39,868 nt of DNA from the IMG/VR virus record IMGVR_UViG_3300035698_005727, positions 1 through 39,868 of that record. The stretch is one strand, 5' to 3'. Of this stretch, positions 1 to 39,868 are shown one piece after another; position 1 is the first letter of the stretch, and the number at the start of each line of letters is the position of its first letter. A model generated the notes under the pieces. The model worked only from the letters and a program-made list of their open reading frames with translations. It was not told the origin of the DNA and searched no databases. Source of the DNA: a virus. Made by a program: the position numbers and the translations under genes.

Positions 1-127
1 AATGGTCAGTAGTTTCTGTAAGTATAGATTATTAAAAGAAATATTGATGCATGAGACCGGTTTAGAAGAGTCTAAAGAGGTCGAAAAAGCTATAGAGGAG
101 ATGAAAGAGGATGATTGAATTATTTAT
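1..127. repeat. Terminal direct repeat, left copy (contig circularisation overlap)
   Basis: Identical over all 127 bases to 39742-39868. It lies inside a gene that reads unbroken through the junction (39701-39859), so the map is circular with a unit of 39,741 bp. A length of exactly 127 equals a common assembler k-mer size, so this is more likely an assembly overlap than a true packaged terminal repeat. Confidence 0.95.
2..118 (+). CDS. 3' part of a small acidic helical protein (full copy at 39701-39859)
   Basis: Only the last 38 codons and the TGA stop are present on this side of the cut. The complete 52-residue gene is described at 39701-39859. Its stop overlaps the ATG at 111 of the PQ-loop gene by 8 bases, so the two are translationally linked. 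Confidence 0.7.
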   Translation: MVSSFCKYRLLKEILMHETGLEESKEVEKAIEEMKEDD

Positions 128-383
128 AGCTCCCTACGTAGGCTGGATTAGTGGATTACTATTTGGAATTTGTTGTTTTCCTCAATCTTTACAATGCTTT
201 AGGCAGGGTCATGCAAGGGGAGTTAATACCTCCTTCTTAACTATGTGGTTCTTTGGAGAGGTGTTTGCTATTATACATAATCGCATCAACTTGGGAAATG
301 ATCCTGCCCTCCAGTTCAACTACCTCCTAAATCTAGTCTTCCTAGTGATTATAATCAGATACAAGCTATTCCCTAGAACCTAG
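111..383 (+). CDS. PQ-loop / SemiSWEET-like three-helix membrane protein
   Basis: A 90-residue, very hydrophobic protein with three predicted membrane segments (about residues 7-24, 41-58 and 68-85). The first ends in FPQ, with Pro24-Gln25 at the position of the PQ-loop signature. It is followed by a short basic/polar loop with a G-V-N-T-S stretch, Trp46 in helix 2 and Asn74 in helix 3. The size and this pattern match SemiSWEET/PQ-loop proteins, which dimerise to form small-solute (often sugar) carriers. The substrate cannot be read from sequence. The start overlaps the upstream stop, and a GAGGAG about 10 bases upstream can act as ribosome binding site. It sits at the end of the early gene run, just before the packaging genes. 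A plain three-helix membrane protein is the alternative. Confidence 0.6.
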   Translation: MIELFIAPYVGWISGLLFGICCFPQSLQCFRQGHARGVNTSFLTMWFFGEVFAIIHNRINLGNDPALQFNYLLNLVFLVIIIRYKLFPRT

Positions 384-389
384 TCACCT

Positions 390-409
390 ATAATAGGCTA
401 TGTTTGTAT
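390..409 (+). promoter_or_regulatory. Intergenic AGGCTAT motif, copy 1
   Basis: ATAATAGGCTAT followed by a T/G/TAT stretch in the gap between the PQ-loop gene and the gene starting at 410. It resembles the gaps before 2756, 5161 and 16955. The AGG is about 12 bases from the ATG, far for a Shine-Dalgarno site, and the role is unknown. Confidence 0.35.
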
Positions 410-640
410 ATGGTTGATTGGAAAATAACTGAAAAGTACAAAGCCCTGCGAAAATCCTATAAAGGTATGTTTGACAGTAAGTTAACGAAGGACGAAGTGG
501 CGTCGGCCTTAGAAGCCCTTATAGACGAAAAGCGTCAAGAATGGATTTACACACAGTTTCAGAAGATAGAACCGCCTCGGTTACTAGAGTATCTAAAAGC
601 CTTAAAAAGCGATTCGTGGAAGATCTCCGATGAACAGTAA
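410..640 (+). CDS. Hypothetical helical protein upstream of terminase
   Basis: About 76 residues, charged and predicted mostly helical, with no recognised domain. I chose the ATG at 410, not the in-frame TTG six bases upstream, because it is the first strong start after the AGGCTAT motif. The end overlaps the next gene by 11 bases, placing it in the packaging operon. The position just before the small terminase suggests a packaging or early accessory role, but nothing in the protein confirms it. Confidence 0.6.
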   Translation: MVDWKITEKYKALRKSYKGMFDSKLTKDEVASALEALIDEKRQEWIYTQFQKIEPPRLLEYLKALKSDSWKISDEQ

Positions 641-881
641 GAAAAAGAAGGACGACCGTCTATTGACTGCTGAAGAGGCGCAAATCTTCATGGAAGATAT
701 GGAACGATCTGAATTCTCTGACATGATCGTGGATATGCGAAATGATATAGAGAAGCTAACTATCTCAAATCATTACTTAGAACAGTGTTATAGCGAATTG
801 TACACAGAGCTATATAGTATGGAAGCTAAATTAAGGGAGGCTTATGACTATATCAAAAACACAAAGACTAAAAAATCTTAA
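630..881 (+). CDS. Hypothetical coiled-coil protein upstream of small terminase
   Basis: An 83-residue acidic/basic protein with a lysine-rich N terminus (KKKKDD) and C terminus (KNTKTKKS) around a long heptad-like helix (about residues 30-75). No family recognised. It overlaps the genes on both sides (11 bases upstream, 38 bases with the terminase small subunit), so it is probably translated from the same message. A DNA- or protein-binding helper of packaging is possible but inferred from position only. Confidence 0.6.
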   Translation: MNSKKKKDDRLLTAEEAQIFMEDMERSEFSDMIVDMRNDIEKLTISNHYLEQCYSELYTELYSMEAKLREAYDYIKNTKTKKS

Positions 882-1404
882 GAATCCTTGGCCAAAAGAA
901 ACTAAAGAGCGTTGTAGACGACTCTTTATGGAGCATATCCCTATTCCTAAGATATCCGCTGAAACTACTGTACCTATTGACACTATCAAATCGTGGTCTA
1001 GCAGTAAGAAGTGGGGCGCTGAGCGTTTAGATAAAGAAAAACAAATACTTGAAGATACCATTGGCCGAAAACGACATCTCCTAAATAACATAACCGGCAT
1101 GACAGTGGATATTATTAACACGGCGATTCTGACCGCATATAACGAAGGCATCGAAGCTAAGGATCTACCTAAGTATGTAGAGATACTAGATAAGGTCGAT
1201 AAGATTAGCCGACTCGAATTAGGTAAAGCTACCGAGATTAAGGAAAATCGTCAACTCACTGCTAAGGTAAACCTGACAGATAAAAAGAATATAAGGAAGA
1301 TATTACAAAATGATCCATTCCTACGAATTGAAGACGATACAGATGACGAAGAGGCTGAGGTAATAGAAGTTGAGTCAAGCACAACAGCTAGCGACGATTC
1401 TTGA
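844..1404 (+). CDS. Terminase small subunit (TerS)
   Basis: A 186-residue protein with an N-terminal helix-turn-helix-like segment (about residues 38-60; ISAETTV then TIKSWSSSKKW), a helical middle region and a very acidic, disordered C terminus. This is the usual TerS plan: DNA binding, oligomerisation, then interaction with the large subunit. TerS recognises viral DNA and loads TerL for packaging. An AAGGGAGG sequence lies just before the ATG. The gene overlaps the large terminase start by 35 bases, which supports the assignment. It ends in TGA. Sequence identity to named families cannot be judged here, so the call rests on architecture and position. Confidence 0.75.
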   Translation: MTISKTQRLKNLKNPWPKETKERCRRLFMEHIPIPKISAETTVPIDTIKSWSSSKKWGAERLDKEKQILEDTIGRKRHLLNNITGMTVDIINTAILTAYNEGIEAKDLPKYVEILDKVDKISRLELGKATEIKENRQLTAKVNLTDKKNIRKILQNDPFLRIEDDTDDEEAEVIEVESSTTASDDS

Positions 1405-2740
1405 ACTTCTTCATAGAGACTTCACACCTCATGAAAAACAGATAGTTATCGGCGATGCCCTATTTAATAAGAACAGAAAACGCGTATTTGTACAATGTGG
1501 AAGACAGTTCGGTAAATCGACCTTTATTGCATACCTACTAAGGCGTTGGGCTTCTTTGAATCCTGGCAGTTTATGTATGTATTTCGCACCCTTACGTACA
1601 CAGTCGGATAAATTCTTCTTTCGTGTACTACTCAAATCGATGCCTAAAGAGCTCGTAAAGGATATAAACAAATCTAAGTTACAGATCATACTGTTCAATG
1701 ACGCTATCATACAGTGCGACGGTAGTGATAATCCAGAAGCTGTTCGTGGTATAACCCCCGACTTCTTAGCTTTGGACGAATTTAAGGATTTCAAGGAAGA
1801 CTTCCTGACATCTGTAGAACCTTCAACAATTACCAAGGATCCTCCCTTCTTCTTTATTGGAACACCGCCTAATAAGAAGTGCCAATTTACTAAAGTGGCT
1901 GAGGAGTGCCGTGAAGACCCTAAGAGCGCGTTTTTCCAATTCTCTAGCTACGACAACCCCCACGTACATAAAGAGCTTATAGACCGCTACAAGAAGCAGT
2001 ACGAGAAGCGTGGAGAGTATGACGTATTCGAGCGTGAGTATATGGGCAAGTTCGTTCCAGGCGGTCATGGAGCTATATTCCCTATGTTTAATGAAGAGAC
2101 TATGGTAATAGCCGAAAAGGACATGTATAGGGAAAAGATCAGGCGTGATTTAGGTAAGTTAACGTGGTATCTAGCAGTAGATCCTGGTACAACGACATGC
2201 TTTGCAGCCCTTATAGTTGCAATGAATCCCTATAACGGAGAAGTATTTGTCCTAGATGAGATATATGAGAAGAATGCTCGAAATACATCTGTAGGCGTTA
2301 TATGGCCGAAAATACGAGATAAGATGTCCAAGTGGAATCCTTCCATATCGCCTAGCAGTCATACATGGTACAAGGTATATGATGAAGCGGCGGCTTGGTT
2401 TAATAATGAGATGATAATGCAGTTTGAGATTGGTATGTCACCAACGAATAAGAGTCAGAATAAGAAAGAAGCAGGTCTAAGTCTAATAAAAGACCAGATG
2501 CTTAAAGGCAAACTACTCATTTCTGCTAATTGTGAACATTTCTGCACAGAGATACGTAACTATATTAAGGATGATAAGGGACAGATACCTAAGAAGGATG
2601 ATCATTTGATAGATTCGTTTAGATATGTAAATGCCTGTAGTTATTACTCCTTCTCACGTCCTGAAGAAACAAGGGATCTTGGTAAAAGGCGAATGGATGA
2701 TGAGTTAGACGATTTCTTCGGCTTTGAAGACGACATATAA
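1370..2740 (+). CDS. Terminase large subunit (TerL), packaging ATPase and nuclease
   Basis: A 456-residue two-domain packaging motor. The ATPase domain has Walker A GRQFGKST at residues 44-51, Walker B ending in Asp136-Glu137 (FLALDEF) and a coupling motif IGTPPN at 163-168. The RNase H-like nuclease domain begins at about residue 265 with Asp271 in AVDPGTT, followed by Asp338 (VYDEAA) and the Asp410/411/415 cluster (KKDDHLIDSF), giving the expected acidic metal ligands. All key residues are present. It powers DNA translocation through the portal and cuts the concatemer. The start overlaps TerS. Length is normal for the family. Confidence 0.95.
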   Translation: MSQAQQLATILELLHRDFTPHEKQIVIGDALFNKNRKRVFVQCGRQFGKSTFIAYLLRRWASLNPGSLCMYFAPLRTQSDKFFFRVLLKSMPKELVKDINKSKLQIILFNDAIIQCDGSDNPEAVRGITPDFLALDEFKDFKEDFLTSVEPSTITKDPPFFFIGTPPNKKCQFTKVAEECREDPKSAFFQFSSYDNPHVHKELIDRYKKQYEKRGEYDVFEREYMGKFVPGGHGAIFPMFNEETMVIAEKDMYREKIRRDLGKLTWYLAVDPGTTTCFAALIVAMNPYNGEVFVLDEIYEKNARNTSVGVIWPKIRDKMSKWNPSISPSSHTWYKVYDEAAAWFNNEMIMQFEIGMSPTNKSQNKKEAGLSLIKDQMLKGKLLISANCEHFCTEIRNYIKDDKGQIPKKDDHLIDSFRYVNACSYYSFSRPEETRDLGKRRMDDELDDFFGFEDDI

Positions 2741-2755
2741 CAGGCTATATATTAT
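2738..2755 (+). promoter_or_regulatory. Intergenic AGGCTATATA motif, copy 2
   Basis: The gap after the large terminase holds AACAGGCTATATATTAT directly in front of ATG 2756. The same bases including the ATG recur exactly at 5143-5163. The AGG is 11 bases from the start codon. It may be a late promoter element or an unusual translation signal. Confidence 0.4.
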
Positions 2756-2980
2756 ATGATGTCTATTATAGTAGGAATTGGAATTGGCCTCGCCCTTATA
2801 TCGGGTATAGCCGCCTTAATAATCTCTATAACAGCGTTAATAGAAGTTAAAGCCCTCCAGAAAAGTACACATTCAATTCAATACGTCCCATCTGAGGACA
2901 GTGTAAATACTGACAAGGAATTGGAAGAAGTAATGGTAAAACAAGGGTTTATGGATGACAGTATGGATGAGGCTATATAA
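2756..2980 (+). CDS. Small single-pass membrane protein between terminase and portal
   Basis: 74 residues. An N-terminal stretch rich in Ile, Gly, Ala and Leu (about residues 3-30) forms one membrane helix, followed by a polar, acidic tail. There are two adjacent in-frame ATGs (2756 and 2759). The stop overlaps the portal start codon (TAATG), so it is co-translated with the portal gene. No family recognised. Small membrane proteins at this position are not needed for packaging, and the function is unknown. Confidence 0.6.
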   Translation: MMSIIVGIGIGLALISGIAALIISITALIEVKALQKSTHSIQYVPSEDSVNTDKELEEVMVKQGFMDDSMDEAI

Positions 2981-5145
2981 TGAGTATGTTCGATGATATG
3001 TTTACAAGTTCGGATGGGGTTAAAGCTCCATTAAAACCATTATACAAGGTTTCTAAAGATGAGTCGGAGACGATAAAATGGCTTCAAAATGCATATAACA
3101 CCCTTATGGAGTGCAACCGCGAGTATTTTGAAGAAATAAAAGAGAATTTAATGTTATTTAAAGGCGATATGAGTCGTCCTAAAGGTACATCAAGATCTAC
3201 AGATACATCCAACGTTACAGGCCCTAGTATTAAGAATGAGCATCTACATGTTAACATGTTACATGACTTAGCGGAATTCAAAGTTAATAAATTAATGGAA
3301 CAGAAGCCAGCAGTACAGGTAGGACCTGCTACTACGGAATATGAAGACCGAATCGGTTCTAAAATGGCGAAATTGATGATCGACTCGAAATGGCATGAGC
3401 TTGACTTCGATAAAGTATTGAGAAAACTACAACTAATGACCTGCGTAGCTGGAGAGGCTTACTTAGCAGTGGTATGGAATCCTGATAAGGGCGATCTCCA
3501 TCCTGACTATATAAAAGCCGAAGAGGAAGGCGTTCCCCTTACACTGCTAGACAAGAATGGCGAAGTACAAGTAGATAAAGATGGGAATCCTAAGAAAATA
3601 GGCGGACCAGTTAGAATTGGTGACGTTGAATATAAGCACTACCCTGCATATAAAGTACTGTTAGAGCGTTGTGACGATTTTAAAGACGTAGAGTATTGTA
3701 TCTTATGGGACTTAGTAGATCTAGATCATTTAAAAACAAGATACCCAAGCAAAGCACATAAAATCACTCCAATGCCTAAAAGTGTTGAAGGATTTGAAGA
3801 AAACTATCTACATAAATTAAGAGACGAGAACAAAACTCTCGTTTTAACTACATACCATAAAAGAACTAAGTACTTACCTCAAGGAAGACAGATTATATCT
3901 ACTTTAGACTGTGTACTGTCAGATGGTGAATTACCTTACAATCACGATATGTTACCTTTAGTTAGATTAACAGATCTAGATGCTCCAGATGAGCTACGTG
4001 GTCATAGTTTCTTTAGAAACATAAAAGGCGCTCAGTACCAGCATACTAGCCTGTCTACAATGATTATTAGAAATCAGAAGCTTATGGCATATCCTAAATG
4101 GTTAGTTCCAGAAGGATCTATTAACCAAGCTTCTCTAAGTAATAAGAGAAATATAGTACAATACAGGGGCGGAATACCTCCTGCACTATTACAGCCTAGT
4201 CCTACCAGTCCTGAAATCTTTCGTATGAGGGATCAAATTAAGATTGAAACGGAAGAGAGCGTAAAAGGACAGTTTACTAGTGGAGCCAATCTCCCTAAAC
4301 GTGCAGATAGTGCAGTAGCCTTTCAATTCCTATTTGAGCAGGATTCACAACGATTTAACTCTCAAGTAGCTAAAAGAAATAGAGCAGTAGTGGATGTAGC
4401 TCAGATGACATTAGCAGTAATGGGCGATTATTATGATCCAGAAGACGATCGTTTCATGCGTATCGTAGGTAAGAATAAAGTACATGATATTGAATTCTTT
4501 GAGCTTTCTAATCTTAACCGCCCTTATGATATCAGAATCGAAGCTAGTTCAGCCTTCCCTGATTCTAAAGCAGCTAAGTTAGATTACATCATACAGATCG
4601 CTACGACCTTCCCAACACTATTTACTCCCGATCAGATCGTGGATTTCTTAGATCTAGGTGCAAGTGACAAATTAAATGATATGGCAACAGTGGCTATACG
4701 TACTGCTGAGGCTTTAATCCAAGACATGATTCAAGGACGAGACGTTCCTGAATTAGAAGGGTACGAAGACGTTCTGAGTTATTGGAACGTATTTGCAAAC
4801 CATATACAACAGAGACAATTTAAAACGAAGACTCCACAAGCCATTAAAGAGCGCGTGTTGGAGTATGTAGCAGGTATTGAACTGTTAATGTTTGAGAAAG
4901 CTTCTGCTAACCCTGCATTTGGGGAAATTATACAAACATTACCTCTATATCCTATGGTATTCGTATTGCCTCCACCTCCTCCAGCGCCTGAAGAGGTTAT
5001 GGCAGCAGAAATGGCCGATATGGAAGCACAGGAAGATACATTAGCAGAGGATGAGCAAGCTACAATGGCTGCTGAAGATGAAGCATATGAGGCTGCAAGC
5101 CGACTGGGCGAAATTGAAGGCGGAGACGGCGAGGAAGGCCTATAA
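2980..5145 (+). CDS. Portal protein
   Basis: A 721-residue protein directly downstream of the terminase genes and upstream of scaffold-like and capsid genes. This is the canonical place and size for the portal of podovirus-like phages. Portals form the twelve-subunit ring at one capsid vertex through which DNA is pumped and to which the tail attaches. The N-terminal half is mixed alpha/beta with an aromatic-rich core (WNPDKG, HYPAYKVLLERC). The C terminus has a proline run (LPPPPPAPEE, about residue 660) followed by a long Ala/Glu/Met-rich acidic helix, like the extended C-terminal barrel or core-binding tail seen in some portals. The start TAATGAG overlaps the upstream stop. Confidence 0.85.
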   Translation: MSMFDDMFTSSDGVKAPLKPLYKVSKDESETIKWLQNAYNTLMECNREYFEEIKENLMLFKGDMSRPKGTSRSTDTSNVTGPSIKNEHLHVNMLHDLAEFKVNKLMEQKPAVQVGPATTEYEDRIGSKMAKLMIDSKWHELDFDKVLRKLQLMTCVAGEAYLAVVWNPDKGDLHPDYIKAEEEGVPLTLLDKNGEVQVDKDGNPKKIGGPVRIGDVEYKHYPAYKVLLERCDDFKDVEYCILWDLVDLDHLKTRYPSKAHKITPMPKSVEGFEENYLHKLRDENKTLVLTTYHKRTKYLPQGRQIISTLDCVLSDGELPYNHDMLPLVRLTDLDAPDELRGHSFFRNIKGAQYQHTSLSTMIIRNQKLMAYPKWLVPEGSINQASLSNKRNIVQYRGGIPPALLQPSPTSPEIFRMRDQIKIETEESVKGQFTSGANLPKRADSAVAFQFLFEQDSQRFNSQVAKRNRAVVDVAQMTLAVMGDYYDPEDDRFMRIVGKNKVHDIEFFELSNLNRPYDIRIEASSAFPDSKAAKLDYIIQIATTFPTLFTPDQIVDFLDLGASDKLNDMATVAIRTAEALIQDMIQGRDVPELEGYEDVLSYWNVFANHIQQRQFKTKTPQAIKERVLEYVAGIELLMFEKASANPAFGEIIQTLPLYPMVFVLPPPPPAPEEVMAAEMADMEAQEDTLAEDEQATMAAEDEAYEAASRLGEIEGGDGEEGL

Positions 5146-5160
5146 CAGGCTATATATTAT
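5143..5160 (+). promoter_or_regulatory. Intergenic AGGCTATATA motif, copy 3
   Basis: Exact repeat of the 2738-2758 sequence, again ending in the start codon of the next gene. No AAGGAGG-type site is present here. A repeat this exact in two unrelated gaps implies selection or recent duplication. Confidence 0.4.
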
Positions 5161-6378
5161 ATGGGTAATAACGATAAGGATATCAAACAATTCGACGGTA
5201 ATATGGCTATAGGCGATTCATTAGGATTTGATGACATTGTAGATTTAGCTCCAGATACAGGTAGTGTTTTTGACTCTACCGATATGGCTACCGAAAAGGG
5301 AATTAAAAAGGCTATAAAAGAAGATGAAAAAGGCGATTCGCCATTTGATTCGGACGATAAAATTGATGTACACGCCACTGAAGCAGAAAAGGACTTAGCT
5401 CCTACTGTTGAAGAGGTTGTAAAAGAAGAAGTAACGAAAGAACCAGAAGTTAGTGATGAAAAACTACTTAAAGCCATGAACGGTGAACAGTCGATTGATG
5501 TACCTGCTGAAGCAGTACTAGAAGTGCCAGTCGATGGAGAAAAAGAGTCTATTAGTGTTCAAGAACTAATAAATCAGTACTCTGGTAAGGTCGCATACGA
5601 TAAGAAGTTCACAGAGCTTCACACAGAAAGGTCTAGCTACATAAAAGATAAAGAACAAGTAGAAGACCAGTTAACAGAGATTGTATCGAGAGCAAGTAGT
5701 GATAATCCACTAGATGCGTTTTCGTATATGGCAGAATTAGCAGGATTAGATGCTGTTGATGTGCCAGTCAATTTCGTTAAACAAGTATTAGGTGGTCTAC
5801 AGGACCATTTCGGATTGGATCAGCGTCAAGTAGATGCCTTCCTATCCTCAAAAGAATTAGAATTGCATCGCAGATATCACAAGTCTGCTAGTGAGAGACG
5901 AAGTTCGCAGCAAGCCCAAAAGGAACTGTCAGGACAAGTAAACCACTTACAGGAAACTAATAATATTTCTAGCGATGAATATAAAACAGCCGAAGAGGAT
6001 TTAACCAACAAGGGTCAATCGGATTTAACTCCACAGCAAATCGTAAGTTACGCTTCCCAATCGAAGCTATATAACAGAGCGGCAGATGCAGTAGAGCAAG
6101 TAAATGCGGACCTTTTGGCGGATGAAGACTTTGTAGACTGGATGACTGTTAAGGTTTCTAAAGAGATGGATGCCAGCGATGAGAGATTAGTAGAGCTTGC
6201 ACAGCACTACGACGAGCGATTCAATGGAAGTGCCTCCAACACTAAGAAAACTAAAGGGTCACAAGCGATCAATAAGAAGCTACAGAAGGCGGAGAAAGTA
6301 TCTCCTACCTCAGAGGCGGAACTTGATCAAAATATTCTGGACGGACTGAACAGTGGGTTTGGTTTTGACGGATTATAA
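5161..6378 (+). CDS. Probable scaffolding protein
   Basis: A 405-residue, strongly acidic, Ala/Glu/Asp/Ser/Lys-rich protein with few aromatic residues and long predicted helices, between portal and capsid genes. These are hallmarks of scaffolding proteins, which direct procapsid assembly and then leave or are degraded. The first 120 residues are low-complexity acidic. A helical, Gln-rich segment follows (about 140-330), and the C terminus is a basic patch (KKTKGSQAINKKLQK) plus a short acidic tail. A basic C-terminal helix is the usual capsid-binding part of a scaffold. No specific family recognised; the call is from composition and position. Confidence 0.7.
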   Translation: MGNNDKDIKQFDGNMAIGDSLGFDDIVDLAPDTGSVFDSTDMATEKGIKKAIKEDEKGDSPFDSDDKIDVHATEAEKDLAPTVEEVVKEEVTKEPEVSDEKLLKAMNGEQSIDVPAEAVLEVPVDGEKESISVQELINQYSGKVAYDKKFTELHTERSSYIKDKEQVEDQLTEIVSRASSDNPLDAFSYMAELAGLDAVDVPVNFVKQVLGGLQDHFGLDQRQVDAFLSSKELELHRRYHKSASERRSSQQAQKELSGQVNHLQETNNISSDEYKTAEEDLTNKGQSDLTPQQIVSYASQSKLYNRAADAVEQVNADLLADEDFVDWMTVKVSKEMDASDERLVELAQHYDERFNGSASNTKKTKGSQAINKKLQKAEKVSPTSEAELDQNILDGLNSGFGFDGL

Positions 6379-6408
6379 TTTATATTTTAATTAAGGAGAA
6401 ATATTATT

Positions 6409-7629
6409 ATGGCACAAACATTTAGCATGATTTCTGCAAGTAGACTTTTTAAGACTTACTTCGGAAAGAAAACCGATCAAGTTTATAACAACGCAAACGT
6501 TGTTTTAGCTCGAATTAAAAAAACACATGACCTTAAAGGTCTAATTCATATCCAAGCAGTTCCTACTACTTTTAGTGGTTCAGTTGGTGGTTACAAGAAT
6601 AACAAGCTTCCTCAAGCTAGTATCTCTAATCCTGAGCAAATGCAAATTACGTCAAAAAGACGTTACGCTAGAGCTAAGATTGACAGAGAAGCTATGAAAA
6701 CTGCTATGGCAGAAGGCGATAGCGCATTTGTAAATCTTATGAAGCACGTTGTAGAAAAGGCTGTAGAGTCCTTTACTCGCGACCTTACTCGTCAAGTATT
6801 TAGTGATGGTACTGGTTCGTTAGGCGAAGTTGCTTCTGTAGCTGGTACAGCCCCTTTACCTGTTATCACTGTTTCAGTAGCTACTTTTAAAGCAGCTAAC
6901 TGGGAAGAAAATGACTATGTAAACGTAGGATCAGACGAAAGTTTGTTTAACGTTCTTGACGTTGACGAAGATACTAGAGAAGTAAGTCTTGAAAGACTTG
7001 AAGGTTCTTTAGACGCTACTGCAGCTACAGCTGGTACTCCAGTTTACATGCAGAACTCTGAAAATGCCGATATTACTGGATTAAAGGGCGTTCTTGACGC
7101 TACTTCTGGAACTATCTACGGTGTACCTGTTTCTAGACGTTGGAGTGCGACTCAAGAAGACGCAGGCGGTGCTGGAATTACAGTAGACAGACTTAATAAA
7201 GTTATGCTTAATATTAAGCGTAAATGCGGTAAGTCACCTAACCTAATCATTGCATCTTATGATCAGTTCAGAAAGCTTTTAGCTCTTCTAGAAAACGACA
7301 AGCAGTATAGCATCGAATCTAGAGACAAAAGTGCTATCATGAAGAACGGAAAAGTACTTAGCTTCCCAGCAGTACAGTTCTTGTCTGTTGATGGTGTTGT
7401 ACCTGTTGTAATCGATCGTTTTGTTGAAGCTGACAGGATTTATCTTGTTAACGACAACCACATCGAATTGAAGCATAGACCTGGATCATTCGGCTGGATC
7501 GAAGAAGACGGAACTGTGTTCTTAAGAGAGCAAGATACTGATACATACGAAGCACGTTATGGCGGATATTTAGAACTAGTAATTCTACCATCTTTTCATG
7601 GTGTGATTTCTAACTTATCTGTAACGTAA
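6409..7629 (+). CDS. Major capsid protein
   Basis: A 406-residue protein directly after the scaffold-like gene, with a strong ribosome site (TTAAGGAG, ten bases before ATG) and a stem-loop just downstream. That is the normal arrangement for the most abundant virion protein. Its mixed alpha/beta composition has a basic N-terminal region (VLARIKKTHDLKG; TSKRRYARAKIDRE) and a beta-rich middle, consistent with the HK97 fold expected for tailed phages. It ends LPSFHGVISNLSVT. I cannot name the exact capsid family without a search. Confidence 0.85.
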   Translation: MAQTFSMISASRLFKTYFGKKTDQVYNNANVVLARIKKTHDLKGLIHIQAVPTTFSGSVGGYKNNKLPQASISNPEQMQITSKRRYARAKIDREAMKTAMAEGDSAFVNLMKHVVEKAVESFTRDLTRQVFSDGTGSLGEVASVAGTAPLPVITVSVATFKAANWEENDYVNVGSDESLFNVLDVDEDTREVSLERLEGSLDATAATAGTPVYMQNSENADITGLKGVLDATSGTIYGVPVSRRWSATQEDAGGAGITVDRLNKVMLNIKRKCGKSPNLIIASYDQFRKLLALLENDKQYSIESRDKSAIMKNGKVLSFPAVQFLSVDGVVPVVIDRFVEADRIYLVNDNHIELKHRPGSFGWIEEDGTVFLREQDTDTYEARYGGYLELVILPSFHGVISNLSVT

Positions 7630-7640
7630 GTTTAACCCTC

Positions 7641-7670
7641 GGGAGCAGGTCACATTTGTGGCTTGCTTCC
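7641..7670 (+). terminator. Stem-loop after the capsid gene (attenuator)
   Basis: GGGAGCAGGTCACA pairs with TGTGGCTTGCTTCC (14 pairs including a few G-T) around a two-base loop, followed by a weak run, ACCTTTATTA. It probably reduces read-through from capsid into appendage genes or protects the capsid message 3' end. Confidence 0.6.
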
Positions 7671-7696
7671 ACCTTTATTAAGGAAAAGTAAAAGAT

Positions 7697-8098
7697 ATGA
7701 GTACATTAAAAGGATTCAGCGATAACGAAAAGACAACTAGTTCGGAGAACGTAACTACTACTGAAGTAGGAACTAAAACTGGTTTAGATGTCACTATAGT
7801 AGGAGGTAGCGTAGGTGGTTCGACAGCCGACTCTACAGCAGCTAATCAAACTACACAAATAACAGAAGCACAAGGAACAAATACTCGTCTAGATGCTTTA
7901 GCGACAAGAACGGAAACTCAGCCTACTTCAGATGTAGGTTCTTTAGTGAAAGTCGAATTCGATGATGTCGAAATCACTGCTAAAAACGGATCAGGAGATC
8001 CAACAACAATAATATATAGATTAGGAGCTACATTAGCGGCTACAGTAACTATTACTTATGACGTAGATGGAGATCTTCAAAGAGTACAGGTAACTTAA
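7697..8098 (+). CDS. Small appendage/adaptor protein ahead of the first fibre gene
   Basis: 133 residues, rich in Thr, Ser, Gly and Ala. The N terminus is MSTLKGFSDNEK, and a beta-rich C-terminal part (from about residue 75) includes FDDVEITAKNGSGD and YDVDGDLQRVQVT. It has an AAGGAAA ribosome site, and its stop abuts the ATG of the 742-residue fibre-like gene (TTAAATG). A shortened relative of its N terminus is found at 10413 ahead of the second fibre-like gene. It is probably a virion appendage or fibre-linking protein; the exact role is unknown. Confidence 0.6.
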   Translation: MSTLKGFSDNEKTTSSENVTTTEVGTKTGLDVTIVGGSVGGSTADSTAANQTTQITEAQGTNTRLDALATRTETQPTSDVGSLVKVEFDDVEITAKNGSGDPTTIIYRLGATLAATVTITYDVDGDLQRVQVT

Positions 8099-10327
8099 AT
8101 GATTCGTACTCGCCTACAGTTTAATCCAGCAACAGCCGAATTGGAATTGATGCAGACAACAGTGGATACTGGCTTTCAGGGCGAAGTATTAACATTTGCC
8201 GGCCTCCCTACTGCTAGTACGGTTAGTGGAGACGTTTATTTAGTCGAAACAGCTACTGGAATACCCTTTATTAATAGACGTCAAGCAGGATTATATCGTT
8301 CTAACGGTACTGTCTGGAATTATCTGCCAGAATTAGCAGCTAATAATATAGCTTATAACGACACAGCATCTGCATTAGGTGCATCAAACGTACAGGACGC
8401 TATAAACACATTAGCCTCTGTTGTACCTCCGGCAGCTCCTGTAGATTCAGTTAATGGGCAAACAGGAGTAGTGGTATTAGATCAAAGTGATGTCGGCCTA
8501 AGTAATGTAGACAATACAAGTGATATAGATAAGCCTTTAAGTACAGCTCAACAAACTGAAATTGATACTAAAGCAGATTTAGCTGCTGTAGTAGTCGTAC
8601 AGGCTAATGTAGATTTAAAAGAGGATGACCTAGGAAACCCCATAACGGATGGGCAGATTCTATCTAGTACAATTGCAGGCGTTAGGTCTTGGATAGATGC
8701 AGGCGGAGGTTCTGGAGGCGGAATCACAAATGATCCTGATCCCCAGACTAACTTATCTGGTACAGCGTTACTAGGTGATTTTGCTTATGATACTACTGAT
8801 GACGAATTACAAAGATTCGACGGCACTAATTTTGTTGCGGCTGCTTTAAGTGCAGATGCGGGAGGTGCTGTAGCGGCAGGCTCTACTTTAGGACTCCAGC
8901 AGGAATTATTAGCTAATGCAGGTCAACCAGGACTTACTGTACTGGCAGTTGGTTTTACAAATACAGGCAAAGCACAAGGAACTTCCTTGGGTGACGGAAA
9001 TGTTGTTGAGGTTTACGCTTCAGGAGCTGACTTTACCGACGGAACTGTTTTATACAGAGAATTTATGAGTATGGGGGAGCCTATATGTTTTACAGGGTTA
9101 TCTAATGGGGCTATTATAACTTCTACCCAAGGATTCTATGGATATAGTGAGCAGTTACAGGGGTCTGACGAATCTCCAATGCCTTTACTTAGTTACGGAC
9201 TTAGCTTTAAATCTACTTTCTTTTTTGCTTTTAGAAACTGTAACTCATACACTCCAGGAGCAATTGGAGGTAGCCAAGGATGGATTCATGTGGTAAATGG
9301 CCCATTACAAACTACAATGAGACTAGCGAATGGCGCGGGCGTAACTACTCAAGGGCAAGAAGATATAGTTCTGCAGCCATGGGAATATTACAGATTGTAT
9401 ACTGAAGCCAATGAGGAATATCAAATTATAGCTACAAACCCTGTGATGGCTTGTCATAATGCTAATATGGACTTAAATCCTTCAGGTCGTTTCTATGATT
9501 CCAGATTAATTATGCCTCTTACTAACGATGGTATTACTTGGCCTAGAGCAGGATTTATATCTGCTCCTTTTAATAACACTAAAGTGGACTTTTTTGTTAG
9601 GGACGGTGCACAAGGAGTAATTAATAGTACTGCAGGAACGGGAGTTAGTCCTGGTAGTCCAATTGATTTTGATGCGGCAATAGGGGTTGGAACTGGGGCA
9701 AATGACACGGATTATGAACCAAATGGTGCTACAAGAGTTCTAGCCACGGGTTTGATTTCAGCATATTCAGGTGCTGACTCTGCAGGATTAGAAGCAACAC
9801 CTTTAATGCCTGTATCAGCAATGAGTCAAGTTGTTGCTCAACCTCAAAATATTGAAGATTCAGGTGATGGCGGTAACTCCGGAGTTGCAATTGCGAGTCC
9901 TTATGAAGGAACGGCGTTGATTTATGAGTGGAATGATATAACAAAGTCTTTAGACTTGGCCTACACACTTCCTTTAACTAGAAACGGTGTGACAGTGACA
10001 AGCAAAGAAGACCAAAAGCATCCGGCCGCAAATGTACTTGCAAACGAGGTAACAGGTGTTCAGATTGTTGGGAACTTAGCGCCAGGAATAATCATAGCTG
10101 ATGTCCCTATTACGGTTGTTATCCAATCTAACAACTCTTTTTTTCAAACAACAATAAGAAGTCAAAACGGCACTACGGCTTTGACCATTAGAAATGAAGG
10201 CGATGAAACATTGATGTTAGGAATTACGCCCGAACCAATTGCTGTTGAGATCCGTGAGGGGTCCGACGGAATTTTATATAAACGAGTAATCGGTGCTGGC
10301 GGCACAGATACGTGGGAGGTAGCATAA
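8099..10327 (+). CDS. Tail fibre / appendage protein 1
   Basis: 742 residues. The N terminus (TRLQFNPATAELEL) resembles the FNP-x-TG-x-FDLV opening common in phage fibre proteins. Around residues 115-165 it has the fibre-type stretch SVNGQTGVVVLDQSDVGLSN followed by NTSD and KPLSTAQQTEI, repeated in variant form in the gene at 10490. Then comes a Gly/Ser linker (GGGSGGG, about residue 200) and a long beta-rich region with Asn/Gly turns. Such proteins form trimeric host-recognition appendages. It follows the adaptor gene with no gap. No depolymerase motif is evident, though one could hide in the beta-rich C-terminal 500 residues. Confidence 0.75.
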   Translation: MIRTRLQFNPATAELELMQTTVDTGFQGEVLTFAGLPTASTVSGDVYLVETATGIPFINRRQAGLYRSNGTVWNYLPELAANNIAYNDTASALGASNVQDAINTLASVVPPAAPVDSVNGQTGVVVLDQSDVGLSNVDNTSDIDKPLSTAQQTEIDTKADLAAVVVVQANVDLKEDDLGNPITDGQILSSTIAGVRSWIDAGGGSGGGITNDPDPQTNLSGTALLGDFAYDTTDDELQRFDGTNFVAAALSADAGGAVAAGSTLGLQQELLANAGQPGLTVLAVGFTNTGKAQGTSLGDGNVVEVYASGADFTDGTVLYREFMSMGEPICFTGLSNGAIITSTQGFYGYSEQLQGSDESPMPLLSYGLSFKSTFFFAFRNCNSYTPGAIGGSQGWIHVVNGPLQTTMRLANGAGVTTQGQEDIVLQPWEYYRLYTEANEEYQIIATNPVMACHNANMDLNPSGRFYDSRLIMPLTNDGITWPRAGFISAPFNNTKVDFFVRDGAQGVINSTAGTGVSPGSPIDFDAAIGVGTGANDTDYEPNGATRVLATGLISAYSGADSAGLEATPLMPVSAMSQVVAQPQNIEDSGDGGNSGVAIASPYEGTALIYEWNDITKSLDLAYTLPLTRNGVTVTSKEDQKHPAANVLANEVTGVQIVGNLAPGIIIADVPITVVIQSNNSFFQTTIRSQNGTTALTIRNEGDETLMLGITPEPIAVEIREGSDGILYKRVIGAGGTDTWEVA

Positions 10328-10412
10328 TGAAAGGATTAATTATATCTGCCACATAGATCAGAATTTAGTTAGTATATATAGAACAATAATTTAGTATGAG
10401 TAAGGACATAAA
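10328..10412 (+). other. Short gap between fibre modules
   Basis: Contains a 9-codon ORF right after the fibre stop (TAATGAAAGG), an AT-rich run with TTAGTTAGTATATATAG at 10363-10379 that weakly resembles the AGGCTATATA motif family, and a 6-codon ORF whose TGA overlaps the ATG at 10413. I see no convincing promoter. Confidence 0.4.
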
Positions 10413-10487
10413 ATGAGTATAATTAAAGGTTTTCCAGGAAATGATAAGCTATCAGTAGATGATGTAGAAACATGGGTAATAGTATAG
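10413..10487 (+). pseudogene. 24-codon remnant or leader related to the 7697 gene
   Basis: It encodes MSIIKGFPGNDK and then 12 more residues before TAG. The opening matches MSTLKGFSDNEK at the start of the 133-residue gene ahead of fibre 1, and both sit directly in front of a fibre gene. It has a good ribosome site (TAAGGA, six bases from ATG). Its stop is three bases before ATG 10490, so terminating ribosomes could restart on the fibre gene. Two readings are open: a truncated paralogue left after duplication of an adaptor-fibre module, or a short leader kept to drive translation of fibre 2. Confidence 0.5.
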
Positions 10488-10489
10488 TA

Positions 10490-12058
10490 ATGACTAAATA
10501 TAAATTTAATGCTCTTATAGGAAAGTTTGATTTAGTTGGAGAACCTTCAGCTCCTGAGGTAGAGGATCATTCACAACTTAATTTAGATGACGGAACTAAT
10601 CCACACGCAACAACAGCTACTGATGTTGGACTAAGTAACGTGAATAATACTAGTGATGCGAATAAGCCAGTATCCTCAGCTACACAAACACAACTAAACC
10701 TAAAAGTAAATACTACTACCTTAGCTTCTTATGAAACTACAGCACAATCAATTACTAGATCTACAAACGATAGGGCTAGAGCAAATCACACGGGTACACA
10801 GGCATCCTCAACTATATCTAACTTTGCCTCAACAGTAAGATCAAATGTTTTAACAGGATTAAACACTGCTTTAACAGGTGTTATTTCAGCATCAGGTACA
10901 GTTTTAACTGCTTTAGGCAGATTACAAAATCAAATAACAGCATTAGCTGCCAGAGTTACTCTAAACGATAATAAATATACTCAAGCAGAGGTTGATGCTA
11001 TAGAGACGGGGCTACAGGCTTCTATCGACGCTATACCAACACCTTCTATGCTTAATCCTCTAGATGCCAGTTTAGCAGTTAATCCATTTGGTGAGATAGA
11101 CGCTTCTGGGTGGTTTACAGCCGCAGAGTTTGGCTTTTCAGGAGGTACTGTTAATGATGATTTAGCTACGGGAACTGTTACTAGAGTCACAGGACAAGAC
11201 TTTAGAGGAACCGCCACAGCTGTTAGGGGTGCTGCTGAAGCAGATAACAGCGGATCAACGGCTGTAATGTATACTACTTTAACTATACCTACGGAAGATC
11301 AAGGAGCAGTTCTAGACCTTCAATTCAGTTATGATTTACAAAACTTTGGTGGTCCTGAAGCGGAATTAGATATTCAGTTATGGGATGTAGCTAATGATGT
11401 AGATCTTATTGCTATAGATGCTACAGATGTAGATGCTTTTGGCGGTACAGGTATTTTTGCTGGTCAATATGTAATACCTAAGAATGCTACTACTATTAAT
11501 GTTTGTTTGATTGGAATAGATTTCTTATCACCTACTTCTATTGAAGCTACGGTAACTAACGTACAAGCAGTTATAAGAAGAGCTGTAGACAATGGGTTAG
11601 GCGATCGAGTTACCTTCAGTGAAGTATATACGGCGGGAACTAGTTCAGGTAATCTAACGGTAGGTGTATGGAATGATAGGACAATAAACTCTGCTGGTAA
11701 TCCAGTAAACTTTGCCTTTGTGTCTTCCTCTACAATAACCTTACAACCAGGTACTTATATTATAAATGCGCATGCTTCTGCATTAGGTGTAGATGGGCAT
11801 ATATGCAGAATAGTAGACGTAGTTGCTAACATTACAGTTCTTGCAGGAAGTCCTGCTAGAGCACCTTCAGCAGGAGGGATTAGTTGTTCAAATAGTGTTA
11901 TAAGTAACAGGGAATTAATTGTTACAGGCGCATCGTCCAGAACATATAAACTTCAAACTAGGGTAGAATCTACCAGGAATACAGACGGTCGAGGAGCTTC
12001 TACTAATTTACTAGTAAATCCTGTAAGTGCTCAAGTATCTATAGAGCGGATTAAATAA
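10490..12058 (+). CDS. Tail fibre / appendage protein 2
   Basis: 522 residues from ATG 10490. I prefer this start over the ATG at 10472 because it gives the typical fibre opening MTKYKFNALIGKFDLVG and lies just after the stop of the 24-codon ORF, fitting re-initiation. Residues about 40-65 carry the same fibre stretch as the upstream gene (TDVGLSNVNNTSDANKPVSS). A Thr/Ala/Ser-rich helical shaft follows, with LGRLQNQITALAARV near residue 150. The C-terminal beta-rich domain has a TNF-/C1q-like jelly-roll appearance (LQPGTYIINAHASALG; KLQTRVES). It is probably a second receptor-binding appendage. The stop overlaps the next ATG. Confidence 0.7.
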   Translation: MTKYKFNALIGKFDLVGEPSAPEVEDHSQLNLDDGTNPHATTATDVGLSNVNNTSDANKPVSSATQTQLNLKVNTTTLASYETTAQSITRSTNDRARANHTGTQASSTISNFASTVRSNVLTGLNTALTGVISASGTVLTALGRLQNQITALAARVTLNDNKYTQAEVDAIETGLQASIDAIPTPSMLNPLDASLAVNPFGEIDASGWFTAAEFGFSGGTVNDDLATGTVTRVTGQDFRGTATAVRGAAEADNSGSTAVMYTTLTIPTEDQGAVLDLQFSYDLQNFGGPEAELDIQLWDVANDVDLIAIDATDVDAFGGTGIFAGQYVIPKNATTINVCLIGIDFLSPTSIEATVTNVQAVIRRAVDNGLGDRVTFSEVYTAGTSSGNLTVGVWNDRTINSAGNPVNFAFVSSSTITLQPGTYIINAHASALGVDGHICRIVDVVANITVLAGSPARAPSAGGISCSNSVISNRELIVTGASSRTYKLQTRVESTRNTDGRGASTNLLVNPVSAQVSIERIK

Positions 12059-12270
12059 TGAATAATAATGACTGGAACGAATATAAGAGGTTAGTTTTGA
12101 ACGAATTACAAGAATTACACGCTGCTATAGATAAACTTAACAGTAAGGTTGATAAATTAGGTACTGATATGGCCGAGATTAAGGTTAGATCAGGTGTATG
12201 GGGCGCTGTAAGCGGTGCTGTAGTAGCTATAGGGGCTTTACTGCTCACGTTACTGAAGAAGGGGCTATAG
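12058..12270 (+). CDS. Small coiled-coil plus C-terminal membrane helix protein
   Basis: 70 residues: a heptad-patterned helix (about 8-40; LNELQELHAAIDKLNSKVD) followed by one membrane segment (about 47-66; WGAVSGAVVAIGALLLTLL) and a basic KK end. This layout is shared by phage hemolysin XhlA-like proteins and some holin or anti-holin types, but also by virion membrane proteins. The TAATG overlap ties it to the fibre gene. It is separated from the endolysin by about 9 kb, so a virion or envelope role is as likely as lysis. Confidence 0.6.
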   Translation: MNNNDWNEYKRLVLNELQELHAAIDKLNSKVDKLGTDMAEIKVRSGVWGAVSGAVVAIGALLLTLLKKGL

Positions 12271-12273
12271 AGT

Positions 12274-12693
12274 ATGGGATTGTTCGACGGTTTTTTTACA
12301 CAGGATAAAGATAAGAAATCTACGGGAGAAGTATCCCAAAAAGGTGCTGGAATGCTAAATGCAGCCAATCAGGTGGGGGATGCAGCTACTAAAATAGCTC
12401 CTCATTCTACTGCTGCAGGAGCGTTAGGAGGAGCTGCTAGTGGAGCTTCTGTAGGTGCTGTAGGAGGTCCGGTAGGGGCTGTTGTAGGTGCTGTAATAGG
12501 TACTGCTATAGGGGCTATAGGGGCACGTAAGCGTAAGAAAGAATTTAACGCTAAGATAGAAGCTACGGCAAAGTCTCAAGAAGCGCAAGGGGTTGCTGAA
12601 GGCGGCCTTAGACTTAAAAACACTGCTAGAAGTAAGACTTTTGGTACAGATAGTGGCTCTTTTGCCTCTAAACGAAGGGTAAAATTAGGATAA
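12274..12693 (+). CDS. Glycine-zipper protein, probable virion-associated membrane protein
   Basis: 139 residues with a striking central Gly/Ala/Val stretch (about residues 45-90; GALGGAASGASVGAVGG, GAVVGAVIGTAIGAIG) that forms glycine-zipper membrane hairpins. A basic segment (GARKRKKE) and a polar tail ending SKRRVKLG follow. Glycine-zipper proteins occur among phage ejection or membrane-channel proteins, so a role in DNA entry is plausible but inferred. Start follows the previous stop by three bases and the end overlaps the next gene by one base, so it belongs to the tail operon. Confidence 0.6.
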   Translation: MGLFDGFFTQDKDKKSTGEVSQKGAGMLNAANQVGDAATKIAPHSTAAGALGGAASGASVGAVGGPVGAVVGAVIGTAIGAIGARKRKKEFNAKIEATAKSQEAQGVAEGGLRLKNTARSKTFGTDSGSFASKRRVKLG

Positions 12694-13607
12694 TGGGCAC
12701 TAGAAGACTAGAAAAACTTATTAAAAGGGCGAGAAGACAGACAGGTAATGAGGATTTCGGTCCTAATGCTGGTATAAGTCAAACTCAGCTTGTAGAGTAT
12801 TATAATGAAGCGTTAGATTTCTTCCAAGCAGGAGTTACTAATGCACATTCACTGCCTTTTATATCAGAAATTACATTAGATTTGGTTAATGGTCAGGAGT
12901 TCTATGAGCTTCCTGAAGACATGTTAGATCATGGTGGAATCATCCTAGTTGAAGGTTCTGTTAATAGAATCTATAAGAAATTAAAACAATTAACCCATAG
13001 ACAGCGTTCTAATGGGTACTATACTTCTCCGTATGGCTGGATTAGAAGAGGTCGAGGCTTCTTACTTACCGGTTTTGATACATCGGTTCCATTTACATCT
13101 TTAAGAGTTAGTTATGTAAAGCGTTTAGATCGTTTAGATATAAGACGTGCTACAGTGGTATCTTCTACCCTACCTACAATAACAGTGGATATAGCGTCCT
13201 TATTGAATCCTGAAGAAATAGGCGAAGCGGATTATATTTGTGTTATAGATCAAGACGGTCTTACCAAAGCTAGAAATATACCTGTAGACGACTTTGATCC
13301 CTTGACTGGAATAATTACTGTTAGAGCATCACACACATTAGAATTAACTGAATCTATAGATGCTGGAGATTATATAGTACTAAATAGAAATACATCTACA
13401 CATCAATTAGAAGTTGATGATAGTATGGAGAGATTACTTAACGCTTACGCTGCATGGAAGATGCTTAAAGAAGACGGAAACGAAGAGTCTAAGGAACAGA
13501 CACAAGAACTTGCATTGATGCGAGATCAAATAATAGATGGGTATGCTAGAATAGATGCCGATGTAATGGATATTCCAGAATCTCACGACGAAGAAGAGAT
13601 ATTTTAA
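12693..13607 (+). CDS. Head-tail adaptor / tail tube A-like protein
   Basis: 304 residues starting MGTRRLEKLIKRARRQTG. A helical N terminus (ISQTQLVEYYNEALDFFQ) is followed by a beta-rich middle (YYTSPYGWIRRGRGFLLTG) and a C-terminal helical segment (MERLLNAYAAWKMLKED). The order helix bundle, beta domain, helix just before the large nozzle-like gene matches podovirus adaptor or tail tubular A proteins, which bind the portal and start the tail. Single-base overlaps on both sides mark a tight tail operon. The exact family needs a profile search. Confidence 0.65.
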   Translation: MGTRRLEKLIKRARRQTGNEDFGPNAGISQTQLVEYYNEALDFFQAGVTNAHSLPFISEITLDLVNGQEFYELPEDMLDHGGIILVEGSVNRIYKKLKQLTHRQRSNGYYTSPYGWIRRGRGFLLTGFDTSVPFTSLRVSYVKRLDRLDIRRATVVSSTLPTITVDIASLLNPEEIGEADYICVIDQDGLTKARNIPVDDFDPLTGIITVRASHTLELTESIDAGDYIVLNRNTSTHQLEVDDSMERLLNAYAAWKMLKEDGNEESKEQTQELALMRDQIIDGYARIDADVMDIPESHDEEEIF

Positions 13608-16600
13608 TGTCAAAAACGACTAAATCCCAGCTTTTCGGCCCTTTCAGAGGTATAAACAACTCTCAAACTGCTATGAAAAGGGCGTTACCGCCTGGACCTA
13701 ATGCTGCGCCTCCTGAATATTCTACAGTAGCAGACAACGTCTTCACTGACAATACCACAGGTGAATTAGTTAAACGAAAGGGATTAGAGTTAGCAGAAAC
13801 TTTAGGTTCCGCTTGTCTCGGCCTTTTCGAATATACCGATTATGACACTAAGACAGGATTACCTACAGAACAGATTGTAGCTATAACCGCACTTGGACTT
13901 ACTGTATATACACCACTTAGAGCGACTATAGAAACTACAGACGGCTTACGTGACGGCGAAACATTGACAGTGGCTGATACGTCCGCTGGAGTAAAAAGCT
14001 TTTTTATAGACGGGACTGTGTTAGGTCCTGTATCTTCTGGGGTAGATAGTATTTCTAGTTTAACTTTAAATATATCTGATCCTACTATAGGAACAGTAAT
14101 GAATGGTACTATTGAATATGTACCTACGTATGAGGTTTCTTTAAATGCCGAAACTACTATATGGTCTAGTAAAACAGTTCCTTTAGCAGAAGGTTTAGTT
14201 CTTGCTGGATCTAGTTATACGGCCACACAATTAAATAACATTCTATATATTTCTACTGACAAAGAGGCTGTATTAAAATATGACGGCCTTTCTGTTTATA
14301 AAGCAGGTGTTCCTGATGCGGCTATACAGCCTTACGGATTGGTGGAAGTTGTTCCTACAGACGTTTCTGGAGGCGAGCTTCAACACGATACAACAAATGA
14401 AATGAAATCTGGCTCTTATGTATACCTAGGATCTTATAGTCGAGGCGATGCTAAGAATCAAACGTTAGAAGGTAATCCCGCCCTACTCACTGCTGATGTA
14501 GTATCGGAAAAAGATAATGTAGTATCTAACTTAACAGTTTATAATAGACCTAGAATAACGAATATGAGTGATGCTAATGTAGCTAAATTGGGGATACCTT
14601 CTATACCTAACGATTCGGGTTATGATGTCCGATCGGCATTTATAGATCGCCCTAATATAGTTGGAAATACGTTAGCCTTTGATATATTTACAAATCATAC
14701 TTTAGGTCTAAATGTGGGAGATATTGTTGCAGTTAGAATAGTTGTAGATATTTTACTAGAGGCGGAGAGTGAAGATGGGCTAAATAGGATTAATTATACC
14801 TCTTCAGTCCCTTTACTAGTAAGAGGTACATTAGCTACTATAGGTGCTTCTTGTACGCTGTCCTCAGATAATATGAGCATTACGGTACTACCTTCTCACG
14901 AATATACATCGGATGAAAGTGGAGATAATACTCTAACTATTTCTGATGATATAAAAATAGAATTAGAAAGTATTACAGAGTGGGAAGATTTAACTTCCTA
15001 TGAATTACAGTTAGATAACAATGAATTGAAGTCTACTAATTTATTAGGTCTAGATACAAATTCTAATACTAATGGAACTGAGAACTGGATTATAAATCCT
15101 TTTGGAGATCCTGTATACACATTTGACGCTTCGTTTAGTCGAATAGATCCGGACAAATTTGTATATAATGTTACTGCAATTCCGGGAGATACTCCTGACA
15201 GAGTAGAATTTAAACATAATATTGGACTTAATCCCGAATTCGAATTTAAAAGGATAGAAGTTCAATTCAGCTATAATATGAAAGTAACTGCTCCTAACCC
15301 AGCGGAGCTGAATGTAGGTATAGAATATCAAGGAAGTACAGTACCTCTGGTTGATATAGAACCTGCTGTAGGAACTTCTGGAGGAACTACTTTTAAGGTA
15401 TATAAGGGCTTTGTAGATTTAGGTACCCATAATGTATCTTTCGATGATATTCCTGCTCAATTAGTTATAGCTATCGATCCTCCTGGCGTAGCTGCAAGTT
15501 ATCTAGAATTTTGTGATGTAAAAGTTACAACTAAATTATTTAATGTTACTTCCTATACATTAATATCTCCAGAATTGGCTTGGCCTTATATGTCCAACAA
15601 TCATGTATTTAACTTATATAGAAGTCGGGGAGAAGGTATCAGACAAGAACAAGCGGGGTCTATCATACCTAATGTGTACTTACATAGTATATGGCCTCTA
15701 CGTTCCGATTCGGAACTTACGCAACTTAAGCAGTGGGATACATTACTAGACGCCGAATTAGGTGGTATATATGAACCCAGAATAGGTTTAAGTATATCTT
15801 CACAAGTACCTCAAGCTGAAACACGTGAATCAGATTATAGTACGTTACCTAAAGGTGCTTATATTTATTCCTATCGTCAACGTCTATATATAACTGCTGA
15901 CAGTGAAAATGAAAACACACTTCATAGATCAGACTTACTGTTCGGTCCCGAAGTATTTTTTAGTGGTGATAGCCTAAATGTAGAATCTCCTGTAGGGGAT
16001 CAAGCAGTAGGTGTTGTAGGGAATCAAGATATAGTATATTTACTTAAAGATAACAGTTATAAGACTATACAAGGTGACTGGACAAACGATAGGTTACGTA
16101 TAGATGATGCTATAATAGACGATTTCGGATGCGTAGCTCCTAAATCTATAACACAAATAATGAATGGGATTGCTTACTTAAGTGAAGAAGGTCCTGTATT
16201 TATTGGGTATGGTATTCAGCCTGCTTATATGGGCGATACTAGAGTTAAGACCAGTAGAGTTCGTAATATAATTAAATCGGGTATATATAATCTAAAAGAT
16301 GCTGTAGCGACTCATGATAGGTCTGCTGAGCATTATTTGTTGTATATACCACCTAAATCCTCTTTAAATCAAGGCGTTACATTAGTTTACGACTATAAAG
16401 GCGATGCTTGGTATACCCAGTACGGAAATCAATCTTCTGCTGGAATAGCCTTTGCTGGATTAGAGAAATTACAGGCTGAAGGTACGGATATTATACGCAC
16501 TAAGAACAGCGGGAGTTTACTTGACTACCAAGATACTGTTAGTGCAGGCTTTTCGCCCATTTCAGCCACTTGGACTACAGATTGGATCAGCTTTGACGAT

Positions 16601-16933
16601 CCTTCTACATTAAAGAAGTTCTTAAGAGTTCGTTTATACGGCCTTAACGTCGAGGATGCTATTGTATTAGGTTCACAATCCCTACAATCGGCCTATTCGC
16701 TGGTTATGAAGGCTTATAAGGACTGGAGAGACGATTTCGTCCAGTCAGAATCGACCATACTGTTAAATGAGACTAATTTAGACGATACGACTAAAATACG
16801 TAATAATAAGTCTCGAGTTATGAAGTTTGAGGTGTCTAATAACGATCCTCATACCAATATACGACTTTCAGCAGTGGAGGTTGAGGTAGCGATATCTTAT
16901 AGTAATAGGATGAAAGGGTGGAGTAGTCAATAA
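13607..16933 (+). CDS. Tail nozzle / stabilisation protein (tail tubular B-like)
   Basis: A 1108-residue beta-rich protein. It opens SQLFGPFRGINNSQTAM with an aromatic/charged N terminus (ADNVFTDNTTGELVKRKG), typical of podovirus nozzle proteins that begin by listing features of a beta-propeller. The C-terminal third has the diagnostic run of propeller-like strands: SYRQRLYITAD, GNQDIVYLLKDNSYKTI, DDFGCVAPKSI, GIAYLSEEGPVF and TLVYDYKGDAWYT. These resemble T7 gp12 / P22 gp10-type proteins that close the tail tube. The insert of about 400 residues in the middle makes it longer than the T7 homologue. Confidence 0.75.
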   Translation: MSKTTKSQLFGPFRGINNSQTAMKRALPPGPNAAPPEYSTVADNVFTDNTTGELVKRKGLELAETLGSACLGLFEYTDYDTKTGLPTEQIVAITALGLTVYTPLRATIETTDGLRDGETLTVADTSAGVKSFFIDGTVLGPVSSGVDSISSLTLNISDPTIGTVMNGTIEYVPTYEVSLNAETTIWSSKTVPLAEGLVLAGSSYTATQLNNILYISTDKEAVLKYDGLSVYKAGVPDAAIQPYGLVEVVPTDVSGGELQHDTTNEMKSGSYVYLGSYSRGDAKNQTLEGNPALLTADVVSEKDNVVSNLTVYNRPRITNMSDANVAKLGIPSIPNDSGYDVRSAFIDRPNIVGNTLAFDIFTNHTLGLNVGDIVAVRIVVDILLEAESEDGLNRINYTSSVPLLVRGTLATIGASCTLSSDNMSITVLPSHEYTSDESGDNTLTISDDIKIELESITEWEDLTSYELQLDNNELKSTNLLGLDTNSNTNGTENWIINPFGDPVYTFDASFSRIDPDKFVYNVTAIPGDTPDRVEFKHNIGLNPEFEFKRIEVQFSYNMKVTAPNPAELNVGIEYQGSTVPLVDIEPAVGTSGGTTFKVYKGFVDLGTHNVSFDDIPAQLVIAIDPPGVAASYLEFCDVKVTTKLFNVTSYTLISPELAWPYMSNNHVFNLYRSRGEGIRQEQAGSIIPNVYLHSIWPLRSDSELTQLKQWDTLLDAELGGIYEPRIGLSISSQVPQAETRESDYSTLPKGAYIYSYRQRLYITADSENENTLHRSDLLFGPEVFFSGDSLNVESPVGDQAVGVVGNQDIVYLLKDNSYKTIQGDWTNDRLRIDDAIIDDFGCVAPKSITQIMNGIAYLSEEGPVFIGYGIQPAYMGDTRVKTSRVRNIIKSGIYNLKDAVATHDRSAEHYLLYIPPKSSLNQGVTLVYDYKGDAWYTQYGNQSSAGIAFAGLEKLQAEGTDIIRTKNSGSLLDYQDTVSAGFSPISATWTTDWISFDDPSTLKKFLRVRLYGLNVEDAIVLGSQSLQSAYSLVMKAYKDWRDDFVQSESTILLNETNLDDTTKIRNNKSRVMKFEVSNNDPHTNIRLSAVEVEVAISYSNRMKGWSSQ

Positions 16934-16954
16934 TAGGCTATATAGTATATAGAG
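16932..16954 (+). promoter_or_regulatory. Intergenic AGGCTATATA motif, copy 4
   Basis: The gap between nozzle and next gene is almost entirely AATAGGCTATATAGTATAT, a near-palindrome, followed by AGAG and the ATG at 16955. It is close to copies 2 and 3. A related palindrome TTATATAGTATATATAGG is at 34128-34145. Confidence 0.4.
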
Positions 16955-17299
16955 ATGATTAAGAATTTAGAGAGTGATTTAAAGGACTTAGAGATAGCTA
17001 TAAAAGAGCTTCAGACCCCTAGATTCGTTAAAATCAGGTATGAAGATAGTGAATTTGTGGAATTTGTTGAAAATACTGAAGGTATGGACGACGTAAACAA
17101 TATCCGCTCTGGTGGGGGCGGTTATCTAAAGGTTTCATCTAAGGGGTTGGATAAAGTTATTATTCAATTCGCTAAAGAAACTATTTTAGAAACAGAAGGA
17201 GACTTCTACGATATCGTAGGGGTTCAATTAAGTAAAAACGTAGAACGGATAACAGTAACTGTTATTGGTTCGGGATATTTAATATTGGAGAGATTATAA
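16955..17299 (+). CDS. Hypothetical beta-rich virion-region protein
   Basis: 114 residues: a helical N terminus (about 1-24), then a beta-rich body with a Gly run (SGGGGYLKVSSKG, about residue 50) and a C-terminal strand set (VERITVTVIGSGYLILERL). No family recognised. It lies between the nozzle and the internal-protein genes and ends one base before the next ATG region, so it is probably a minor structural protein. Confidence 0.5.
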   Translation: MIKNLESDLKDLEIAIKELQTPRFVKIRYEDSEFVEFVENTEGMDDVNNIRSGGGGYLKVSSKGLDKVIIQFAKETILETEGDFYDIVGVQLSKNVERITVTVIGSGYLILERL

Positions 17300-17300
17300 G

Positions 17301-18236
17301 ATGGCTAACCCTACAGCAGAAGAACAAGCACAACAAGAATTACTAAAAGCACAAGCTGCTCAAGCGAAACTAAAGGCCGAAAGAGATGCCTTAGTCCAAG
17401 CTAATGAGCAAGATGCCGGTCAGGTTGAGAAAGGTCGAGAGCTATTTGACTCCTCTTTTAATAAAAATGAATTTTCTAGAGTAGCTGCTGAGAGAAGTGA
17501 CGCCACTAAAAGCGTTTTCTCTAATGCTATGCAACAGTCCAAGGGTTTAGATGCCGCAGGTAATCAAAACATTCGAGACGGGTTTGTTAACTCAATTCGC
17601 GCTAATGCACAAACCAATCTACGAGACCTTAGAGGTATGCAGGCTGCAAGCGGCGTTCGTGGTGGAGTAGCTGTAGCACAGCAACAACAAGTGCGAGGAC
17701 AGCAAGCACAGGAGCTACAAGGGGCTGAACGCAGTCTACTTACTGCTAATTTAGAAGCTAAAAACAAAGGCCTTCAGACAGCAGCTAATGTAGTGACGAA
17801 TCAGGAAAATATAGAAAGAGATATGTTAGCAGATAGATTAAATACATCTTTAGGCTTCCTGCAACGTAGAGATTCTTTAAGAGCTGCTAAAATGCAGGCC
17901 GAGGCTACTAGAGCGCAGAAATCAGGCGGAGGAAGTGTCCTCTGTACTGCTATGTATAATAATGGATTAATCGATACTTCTGTTTGGAACTGTGCTGAAA
18001 AAGAAGGTAAATTCTTAGAATTAAGTAAAACACACTCCCATACATTTAAAGTATATCAAGCTGTTATGGGTCCTTTGGCAGAGGCCGCTAACAGTAATAA
18101 ATATTTAGCGAAAGCTCTTAGTATCTATGTAAATCCAATTGCTAGATACTTTAAGGACGGAAACACGTTAGGAAAAGTTATGTATAAGATCTCATTTTCG
18201 GCATTTAAAGTGATAGGTAAGTTATGGAAGATATAA
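17301..18236 (+). CDS. Internal virion / ejection-type protein with C-terminal helical domain
   Basis: 311 residues. The N-terminal 200 residues are Ala/Gln/Arg/Asn-rich coiled coil (QAQQELLKAQAAQAKLKAE; QQQQVRGQQAQELQG). A Gly/Ser hinge leads to a compact C-terminal domain (about 210-300; SVLCTAMYNNGLIDTSVWN, later HTFKVYQAVMGPLAE) that I recognise as a module frequently found at the end of phage tail or ejection proteins. Such proteins ride inside podovirus heads and help DNA enter. The last 13 bases overlap the next gene. Confidence 0.6.
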   Translation: MANPTAEEQAQQELLKAQAAQAKLKAERDALVQANEQDAGQVEKGRELFDSSFNKNEFSRVAAERSDATKSVFSNAMQQSKGLDAAGNQNIRDGFVNSIRANAQTNLRDLRGMQAASGVRGGVAVAQQQQVRGQQAQELQGAERSLLTANLEAKNKGLQTAANVVTNQENIERDMLADRLNTSLGFLQRRDSLRAAKMQAEATRAQKSGGGSVLCTAMYNNGLIDTSVWNCAEKEGKFLELSKTHSHTFKVYQAVMGPLAEAANSNKYLAKALSIYVNPIARYFKDGNTLGKVMYKISFSAFKVIGKLWKI

Positions 18237-19462
18237 AAAAGGACGCAAATCAATTAATCATAGGCGCTAGAAATAAATCTTTAGAGTTACTGCCTGAAGA
18301 GCAGAGGGAATCAGCACTTAGGGAATCGGACTCGATTATGCGTGAAGTACAAACAGACGGAAGTAAAGCTCCCCAAGAGGCCGAAATGGCCATAAGTACA
18401 CGTAAACAGGAGTTAGAAAACAAAGCACAGACAACAGCACTGTCAGGAGGCGAACGAATCGCCCTTGCTATGATGGCCGGTATGCCTAGTCTTATAAGTG
18501 CGTTTACTGGAAAAGGCGATCCTGCAATGGCTTTAAGGGCCGGATCTGCAGCTACAAATGCGGTTATACAGTCCCAAATAGCCGATCGTCAACAGAACTT
18601 TAAAGAAGAAGAAGCCGGTTTAATGCGTGATGAGCGTGTAACTGAGCGAGATACTCAAAGACAGTTTCAAAGCGATCAGCAAGACGACAAACAAGAGCAG
18701 GATATGGTTATACAAGGATTTAGGGCTCAAGAATGGGCCAACGACCGCATCGACAGACTGGAACAAGAGGATAGAGGTATCGTCAGAAAAGAACGTAAAG
18801 GCGTTCAAGACATACTAATCAACCCTAGTTCTAGAAGAATTGGTGGGCGATTAAAAGCCTCTATAAGTAGAATCAACGGTATTGAATTACTGTTAAATGG
18901 TGCTCTAACTAAAAAATACGGTAGTGGTACAGATTTCAATAAGCTTACAGACGAACAACGTGCAAAAGCATTTAACAGTCTAGATTCAAGACAGATTGCA
19001 GAAATCGCTGCGGGTCTGGATCAGGTTATTAAAGGCGGAAATGCTGCAACAGAAGCAGGTATCGACAAACTTATACCAGCTACTGCTAGAAAGTCACTTG
19101 AAAGTATTGGTGAATGGGTTACTAACGAAGTTAGAGGATCTAATGCAGGTAGTTTTATGAACAATTACAAAAAGCTATTAGGTAGAGAGCGAGAGCTTTC
19201 AGGAAATGAATTTAAAGGTTTAGTAGATCAAGTAAGAGCTACTTCTCCTAACTATGTTAAAACTTTCCCGGATGAGTTCGAGACAGTTACAAAATCTCTA
19301 TATACAGTCGAAGGAATCGACGATAACCCAGTAACAACTCCAGAAGAGTTGGTTAAGCGTTCGACACGTAAGGACGAAATTAGAAATAACAAGCCATTAA
19401 AACTTACAGACGAGCAGGAAAAACGTAGGCAATTTCTATTAAATAAAGCTAAGGGCGGATGA
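18224..19462 (+). CDS. Internal virion / ejection protein, helical
   Basis: 412 residues, highly charged and helical. A short hydrophobic segment (about residues 80-97; RIALAMMAGMPSLISAF) is followed by a long Gln/Asp/Glu/Arg coiled coil (about 120-190), then a mixed helical C-terminal half. This fits internal ejection proteins that form membrane-spanning helical assemblies. It overlaps the upstream gene by 13 bases. It ends in TGA, with a TAA three codons later. Confidence 0.55.
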   Translation: MEDIKKDANQLIIGARNKSLELLPEEQRESALRESDSIMREVQTDGSKAPQEAEMAISTRKQELENKAQTTALSGGERIALAMMAGMPSLISAFTGKGDPAMALRAGSAATNAVIQSQIADRQQNFKEEEAGLMRDERVTERDTQRQFQSDQQDDKQEQDMVIQGFRAQEWANDRIDRLEQEDRGIVRKERKGVQDILINPSSRRIGGRLKASISRINGIELLLNGALTKKYGSGTDFNKLTDEQRAKAFNSLDSRQIAEIAAGLDQVIKGGNAATEAGIDKLIPATARKSLESIGEWVTNEVRGSNAGSFMNNYKKLLGRERELSGNEFKGLVDQVRATSPNYVKTFPDEFETVTKSLYTVEGIDDNPVTTPEELVKRSTRKDEIRNNKPLKLTDEQEKRRQFLLNKAKGG

Positions 19463-19466
19463 TTAT

Positions 19467-21203
19467 ATGTCTAAATTAACTCTAGAAGAACAAGCTGAGC
19501 TAAACGAATTAAACTCTCTATCAGGTGTTGATTCAGAACCATCTTCGGGATTAACCCCTGAGGAACAAGCTGAATTAGACGAATTTAATGGACTGCTAGC
19601 CCCTGATGAAGAGATTTCCGGATTTCAAGAATTTCAAGATGTGGTGGGTCAACCCCTCCGTAGAGGTGCTCTTGAACTGTTAGGTGGAGATGGTGGACAA
19701 GAAGGTCGAGTTACTGGAGATGATTTATCTCAGCAGTTAGGTGAATTAGGGGTTCCTACAGAAGCTCAAATACAGCCTGAAAGATTTAGCTCCCGTCACG
19801 GATTCAATAGTCCAGAAAGAATTATAGTCCCTTTAAGTGAATCTTTAGGAGATACTCTGGACGCAGTTATTCCAGAAACCGGTGATTTAGCTCTAGGTCT
19901 AGGGGGAGCAGCTCTAAAAGGCGCTTCGAAGGCTATTAGAGCAGTAAGTAAATCCGGAAAGGTTTTAGATAAAGCCGCTCCTACCTTACGTCAAGTTGTA
20001 GGTAAATCGGCAGGTAAAACAGGTACGGAAATAGCGGACCATAGAGATACATTCAATAAGGGTTTAGATATTGCAGAAGATATATTAAAGAAGAAACCTG
20101 CAGGATTCTTACAAAATGATGCGGGTAAATTCCTAAAGCATGATGAGATTGTTAGTAAAATATCTAAAAATGCAGATGGTGCCATAAAGGGACAGGGAGA
20201 TTTGTATGAATCTTTAGCTTTAGATTTGCAAGTAACCCCTCAAAGTGTGAAAGCTTTAGTAGCCAAAAAACTTCCTAATAGTGGAGCTAAAATAGATACT
20301 GCCGAAGACGTAAGAAAAATGTTTAAGGGGCTGGATGGTAGATATGGAGAAATGATTCAATCTCTGGTTGATGGATCTCCTAAGCATATAAGAAATTGGG
20401 CTGATTTTGCTAGGAAGGGTAAAGCAGCTTTAAGTGAAACTAAAACATTAACCCCAGAAGCAAAGGAATTCTTTATTTCTTTAGATAAACATATTAAACA
20501 TACCTTAGGAACTAAAGGTGGAGATACTGGTAAACAAATATTAGATGGAATTGATGATATAAATCTTCATGAAAACTTCATAAAACCCCTCAAAAAGGCC
20601 GGAGTTAATTTAGATAAGTCGGCACCTTTCGAAGGATTTTCTAGAAGTATAACTGCGTATCAAGCCGGTAAAAATGTACTTAAGGGTGTAGGAAAAGCTG
20701 CGGAACAGAAGATTAATCCTTTAGCTAAGATAATTCAAAATACTGTGATGAGTAGAGATAAGTCTACAGCAGTAGGTCAAATAAAGGGTATATTGTCTAA
20801 TATGTCTACAAATGAGGTATTAGGTTTAGGTCTTTCAGCAGGGACTTTAGATAGGTTGGGAGAGGCTTCGGACGATGAGGTTATGGAGTTAGGCTTAAAA
20901 CTAAATCGGGATTTAGGAGTTCAAATAGAACGGTCTAAAACCGGAATGCAGTCAGAGTTTAACGGCGTTATTAACGATCCTAAAGAGCGTCAAACGTATT
21001 CAGAAATGGTACGTAAGGACGAGTCTATCCCACTGTCAAAGCGAGCATTGCAGATGAGTGAAATGAATAAGAGCGGTAAGTTAATTGAAACAAAACCGTC
21101 AAAACCAGCTCCTAAGACACAGCCTAAACGGCCTGTCGAAAAGAAAGAAAGAAAGGTTACTGTAGATGAAGTTTCTAAAAGGCTTAACGGTCGAAGCTAT
21201 TAA
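19467..21203 (+). CDS. Internal virion / ejection protein with EEQAEL repeats
   Basis: 578 residues. The N terminus carries two copies of an acidic repeat, LTLEEQAELNEL (about 4-15) and LTPEEQAELDEF (about 29-40), common at the start of phage ejection proteins. A Gly/Ala-rich hydrophobic patch follows (about 140-160; LALGLGGAALKGASKAI), then a helical body and a basic Lys/Pro-rich C terminus (KPSKPAPKTQPKRPVEKKER). It is the last of the three internal-type proteins before lysis genes. The stop lies inside the holin-like gene (38-base overlap). Confidence 0.55.
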   Translation: MSKLTLEEQAELNELNSLSGVDSEPSSGLTPEEQAELDEFNGLLAPDEEISGFQEFQDVVGQPLRRGALELLGGDGGQEGRVTGDDLSQQLGELGVPTEAQIQPERFSSRHGFNSPERIIVPLSESLGDTLDAVIPETGDLALGLGGAALKGASKAIRAVSKSGKVLDKAAPTLRQVVGKSAGKTGTEIADHRDTFNKGLDIAEDILKKKPAGFLQNDAGKFLKHDEIVSKISKNADGAIKGQGDLYESLALDLQVTPQSVKALVAKKLPNSGAKIDTAEDVRKMFKGLDGRYGEMIQSLVDGSPKHIRNWADFARKGKAALSETKTLTPEAKEFFISLDKHIKHTLGTKGGDTGKQILDGIDDINLHENFIKPLKKAGVNLDKSAPFEGFSRSITAYQAGKNVLKGVGKAAEQKINPLAKIIQNTVMSRDKSTAVGQIKGILSNMSTNEVLGLGLSAGTLDRLGEASDDEVMELGLKLNRDLGVQIERSKTGMQSEFNGVINDPKERQTYSEMVRKDESIPLSKRALQMSEMNKSGKLIETKPSKPAPKTQPKRPVEKKERKVTVDEVSKRLNGRSY

Positions 21204-21429
21204 GAAGGCCGCTATAAAAGCAAATGAATTTATCATTAAAACTGGCAAATTCACTCGTTTAATAGACAATGAAAATAAATTGAGTTTAACGAATCTAGGT
21301 GTTATACTAGTAATGGTTAAGTTAGGAGTGTCAAACGATGTGGTTAGTCCAATTGATGTCACGGCTCTTATCGGGGTTCTTCTCAGCTACCAAGCTAAAA
21401 GGGCAATCGAAGCCAAAAAAGACAAGTAA
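21166..21429 (+). CDS. Holin-like small membrane protein
   Basis: 87 residues: amphipathic N terminus, then a hydrophobic region (about 43-75; LTNLGVILVMVKLGV then VTALIGVLLSYQ) and a strongly basic tail (AKRAIEAKKDK). One, perhaps two, membrane passes. It lies directly upstream of and overlaps the endolysin gene, the classic holin position. It is embedded in the end of the preceding gene in another frame. The start is uncertain, since a GAAG-type site is weak here. Assigned mainly from context. Confidence 0.55.
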   Translation: MKFLKGLTVEAIKKAAIKANEFIIKTGKFTRLIDNENKLSLTNLGVILVMVKLGVSNDVVSPIDVTALIGVLLSYQAKRAIEAKKDK

Positions 21430-21832
21430 AAAAGAACATATATCATTAAAGGATTACTTTATGGGTAGGGATAAGTTATATCCTGTGTCTAAAGAACTAG
21501 TCTCAAATGCGGAAGACCTACTGTTAAAAGTAAATGATTTGATTACAAAGTTCCATATTCCCTATAGAGGCATTAGCAGTGGGTATAGACCTCCTATCAT
21601 AAATGCGCGAATTGGTGGAAGTCGAAAAAGTGCCCATATCACCTGCCAAGCTGTTGATCTGAAGGATACAAAGGATCAGTATATAGGCAAGTTACTTAAA
21701 TCTAACCCACAGTTCTTGAGGGAGTTCGGCCTATATCTAGAGCATCCAGATTATACACAAGCTTATAATGGAGCTCATTGGGTACATCTACAAATTCGAC
21801 CTACTAGAAATAGAGTTTTTATACCTTACTAA
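21338..21832 (+). CDS. Endolysin, M15-type (VanY/L-alanyl-D-glutamate) peptidase
   Basis: Up to 164 residues. The catalytic domain opens with ISLKDYFMGRDKLYP (about 35-49), contains SSGYRPPIINARIGGS, and holds the zinc site His100 and Asp107 in SAHITCQAVDL plus His150 in HWVHLQI. It ends RNRVFIPY. All three ligands are present, so it should cleave peptide cross-links of peptidoglycan. The domain lacks an ATG just before ISLKDY; the ATGs at 21338 and 21356 add a basic N-terminal extension overlapping the holin-like gene, and ATG 21461 would cut into the domain. No secretion signal is evident. The stop overlaps the convergent gene by three bases. Confidence 0.85.
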   Translation: MWLVQLMSRLLSGFFSATKLKGQSKPKKTSKKEHISLKDYFMGRDKLYPVSKELVSNAEDLLLKVNDLITKFHIPYRGISSGYRPPIINARIGGSRKSAHITCQAVDLKDTKDQYIGKLLKSNPQFLREFGLYLEHPDYTQAYNGAHWVHLQIRPTRNRVFIPY

Positions 21833-22398
21833 ATAAGGATATCATCCCATTCACTAAAGTCGGAATCCGACTCTAATAATAGCTGAACATCATTAGGTAG
21901 TACTTTTCCGTTCTTCAGCGTCCACAAGTAATTATCTGTTTCTGCATCATAAACTAGATATATAACCTCTGTATTGCCTCTGTAAGTCATAGATTTAGAA
22001 GCTACTTTAACAGTGGATGATACGTCCAATGTCTTCAGATCCTGTTTACGTAAGAACTTAACAAGATTTTTCTTAGATTCGTAAATGAATAATGAGCACG
22101 CCATATTGTCTTTAAAGTTATATGTTTTGGAAATGGCCGAAATTGGTGAGAGGTCGATTAGATAGGCTGTCATGACTTCTTTAAGTCGGCCTTTAGGATA
22201 TTTGTGTAATGCGTCTAATAGTAGTTGACCCTTCTCTACCTTATCTGTTGGAGGTTCGATCAGCCTTGTACTGCCTTTGTGTTGTTTTTGTCTAGGATTA
22301 AACATTTCGGCCTTTTTGAATTGATTATCCATTTCTGGATTATCCTTGTAAAACTTGTTAATTTCTTTCTTCTGTTTTTTAGTTAATCTTTTTTTCAT
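21829..22398 (-). CDS. Hypothetical basic protein, last gene of the leftward operon
   Basis: About 189 residues from the ATG at 22398, chosen over an ATG 36 bases upstream because it has AAGGA six bases before it. The Lys-rich N terminus (MKKRLTKKQKKEINKFYKD) is followed by a polar linker and a folded C-terminal half, with an acidic end (SDSDFSEWDDILI). No family recognised. The basic start suggests nucleic-acid or membrane contact. It is convergent with the endolysin, and a perfect 6-bp stem, AGTCGG-AAT-CCGACT at 21858-21872, lies within its 3' end. Confidence 0.55.
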   Translation of the reverse strand: MKKRLTKKQKKEINKFYKDNPEMDNQFKKAEMFNPRQKQHKGSTRLIEPPTDKVEKGQLLLDALHKYPKGRLKEVMTAYLIDLSPISAISKTYNFKDNMACSLFIYESKKNLVKFLRKQDLKTLDVSSTVKVASKSMTYRGNTEVIYLVYDAETDNYLWTLKNGKVLPNDVQLLLESDSDFSEWDDILI

Positions 22399-22423
22399 CT
22401 GCTTCCTTGCAGGGTACTTCCTA

Positions 22424-22702
22424 TTATCTAGCAAGTCCTAATAACAATCCTCCTGTTAATGCGCCTATTACAAATACTAATGTAGGGTTCTTCTTGTACC
22501 AGACATCATTATGATTACGTTCTGCTTCTATAAGCAAATCTTGTTTTTGAATTACTTCGTCTAAATCGGCTATTAACGCCTTTTGCGTATCTACCAGTAT
22601 CTTGCATGCCTGTACTGCCAGATCACATTTCTCCGCTTTACTCGCTACTGTCGTCGTGCTTATTGTAAGCATCAATAGCATCGTTATAATTATCTTCAGC
22701 AT
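22424..22702 (-). CDS. Exported coiled-coil protein with C-terminal membrane helix
   Basis: 92 residues. A clear signal peptide (about 1-22; KIIITMLLMLTISTTTVASKA) is followed by a Cys-containing helix (EKCDLAVQACKIL) with heptads to about residue 65, then a C-terminal membrane segment (about 73-90; TLVFVIGALTGGLLLGLA). This plan is common among small phage envelope proteins near spanin genes. Such a protein could bridge periplasm and inner membrane during lysis. The N-terminal 65 bases overlap the 3' end of the next upstream gene in another frame, a nested arrangement typical of Rz/Rz1-type pairs. Confidence 0.6.
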   Translation of the reverse strand: MLKIIITMLLMLTISTTTVASKAEKCDLAVQACKILVDTQKALIADLDEVIQKQDLLIEAERNHNDVWYKKNPTLVFVIGALTGGLLLGLAR

Positions 22703-22892
22703 CTTTTAAATCCTCTCTTTTAAACTTGGCTACTAATTCTTTCGCCCTTTTCAAATCGTCATCTAATTCATTAACTCTAGCTCCGCTTAACAGTGAGATT
22801 ATCCTAGAGATTAGGTATAATGCCAATGTTCCTAAACTTCCGAAAACGAGTAATTTATTAAGATCCACGGCATACCACCCTATAAGCCCCAT
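22638..22892 (-). CDS. Rz-like inner-membrane spanin candidate
   Basis: 84 residues: an N-terminal membrane anchor (about 10-35; LNKLLVFGSLGTLALYLIS) followed by a charged coiled coil (about 40-75; DDDLKRAKELVAKF, DAEDNYNDAIDAYN). This is the topology of inner-membrane spanin subunits. It overlaps the downstream exported protein by 65 bases and the upstream lipoprotein by 35. With that lipoprotein it could form an i-/o-spanin pair that fuses inner and outer membranes. Sequence alone cannot confirm this. Confidence 0.5.
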   Translation of the reverse strand: MGLIGWYAVDLNKLLVFGSLGTLALYLISRIISLLSGARVNELDDDLKRAKELVAKFKREDLKDAEDNYNDAIDAYNKHDDSSE

Positions 22893-23058
22893 CCCCAGTC
22901 TTAGTCATGGTCTTAAGGCAAGAGTTATATCGCGACTTGCATACATATGCGGCCCTCTTTAACGCTTCTATATCCCTAATCTCAAGAGGTTTGTCGAAGT
23001 TTATTAGTGTGGGTGCTGAACATCCTACAGCTATATAGGTAAATATTGAGAGTATCAT
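22858..23058 (-). CDS. Small lipoprotein, possible outer-membrane spanin
   Basis: 66 residues. A short signal with lipobox AVGC (Cys13) implies a mature lipoprotein of 54 residues. The mature part contains three further cysteines (YVCKSRYNSC; RVVC). Start codon ATG overlaps the protease stop as ATGA. Very short lipoproteins adjacent to an anchored coiled-coil protein are the usual o-spanin arrangement, but the cysteine-rich C terminus is also seen in other small phage lipoproteins. Confidence 0.55.
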   Translation of the reverse strand: MILSIFTYIAVGCSAPTLINFDKPLEIRDIEALKRAAYVCKSRYNSCLKTMTKTGDGAYRVVCRGS

Positions 23059-23768
23059 TTCAGTGACCTAAGTACTTTACGTAAGTCATGCACTGCTATA
23101 AAGTAACTTTTATTTGTAGTAGTAGACTTAGCAACAGCTACTCCTACAACGTCTCCTGAAGTATTCATTACAGGTCCACCACTATTTCCAGGATGTATTT
23201 CAGTATCCATCTCATATGAGTTTATAAGCTGTATACATATTACACCGAAGTAAGTCTGTCTAGGGAATTGGTTAACCCCATAACACTCATCAGATACAGC
23301 ATATCCAGCAGATAATGCAATAATGTTACGTCTTATGATATGTCCACGACTCTTAAAAAAGGAATAGTCTAGGGCGAATCCATTAGAAGTAACCTCGTCA
23401 TATATCTTAAAAGAGTCTGCCAGGTCTAATGTTTCTTCATTCTCGTCTGCTTCCAAGATACAAATATCCATATGAGGGACTTCGACTAAAATTAAGTGTA
23501 CTCCATGGGCAGTGAATAATTGCTGATTTCCCTTACATACATGAGCTGCCGTTACTAGATACTTTGTGTCATTGTGTTCCACAAAAAAGCCAGTTCCGTG
23601 ACCACCGTTAGGTATAGATACCTTTAATATGGCAGGGTTCTTATCTTCATTAACTCTAATATCCCTTAGTGATAATCTGTTATCTAGTTTTCTTAACAGA
23701 AGTAGGGATAGAATAACTACTCCGCCTAAGATACTAATTTTCTTAATTAATTTATTCATCATTCTCAT
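23055..23768 (-). CDS. Membrane-anchored trypsin-like serine protease (S1 fold)
   Basis: 237 residues. An N-terminal uncleaved signal anchor (about 9-26; KKISILGGVVILSLLLLRK) leads to a chymotrypsin-fold protease with the complete triad: His76 in VTAAHVC, Asp101 in PHMDICIL and Ser196 in PGNSGGPV. The substrate-side pattern GTGFFV (59-63) is also typical of trypsin-like/DegP-type catalytic domains; no PDZ domain follows. The active site should face the periplasm. It overlaps ClpP-like and lipoprotein genes by ATGA junctions, so it is co-expressed with them. Its target is unknown: host envelope protein, superinfection barrier or phage lysis proteins are all possible. Confidence 0.85.
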   Translation of the reverse strand: MRMMNKLIKKISILGGVVILSLLLLRKLDNRLSLRDIRVNEDKNPAILKVSIPNGGHGTGFFVEHNDTKYLVTAAHVCKGNQQLFTAHGVHLILVEVPHMDICILEADENEETLDLADSFKIYDEVTSNGFALDYSFFKSRGHIIRRNIIALSAGYAVSDECYGVNQFPRQTYFGVICIQLINSYEMDTEIHPGNSGGPVMNTSGDVVGVAVAKSTTTNKSYFIAVHDLRKVLRSLK

Positions 23769-24334
23769 CCTTCTTCAATCTCATCGGCTAATCCAAGTTT
23801 CATTACTTGTTCAGCTACTAATATTGTATCGTGCTTTAGCATTTCAATCAACTTCTTTTTTGCATATTTAGGGTTTTTCTGTTTTATCCTATCTAAATAC
23901 AACTTCTCTGTCCTAGGTTTCTCTACGCTTTTATCATGGTCTGACCAGTTATGTACTGATGTCGTATCGCCCTGTATAAAGTTACTTCCATAATGTATCA
24001 TAAACGTACAGTTTTTGGTGATAACTCTCGAATCAGCTGCTTGTAGGATAATAGTGGCCATGCTCATACAGCTCCCTGTAGCTCTAACAGTGATGTGACA
24101 GAGTGATTTCTGTATGCGGTCATAGATGTCCCATCCGTCAGCTACATACCCCCCTTCACTGTTAAGCGTAATTACTATAGGCGCCCTAGAGCGTTGCTCC
24201 AGAGCACTTAGTCCGCACCATAGGGAATCGGCCATACTATTATCTACAGTACCACTAAGGCGAATCTCCCTTGTTTCTAAGTTAACATACTCATTAAATA
24301 GTATGCTCATGTCTGTTTCGTTCTTCTTACTCAT
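23765..24334 (-). CDS. ClpP-like serine protease (S14 family)
   Basis: 189 residues. The ClpP fold is shown by IRLSGTVDNSMAD, VITLNSEGGYVADGW and the catalytic motif GSCMSMA with nucleophile Ser91, then His114 in CTFMIHYGS. Asp169 in LKHDT is the likely third residue, followed by VMKLGLADEI. It is cytoplasmic, with no signal. In many phages a ClpP-like enzyme matures the capsid and sits next to the portal. Here it is on the opposite strand among replication and envelope genes, and no other prohead protease is seen near the capsid gene. It could be the displaced maturation protease or act on host proteins. ATGA overlaps on both sides. Confidence 0.85.
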   Translation of the reverse strand: MSKKNETDMSILFNEYVNLETREIRLSGTVDNSMADSLWCGLSALEQRSRAPIVITLNSEGGYVADGWDIYDRIQKSLCHITVRATGSCMSMATIILQAADSRVITKNCTFMIHYGSNFIQGDTTSVHNWSDHDKSVEKPRTEKLYLDRIKQKNPKYAKKKLIEMLKHDTILVAEQVMKLGLADEIEEG

Positions 24335-25110
24335 TTAATCTTCTTCCCCTTAAACAATTGGCCACAATCCTTACACTTATGTAATTGAACTGGTCCTGCC
24401 TTAGTTCCTGCTGTTCCCTGTTTAATTATCCTAACGGACGTACATGTGGGGCATTTAGTTCCGTCATTCTTCTTACCTGTAACCTTTAGCAGATTTGGGT
24501 GATTTTGGATGTAAGGTAATAACTTAAAGTAGAGTCCAGCTCCACTCTTAATGTCACCTTTATTATAGTCTACAAGATGTTTTAGTGACTTCCTACAACC
24601 GTTATCAGCCTTATGCATAACTCCGCTAGGTAGGTCGATCTTCAACGTAACGCCGAATTCCTTAGCCAAATGTCTAAGTGAATTGGATGACGATTTCATA
24701 AACTTTCTAGCTGCCTTTAACGTATCCACTGTTGGGGGTAACATTATAGGTGCTAAGCCATGTTTAACAAAGCGGTAGTTAAGTTTCTTAATATCAAATG
24801 AATCAGAGTTATGTCCAACGATTAGGTCAGCTTCGCTCATTATCTCATGCATCTTCTTAACAACGCCTCTATCGTCTCTGAAGTCTTTCTTATAGGTAGG
24901 GAAGTCAGCTACCGAAACAACTTCTACTTTCCCTATCTTCTTCTTTTTATTGTCTAGCCACGCCCAAGCACAGCAAGTTACGTACCAGTCATGTTTTATG
25001 TTTGAGGGGCTAATGCGATTGTTATCATATAGGCTATAGCTTTGAAACTCTATAACCATACGACTATTCTCAATATCTAGGTATAATATTTTAGGGTGTT
25101 TATTTTTCAT
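24331..25110 (-). CDS. DnaQ-like 3'-5' exonuclease with C-terminal zinc ribbon
   Basis: 259 residues. DEDD-type nuclease motifs are complete: Asp12/Glu14 in YLDIEN, Asp106 in GHNSDSFDIKKL and Tyr182-x3-Asp186 in DYNKGDI. A C-terminal zinc ribbon has two Cys pairs (CPTC at 220-223, CKDC at 246-249). It degrades DNA or RNA from 3' ends. The ribbon probably supplies nucleic-acid binding. The polymerase has its own proofreading domain, so this is a separate repair, recombination or host-degradation enzyme. A GGGGAGATAAGAG site precedes ATG, and the end overlaps the ClpP-like gene by ATGA. Confidence 0.8.
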   Translation of the reverse strand: MKNKHPKILYLDIENSRMVIEFQSYSLYDNNRISPSNIKHDWYVTCCAWAWLDNKKKKIGKVEVVSVADFPTYKKDFRDDRGVVKKMHEIMSEADLIVGHNSDSFDIKKLNYRFVKHGLAPIMLPPTVDTLKAARKFMKSSSNSLRHLAKEFGVTLKIDLPSGVMHKADNGCRKSLKHLVDYNKGDIKSGAGLYFKLLPYIQNHPNLLKVTGKKNDGTKCPTCTSVRIIKQGTAGTKAGPVQLHKCKDCGQLFKGKKIK

Positions 25111-25113
25111 CTC

Positions 25114-25231
25114 TTATCTCCCCACAATATTATTATAGGCGTGTATCTCTGCCCAAGTTAATTTGTCGTGCTCTTCTTTGGTGATTAGTTTTCCATTGTA
25201 CCAAAATTTAATTTCTTTTTTATTGTCTCAT
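25114..25231 (-). pseudogene. Small gene broken by a +1 frameshift right after its start
   Basis: The ATG at 25231 has a good ribosome site (TTAAGGGAATAAGT) but stops after MRQ. The frame one base on is open for 37 codons with convincing protein sequence (DNKKEIKFWYNGKLITKEE, then HDKLTWAEIHAYNN) up to TAA at 25114, and it has no start codon of its own. Removing one base between ATG and GACAAT restores a 38-residue gene. It may be a real lesion, a sequencing error, or frameshifting at the start codon. It fills the gap between the exonuclease and the 87-residue gene. Confidence 0.55.
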
Positions 25232-25233
25232 AC

Positions 25234-25497
25234 TTATTCCCTTAAGTTACTTAGTAACATTTCATCTAATAGCATCAATACAGACTCTTCTAATTCGGCG
25301 ATTTCATAATCGTGTCTCAAATACTTTTTAAGGGGATTAACTACTTTTATATGTTGAATTGAGTGTTTAGGAAAGAGTCCCAATAATCCACTTATATGTA
25401 CAGGAGTACACATAGGAAAAAACGTATAATCTGCCTCAGACTCTACAGCTGCTTCGTAGATCTCTATTAAAATATCGTTTCTTGTTGTATGTTCCAC
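25234..25497 (-). CDS. Hypothetical protein in the replication operon
   Basis: 87 residues, mixed alpha/beta, with two cysteines and an acidic C-terminal helix (IAELEESVLMLLDEMLLSN). No recognised family. An AGGAAGAGGAAAT site precedes ATG. It is located between the dNTP diphosphohydrolase-like gene and the frameshifted small gene. Confidence 0.55.
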   Translation of the reverse strand: MEHTTRNDILIEIYEAAVESEADYTFFPMCTPVHISGLLGLFPKHSIQHIKVVNPLKKYLRHDYEIAELEESVLMLLDEMLLSNLRE

Positions 25498-25523
25498 TAT
25501 AATTTCCTCTTCCTTATATTATA

Positions 25524-25868
25524 TCACACATCTGCTATAAAGTCAAACGTACCGAACTTCTTCTCTAAATACGTAATCATGTTAACACATGCTGCTACAT
25601 GATCCATATGATCTAATCCCGACTCTTTGTCTATTCTGCTTCCGGATGTGATGGCGGAATAGTGGCGGTCAAGGGCTGCGTAAACACGGGGTAAATCGGC
25701 CTTTGTCATCTCTTTAAACCCATTACGACTGTACTTCTTACAACCATAACCTAATCCTCTAGCAGTGGCTTCTTTAAGGGATACGTCTACAAGTGATAGG
25801 TCAGGCTTTCCTGAGTCCTTCTTAAGTTTCTGATCCATCTCATGCTGCATTAATTCATCTACTGTCAT
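25524..25868 (-). CDS. dATP/dGTP diphosphohydrolase-like protein (DUF5664 type)
   Basis: 114 residues with the conserved pattern of this small family: KDSGKPDLSLVD (about 17-28), GYGCKKYSRNGF (about 40-51), AALDRHYSAITSG and DKESGLDHMDHVAACVNMI (about 80-98), containing the acidic/His residues expected for metal binding. Such enzymes hydrolyse purine deoxynucleoside triphosphates or act in phage nucleotide control. Here it may shape the dNTP pool for replication, but no modified-base synthesis gene is visible nearby. Start ATG overlaps the RuvC-like stop (ATGA). Confidence 0.65.
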   Translation of the reverse strand: MTVDELMQHEMDQKLKKDSGKPDLSLVDVSLKEATARGLGYGCKKYSRNGFKEMTKADLPRVYAALDRHYSAITSGSRIDKESGLDHMDHVAACVNMITYLEKKFGTFDFIADV

Positions 25869-26398
25869 GTGAATTTCCTTCCATATTTACGTGTTTGTGG
25901 CTTTCGGCCTTCTTCACAATAGGCGATTCCTATTGCATCGATTTCATCCCATAATCCTTCTTGTATCAGTATACGTATACTTTCTGCACTGTTTGGTATC
26001 AGTTTAAGTAGACCTTGTCCCATCTCCTCTTTGTTTGCTTTTGAGTTTCCGGTGATTGACTTTTTTAGTACTATATTATGTACCTCAATGATCTCGATCT
26101 TAAAGGGTATAGTACATAGTATTGCTCCTATAGCTCTCTGAAGCGTCTCTCCGCCTTTCCCTCTCATAACAAACCATTCTGAATGAACTTGTAACGAGTC
26201 CTCTCCATACTGCTGTACGAGGTCTAGGACGATATCATTCACCTGTTCAGCTAAACACTTAATTCTATGTATAGCAGGCTTGTTAACGCTAGGCCATAAA
26301 GCTTTGGTCCAGATAACTTCTTCACTGAAATTGTCATAGAGGGCAAGCCCTAACGGTGATGAGCTCCCTGATCCAGGATCAATCCCTAAGATTATCAT
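25865..26398 (-). CDS. RuvC-like Holliday junction resolvase
   Basis: 177 residues with an RNase H fold: ILGIDPGSGSSSPLGLALYD at the N terminus (Asp7), Glu74 in VHSEWFVM, a long helix with GGETLQRAIGAIL, and the C-terminal acidic pair Asp151 and Asp154 in WDEIDAIGIAYC. All four RuvC-type metal ligands are accounted for. It should cut four-way or branched DNA before packaging. ATGA overlaps join it to genes on both sides. Confidence 0.8.
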   Translation of the reverse strand: MIILGIDPGSGSSSPLGLALYDNFSEEVIWTKALWPSVNKPAIHRIKCLAEQVNDIVLDLVQQYGEDSLQVHSEWFVMRGKGGETLQRAIGAILCTIPFKIEIIEVHNIVLKKSITGNSKANKEEMGQGLLKLIPNSAESIRILIQEGLWDEIDAIGIAYCEEGRKPQTRKYGRKFT

Positions 26399-26661
26399 GC
26401 CGCATGATGCTCCATATAACTATCAAGTAGATCTACAATATCAACCTCTGTTAAGCGTAGCCAAAGAAGTGACTCTATAACAAGATTGCTATATTCATCT
26501 TCTATGTCGAGTGTGCAATAGATGTCCATAGAATGTAGGCTAGAGAGACAGTCTAAGTTATGCATCTCTTGATCATAGTTCTTTATGATATCCTCTTCTA
26601 TATCAAATCCATCATTAGCCTCCGTGAACAACCATTTTAATTTTTCCATTAACCATTTCAT
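26395..26661 (-). CDS. Hypothetical acidic protein next to DNA polymerase
   Basis: 88 residues, strongly acidic (IEEDIIKNYDQEMHNLD; EVDIVDLLDSYMEHH), predicted helical. It follows the polymerase stop by one base and overlaps the RuvC-like start by ATGA. No family recognised. Acidic helical proteins here can be DNA mimics or polymerase partners, but there is no direct evidence. Confidence 0.55.
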   Translation of the reverse strand: MKWLMEKLKWLFTEANDGFDIEEDIIKNYDQEMHNLDCLSSLHSMDIYCTLDIEDEYSNLVIESLLWLRLTEVDIVDLLDSYMEHHAA

Positions 26662-26662
26662 A

Positions 26663-29296
26663 TTATTTACAACTCCAATTCTTTCCGGTCCCTACTTCAA
26701 ATTTAATAGGGATCCTAAACTCATTTGTTTCCATAGCAGTCTTTAACTTCTTAGCAAACGTTTCGGCCTCTTCTTCTTTTACTTCCCAAATTGACTCATC
26801 ATGCACTAGCATTAATAGTTCAGCTTGTGGGTTATTCTTAACGATTTCCATTGTCCGAAATAACATATAGTCAGATGCGGAGCTCTGTATAAGACTGTTG
26901 ACGCCCTTCATATAGATTTCATTTTGCTTAACGTCTACACGTCTTCCACTCATATTAGTGATATATCCGACTTTATCTAACTTTCTATGTACCTGCTTAG
27001 ATAGACTTAATAGTCCTGGAAACTTTGTGAAGTATAACTTAATTACTTGTTTAACTTCAGAGTGACTAAGTTCAATACCGGCCTGTTGTTTAATAAAGAA
27101 ACGTAATTTGTTCGGCCCTACCCCATAAAGGATAGATAGTCCTACTACTTTAGCCATACTTCTTAATTCAGGAAACTTCTCTTTTACTTCATTTGGGGTA
27201 CATTTAGCACCTAATGTTTCACATGCAATAGTGCCATAAAAGTCCACATCATTATTAAACGTTTCGATAAGCTTTTCATCTTTACTATAATGAGCTGCTA
27301 ATCTAGGTTCAATCTGTGCCAGATCTCCTACAACTAACTTGTATCCTTCTTTAGCAGTGAAGAGGGATCGTACTTCTGGCTTCCGATCTATCTGTTGCAT
27401 ATTGGGACCAGAGCAATTATGTACATTTATCTCAGAAGCAATAAAGTTAGGATTGTCTTCTATAGTTAAATCGTATACTTGTTTTAGTCCTACATCTTTA
27501 GTATTTACTACCATATGATTGTAGCATAGTTCATGTACCTTACAGAACTCATTTAGTTTTCTGGTTCCCCAGCCTAGTTCAGTAGCTGCATCTCCTAATC
27601 TACTGTTTTTATGTAATGAAGTAAGGACTTTGTTTATGTTTATATATTCGTTTTTTGTATTGTATCTGAACTTGGATATGTAAGTAAGGTCTATATCTGC
27701 TTCGTCACATTTGTCTTTAAATGCCTTAAAGTCCATATCTACTTTAGTGGGATTGCCCTTAGCTTTTGCTATCATTCTAAGTAAATCCGTTTTACTCTTT
27801 AGTATAGTTCCTGAGCCTATAAAAGGAAGTAAATGCTTAGGTATAATTCCTTTGGGGGGTCTATATCCCTTATTAAGTAGATGGTTATGTCTCTTAGCAT
27901 GTTCACTAGCAGTAAGTACCTCTAAATTCTTAATATCGTTGTTATCCTTAGATCCATCAATATGATGTATATGTAATTTTGATGGGGCTTTAAATATATC
28001 CTTTTTTATAAGCTGCTCCTCAGTAAGCTGTTGTTTGTTAGTTCCATAGATACGAATTCTGCCGTTTTTTAACTTAGATCGTCTTGCATGTACTAATTTA
28101 TCGTATCTTTTTAAGGAGTCGGCTCTTACCCACCCTAAGTATTTATGGTTTATTTGGTGGTCCGGGGTACATATTAAAGTCCCTATTCTGCCGTCACCAC
28201 TCGATTGATGTTTGATTTCTATGCATTCCTGCACACCATTATTGATAACATTCAATACTTTTTTAATAGATAGTGTATTATCCTCATTATAACAATGCAC
28301 CAAATCCCCTACCCGAATGTCTTTGATAGGCTTCTCTCCTAGGTTAGTCATTACCAATTGATTTTCCTCGATACAACTTAAACGACCTGTTCTTACATTA
28401 GTGCAGTTAAAGCGACCATGGATCCTTCCATCAGACTTAACGTCACTGAGATACCCTTCTAATGATTTAGCCCTTTTCTTAGCCTTACGCATCACCAGTA
28501 GATCATCCACTAAAGGACTTTTGCCTATAGAGAGATTTAATGTAGCTACATCAGCTGATTCTTTCTTAGTTGTTGGGTTGGTATAGTCGAGTCCTAGATG
28601 TTTTAGACACCATAGGATCTGCTTACTACTGTTAAAGTTAAACATTTTAGCGTTATTAATGCGTTTATAGTCAGATATTAGTTCAGAATGTTCAATTTTC
28701 ATTCTACTAACAAGATCATTAACACGCTCTTTATCCGAATCCATAAGAGTTTTGCATGCTTTAGTGTCTAAGGTAATTCCTCTCCATTCACAATCAGTAA
28801 GCATTCGTCTAGCAGACATAAGTTTAGGGAAGAAGCTGTATCTCTCTTGTTTTTTTAACTGTTCAAGTAACTCATTTGCTACATCTAATGTATAACGACA
28901 ATCGTCTAAACAGTATTCTTTCATTATCTCGGGATCTTTATAGGCGTCACCACTTTTAAAATCTTCCTTCCAACTAGGGAATCCTAAATAATGCCCAACT
29001 AATGCTTCAAGACTAAGTCGTTTAGGAGCTCCTCGAAGTAGATAAGCTGCTACCATAGTATCGAAATCATTATCTACATTGTTATAACCAGCTTCCCATA
29101 GAAACTTTACATCGAAACTGCCATTATGAAATACTAATGTATATCCATCTTTTTTTAACTGATCGAATTTGTCTTGAAGGTCTTTTCCTAATGAGTCGTC
29201 TACATAGTAGCTTTCGTCACTAAAACCGACACATATAATTGTATCGGTTTTGTAACATAAGCCTGTAGTCTCAATATCACAAGCTATAAGTTTCAT
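26663..29296 (-). CDS. Family A DNA polymerase with 3'-5' exonuclease, interrupted by an intein
   Basis: An 877-residue precursor; the spliced polymerase is 557 residues. The exonuclease domain has Asp7/Glu9 (CDIETTG), Asp62 (FHNGSFDVKFL) and Tyr128-x3-Asp132. The polymerase domain has motif A at Asp658 (VGDLAQIEPR), motif B RSMAKVVGLSILYG (712-725) and motif C LVHDES at 830-835 (Asp833). The conserved TGRLS...PNMQQ sequence before motif A is split by an intein (residues 308-627) between Ser307 and Cys628. There is no 5'-nuclease domain. This is the replicative enzyme, heading a run of replication genes after the lipoprotein pseudogene. Activity depends on splicing. Confidence 0.95.
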   Translation of the reverse strand: MKLIACDIETTGLCYKTDTIICVGFSDESYYVDDSLGKDLQDKFDQLKKDGYTLVFHNGSFDVKFLWEAGYNNVDNDFDTMVAAYLLRGAPKRLSLEALVGHYLGFPSWKEDFKSGDAYKDPEIMKEYCLDDCRYTLDVANELLEQLKKQERYSFFPKLMSARRMLTDCEWRGITLDTKACKTLMDSDKERVNDLVSRMKIEHSELISDYKRINNAKMFNFNSSKQILWCLKHLGLDYTNPTTKKESADVATLNLSIGKSPLVDDLLVMRKAKKRAKSLEGYLSDVKSDGRIHGRFNCTNVRTGRLSCIEENQLVMTNLGEKPIKDIRVGDLVHCYNEDNTLSIKKVLNVINNGVQECIEIKHQSSGDGRIGTLICTPDHQINHKYLGWVRADSLKRYDKLVHARRSKLKNGRIRIYGTNKQQLTEEQLIKKDIFKAPSKLHIHHIDGSKDNNDIKNLEVLTASEHAKRHNHLLNKGYRPPKGIIPKHLLPFIGSGTILKSKTDLLRMIAKAKGNPTKVDMDFKAFKDKCDEADIDLTYISKFRYNTKNEYININKVLTSLHKNSRLGDAATELGWGTRKLNEFCKVHELCYNHMVVNTKDVGLKQVYDLTIEDNPNFIASEINVHNCSGPNMQQIDRKPEVRSLFTAKEGYKLVVGDLAQIEPRLAAHYSKDEKLIETFNNDVDFYGTIACETLGAKCTPNEVKEKFPELRSMAKVVGLSILYGVGPNKLRFFIKQQAGIELSHSEVKQVIKLYFTKFPGLLSLSKQVHRKLDKVGYITNMSGRRVDVKQNEIYMKGVNSLIQSSASDYMLFRTMEIVKNNPQAELLMLVHDESIWEVKEEEAETFAKKLKTAMETNEFRIPIKFEVGTGKNWSCK
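27416..28375 (-). other. Intein with HNH homing endonuclease in DNA polymerase
   Basis: 320 residues from Cys1 (precursor Cys308, CIEENQLVMTNLGEKPI) to the terminal His626-Asn627 before Cys628. Splicing blocks are intact: TPDHQ with His380, GWVRADSL, VYDLTIEDNPNF and VHN at the end. The middle carries an HNH nuclease (HIHHID with His445, DIKNLEV with Asn457, SEHAKRH with His466) and a helix-turn-helix-like stretch (about 560-585). It should self-splice and home into intein-free polymerase alleles. Confidence 0.92.
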
Positions 29297-29297
29297 A

Positions 29298-29789
29298 TTA
29301 GTCTAACCTAATTGTAGGACCTTTAGTATTCATCCTCTGCTCAACAACACAAAGATCTTCGTACTGTCCTTGAATCGTAAATTGTCTAACATATGTATTT
29401 GTTATATATAAACAAACTTCGTTAGGATTTGCGTTTCCTTCAGCGTCTGATAAATCATTACAAAGAACTCGCTTACTATGGCTACACGAACTGTTAAGGT
29501 AAATGTCAGCATGATCTCCTTCATTCTCTATCCATACGCCGCCACCAATACTTACGCATTTTCCTTTTGTGGGTATTAAGTAAACTTGTACTTCACTTCC
29601 GTTTCCAGTCATTCCTTTAGGACCTTGGGGACCTACTGCTCCTTGAGGGCCTTGAGCACCTACTGGTCCTTGAATTCATGAAGTGCCATCAACACCATAT
29701 CTAACCGATTCTCTAACTCGATTGTCACAAGCTCCTAGTAATACTAATGTTCCTAAAATTAAAATTGAGTTAAGTATTGTCTTTTTCAT
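29298..29789 (-). pseudogene. Collagen-like lipoprotein interrupted by in-frame TGA
   Basis: From ATG 29789 (AGGAG eight bases upstream) it encodes a lipoprotein signal with lipobox LLGAC (Cys21), then collagen-type Gly-X-Y triplets (GVD GTS, then after codon 38 GPV GAQ GPQ GAV GPQ GPK GMT). A beta-rich C-terminal domain with six cysteines follows, about 163 codons in all. Codon 38 (29676-29678) is TGA, exactly where a triplet needs Gly (GGA in neighbours). TGA is a normal stop elsewhere, so this is probably a GGA-to-TGA nonsense change, a read error or a read-through site. A 104-residue fragment from ATG 29612 could still be made but would lack the signal. It has its own consensus promoter. 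Confidence 0.75.
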
Positions 29790-29809
29790 ATCATTTTCTC
29801 CTATTACTG

Positions 29810-29839
29810 ATTATACCACGACAGTAAAGGTTGTGTCAA
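29810..29839 (-). promoter_or_regulatory. Sigma70-type promoter for the lipoprotein-polymerase operon
   Basis: Leftward TTGACA (29834-29839), an 18-base spacer and TATAAT (29810-29815), both perfect consensus. The expected start is about 13 bases before ATG 29789, leaving room for the AGGAG ribosome site. Confidence 0.85.
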
Positions 29840-29841
29840 AC

Positions 29842-29881
29842 AAAAAGGCCGAAATGAGACCTATTTGTCCCACCTCGGCCT
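29842..29881 (-). terminator. Rho-independent terminator of the nuclease/SSB operon
   Basis: On the leftward strand, AGGCCGA and TCGGCCT form a 7-bp stem, extended inside by GGGAC/GTCTC, followed by TTTTTG. It is 23 bases after the stop of the 101-residue gene and directly before the next promoter. Confidence 0.8.
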
Positions 29882-29903
29882 ACAACAAAGCTTACATACC
29901 GTC

Positions 29904-30209
29904 CTAGCTGTCTGATTCGTTCTTATCTACTTTACCGCTTCCTTGTAATTCCTTTTCTCCGAAAGCCATTAACATAAAATTTAAATGAATTATCTCTATC
30001 AGTGTTCGTACTAAATGATGTTCTTCTAATGATTTACTTGTAGCGTCTTTAGGATTAGATATTGCGAACATGCAGATATTCTGTATAACCCTTTGAAGTG
30101 CGTTTTTAGACATCGTAGAACTGAGACGACGCGCTAACGCCGTCTCAGTTGCTAATTCTTTAGATACATCTTCTATAGATAAATCGTGTTCCTCTAGCTT
30201 AAAACTCAT
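29904..30209 (-). CDS. Hypothetical helical protein, end of the SSB transcript
   Basis: 101 residues, predicted as a bundle of helices (LEEHDLSIEDVSKELATE; LQRVIQNICMFAIS; LVRTLIEIIHLNFMLM) with a disordered charged tail. No family recognised. It overlaps the SSB-like gene by 11 bases and is followed by a terminator. Confidence 0.55.
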   Translation of the reverse strand: MSFKLEEHDLSIEDVSKELATETALARRLSSTMSKNALQRVIQNICMFAISNPKDATSKSLEEHHLVRTLIEIIHLNFMLMAFGEKELQGSGKVDKNESDS

Positions 30210-30606
30210 CGCTAGATACTACCGACGCTCCTCCGCCACTGCCAGAATTATTTTCAAATACTTTACGTGGAGTAGACTCGTCTACCTTTAACTCATAGAA
30301 GCTCTTAACCTTACCTTTATATCCGCTCTCCGCAGGTACTTTAGTAATTTTAACTCTAGCTCCAGTTAGGTCTTTTCCGTCTTTAACTAAATCTTCTGCT
30401 AAGTATTTCAATCTACCGCTAGCATAAATTAAAGTTTCAGTTCCGTCTTCACCAACGATAATTGGATGACATTTAGTCTCGTTATCGAATGGGCTGTTAG
30501 GTAAGTTGATGAATGTCTTTAAGAATCCTGTGATACTCCATCCTTCAGCTACCTTTGAAAATGTTACTGGGTCTTTTCTGTTTTCTTCGTTATTATTATT
30601 GTTCAT
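30199..30606 (-). CDS. Single-stranded DNA-binding-like protein
   Basis: 135 residues. A beta-rich core that could form an OB fold (about 18-112; VAEGWSITGFLKTFI, IIVGEDGTETLIYASG, ARVKITKVPA) is followed by a flexible Asn/Ser/Gly linker and the short acidic tip SSDEF. This body-linker-acidic-tip plan is typical of SSB proteins, whose tip recruits partners. The poly-Asn start (NNNNNEEN) is unusual. An AGGAG site precedes the ATG. It lies downstream of a PD-(D/E)XK nuclease and upstream of the polymerase, in keeping with replication or recombination. Identification is by architecture only. Confidence 0.55.
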   Translation of the reverse strand: MNNNNNEENRKDPVTFSKVAEGWSITGFLKTFINLPNSPFDNETKCHPIIVGEDGTETLIYASGRLKYLAEDLVKDGKDLTGARVKITKVPAESGYKGKVKSFYELKVDESTPRKVFENNSGSGGGASVVSSDEF

Positions 30607-30682
30607 TTTTATATTCTCCTATTAATTCTCTTGTTATTTCTAATTTATCTAGAACTTTTCTTATAATCTCTGTAGAGCTCAT
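30596..30682 (-). CDS. Possible 28-residue ORF overlapping the SSB-like start
   Basis: Encodes a charged amphipathic helix (EIIRKVLDKLEITRELIGE). It lies between the 30774-30802 promoter and the SSB-like gene and overlaps its start by 11 bases, so it may be a leader or a genuine small protein. No strong ribosome site. Confidence 0.35.
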   Translation of the reverse strand: MSSTEIIRKVLDKLEITRELIGEYKNEQ

Positions 30683-30693
30683 CTTTACGTGTA

Positions 30694-30753
30694 CTACTCA
30701 AATCGCATCAAAGATTCTAAGATTACTTCTGTTTGTCTTTCTTGTTTTTTCAT
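30694..30753 (-). CDS. Possible 19-residue ORF, first on the SSB transcript
   Basis: It starts 20 bases after a perfect -10 box with a very strong ribosome site (AAGGAAGG), and encodes MKKQERQTEVILESLMRFE. The initiation signals are better than those of many larger genes here. It may be a leader peptide or the truncated start of a gene. Confidence 0.4.
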   Translation of the reverse strand: MKKQERQTEVILESLMRFE

Positions 30754-30773
30754 AATTTCCTTCCTTATTTACT

Positions 30774-30802
30774 ATTATACCTCAAGTTATCCTAAGTGTC
30801 AA
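30774..30802 (-). promoter_or_regulatory. Sigma70-type promoter for the SSB-like operon
   Basis: Leftward TTGACA (30797-30802), a 17-base spacer and TATAAT (30774-30779), all perfect consensus. It lies immediately after the stop of the nuclease gene, so SSB-like and the 101-residue gene can be expressed apart from the nuclease. Confidence 0.85.
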
Positions 30803-30806
30803 CTAT

Positions 30807-31751
30807 TTATACATTTGTCCAGCCATCTTTTCCTGTTATTTTTAATTTAAGTCCTGTTTTCATAAGCTTAATCACGGCCTTTTTATGTCCTATCTTGAAA
30901 TTCTTATTGCCGTGCCTTAATACTAGGTACTTTAACAGTTCTTTTTTATCTTCTGGTACATCTAAGGGGTCTAAAACTACCGTTTCGGAAGGTTCGAGAA
31001 GAAACTCTTTATTATCGTGGTCTCTAAAATCACTGTAAGTAGCTTGCCAGTCAGCTCCATACACATACTCTCTACTAGGAACTTCGCCTTTTTCATACGC
31101 TTCATAAATCTCCTGAAATCTATCTAGCACTGCTAATGCTAATTCTTCGTTATAACTGAATTCACAAATCCTCATAGCGGAATCATTTTTACAATAGTAC
31201 CACACTAAAGCCCTTGTAATGTTTCTACTTTTCGCCCAATCCGAATGTAAATACAGATTAATTTGTGCTATATGTTCTTCTTTAGGTAGAGCGCCTTTAA
31301 AAGGATACATACTACTACTTTTACTATCACATAACAGTAGTTCGCCTCCGACGTTAAGTGTGAAGTCAAATTCCCCTTTTAAAGGTATCTGTTTATTATC
31401 TTTAGTACGAATGAAACCATACTCAACACGCTGATTTGAATCAGGAATTGGGAAAACATCCTTAATAAATCCTGTTAGGTGGTCCTCAATATCATGTCCT
31501 AGTTGAAGCAGCATTGCTACACGTCCATCGAAGTGCGTTTTTGGTATTTTATTAGGTTCGTAATAGTTTACAAGTCCGTAATATAAATCACGTTTTGCTT
31601 TAAGTGCCGAAGACGGTCTAAGTGGAAATGACTGTCGCCTATCAGTTTCTTTTAGACTTTTATTAAGTGCCGAATCCTGCACTGCTTGTACGATCTCTTT
31701 ATGAGCTTCGCCCTCTTCCGTTTCGATTTCAATTCCTAATATAGTTTTCAT
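30807..31751 (-). CDS. PD-(D/E)XK nuclease, RecB/Cas4-like
   Basis: 314 residues. Nuclease core motifs: GHDIEDHL (Glu89), GEFDFTL (Asp129), LLLCDSKSSS with Asp142-x-Lys144, then HIAQINLYLH (Gln163, Tyr167), the order found in RecB-type and Cas4-like exonucleases. The four-cysteine iron-sulphur cluster of true Cas4 is absent, and no CRISPR genes are present, so a phage recombination/replication exonuclease is the better call. Pairing with the SSB-like gene resembles an exonuclease/annealing set. The ATG sits 7 bases after a -10 box, so the message is probably leaderless. Confidence 0.8.
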   Translation of the reverse strand: MKTILGIEIETEEGEAHKEIVQAVQDSALNKSLKETDRRQSFPLRPSSALKAKRDLYYGLVNYYEPNKIPKTHFDGRVAMLLQLGHDIEDHLTGFIKDVFPIPDSNQRVEYGFIRTKDNKQIPLKGEFDFTLNVGGELLLCDSKSSSMYPFKGALPKEEHIAQINLYLHSDWAKSRNITRALVWYYCKNDSAMRICEFSYNEELALAVLDRFQEIYEAYEKGEVPSREYVYGADWQATYSDFRDHDNKEFLLEPSETVVLDPLDVPEDKKELLKYLVLRHGNKNFKIGHKKAVIKLMKTGLKLKITGKDGWTNV

Positions 31752-31753
31752 AC

Positions 31754-31782
31754 TTTACATTATATCCTATTTCTGTTACAAT
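31754..31782 (+). promoter_or_regulatory. Rightward promoter of the primase-helicase operon
   Basis: TTTACA (31754-31759), 17-base spacer, TACAAT (31777-31782), then six bases to ATG 31789. The predicted start coincides with the A of ATG, so no ribosome site can be transcribed. It overlaps the divergent leftward promoter almost completely. Confidence 0.75.
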
Positions 31783-31787
31783 GTAAA
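31759..31787 (-). promoter_or_regulatory. Leftward promoter of the nuclease gene, interlocked with the rightward one
   Basis: Read leftward: TTTACA (31782-31787), 17-base spacer, TATAAT (31759-31764), seven bases to ATG 31751. Both promoters lie within a perfect inverted repeat, TTTACATT (31754-31761) and AATGTAAA (31780-31787), so each -35 box touches the other's -10 box. The two cannot be occupied at once. Confidence 0.8.
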
Positions 31788-31788
31788 C

Positions 31789-31998
31789 ATGGAAAATAGA
31801 AAAGACGTCTTAGACGCAATCAGAACTCTAATCCTGCTAACTAGAATAAATGCTGTAACTAAAGCAGGTTACGAACATATGTATGATACACTTACCAGTG
31901 AAGAATTACAGGCCCTTAGAGAAGAAATTAATAATCGTGAAGTGCGCGATTTAGAAATTACACCTAAAATTTTAATGGAGGTTATCAGTGAAGGTTAG
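31789..31998 (+). CDS. Hypothetical small helical protein ahead of primase-helicase
   Basis: 69 residues, helical and charged (DAIRTLILLTRINAVTKAG; TSEELQALREEINNREV). No recognised domain; a small regulator or helicase-loading partner is conceivable. It is predicted to be leaderless. The end overlaps the primase-helicase GTG start by 11 bases. Confidence 0.55.
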   Translation: MENRKDVLDAIRTLILLTRINAVTKAGYEHMYDTLTSEELQALREEINNREVRDLEITPKILMEVISEG

Positions 31999-33922
31999 TA
32001 AGTCTAAAGGATTAAAGGTATTTGAGCCTGAATTTGTTGGGAGTTTAGAGGCTTTAGGTATATTTGTATGTACTTACGACTGGTCACCTTATTTATTTAA
32101 GGATAATCAGAGGAGTAGTGTAAATTTCTTAAGTGGTCAGGTTTTTGCACTTGATGTAGATGACGGTATGTCATTAATAGAAGCGGAAGCGATTATCGAG
32201 TCTATGAATGTTTCGGCCATTTTAGCTACAACTAAGAGTCATGGTATCAAGCCTGAAGATCGATTTCGTATAGTTTTTCCTATTGAAGGAACTCTTAGAA
32301 GTAAAGAAGAAATTCGTAATATGTTTTTCTACTTACAAGAAAAGTTCCCAGCCATCGATGCTTCATGTAAAGATGCTGCTCGTTTCTTTTATAAATGTAA
32401 AGAAGTCTATAAGATCATTAAGAAGGAAGAGTTTTTAAAGATACCTAAAACAGTGAAGAGTGGGGAAGTTGAAGTACGAAATTCTATTTCACCTGTAACT
32501 ACTAAATACCCACTGTCGAAGAAGACGATCGAATTTATACAGAACGGAGCGCCGTCTGGAGATCGTTACGAGCCTACTAAAGCTATGATCTATGATGCTA
32601 AACAACAAGGCTGGTCGTTAGATAACCTGTTTGAGTTTATCGAGGAAGAAGGCAAAGCATTTTTACTGTCAGAGGAATATAGAGTTAAAATTAAACAGCA
32701 TTATGATGTGTTCGAACCTCAGTATCCTCCTAGAATCTTACAGCAGCATCCGGGAAAACTTTCTGTTATGTCTGGTAAGGTAGGACTAGATTATTTTAAA
32801 ATGTATCTAAATAGCAATGAAGTTTCAGCCTCTTATGACAGGAGATTATCTATTAATGGTGGAGAGCTACTATCTATACCTGAATTTCTACGTGATTTTA
32901 GAATTAATTGTGCAGAAAAACATATCCGTGTAGCAGGTAATCACGAAGATTATTTAGATCAGTGGGTAGATAAGAGGCGTGAATTATATCGGGAGGATAC
33001 AGTTGACAAGTTATGTAAATATAATGAGGACGGAATTAAAGAACTAGAAAAGTTTGTAGGGGTATTTAAAAAAGATTATTTGCCAGTGGATATCGAAATG
33101 TTCAGGCACCAATTGTGGCAAATAAAGCGTAAAATGACCGGTATGGAAACCATTTACGAGACTATGATGGTATTTACAGGTGGTCAAGGGGCAGGTAAGT
33201 CGTGGGCTTTAGGTAAGTATTTACTTAAACCTCTCAGCGAGTTAGCCTCTACCAGTGAAGATTTCTCTATTATTAACGATTCTAGAGAAGCTCGTAAATT
33301 AAACAATCATTTTGCTATTGTGTTTGATGAAATGACAGGGGCTGATAAGTCTGATATGCAAAAGATCAAAAAAATTATCAGTCAACAAGACGCTATTAGG
33401 CTTCGTGTTATGGGAACTAATGAACATTTACTTCTTCCGATGAACGCGACTTTTTTCGGCACTTCAAATTTCGATTTAAAGTCTGTTATCAAGGATAATA
33501 CTGGTATGCGCCGATTTTGGGAAATTCCCGTAGACAATAAGAAGGAAGTTATTAAGCGTCGAGAACTGCTACAGAAGCTTGACTACACGCTTTTATGGCA
33601 CTGTGTGGATCATTTAGCAGATTCGCCCTATTTGGCAGTACAGGATGAGGCTGAGGCTGTTCAGGAGACCTTGAGACATAAAGATCCGGTAGAGTCGTTT
33701 TTTGATGAGCAGCTTGAATTAACTGATAATCCTATGGAATTCACATATTCTAAGGAACTTCTGGAAAATTTCAACGATTGGTATGGAATGAGGAGCTACA
33801 CATCTCAAGCTTTCGGCCTTTATATGGGTCGGATAAAAGACGTTTTGAAGGAAAAAGACAGAAAAGGGGCGAAGTATAATGTCCGCCTGATCAATCCATC
33901 CGCCAATTTTGATGATATTTAA
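31988..33922 (+). CDS. Primase-helicase (AEP-type primase plus SF3/VapE-like helicase)
   Basis: 644 residues from GTG 31988, preceded by GGAGG six bases upstream. The N-terminal part resembles an archaeo-eukaryotic primase core: ALDVDDG (54-60), RFRIVFP (92-98) and DASCKDAARFFY (124-135). The C-terminal helicase has Walker A GGQGAGKS (398-405), Walker B IVFDE (Asp447-Glu448), a sensor GTSN (Asn494) and GMRRFWEIP with arginine-finger candidates Arg508/509, as in D5/VapE-type SF3 helicases. Together it would unwind and prime DNA for the family A polymerase. A strong terminator follows, and the candidate origin lies just downstream. Confidence 0.85.
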   Translation: MKVSKSKGLKVFEPEFVGSLEALGIFVCTYDWSPYLFKDNQRSSVNFLSGQVFALDVDDGMSLIEAEAIIESMNVSAILATTKSHGIKPEDRFRIVFPIEGTLRSKEEIRNMFFYLQEKFPAIDASCKDAARFFYKCKEVYKIIKKEEFLKIPKTVKSGEVEVRNSISPVTTKYPLSKKTIEFIQNGAPSGDRYEPTKAMIYDAKQQGWSLDNLFEFIEEEGKAFLLSEEYRVKIKQHYDVFEPQYPPRILQQHPGKLSVMSGKVGLDYFKMYLNSNEVSASYDRRLSINGGELLSIPEFLRDFRINCAEKHIRVAGNHEDYLDQWVDKRRELYREDTVDKLCKYNEDGIKELEKFVGVFKKDYLPVDIEMFRHQLWQIKRKMTGMETIYETMMVFTGGQGAGKSWALGKYLLKPLSELASTSEDFSIINDSREARKLNNHFAIVFDEMTGADKSDMQKIKKIISQQDAIRLRVMGTNEHLLLPMNATFFGTSNFDLKSVIKDNTGMRRFWEIPVDNKKEVIKRRELLQKLDYTLLWHCVDHLADSPYLAVQDEAEAVQETLRHKDPVESFFDEQLELTDNPMEFTYSKELLENFNDWYGMRSYTSQAFGLYMGRIKDVLKEKDRKGAKYNVRLINPSANFDDI

Positions 33923-33947
33923 GCCGTAATACTGTTGCATAAATGAC

Positions 33948-33985
33948 ACACCTCGTATCTTTTGATGCGGGGTGTTTTGGTTTTT
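33948..33985 (+). terminator. Strong rho-independent terminator after primase-helicase
   Basis: ACACCTCGTATC pairs with GATGCGGGGTGT over all 12 positions (two G-T) around a TTTT loop, followed by TTTTGGTTTTT. Confidence 0.9.
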
Positions 33986-34045
33986 GTGGCAAAATCGACC
34001 CTTTAACAGTGGGTGTGTCTACCTAAATTCAACTACTTCCAAGGG

Positions 34046-34211
34046 CAGTCGTCACAGTCGTCACAAACATGTCACACGTAACTCTATATTATTATTATAT
34101 ATATTCTCTTGTGATGAGTGTGATATGTTATATAGTATATATAGGAAATAATATGTAATATATAAACTGCTAAAGCGGTAAAAGGAGTTTCAACATGTCA
34201 CAGTCGTCACA
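34046..34211. other. Candidate replication origin or operator region: repeats flanking AT-rich DNA
   Basis: AGTCGTCACA occurs at 34047-34056, 34056-34065 and 34202-34211. AACATGTCACA occurs at about 34066-34076 and 34192-34202. An inverted variant, TGTGATGAGTGTGAT, lies near 34110-34124. Between them, 34083-34172 is nearly pure A/T with TATATAGTATATATAGG. Iteron-like repeats around a melting element beside a primase-helicase suggest an origin; closeness to the 34213 promoter equally suggests an operator. With the terminator, this explains the whole 34-kb gap. Confidence 0.5.
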
Positions 34212-34239
34212 CTTGACATTTTACCTGAATCTGATATAA
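34195..34239 (+). CDS. Possible 14-codon leader ORF
   Basis: ATG 34195 has a very good ribosome site (AAAAGGAG, 7 bases upstream), and the ORF runs through the AGTCGTCACA repeat and the 34213 promoter to TAA. Translation would need a message started further upstream. It may be a leader peptide or chance. Confidence 0.25.
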   Translation: MSQSSHLTFYLNLI

Positions 34240-34240
34240 T
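34213..34240 (+). promoter_or_regulatory. Sigma70-type promoter for the early gene block, leaderless
   Basis: TTGACA (34213-34218), 16-base spacer, TATAAT (34235-34240), then only five bases to ATG 34246. The start site should fall at or next to the ATG. The AGTCGTCACA repeat ends two bases before the -35 box. Confidence 0.8.
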
Positions 34241-34245
34241 AAGGC

Positions 34246-34524
34246 ATGGTAAAAACTATAGTAGTAAACTATGTCGATAAGGCTTCCGTTCTTAACTGTA
34301 CTGTTATGGATACGTTGGATTTACAGATTTTCAAGTACGAGGCCGTAAAAGGCTCTGAGAGACATGCGCTCGCACTTAGGGGTCATCTTGTATCGAAAGG
34401 CTTTGAGACGAAGGAAGAGGCCGAAATGAGGCTTAGAGAGCTTCTAGAGGGTATCATCGAAAATGATAACGTCGTGTTAGAGCTCGATGCATACGAGCTA
34501 GAGGAGCTTACAAGTGTTAAATAG
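34246..34524 (+). CDS. Hypothetical early protein, first gene after the early promoter
   Basis: 92 residues: beta-rich N-terminal half (KTIVVNYVDKASVLNCTVMD), then an acidic helical C terminus (EEAEMRLRELLEGIIEND; ELDAYELEELTSVK). No family recognised. The first gene behind a strong early promoter often acts on the host or on transcription, but nothing in this sequence shows which. The message appears leaderless. Confidence 0.6.
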   Translation: MVKTIVVNYVDKASVLNCTVMDTLDLQIFKYEAVKGSERHALALRGHLVSKGFETKEEAEMRLRELLEGIIENDNVVLELDAYELEELTSVK

Positions 34525-34789
34525 ATTCCTCAAGCGCGGCCAGATCGAATATATCACTGCTAGAAGTCTCATGACTAGATATAATAAGCAGGTGAAGTAT
34601 AACAAGGAACGCTTAAATATTGTACAGGTAGCGGCTCAGATGAATCGGAATGGCGAATACGAACGATTTACACTGGATGGGGTACTTGGATACAGGAAAA
34701 GGGCGAAAGGTGTCTTAGAACTAAACCTCGTCGCTTTAACAGTATTCACTTTACTAATCACTGCTATTGTGTTAGGATATGTATTATGA
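34514..34789 (+). CDS. Hypothetical protein with C-terminal membrane anchor
   Basis: 91 residues: basic, helical cytoplasmic part (NRFLKRGQIEYITARSLMTR) and one C-terminal membrane segment (about 70-90; LNLVALTVFTLLITAIVLGYV). A tail-anchored topology with N terminus inside. It overlaps neighbours by 11 and 4 bases, indicating coupled translation. Function unknown; early membrane-anchored proteins may act in host takeover or superinfection exclusion. Confidence 0.55.
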   Translation: MLNRFLKRGQIEYITARSLMTRYNKQVKYNKERLNIVQVAAQMNRNGEYERFTLDGVLGYRKRAKGVLELNLVALTVFTLLITAIVLGYVL

Positions 34790-35031
34790 GATACAGAACA
34801 CTTTGTGACGTTTTAGAAGAAATGCGTAAAGCACACGAAACTACAAACTTTAGTTACCTAATGGGACTAATCCAGGAAGCTCAAACTATGGGAAACCGTA
34901 TGGAGGCGGCCTTGTGGGACCAGAAGGACTTTAAAAGGGCCGAAACTAAGTACAAGAAACTAAAGAAGACGATTGAGTCTATGGAAAAAGACATAGAAGA
35001 AAAGGTAGCTAAAGACGATGAGAAAATTTAA
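34786..35031 (+). CDS. Hypothetical coiled-coil early protein
   Basis: 81 residues with a long charged C-terminal coiled coil (about 40-78; RAETKYKKLKKTIESMEKD). It overlaps the genes on each side by ATGA and by 14 bases. No recognised domain. Confidence 0.55.
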   Translation: MRYRTLCDVLEEMRKAHETTNFSYLMGLIQEAQTMGNRMEAALWDQKDFKRAETKYKKLKKTIESMEKDIEEKVAKDDEKI

Positions 35032-35182
35032 ACTAGAAGAACTTTCTGCCAGTGTAGCTATTTTAAACGATAGGTTGGACAGGGCCTATAACATGATACA
35101 TGACATAAACAGGAGAGAACGTAAATCAAATAGGTTTGTATGGGCCATAGTTATTTTAGCGGTATTAGTATGTACGCTGTAA
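35018..35182 (+). CDS. Small coiled-coil plus membrane helix protein (54 residues)
   Basis: Below usual ORF size limits but convincing. A charged helix (FKLEELSASVAILNDRLD, then RERK) is followed by a C-terminal membrane segment (about 40-53; FVWAIVILAVLVCTL). It starts inside the upstream gene (14-base overlap) and ends 13 bases into the next. Its topology is the same as the 91-residue protein two genes upstream, so this early block encodes several small tail-anchored proteins. Confidence 0.55.
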   Translation: MRKFKLEELSASVAILNDRLDRAYNMIHDINRRERKSNRFVWAIVILAVLVCTL

Positions 35183-35454
35183 AGATTTTCTACAAGGGCG
35201 GCGCTGTAATGGAGCTCAGTCTAACACGGATCGAAATATGTAGACGTATCAAGAACGTTGGAGATACTCTAGCAGAATATGGAACATACGACCCCTATTG
35301 TGAGGCATATGTAATCCCTAGTGTGAATCCGTTTGAAGACGGCGAAACGTCCTTTATGATAAAAGGTAGTGAGAATTGCTTACTGTTCAGATATCTAAGG
35401 GCGAAATATAATTTAGAGGCGAAAAGCGAATATCCGTTAAGGAGGGTATACTAA
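35170..35454 (+). CDS. Hypothetical early protein
   Basis: 94 residues from ATG 35170; an ATG at 35140 in the same frame lies inside the preceding gene's membrane segment and is less likely. The body is mixed alpha/beta (VKIFYKGGAVMELSLTRIE; YCEAYVIPSVNPFEDGE), ending in a basic tail. No family recognised. The stop overlaps the next ATG (TAATG). Confidence 0.55.
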   Translation: MYAVKIFYKGGAVMELSLTRIEICRRIKNVGDTLAEYGTYDPYCEAYVIPSVNPFEDGETSFMIKGSENCLLFRYLRAKYNLEAKSEYPLRRVY

Positions 35455-35486
35455 TGAAATTTATATTAAAGACACCTTGTGAGTAA
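35454..35486 (+). CDS. 10-codon ORF with a perfect ribosome site, possibly a gene remnant
   Basis: TTAAGGAGGG ends seven bases before ATG 35454, the best Shine-Dalgarno site in the early block, yet the frame encodes only MKFILKTPCE before TAA. The same frame continues GLDTD, TAA, KIVTIRRFAPH, TAA. It could be a leader peptide or the start of a decayed gene. Confidence 0.35.
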   Translation: MKFILKTPCE

Positions 35487-35583
35487 GGATTAGACACTGA
35501 CTAAAAGATCGTCACAATTCGTCGCTTCGCTCCTCATTAAAACAGGTACTTAAACGTGGCATGAGTCTTGCAACTATATAAGT

Positions 35584-35769
35584 ATGAATGTAACAAAAAA
35601 ACAAAAAGAAACTTTAACCAAACTACTTTGTGACCTTTCGTGCGGATTAGTTATAGAAATAACTAATGAAACTGAACATAAAATGGCATCGCAATTAGTG
35701 GCAGGCGGTGTGGCAGTTGTAATAACAAAAAAGAACTACGGTAGAATAGCATCAATCAAAGGAGTATAA
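35584..35769 (+). CDS. Hypothetical small early protein
   Basis: 61 residues, mixed (KQKETLTKLLCDLSCGLVI; QLVAGGVAVVITKKNY). It starts about 100 bases after the previous stop, without an obvious ribosome site; a TATATA lies 3 bases before the ATG. The end is one base before the next gene's region, which has its own GGAG. Function unknown. Confidence 0.5.
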   Translation: MNVTKKQKETLTKLLCDLSCGLVIEITNETEHKMASQLVAGGVAVVITKKNYGRIASIKGV

Positions 35770-35770
35770 C

Positions 35771-35980
35771 ATGATATATAAAGTATATAGATCAAAAGAG
35801 GAACTTTCATATTTAAAAGCCGCCTTCCCAAAGCTGAAGTGGTCAGCACTAAAGGGATATAAGTATGACGGAGGAATAGGATTATTCAGTACGTACTCCG
35901 GAGCACTTGCTGATTCAATGGGTCTATGGGAAGATTATTGTGAATTTAACAGAAACTTAATTAGCAATGATACAAAATAG
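35771..35980 (+). CDS. Hypothetical small early protein
   Basis: 69 residues, aromatic-rich (YKVYRSKEELSYLKAAFPKL; SALKGYKYDGGIGLFSTYSG). It has an AAAGGAG site. No recognised family. The stop lies 14 bases before the lipoprotein gene. Confidence 0.5.
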   Translation: MIYKVYRSKEELSYLKAAFPKLKWSALKGYKYDGGIGLFSTYSGALADSMGLWEDYCEFNRNLISNDTK

Positions 35981-35982
35981 GA

Positions 35983-35988
35983 TATAAT
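35983..35988 (+). promoter_or_regulatory. Perfect -10 box six bases before the lipoprotein gene
   Basis: TATAAT with six bases to ATG 35995, the same spacing as the leaderless starts elsewhere. No good -35 box is seen 16-18 bases upstream, and AGGA at 35979-35982 could instead serve as a distant ribosome site. Confidence 0.35.
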
Positions 35989-35994
35989 AATATT

Positions 35995-36483
35995 ATGGGA
36001 CGCAGATTAAGAAGCAAACGAACTAAAAATAACAATAGTAATGAAGGAGATGCAGCAGTAATATTCCTCCTTATACTGATAACGATACTATTTAGTGGTT
36101 GTGGAACCACGCCTAACCTATTGGCAGGTATAGAGAATGACATCAGGTTGGAGAAGCCTTTTTACGAAGTAGCTGCTGACACAGGCATGCCTATAGATTC
36201 TTATGACTATAGATACAATGTAAGCGATATAGAGGGCGGTAGAGTCGCTCAGTGCAGCTACATACCAGGATCAGGACAACGTTTAATCACATTCAATGTG
36301 GGATATATAGAATTATGGGACTACAATAACCTAAAAGTACTTATGCTTCATGAGATGACTCACTGCTTTAAGAACATCCAAACCCACAACCACAACAGTC
36401 CGAACCATTTTATGTACCCAAGCTTCAACATATTCATCCAATATAGCGATGCCTTAGACCAATACGAGAGGGATTACAAATGA
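35995..36483 (+). CDS. Lipoprotein with HExxH zinc-peptidase motif
   Basis: 162 residues. A basic N terminus, membrane stretch (about 20-34; AAVIFLLILITILFSG) and Cys36 give a lipoprotein signal, though Phe replaces the usual Leu/Val/Ile at -3. The mature part carries LMLHEMTHCF (His119, Glu120, His123), then His131/133, and NHFMYPSF (His138, Met140), which resembles the zinc site and Met-turn of small metallopeptidases with a HExxHC...MYP pattern. The spacing of the third ligand is not classical metzincin. It is probably an envelope-anchored peptidase, of unknown target, made early. The stop overlaps the next gene (ATGA). Confidence 0.6.
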   Translation: MGRRLRSKRTKNNNSNEGDAAVIFLLILITILFSGCGTTPNLLAGIENDIRLEKPFYEVAADTGMPIDSYDYRYNVSDIEGGRVAQCSYIPGSGQRLITFNVGYIELWDYNNLKVLMLHEMTHCFKNIQTHNHNSPNHFMYPSFNIFIQYSDALDQYERDYK

Positions 36484-36602
36484 GTAAAACGTTTAGGAGA
36501 AATGAATACATGGACCGAAGGGACATACTAGAGTTGCCTGGCGAAATTCACATAAGAAACCTGAAGTGCGGGAATGCTTTATACCGGTCTACAATGCCAT
36601 GA
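36480..36602 (+). CDS. Hypothetical 40-residue early protein
   Basis: Short but flanked on both sides by ATGA overlaps, which favours a real gene. Basic N-terminal half (KTFRRNEYMDRRDILE), one Cys. No family recognised. Confidence 0.45.
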   Translation: MSKTFRRNEYMDRRDILELPGEIHIRNLKCGNALYRSTMP

Positions 36603-36769
36603 CAGTGCGAGATGCTGAGGCTGTGATATACGTATTCAAAAGCTATCAAATGAATCATACAAGACCTCTGATCATCGACTGCCTCTATTGTGGTATGGTT
36701 ACTAGCCTATTCTATACTGTTATTGCCAACAAGCTAGGTAATGAGGGTTATAGGATACTGGCCAAGTAG
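36599..36769 (+). CDS. Hypothetical 56-residue early protein
   Basis: ATG 36599 is chosen for its ATGA overlap with the preceding stop; an in-frame GTG at 36566 would extend it by 11 residues. Two cysteines in IIDCLYCGMV could bind metal or form a disulphide. No recognised family. Confidence 0.5.
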   Translation: MTVRDAEAVIYVFKSYQMNHTRPLIIDCLYCGMVTSLFYTVIANKLGNEGYRILAK

Positions 36770-36999
36770 GTAAAAAGGCTGTCACCTAACGACATGCACC
36801 TAAATATCCCATATTAGTGCGTATTCCTGTAATATGTCCCAAAATGACCAAAAGTTAGACATGACCTACGGTCTTAAGTAGTTGTGAGGACCGTCTAGCC
36901 GGATTAGCAATTATAGAGTTTTTACTGCTCTTTGCAGTTATTTACTTTATTTACGTAATCTTAATTAGGTAATATAACAAAATGGAGTATACTAAGACT
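36770..36999 (+). other. 230-base gap with a startless membrane-type frame
   Basis: No full gene. The frame 36865-36969 is open for 35 codons without ATG, GTG or TTG in frame and ends in a membrane-like segment (LAIIEFLLLFAVIYFIYVI), perhaps a decayed gene. TATACT at 36988-36993 sits six bases before ATG 37000, like other leaderless starts, but its -35 (TTAGGT) is weak. Confidence 0.4.
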
Positions 37000-37185
37000 A
37001 TGAAACAAACAAAGACAGCAGACCAAATCATACTAGAAACACTTAACAGACGTTAAGAACTAGAAGCAATGTTTACTGGCGAAGCATTGATTAGACACAG
37101 AAGAACACGTGATGGTGTAAAGACTGTTGATGATACTGTTTGTCAAGCAGAGTACGATTACTACGGATTTGAATATAATGTATAA
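37000..37185 (+). pseudogene. Small gene interrupted by one in-frame TAA
   Basis: Starts MKQTKTADQIILETLNRR, meets TAA at 37054-37056, then continues in the same frame for 42 plausible codons (ELEAMFTGEALIRHRRTRD, then DDTVCQAEYDYYGFEYN) to TAA at 37183. The start shares TAAGACTATGAA with the genes at 37211 and 37836. One base change (for example from CAA or GAA) would restore a 61-residue gene. Read-through or an error are the alternatives. Confidence 0.55.
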
Positions 37186-37210
37186 CATAGAAAGAAAAGG
37201 AAATAAGACT

Positions 37211-37804
37211 ATGAATAATAAATACGAAATTAACAGTGAAGGTAGGGTAGTAGCCCTTAAAAATTTTGGTAATATTAAGAGCGGTCATGTAGGGGGATTT
37301 GTAGATGGATATCACAACCTATCCCAAGAAGGTAACTGTTGGGTAACTAGAAATGCTCGTATAACTGGAAATGCTGAGGTATCTGGAAATGCTTGTGTAT
37401 CTGGAAATACTGTTTTATCTGAAAATACTCGGATATCTGGAAATGCTTCTGTATCTGGAAATGCTCTTTTATCTGGAAATACTTGTGTAACTGGAAATGT
37501 TTATATATCTGGAAATGTTCGTGTATCTGGAAATGCTCAGGTAGATGGAAATGCCCGCATATCTGGAAATGTTCAGGTATATGCAGAATGTACAAGAGAT
37601 CCTTTATATATACATAATATACCTCTTTACCAATACCGCATAACACTTACAGATTATCATATTACAATAGGCTGTATAACTATGCTTTATACAGAGTGGT
37701 TAGAGGTAGATAGAGAAGATGCGGAGTTGATGGGGTTACGTGGTAAATACTACGACAATGTTAAATCTCTGTTAACAACCCTAATTCCCCAATATTACAC
37801 TTGA
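37211..37804 (+). CDS. Left-handed beta-helix (hexapeptide-repeat) early protein
   Basis: 197 residues from ATG 37211 (AAAGGAA upstream). A cap (about 15-46; GGFVDGYHNLSQEGNCWV) precedes 13 six-residue repeats with consensus N-A-x-V-S-G (residues 48-125), which fold as a left-handed beta-helix or beta-roll. A non-repeat C-terminal domain follows (IPLYQYRITLTDYHITIG; REDAELMGLRGKYYDNV). Similar cap-plus-repeat proteins are known from many phages, usually of unknown function. It is not next to tail genes, so a fibre role is unlikely. The stop is 31 bases before the next gene. Confidence 0.75.
   Translation: MNNKYEINSEGRVVALKNFGNIKSGHVGGFVDGYHNLSQEGNCWVTRNARITGNAEVSGNACVSGNTVLSENTRISGNASVSGNALLSGNTCVTGNVYISGNVRVSGNAQVDGNARISGNVQVYAECTRDPLYIHNIPLYQYRITLTDYHITIGCITMLYTEWLEVDREDAELMGLRGKYYDNVKSLLTTLIPQYYT
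37352..37585 (+). repeat. Tandem 18-bp repeats encoding the beta-helix
   Basis: Thirteen 18-base units of the type AATGCTxxxGTATCTGGA. The near-identical DNA of several units suggests recent expansion and a tendency to change copy number. Confidence 0.85.
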
Positions 37805-37835
37805 CGCACATAACCTAATAGGAGATAATAAGACT

Positions 37836-38144
37836 ATGAAAACTATAACAATACTAGGAAACGAATTTGAAATTAACTACACAACCAGTTATGATATGTG
37901 TCGTGAAGACTTCACTGAGCAGTTAGAGCAAAAACTATCACTGCTAGATGCATCAGATTATGTAATCGATACACAATGTGACTTCCTTACACAATGGTGT
38001 GAGCTATATGCAGACGCTATCGATGAAGAGATCGAAGCGATTGTAGTAGCGGACAAGGACGAGAACATCTTCATTCAACTAGATAACATCAAAGAAGACG
38101 CCCTATTCATAGCTGACTACATCAGTAACAAAGGAGTATATTAA
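37836..38144 (+). CDS. Hypothetical acidic early protein
   Basis: 102 residues, strongly acidic in its C-terminal half (CELYADAIDEEIEAIVVADKD), mixed fold, three Cys. The start shares TAAGACTATGAA with 37000 and 37211, and AGGAGAT lies upstream. It overlaps no neighbour; the next gene starts one base after its stop. A small acidic early protein may act as a DNA mimic or inhibitor, but this is inference. Confidence 0.55.
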   Translation: MKTITILGNEFEINYTTSYDMCREDFTEQLEQKLSLLDASDYVIDTQCDFLTQWCELYADAIDEEIEAIVVADKDENIFIQLDNIKEDALFIADYISNKGVY

Positions 38145-38145
38145 A

Positions 38146-38265
38146 ATGATCGACGCAATTGAGTTAGACATGATACGCGAAGAGCTTAACGCACTTTATG
38201 AACTGTTAGAGCCGACGAACGGCGATCTGAACAGGATTAAATACTTGGAAGGACTATTACCATGA
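38146..38265 (+). CDS. Hypothetical 39-residue acidic helical protein
   Basis: AAAGGAGTATATTAAA precedes ATG 38146, and the stop overlaps the next start (ATGA). One acidic amphipathic helix (ELDMIREELNALYELLE). No known family. Confidence 0.5.
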   Translation: MIDAIELDMIREELNALYELLEPTNGDLNRIKYLEGLLP

Positions 38266-38459
38266 AAACGTATAAAGTAACACATGAAGATGGAATCACA
38301 GAACCTACGACTACATACAAAGACAAGACTGAAGTATGGTCACTGCTAGTGGAACTCCAACGCAATTACAAATGGAACAACAGAAACTACAGCAGTATGT
38401 ATATGTTCGATAACGCAATGACGGGCGAAACTATCTACATAATCGAGGCACTAAAGTGA
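38262..38459 (+). CDS. Hypothetical 65-residue early protein
   Basis: Begins MKTYKVTHEDGITEPTTTYK, with aromatic- and Asn-rich middle (RNYKWNNRNYSSMYMFDNAM). Compact alpha/beta pattern. Coupled on both sides by ATGA and GTGA overlaps. Confidence 0.5.
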   Translation: MKTYKVTHEDGITEPTTTYKDKTEVWSLLVELQRNYKWNNRNYSSMYMFDNAMTGETIYIIEALK

Positions 38460-38596
38460 TAAAAATCATATCGCTCGACACTGAAGGCATCATTAAGATA
38501 TCTAAAGAGGATGCAACCAAGCTACGTAAGATGATACTGGATGCGATGAAGAGTAATCCTAAAGAGCCGGTTGAAGTTGAAGTGGAGATACTCTAG
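38456..38596 (+). CDS. Hypothetical 46-residue protein with GTG start
   Basis: GTG 38456 overlaps the upstream stop as GTGA. Sequence is well formed (IKIISLDTEGIIKISKEDA; KLRKMILDAMKSN) and ends in an acidic strand (EVEVEIL). It is the last gene before the 574-base non-coding stretch. Confidence 0.5.
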   Translation: MIKIISLDTEGIIKISKEDATKLRKMILDAMKSNPKEPVEVEVEIL

Positions 38597-39134
38597 CAGT
38601 GGGTAATCGCCGTTTCACCTCGTTTCGCGCATTCCTCTTTAATAACTGTTAGTTAAGTCTAATGAACCATAGCGTATTTGACAATTTCCATCCACAACAG
38701 CTCCATGCCCCACTGAAAGATTCATGCCCCACTACTGTCAATGTTTCACCTCCACTGTTACTAGTGGTACTAATGTTTCATTAATGGGTTGTGAGTGTTT
38801 TGAATTGGGCGAGATTGAAGAGGGTGGTGGCCCCTTTTAGGTTTCTATGGTGGAGTGAACAGTCTCCCCATTTATTTTTTAGATATTTTAGACAATGGCT
38901 CTAAGTGGCTGTAAATACTACCCTTGAGAACCAATTTCGGCATTCCCGAACACAGTGAGGGCCTCTTATGAATCAAAGGGAACTAACTCACGACGAGTTC
39001 TAAAGAGATTCAGTACTGTTAAAAAGAGTTTGTTCTTAGCAGTTAAGTTGTTGTAAGTAGTTGATATTACGTAATTTCGGCATTTGAGTTTCATATTGGG
39101 TCGTAGTCCGAGTGTTTAAAAGTGATTCCACTGC
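38597..39134. other. Long non-coding region with short repeats
   Basis: No gene of plausible quality on either strand. It holds an 11-bp direct repeat CATGCCCCACT (38704-38714, 38723-38733; period 19), a 12-bp repeat AATTTCGGCATT (38933-38944, 39073-39084), several CCACTG/CAGTGG words, and small dyads CCACT-AGTGG (38752-38767) and AACTC-GAGTT (38985-38999). It may be a regulatory, packaging or structured-RNA region. Confidence 0.5.
38704..38733. repeat. Two direct repeats of CATGCCCCACT, 19-base period
   Basis: Copies at 38704-38714 and 38723-38733, about two helical turns apart, as expected for two protein sites on the same DNA face. They lie about 400 bases upstream of the 39135 promoter. 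Confidence 0.6.
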
Positions 39135-39163
39135 TTGACAGATATAAGGTAAGGTGTTATAAT
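39135..39163 (+). promoter_or_regulatory. Consensus sigma70-type promoter, leaderless, before 39171
   Basis: TTGACA (39135-39140), 17-base spacer, TATAAT (39158-39163), all perfect; seven bases then ATG 39171. It likely drives 39171 through the junction toward the packaging genes. Confidence 0.9.
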
Positions 39164-39170
39164 ATGTAAT

Positions 39171-39365
39171 ATGAAGATTTCTGAAAAGATTATTGAAATG
39201 GCCGAAAAGGATGCGTCCCTACAGACATACCCACTGCCAGAAAAGCTTTGGGAACTTTTTAAGACACAGGAAGGGCGTCATAACAGTGATGTGGTCATAT
39301 TGGCTGTAGCTGAAGGGCGTCATGTATTGGTGTTTAAGGGTGAAGGGGCCTCAGAGGCTCTGTAA
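39171..39365 (+). CDS. Hypothetical early protein behind a strong promoter
   Basis: 64 residues: helical N terminus (SEKIIEMAEKDASLQTY) and a beta-type C-terminal part (DVVILAVAEGRHVLVFKG). No recognised family. Its ATG is at the predicted transcription start, so translation should be leaderless. Confidence 0.6.
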   Translation: MKISEKIIEMAEKDASLQTYPLPEKLWELFKTQEGRHNSDVVILAVAEGRHVLVFKGEGASEAL

Positions 39366-39418
39366 GACACTTTAACTCTTTCCGAATACCCTAGATATAG
39401 GAGAGAGGCTAAAAGGCC

Positions 39419-39688
39419 GTGAAGAGGCGTACAAGCGTTATGACAGCAGATAGAGATAGTAAACAGCTCCTTATAAGGGCAGAGAGATTTTTGAGGGATC
39501 TGAATGAAGTACATAGCAATATTCATGTGGGCACTGTTAATGGCAGCGGCAGTAGGAGTTATAAATACAAAGGCTTTCTACAAACGAGCACAATTAGAAC
39601 TATTTCAGGAGACTTACAGATACGTAGGATGCTTAAGAGCAATAGACGCCGCCTTAGATACCGGCATGTTAGCACAAAGCGTTCTTGA
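39419..39688 (+). CDS. Doubtful ORF overlapping the 39504 gene
   Basis: From GTG 39419. The first 28 codons look coding (TADRDSKQLLIRAERFLRDL) and fill an otherwise empty 138-base gap, but from 39504 on the composition is Ser/Arg-rich, as expected for an out-of-frame shadow of the membrane protein. The real product, if any, may be only the first part. Confidence 0.25.
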   Translation: MKRRTSVMTADRDSKQLLIRAERFLRDLNEVHSNIHVGTVNGSGSRSYKYKGFLQTSTIRTISGDLQIRRMLKSNRRRLRYRHVSTKRS

Positions 39689-39725
39689 TTGGGAGCAGAT
39701 ATGCCAAGAACTAAAAAAGAACTAG
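39504..39725 (+). CDS. Small membrane or exported early protein
   Basis: 73 residues with an N-terminal hydrophobic segment (about 3-19; YIAIFMWALLMAAAVGV) that is either a signal peptide or an anchor, then a helical domain with two Cys (YVGCLRAIDAALDTGMLAQ; WEQICQELKKN). GAGGG precedes the ATG. The last 25 bases overlap the next gene. No family recognised. Confidence 0.55.
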   Translation: MKYIAIFMWALLMAAAVGVINTKAFYKRAQLELFQETYRYVGCLRAIDAALDTGMLAQSVLDWEQICQELKKN

Positions 39726-39859
39726 AAGAAATGTTTGAAGAAATGGTCAGTAGTTTCTGTAAGTATAGATTATTAAAAGAAATATTGATGCATGAGACCG
39801 GTTTAGAAGAGTCTAAAGAGGTCGAAAAAGCTATAGAGGAGATGAAAGAGGATGATTGA
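39701..39859 (+). CDS. Small acidic helical protein spanning the circle junction
   Basis: 52 residues, Glu/Lys-rich (RTKKELEEMFEEMV; LEESKEVEKAIEEMKEDD), a single long amphipathic helix. It starts 25 bases inside the upstream gene and its TGA overlaps the PQ-loop gene start (111 in window numbering). The gene is complete here only because of the 127-base overlap, which proves continuity across the cut. No known family. Confidence 0.6.
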   Translation: MPRTKKELEEMFEEMVSSFCKYRLLKEILMHETGLEESKEVEKAIEEMKEDD

Positions 39860-39868
39860 ATTATTTAT
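39742..39868. repeat. Terminal direct repeat, right copy
   Basis: Exact copy of 1-127; it should be removed when the genome is treated as a circle. Confidence 0.95.

Follow-up and report, generated by a model that had tools for sequence, protein, structure and literature searches.

The window analysed here is the whole of IMG/VR record IMGVR_UViG_3300035698_005727 (39,868 nt), a complete virus record whose two ends carry an identical 127-bp terminal repeat. It holds a phage genome of ~39.7 kb and 38% GC with tailed-phage genes, namely TerL, portal, PolA with an intein, RuvC-like, DnaQ-like exonuclease, and VapE-like; no tRNA or Rfam RNA was found in the window. According to the list of open reading frames (ORFs), a run of genes at 21829–31751 is read leftward and the remainder is read rightward via the circular join, and the genome has a sole divergent gene junction, the 37-bp gap at 31752–31788. 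The cumulative GC skew has turning points at 21632 and 31841, beside the two junctions (one convergent, one divergent). Elsewhere, the motif AGGCTAT(ATA) is repeated just upstream of late-gene starts (window positions 395, 2742, 2970, 5147, and 16935, + strand).

To the left of the gap lies a Cas4/RecB-like nuclease gene (30807–31751, − strand), residues 10–244 of which match positions 14–240 of the PHROG 1706 profile (E 6.9e-14). Its ATG is the first in-frame start; we rejected a downstream start for this gene because the family match runs from residue 10 and no further in-frame start occurs before a GTG at codon 24. To the right is a 69-aa ORF (31789–31998, + strand) with codon-position GC of 0.49/0.30/0.26, like that of coding genes. 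This ORF matches no family at E ≤ 0.001 in Pfam or PHROGs, its predicted fold is unusable (pLDDT 57), and a weak match to an anti-sigma factor (E 0.059) is not one that we believe. It is overlapped by a VapE-like primase/helicase gene (31988–33922, + strand; PF05272, E 2e-17) that has a GTG start and a GGAGG Shine–Dalgarno sequence. The leftward arm contains promoters of its own: a 12/12 match to consensus, TTGACA-17-TATAAT (30802–30774, − strand), sits between the nuclease gene and a gene proposed to encode SSB, upstream of the latter and 20 nt from the start of a small ORF that has a Shine–Dalgarno sequence, and further promoters begin at 29839, 25546, and 25161 (all − strand). The SSB name itself, taken from the original prediction, found no Pfam or PHROGs match to support it. 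Two other features of this arm deserve mention. The DNA polymerase A gene (26663–29296, − strand) contains an intein with an HNH domain at about residues 314–627 (Pfam Intein_splicing and HNH_3), and at 29298–29789 (− strand) a 37-aa lipoprotein-like ORF (LGAC) ends in a TGA, after which the same frame continues into collagen-like Gly-X-Y repeats. The TGA occupies an expected glycine position; as the phage uses TGA as a stop codon elsewhere, the gene is probably broken here or the sequence in error.

Read directly, the gap contains two interlocked divergent promoters, as had been predicted. The rightward promoter (31754–31782, + strand; 10/12) consists of TTTACA at 31754–31759, a 17-bp spacer, and TACAAT at 31777–31782, with a TG at the extended −10 position; its −10 box is followed by GTAAAC and then by the ATG at 31789, leaving 6 nt between them. 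The leftward promoter (31759–31787, − strand; 11/12) consists of TTTACA at 31787–31782, a 17-bp spacer, and TATAAT at 31764–31759, followed by GTAAAGT and the ATG at 31751–31749, with 7 nt between. Both −35 boxes match consensus at 5/6 positions, and the −10 boxes at 6/6 (leftward) and 5/6 (rightward). The two promoters overlap by 24 bp (31759–31782), and the last base of each −35 box is common to the −10 box of the opposite promoter. Both are of the sigma-70 type, with two near-consensus hexamers and a spacer within 16–18 bp, although this assignment assumes the sigma consensus of the host, and a leaderless reading assumes that the host tolerates leaderless mRNAs.

Such an arrangement is rarely produced by chance. 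When the 37-bp sequence was shuffled 300,000 times, two promoters of at least 10/12 with −10 boxes 5–8 nt from both ends arose once. The window has two opposed, overlapping pairs of at least 10/12, whereas its dinucleotide shuffles averaged 0.035. The second of these promoter-like pairs (22793–22826) has the same one-base interlock and lies inside a gene (22638–22892). In a comparison covering 1.68 Mb, a promoter of at least 9/12 located 5–8 nt before both ATGs was present in 1 of 233 divergent ATG-initiated ORF pairs, that of the gap under study; these pairs (both ORFs at least 60 aa, gap of 28–47 bp) are mechanical ORFs rather than curated genes.

The short distance between each −10 box and its ATG recurs elsewhere in the phage. 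Promoters of at least 10/12 that lie just before phage genes fall into two classes, one 5–7 nt from the start (n = 6) and the other 20–21 nt from it (n = 4). In the latter, which comprises the leftward promoters beginning at 30802, 29839, 25546, and 25161, a Shine–Dalgarno-like stretch lies between promoter and start. The former precedes ATG codons in every case: the two of the gap (31751, −; 31789, +) and four on the + strand, at 34246 (TTGACA-16-TATAAT at 34213–34240, 5 nt before the ATG), 35995 (TTAGCA-16-TATAAT at 35961–35988, 6 nt), 37836 (TTGACG-17-GATAAT at 37801–37829, 6 nt; ambiguous, given a TAGGAG 11 nt upstream of the start), and 39171 (TTGACA-17-TATAAT at 39135–39163, 7 nt). At the observed promoter density and with 55 starts, ~0.05 such cases would be expected by a Poisson estimate that takes promoters to be uniformly placed. 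TA-like signals ~12 bp before the start have been interpreted as markers of leaderless genes in bacteria (PMC3160421), and in the gap the first T of the −10 box lies 12 and 13 nt from the respective ATG. The prediction that both genes are leaderless is thus well supported by inference, with transcripts of the nuclease gene and the 69-aa ORF expected to start on the A of the ATG or at most one base from it; on the right-hand side this rests on the ATG and the codon pattern, since the 69-aa ORF has no homologue.

The two classes also differ in direction (5:1 rightward for the leaderless class against 0:4 for the leadered class; Fisher two-sided 0.048), although the sample is small and was looked at post hoc. 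One may speculate that the leaderless class, made up of the genes at the gap and rightward early genes, and the leadered Shine–Dalgarno class respond differently to a shift in ribosomes or initiation factors during infection. Translation would then alter the balance of the arms, and at transcription they would be coupled by the interlocked promoter; we regard this idea as a long shot.

The original prediction also noted a perfect inverted repeat in the gap, which is indeed present (TTTACATT at 31754–31761 and AATGTAAA at 31780–31787), and suggested that it could bind a regulator. At a length of 11 bp, the arms are TTTACATTATA (31754–31764) and TACAATGTAAA (31777–31787), with 10/11 bases paired. 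The left arm comprises the rightward −35 box and the reverse of the leftward −10 box, and the right arm comprises the rightward −10 box and the reverse of the leftward −35 box; two interlocked near-consensus promoters necessarily look palindromic. Because the arms are made up solely of promoter hexamers, we ruled out the palindrome as independent evidence of an operator. An operator for a dimeric phage or host regulator spanning both promoters would account for the perfect 8-bp arms, and viral sites of like geometry (L107, L115, and L117) have palindromes that reach inward, with 8/12 inner positions symmetric. In the gap, however, the symmetry stops at the hexamers: 4 of the 12 positions between the 11-bp arms are symmetric, about the level expected by chance. 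Moreover, the repeat occurs nowhere else in the genome when up to one mismatch is allowed, and none of ten early proteins scanned has a DNA-binding regulator domain past the Pfam cut-off. We therefore consider it unlikely that a regulator binds here.

Our preferred interpretation, which we consider probable, is that the gap is a bidirectional, doubly leaderless promoter hub for the housekeeping sigma factor (sigma-70), placed at the sole divergent junction. Host RNA polymerase would bind the same 24 bp in one of two orientations and initiate on the A of either ATG or no more than one base away, yielding leaderless mRNAs; the left transcript would lead into the nuclease arm and the right transcript into the 69-aa ORF and the primase-helicase arm, and alternation between orientations may balance the two. 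Another possibility is that one promoter is real and its mirror copy fortuitous, the other arm being transcribed from a different site or with a leader. The weaker rightward −10 box, the lack of a homologue for the 69-aa ORF, and the GGAGG of the primase gene would all fit, but the 17-bp spacers and phage-typical placement of the start codon are found on both sides, and the nuclease gene contains no other + strand promoter of at least 10/12 from which the right arm could be read. This explanation appears very improbable.

If the gap is a hub, the relationship between its arms must be considered. Because of the 24-bp overlap, polymerases should be unable to sit on both promoters together, and to this extent the mutual exclusion originally proposed is upheld; it would apply to a single binding event, however, and does not make the arms themselves exclusive. 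The basal activity of five bidirectional promoters tested in Escherichia coli was too low for them to compete. Competition was seen only after transcription in one direction had been boosted or activated, and strengthening one −35 box of a bidirectional promoter greatly cut the opposite transcript (PMC12825309). Given the near-consensus boxes of the gap, some competition between its promoters is plausible. A stronger version would be a competitive switch, in which the promoters are so strong that activating or repressing one strongly lowers the other and expression of the two arms is separated in time. The match of the −35 and −10 boxes to consensus and the effect of an improved −35 box in E. 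coli are compatible with this, but we detected no regulator gene among the early proteins, both arms carry replication genes, which should be needed together, and the left arm has internal promoters, including the 12/12 promoter, in addition to that of the gap. A switch, as the gap had been described, is consequently doubtful, and a shared, alternating supply of polymerase is more likely.

Comparison with known systems helps to place this arrangement. Bidirectional promoters of E. coli and Salmonella (Warman et al.; PMC12825309, PMC10268837) consist of pseudo-symmetric DNA that RNA polymerase occupies in two exclusive orientations to produce divergent RNAs, as proposed here. They are defined by a shared −10 element and divergent starts at a distance of 7–25 bp, most commonly 18 (PMC10268837), whereas the predicted starts of the gap are 37–38 bp apart, its −10 boxes are separate, and each −35 box abuts the opposite −10 box. 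On start spacing the gap falls outside this definition, yet it would be expected to work like a bidirectional promoter. Cluster O mycobacteriophages (Corndogvirus) have divergent promoters, PL1 and PR2, that are both predicted to be leaderless (PMC4351075). As the first annotated left and right genes lie ~490–500 bp apart in the records of Firecracker, Dylan, and Catdawg, these promoters are separate rather than interlocked. The A2c and A3 promoters of phi29 are also read in opposite directions. They belong to an early-late region in which two phage promoters are regulated together (PMC11476376). No such regulator or spacing is seen in the gap. In lambda, PRM and PR are divergent phage promoters, one of which produces a leaderless mRNA (cI), and they operate with operators and repressors in the lysogeny decision; we recognised no repressor or integrase among the genes scanned in the present phage. 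Regulated divergent switches feature a regulator and its sites between the promoters, and we saw neither a regulator match among the early proteins nor a repeated operator, though a regulator of an unfamiliar kind may act here. The gap is a compact variant that unites the exclusivity of bidirectional promoters with the double leaderless placement of cluster O.

If start-site mapping confirms this interpretation, two divergent genes would be launched very compactly, from 37 bp without leaders and with 24 bp in common, by a hub placed where transcription of the genome diverges. The gap would lend itself naturally to studies of how two near-consensus promoters compete for RNA polymerase, and it suggests that leaderless genes form a distinct class in this phage.

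We found no phage with the same junction in comparisons based on the nuclease, primase, terminase, exonuclease, portal, and polymerase, and no near-identical phage DNA. Scans of viral contigs for the nuclease, primase, and terminase returned one match (nuclease, 25%; L001), genome contigs held no primase or exonuclease relatives, and a 114-aa polymerase fragment recovered distant contigs only. Relatives of the exonuclease, L018 (60%) and L098 (51–65%), are without the junction; our searches found neither flanking gene (nuclease or primase) in them, nor the 5–7 nt promoter class. Nuclease and primase/helicase genes lie on one and the same strand in Shocker and Casserole, which are portal relatives. 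In L098 (9050–10621), the exonuclease gene is split by ~0.8 kb near residue 101 (GHN|SD), possibly by an intein or intron.

The interlock itself is more widespread. The pattern TTKACATTRTA-N12-TAYAATGTMAA was present in 16 stretches of viral contigs, compared with none for the same letters with 20-bp spacers, although this is a single control pattern and an operator that prefers a particular helical phasing could also account for the difference. By our reading of the sequences, the 16 stretches represent about 11 independent lineages, and their occurrence, when the pattern with a non-functional spacer is absent, suggests a solution reached more than once. These sites are mostly outside long open frames and have a longer leader where a flanking start is close; none of the 16 is leaderless on both sides. 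One contig, L107, contains two interlocked symmetric sites (3172–3205 and 4841–4874) whose palindromes extend inward, and these look like operator-bearing divergent promoters.
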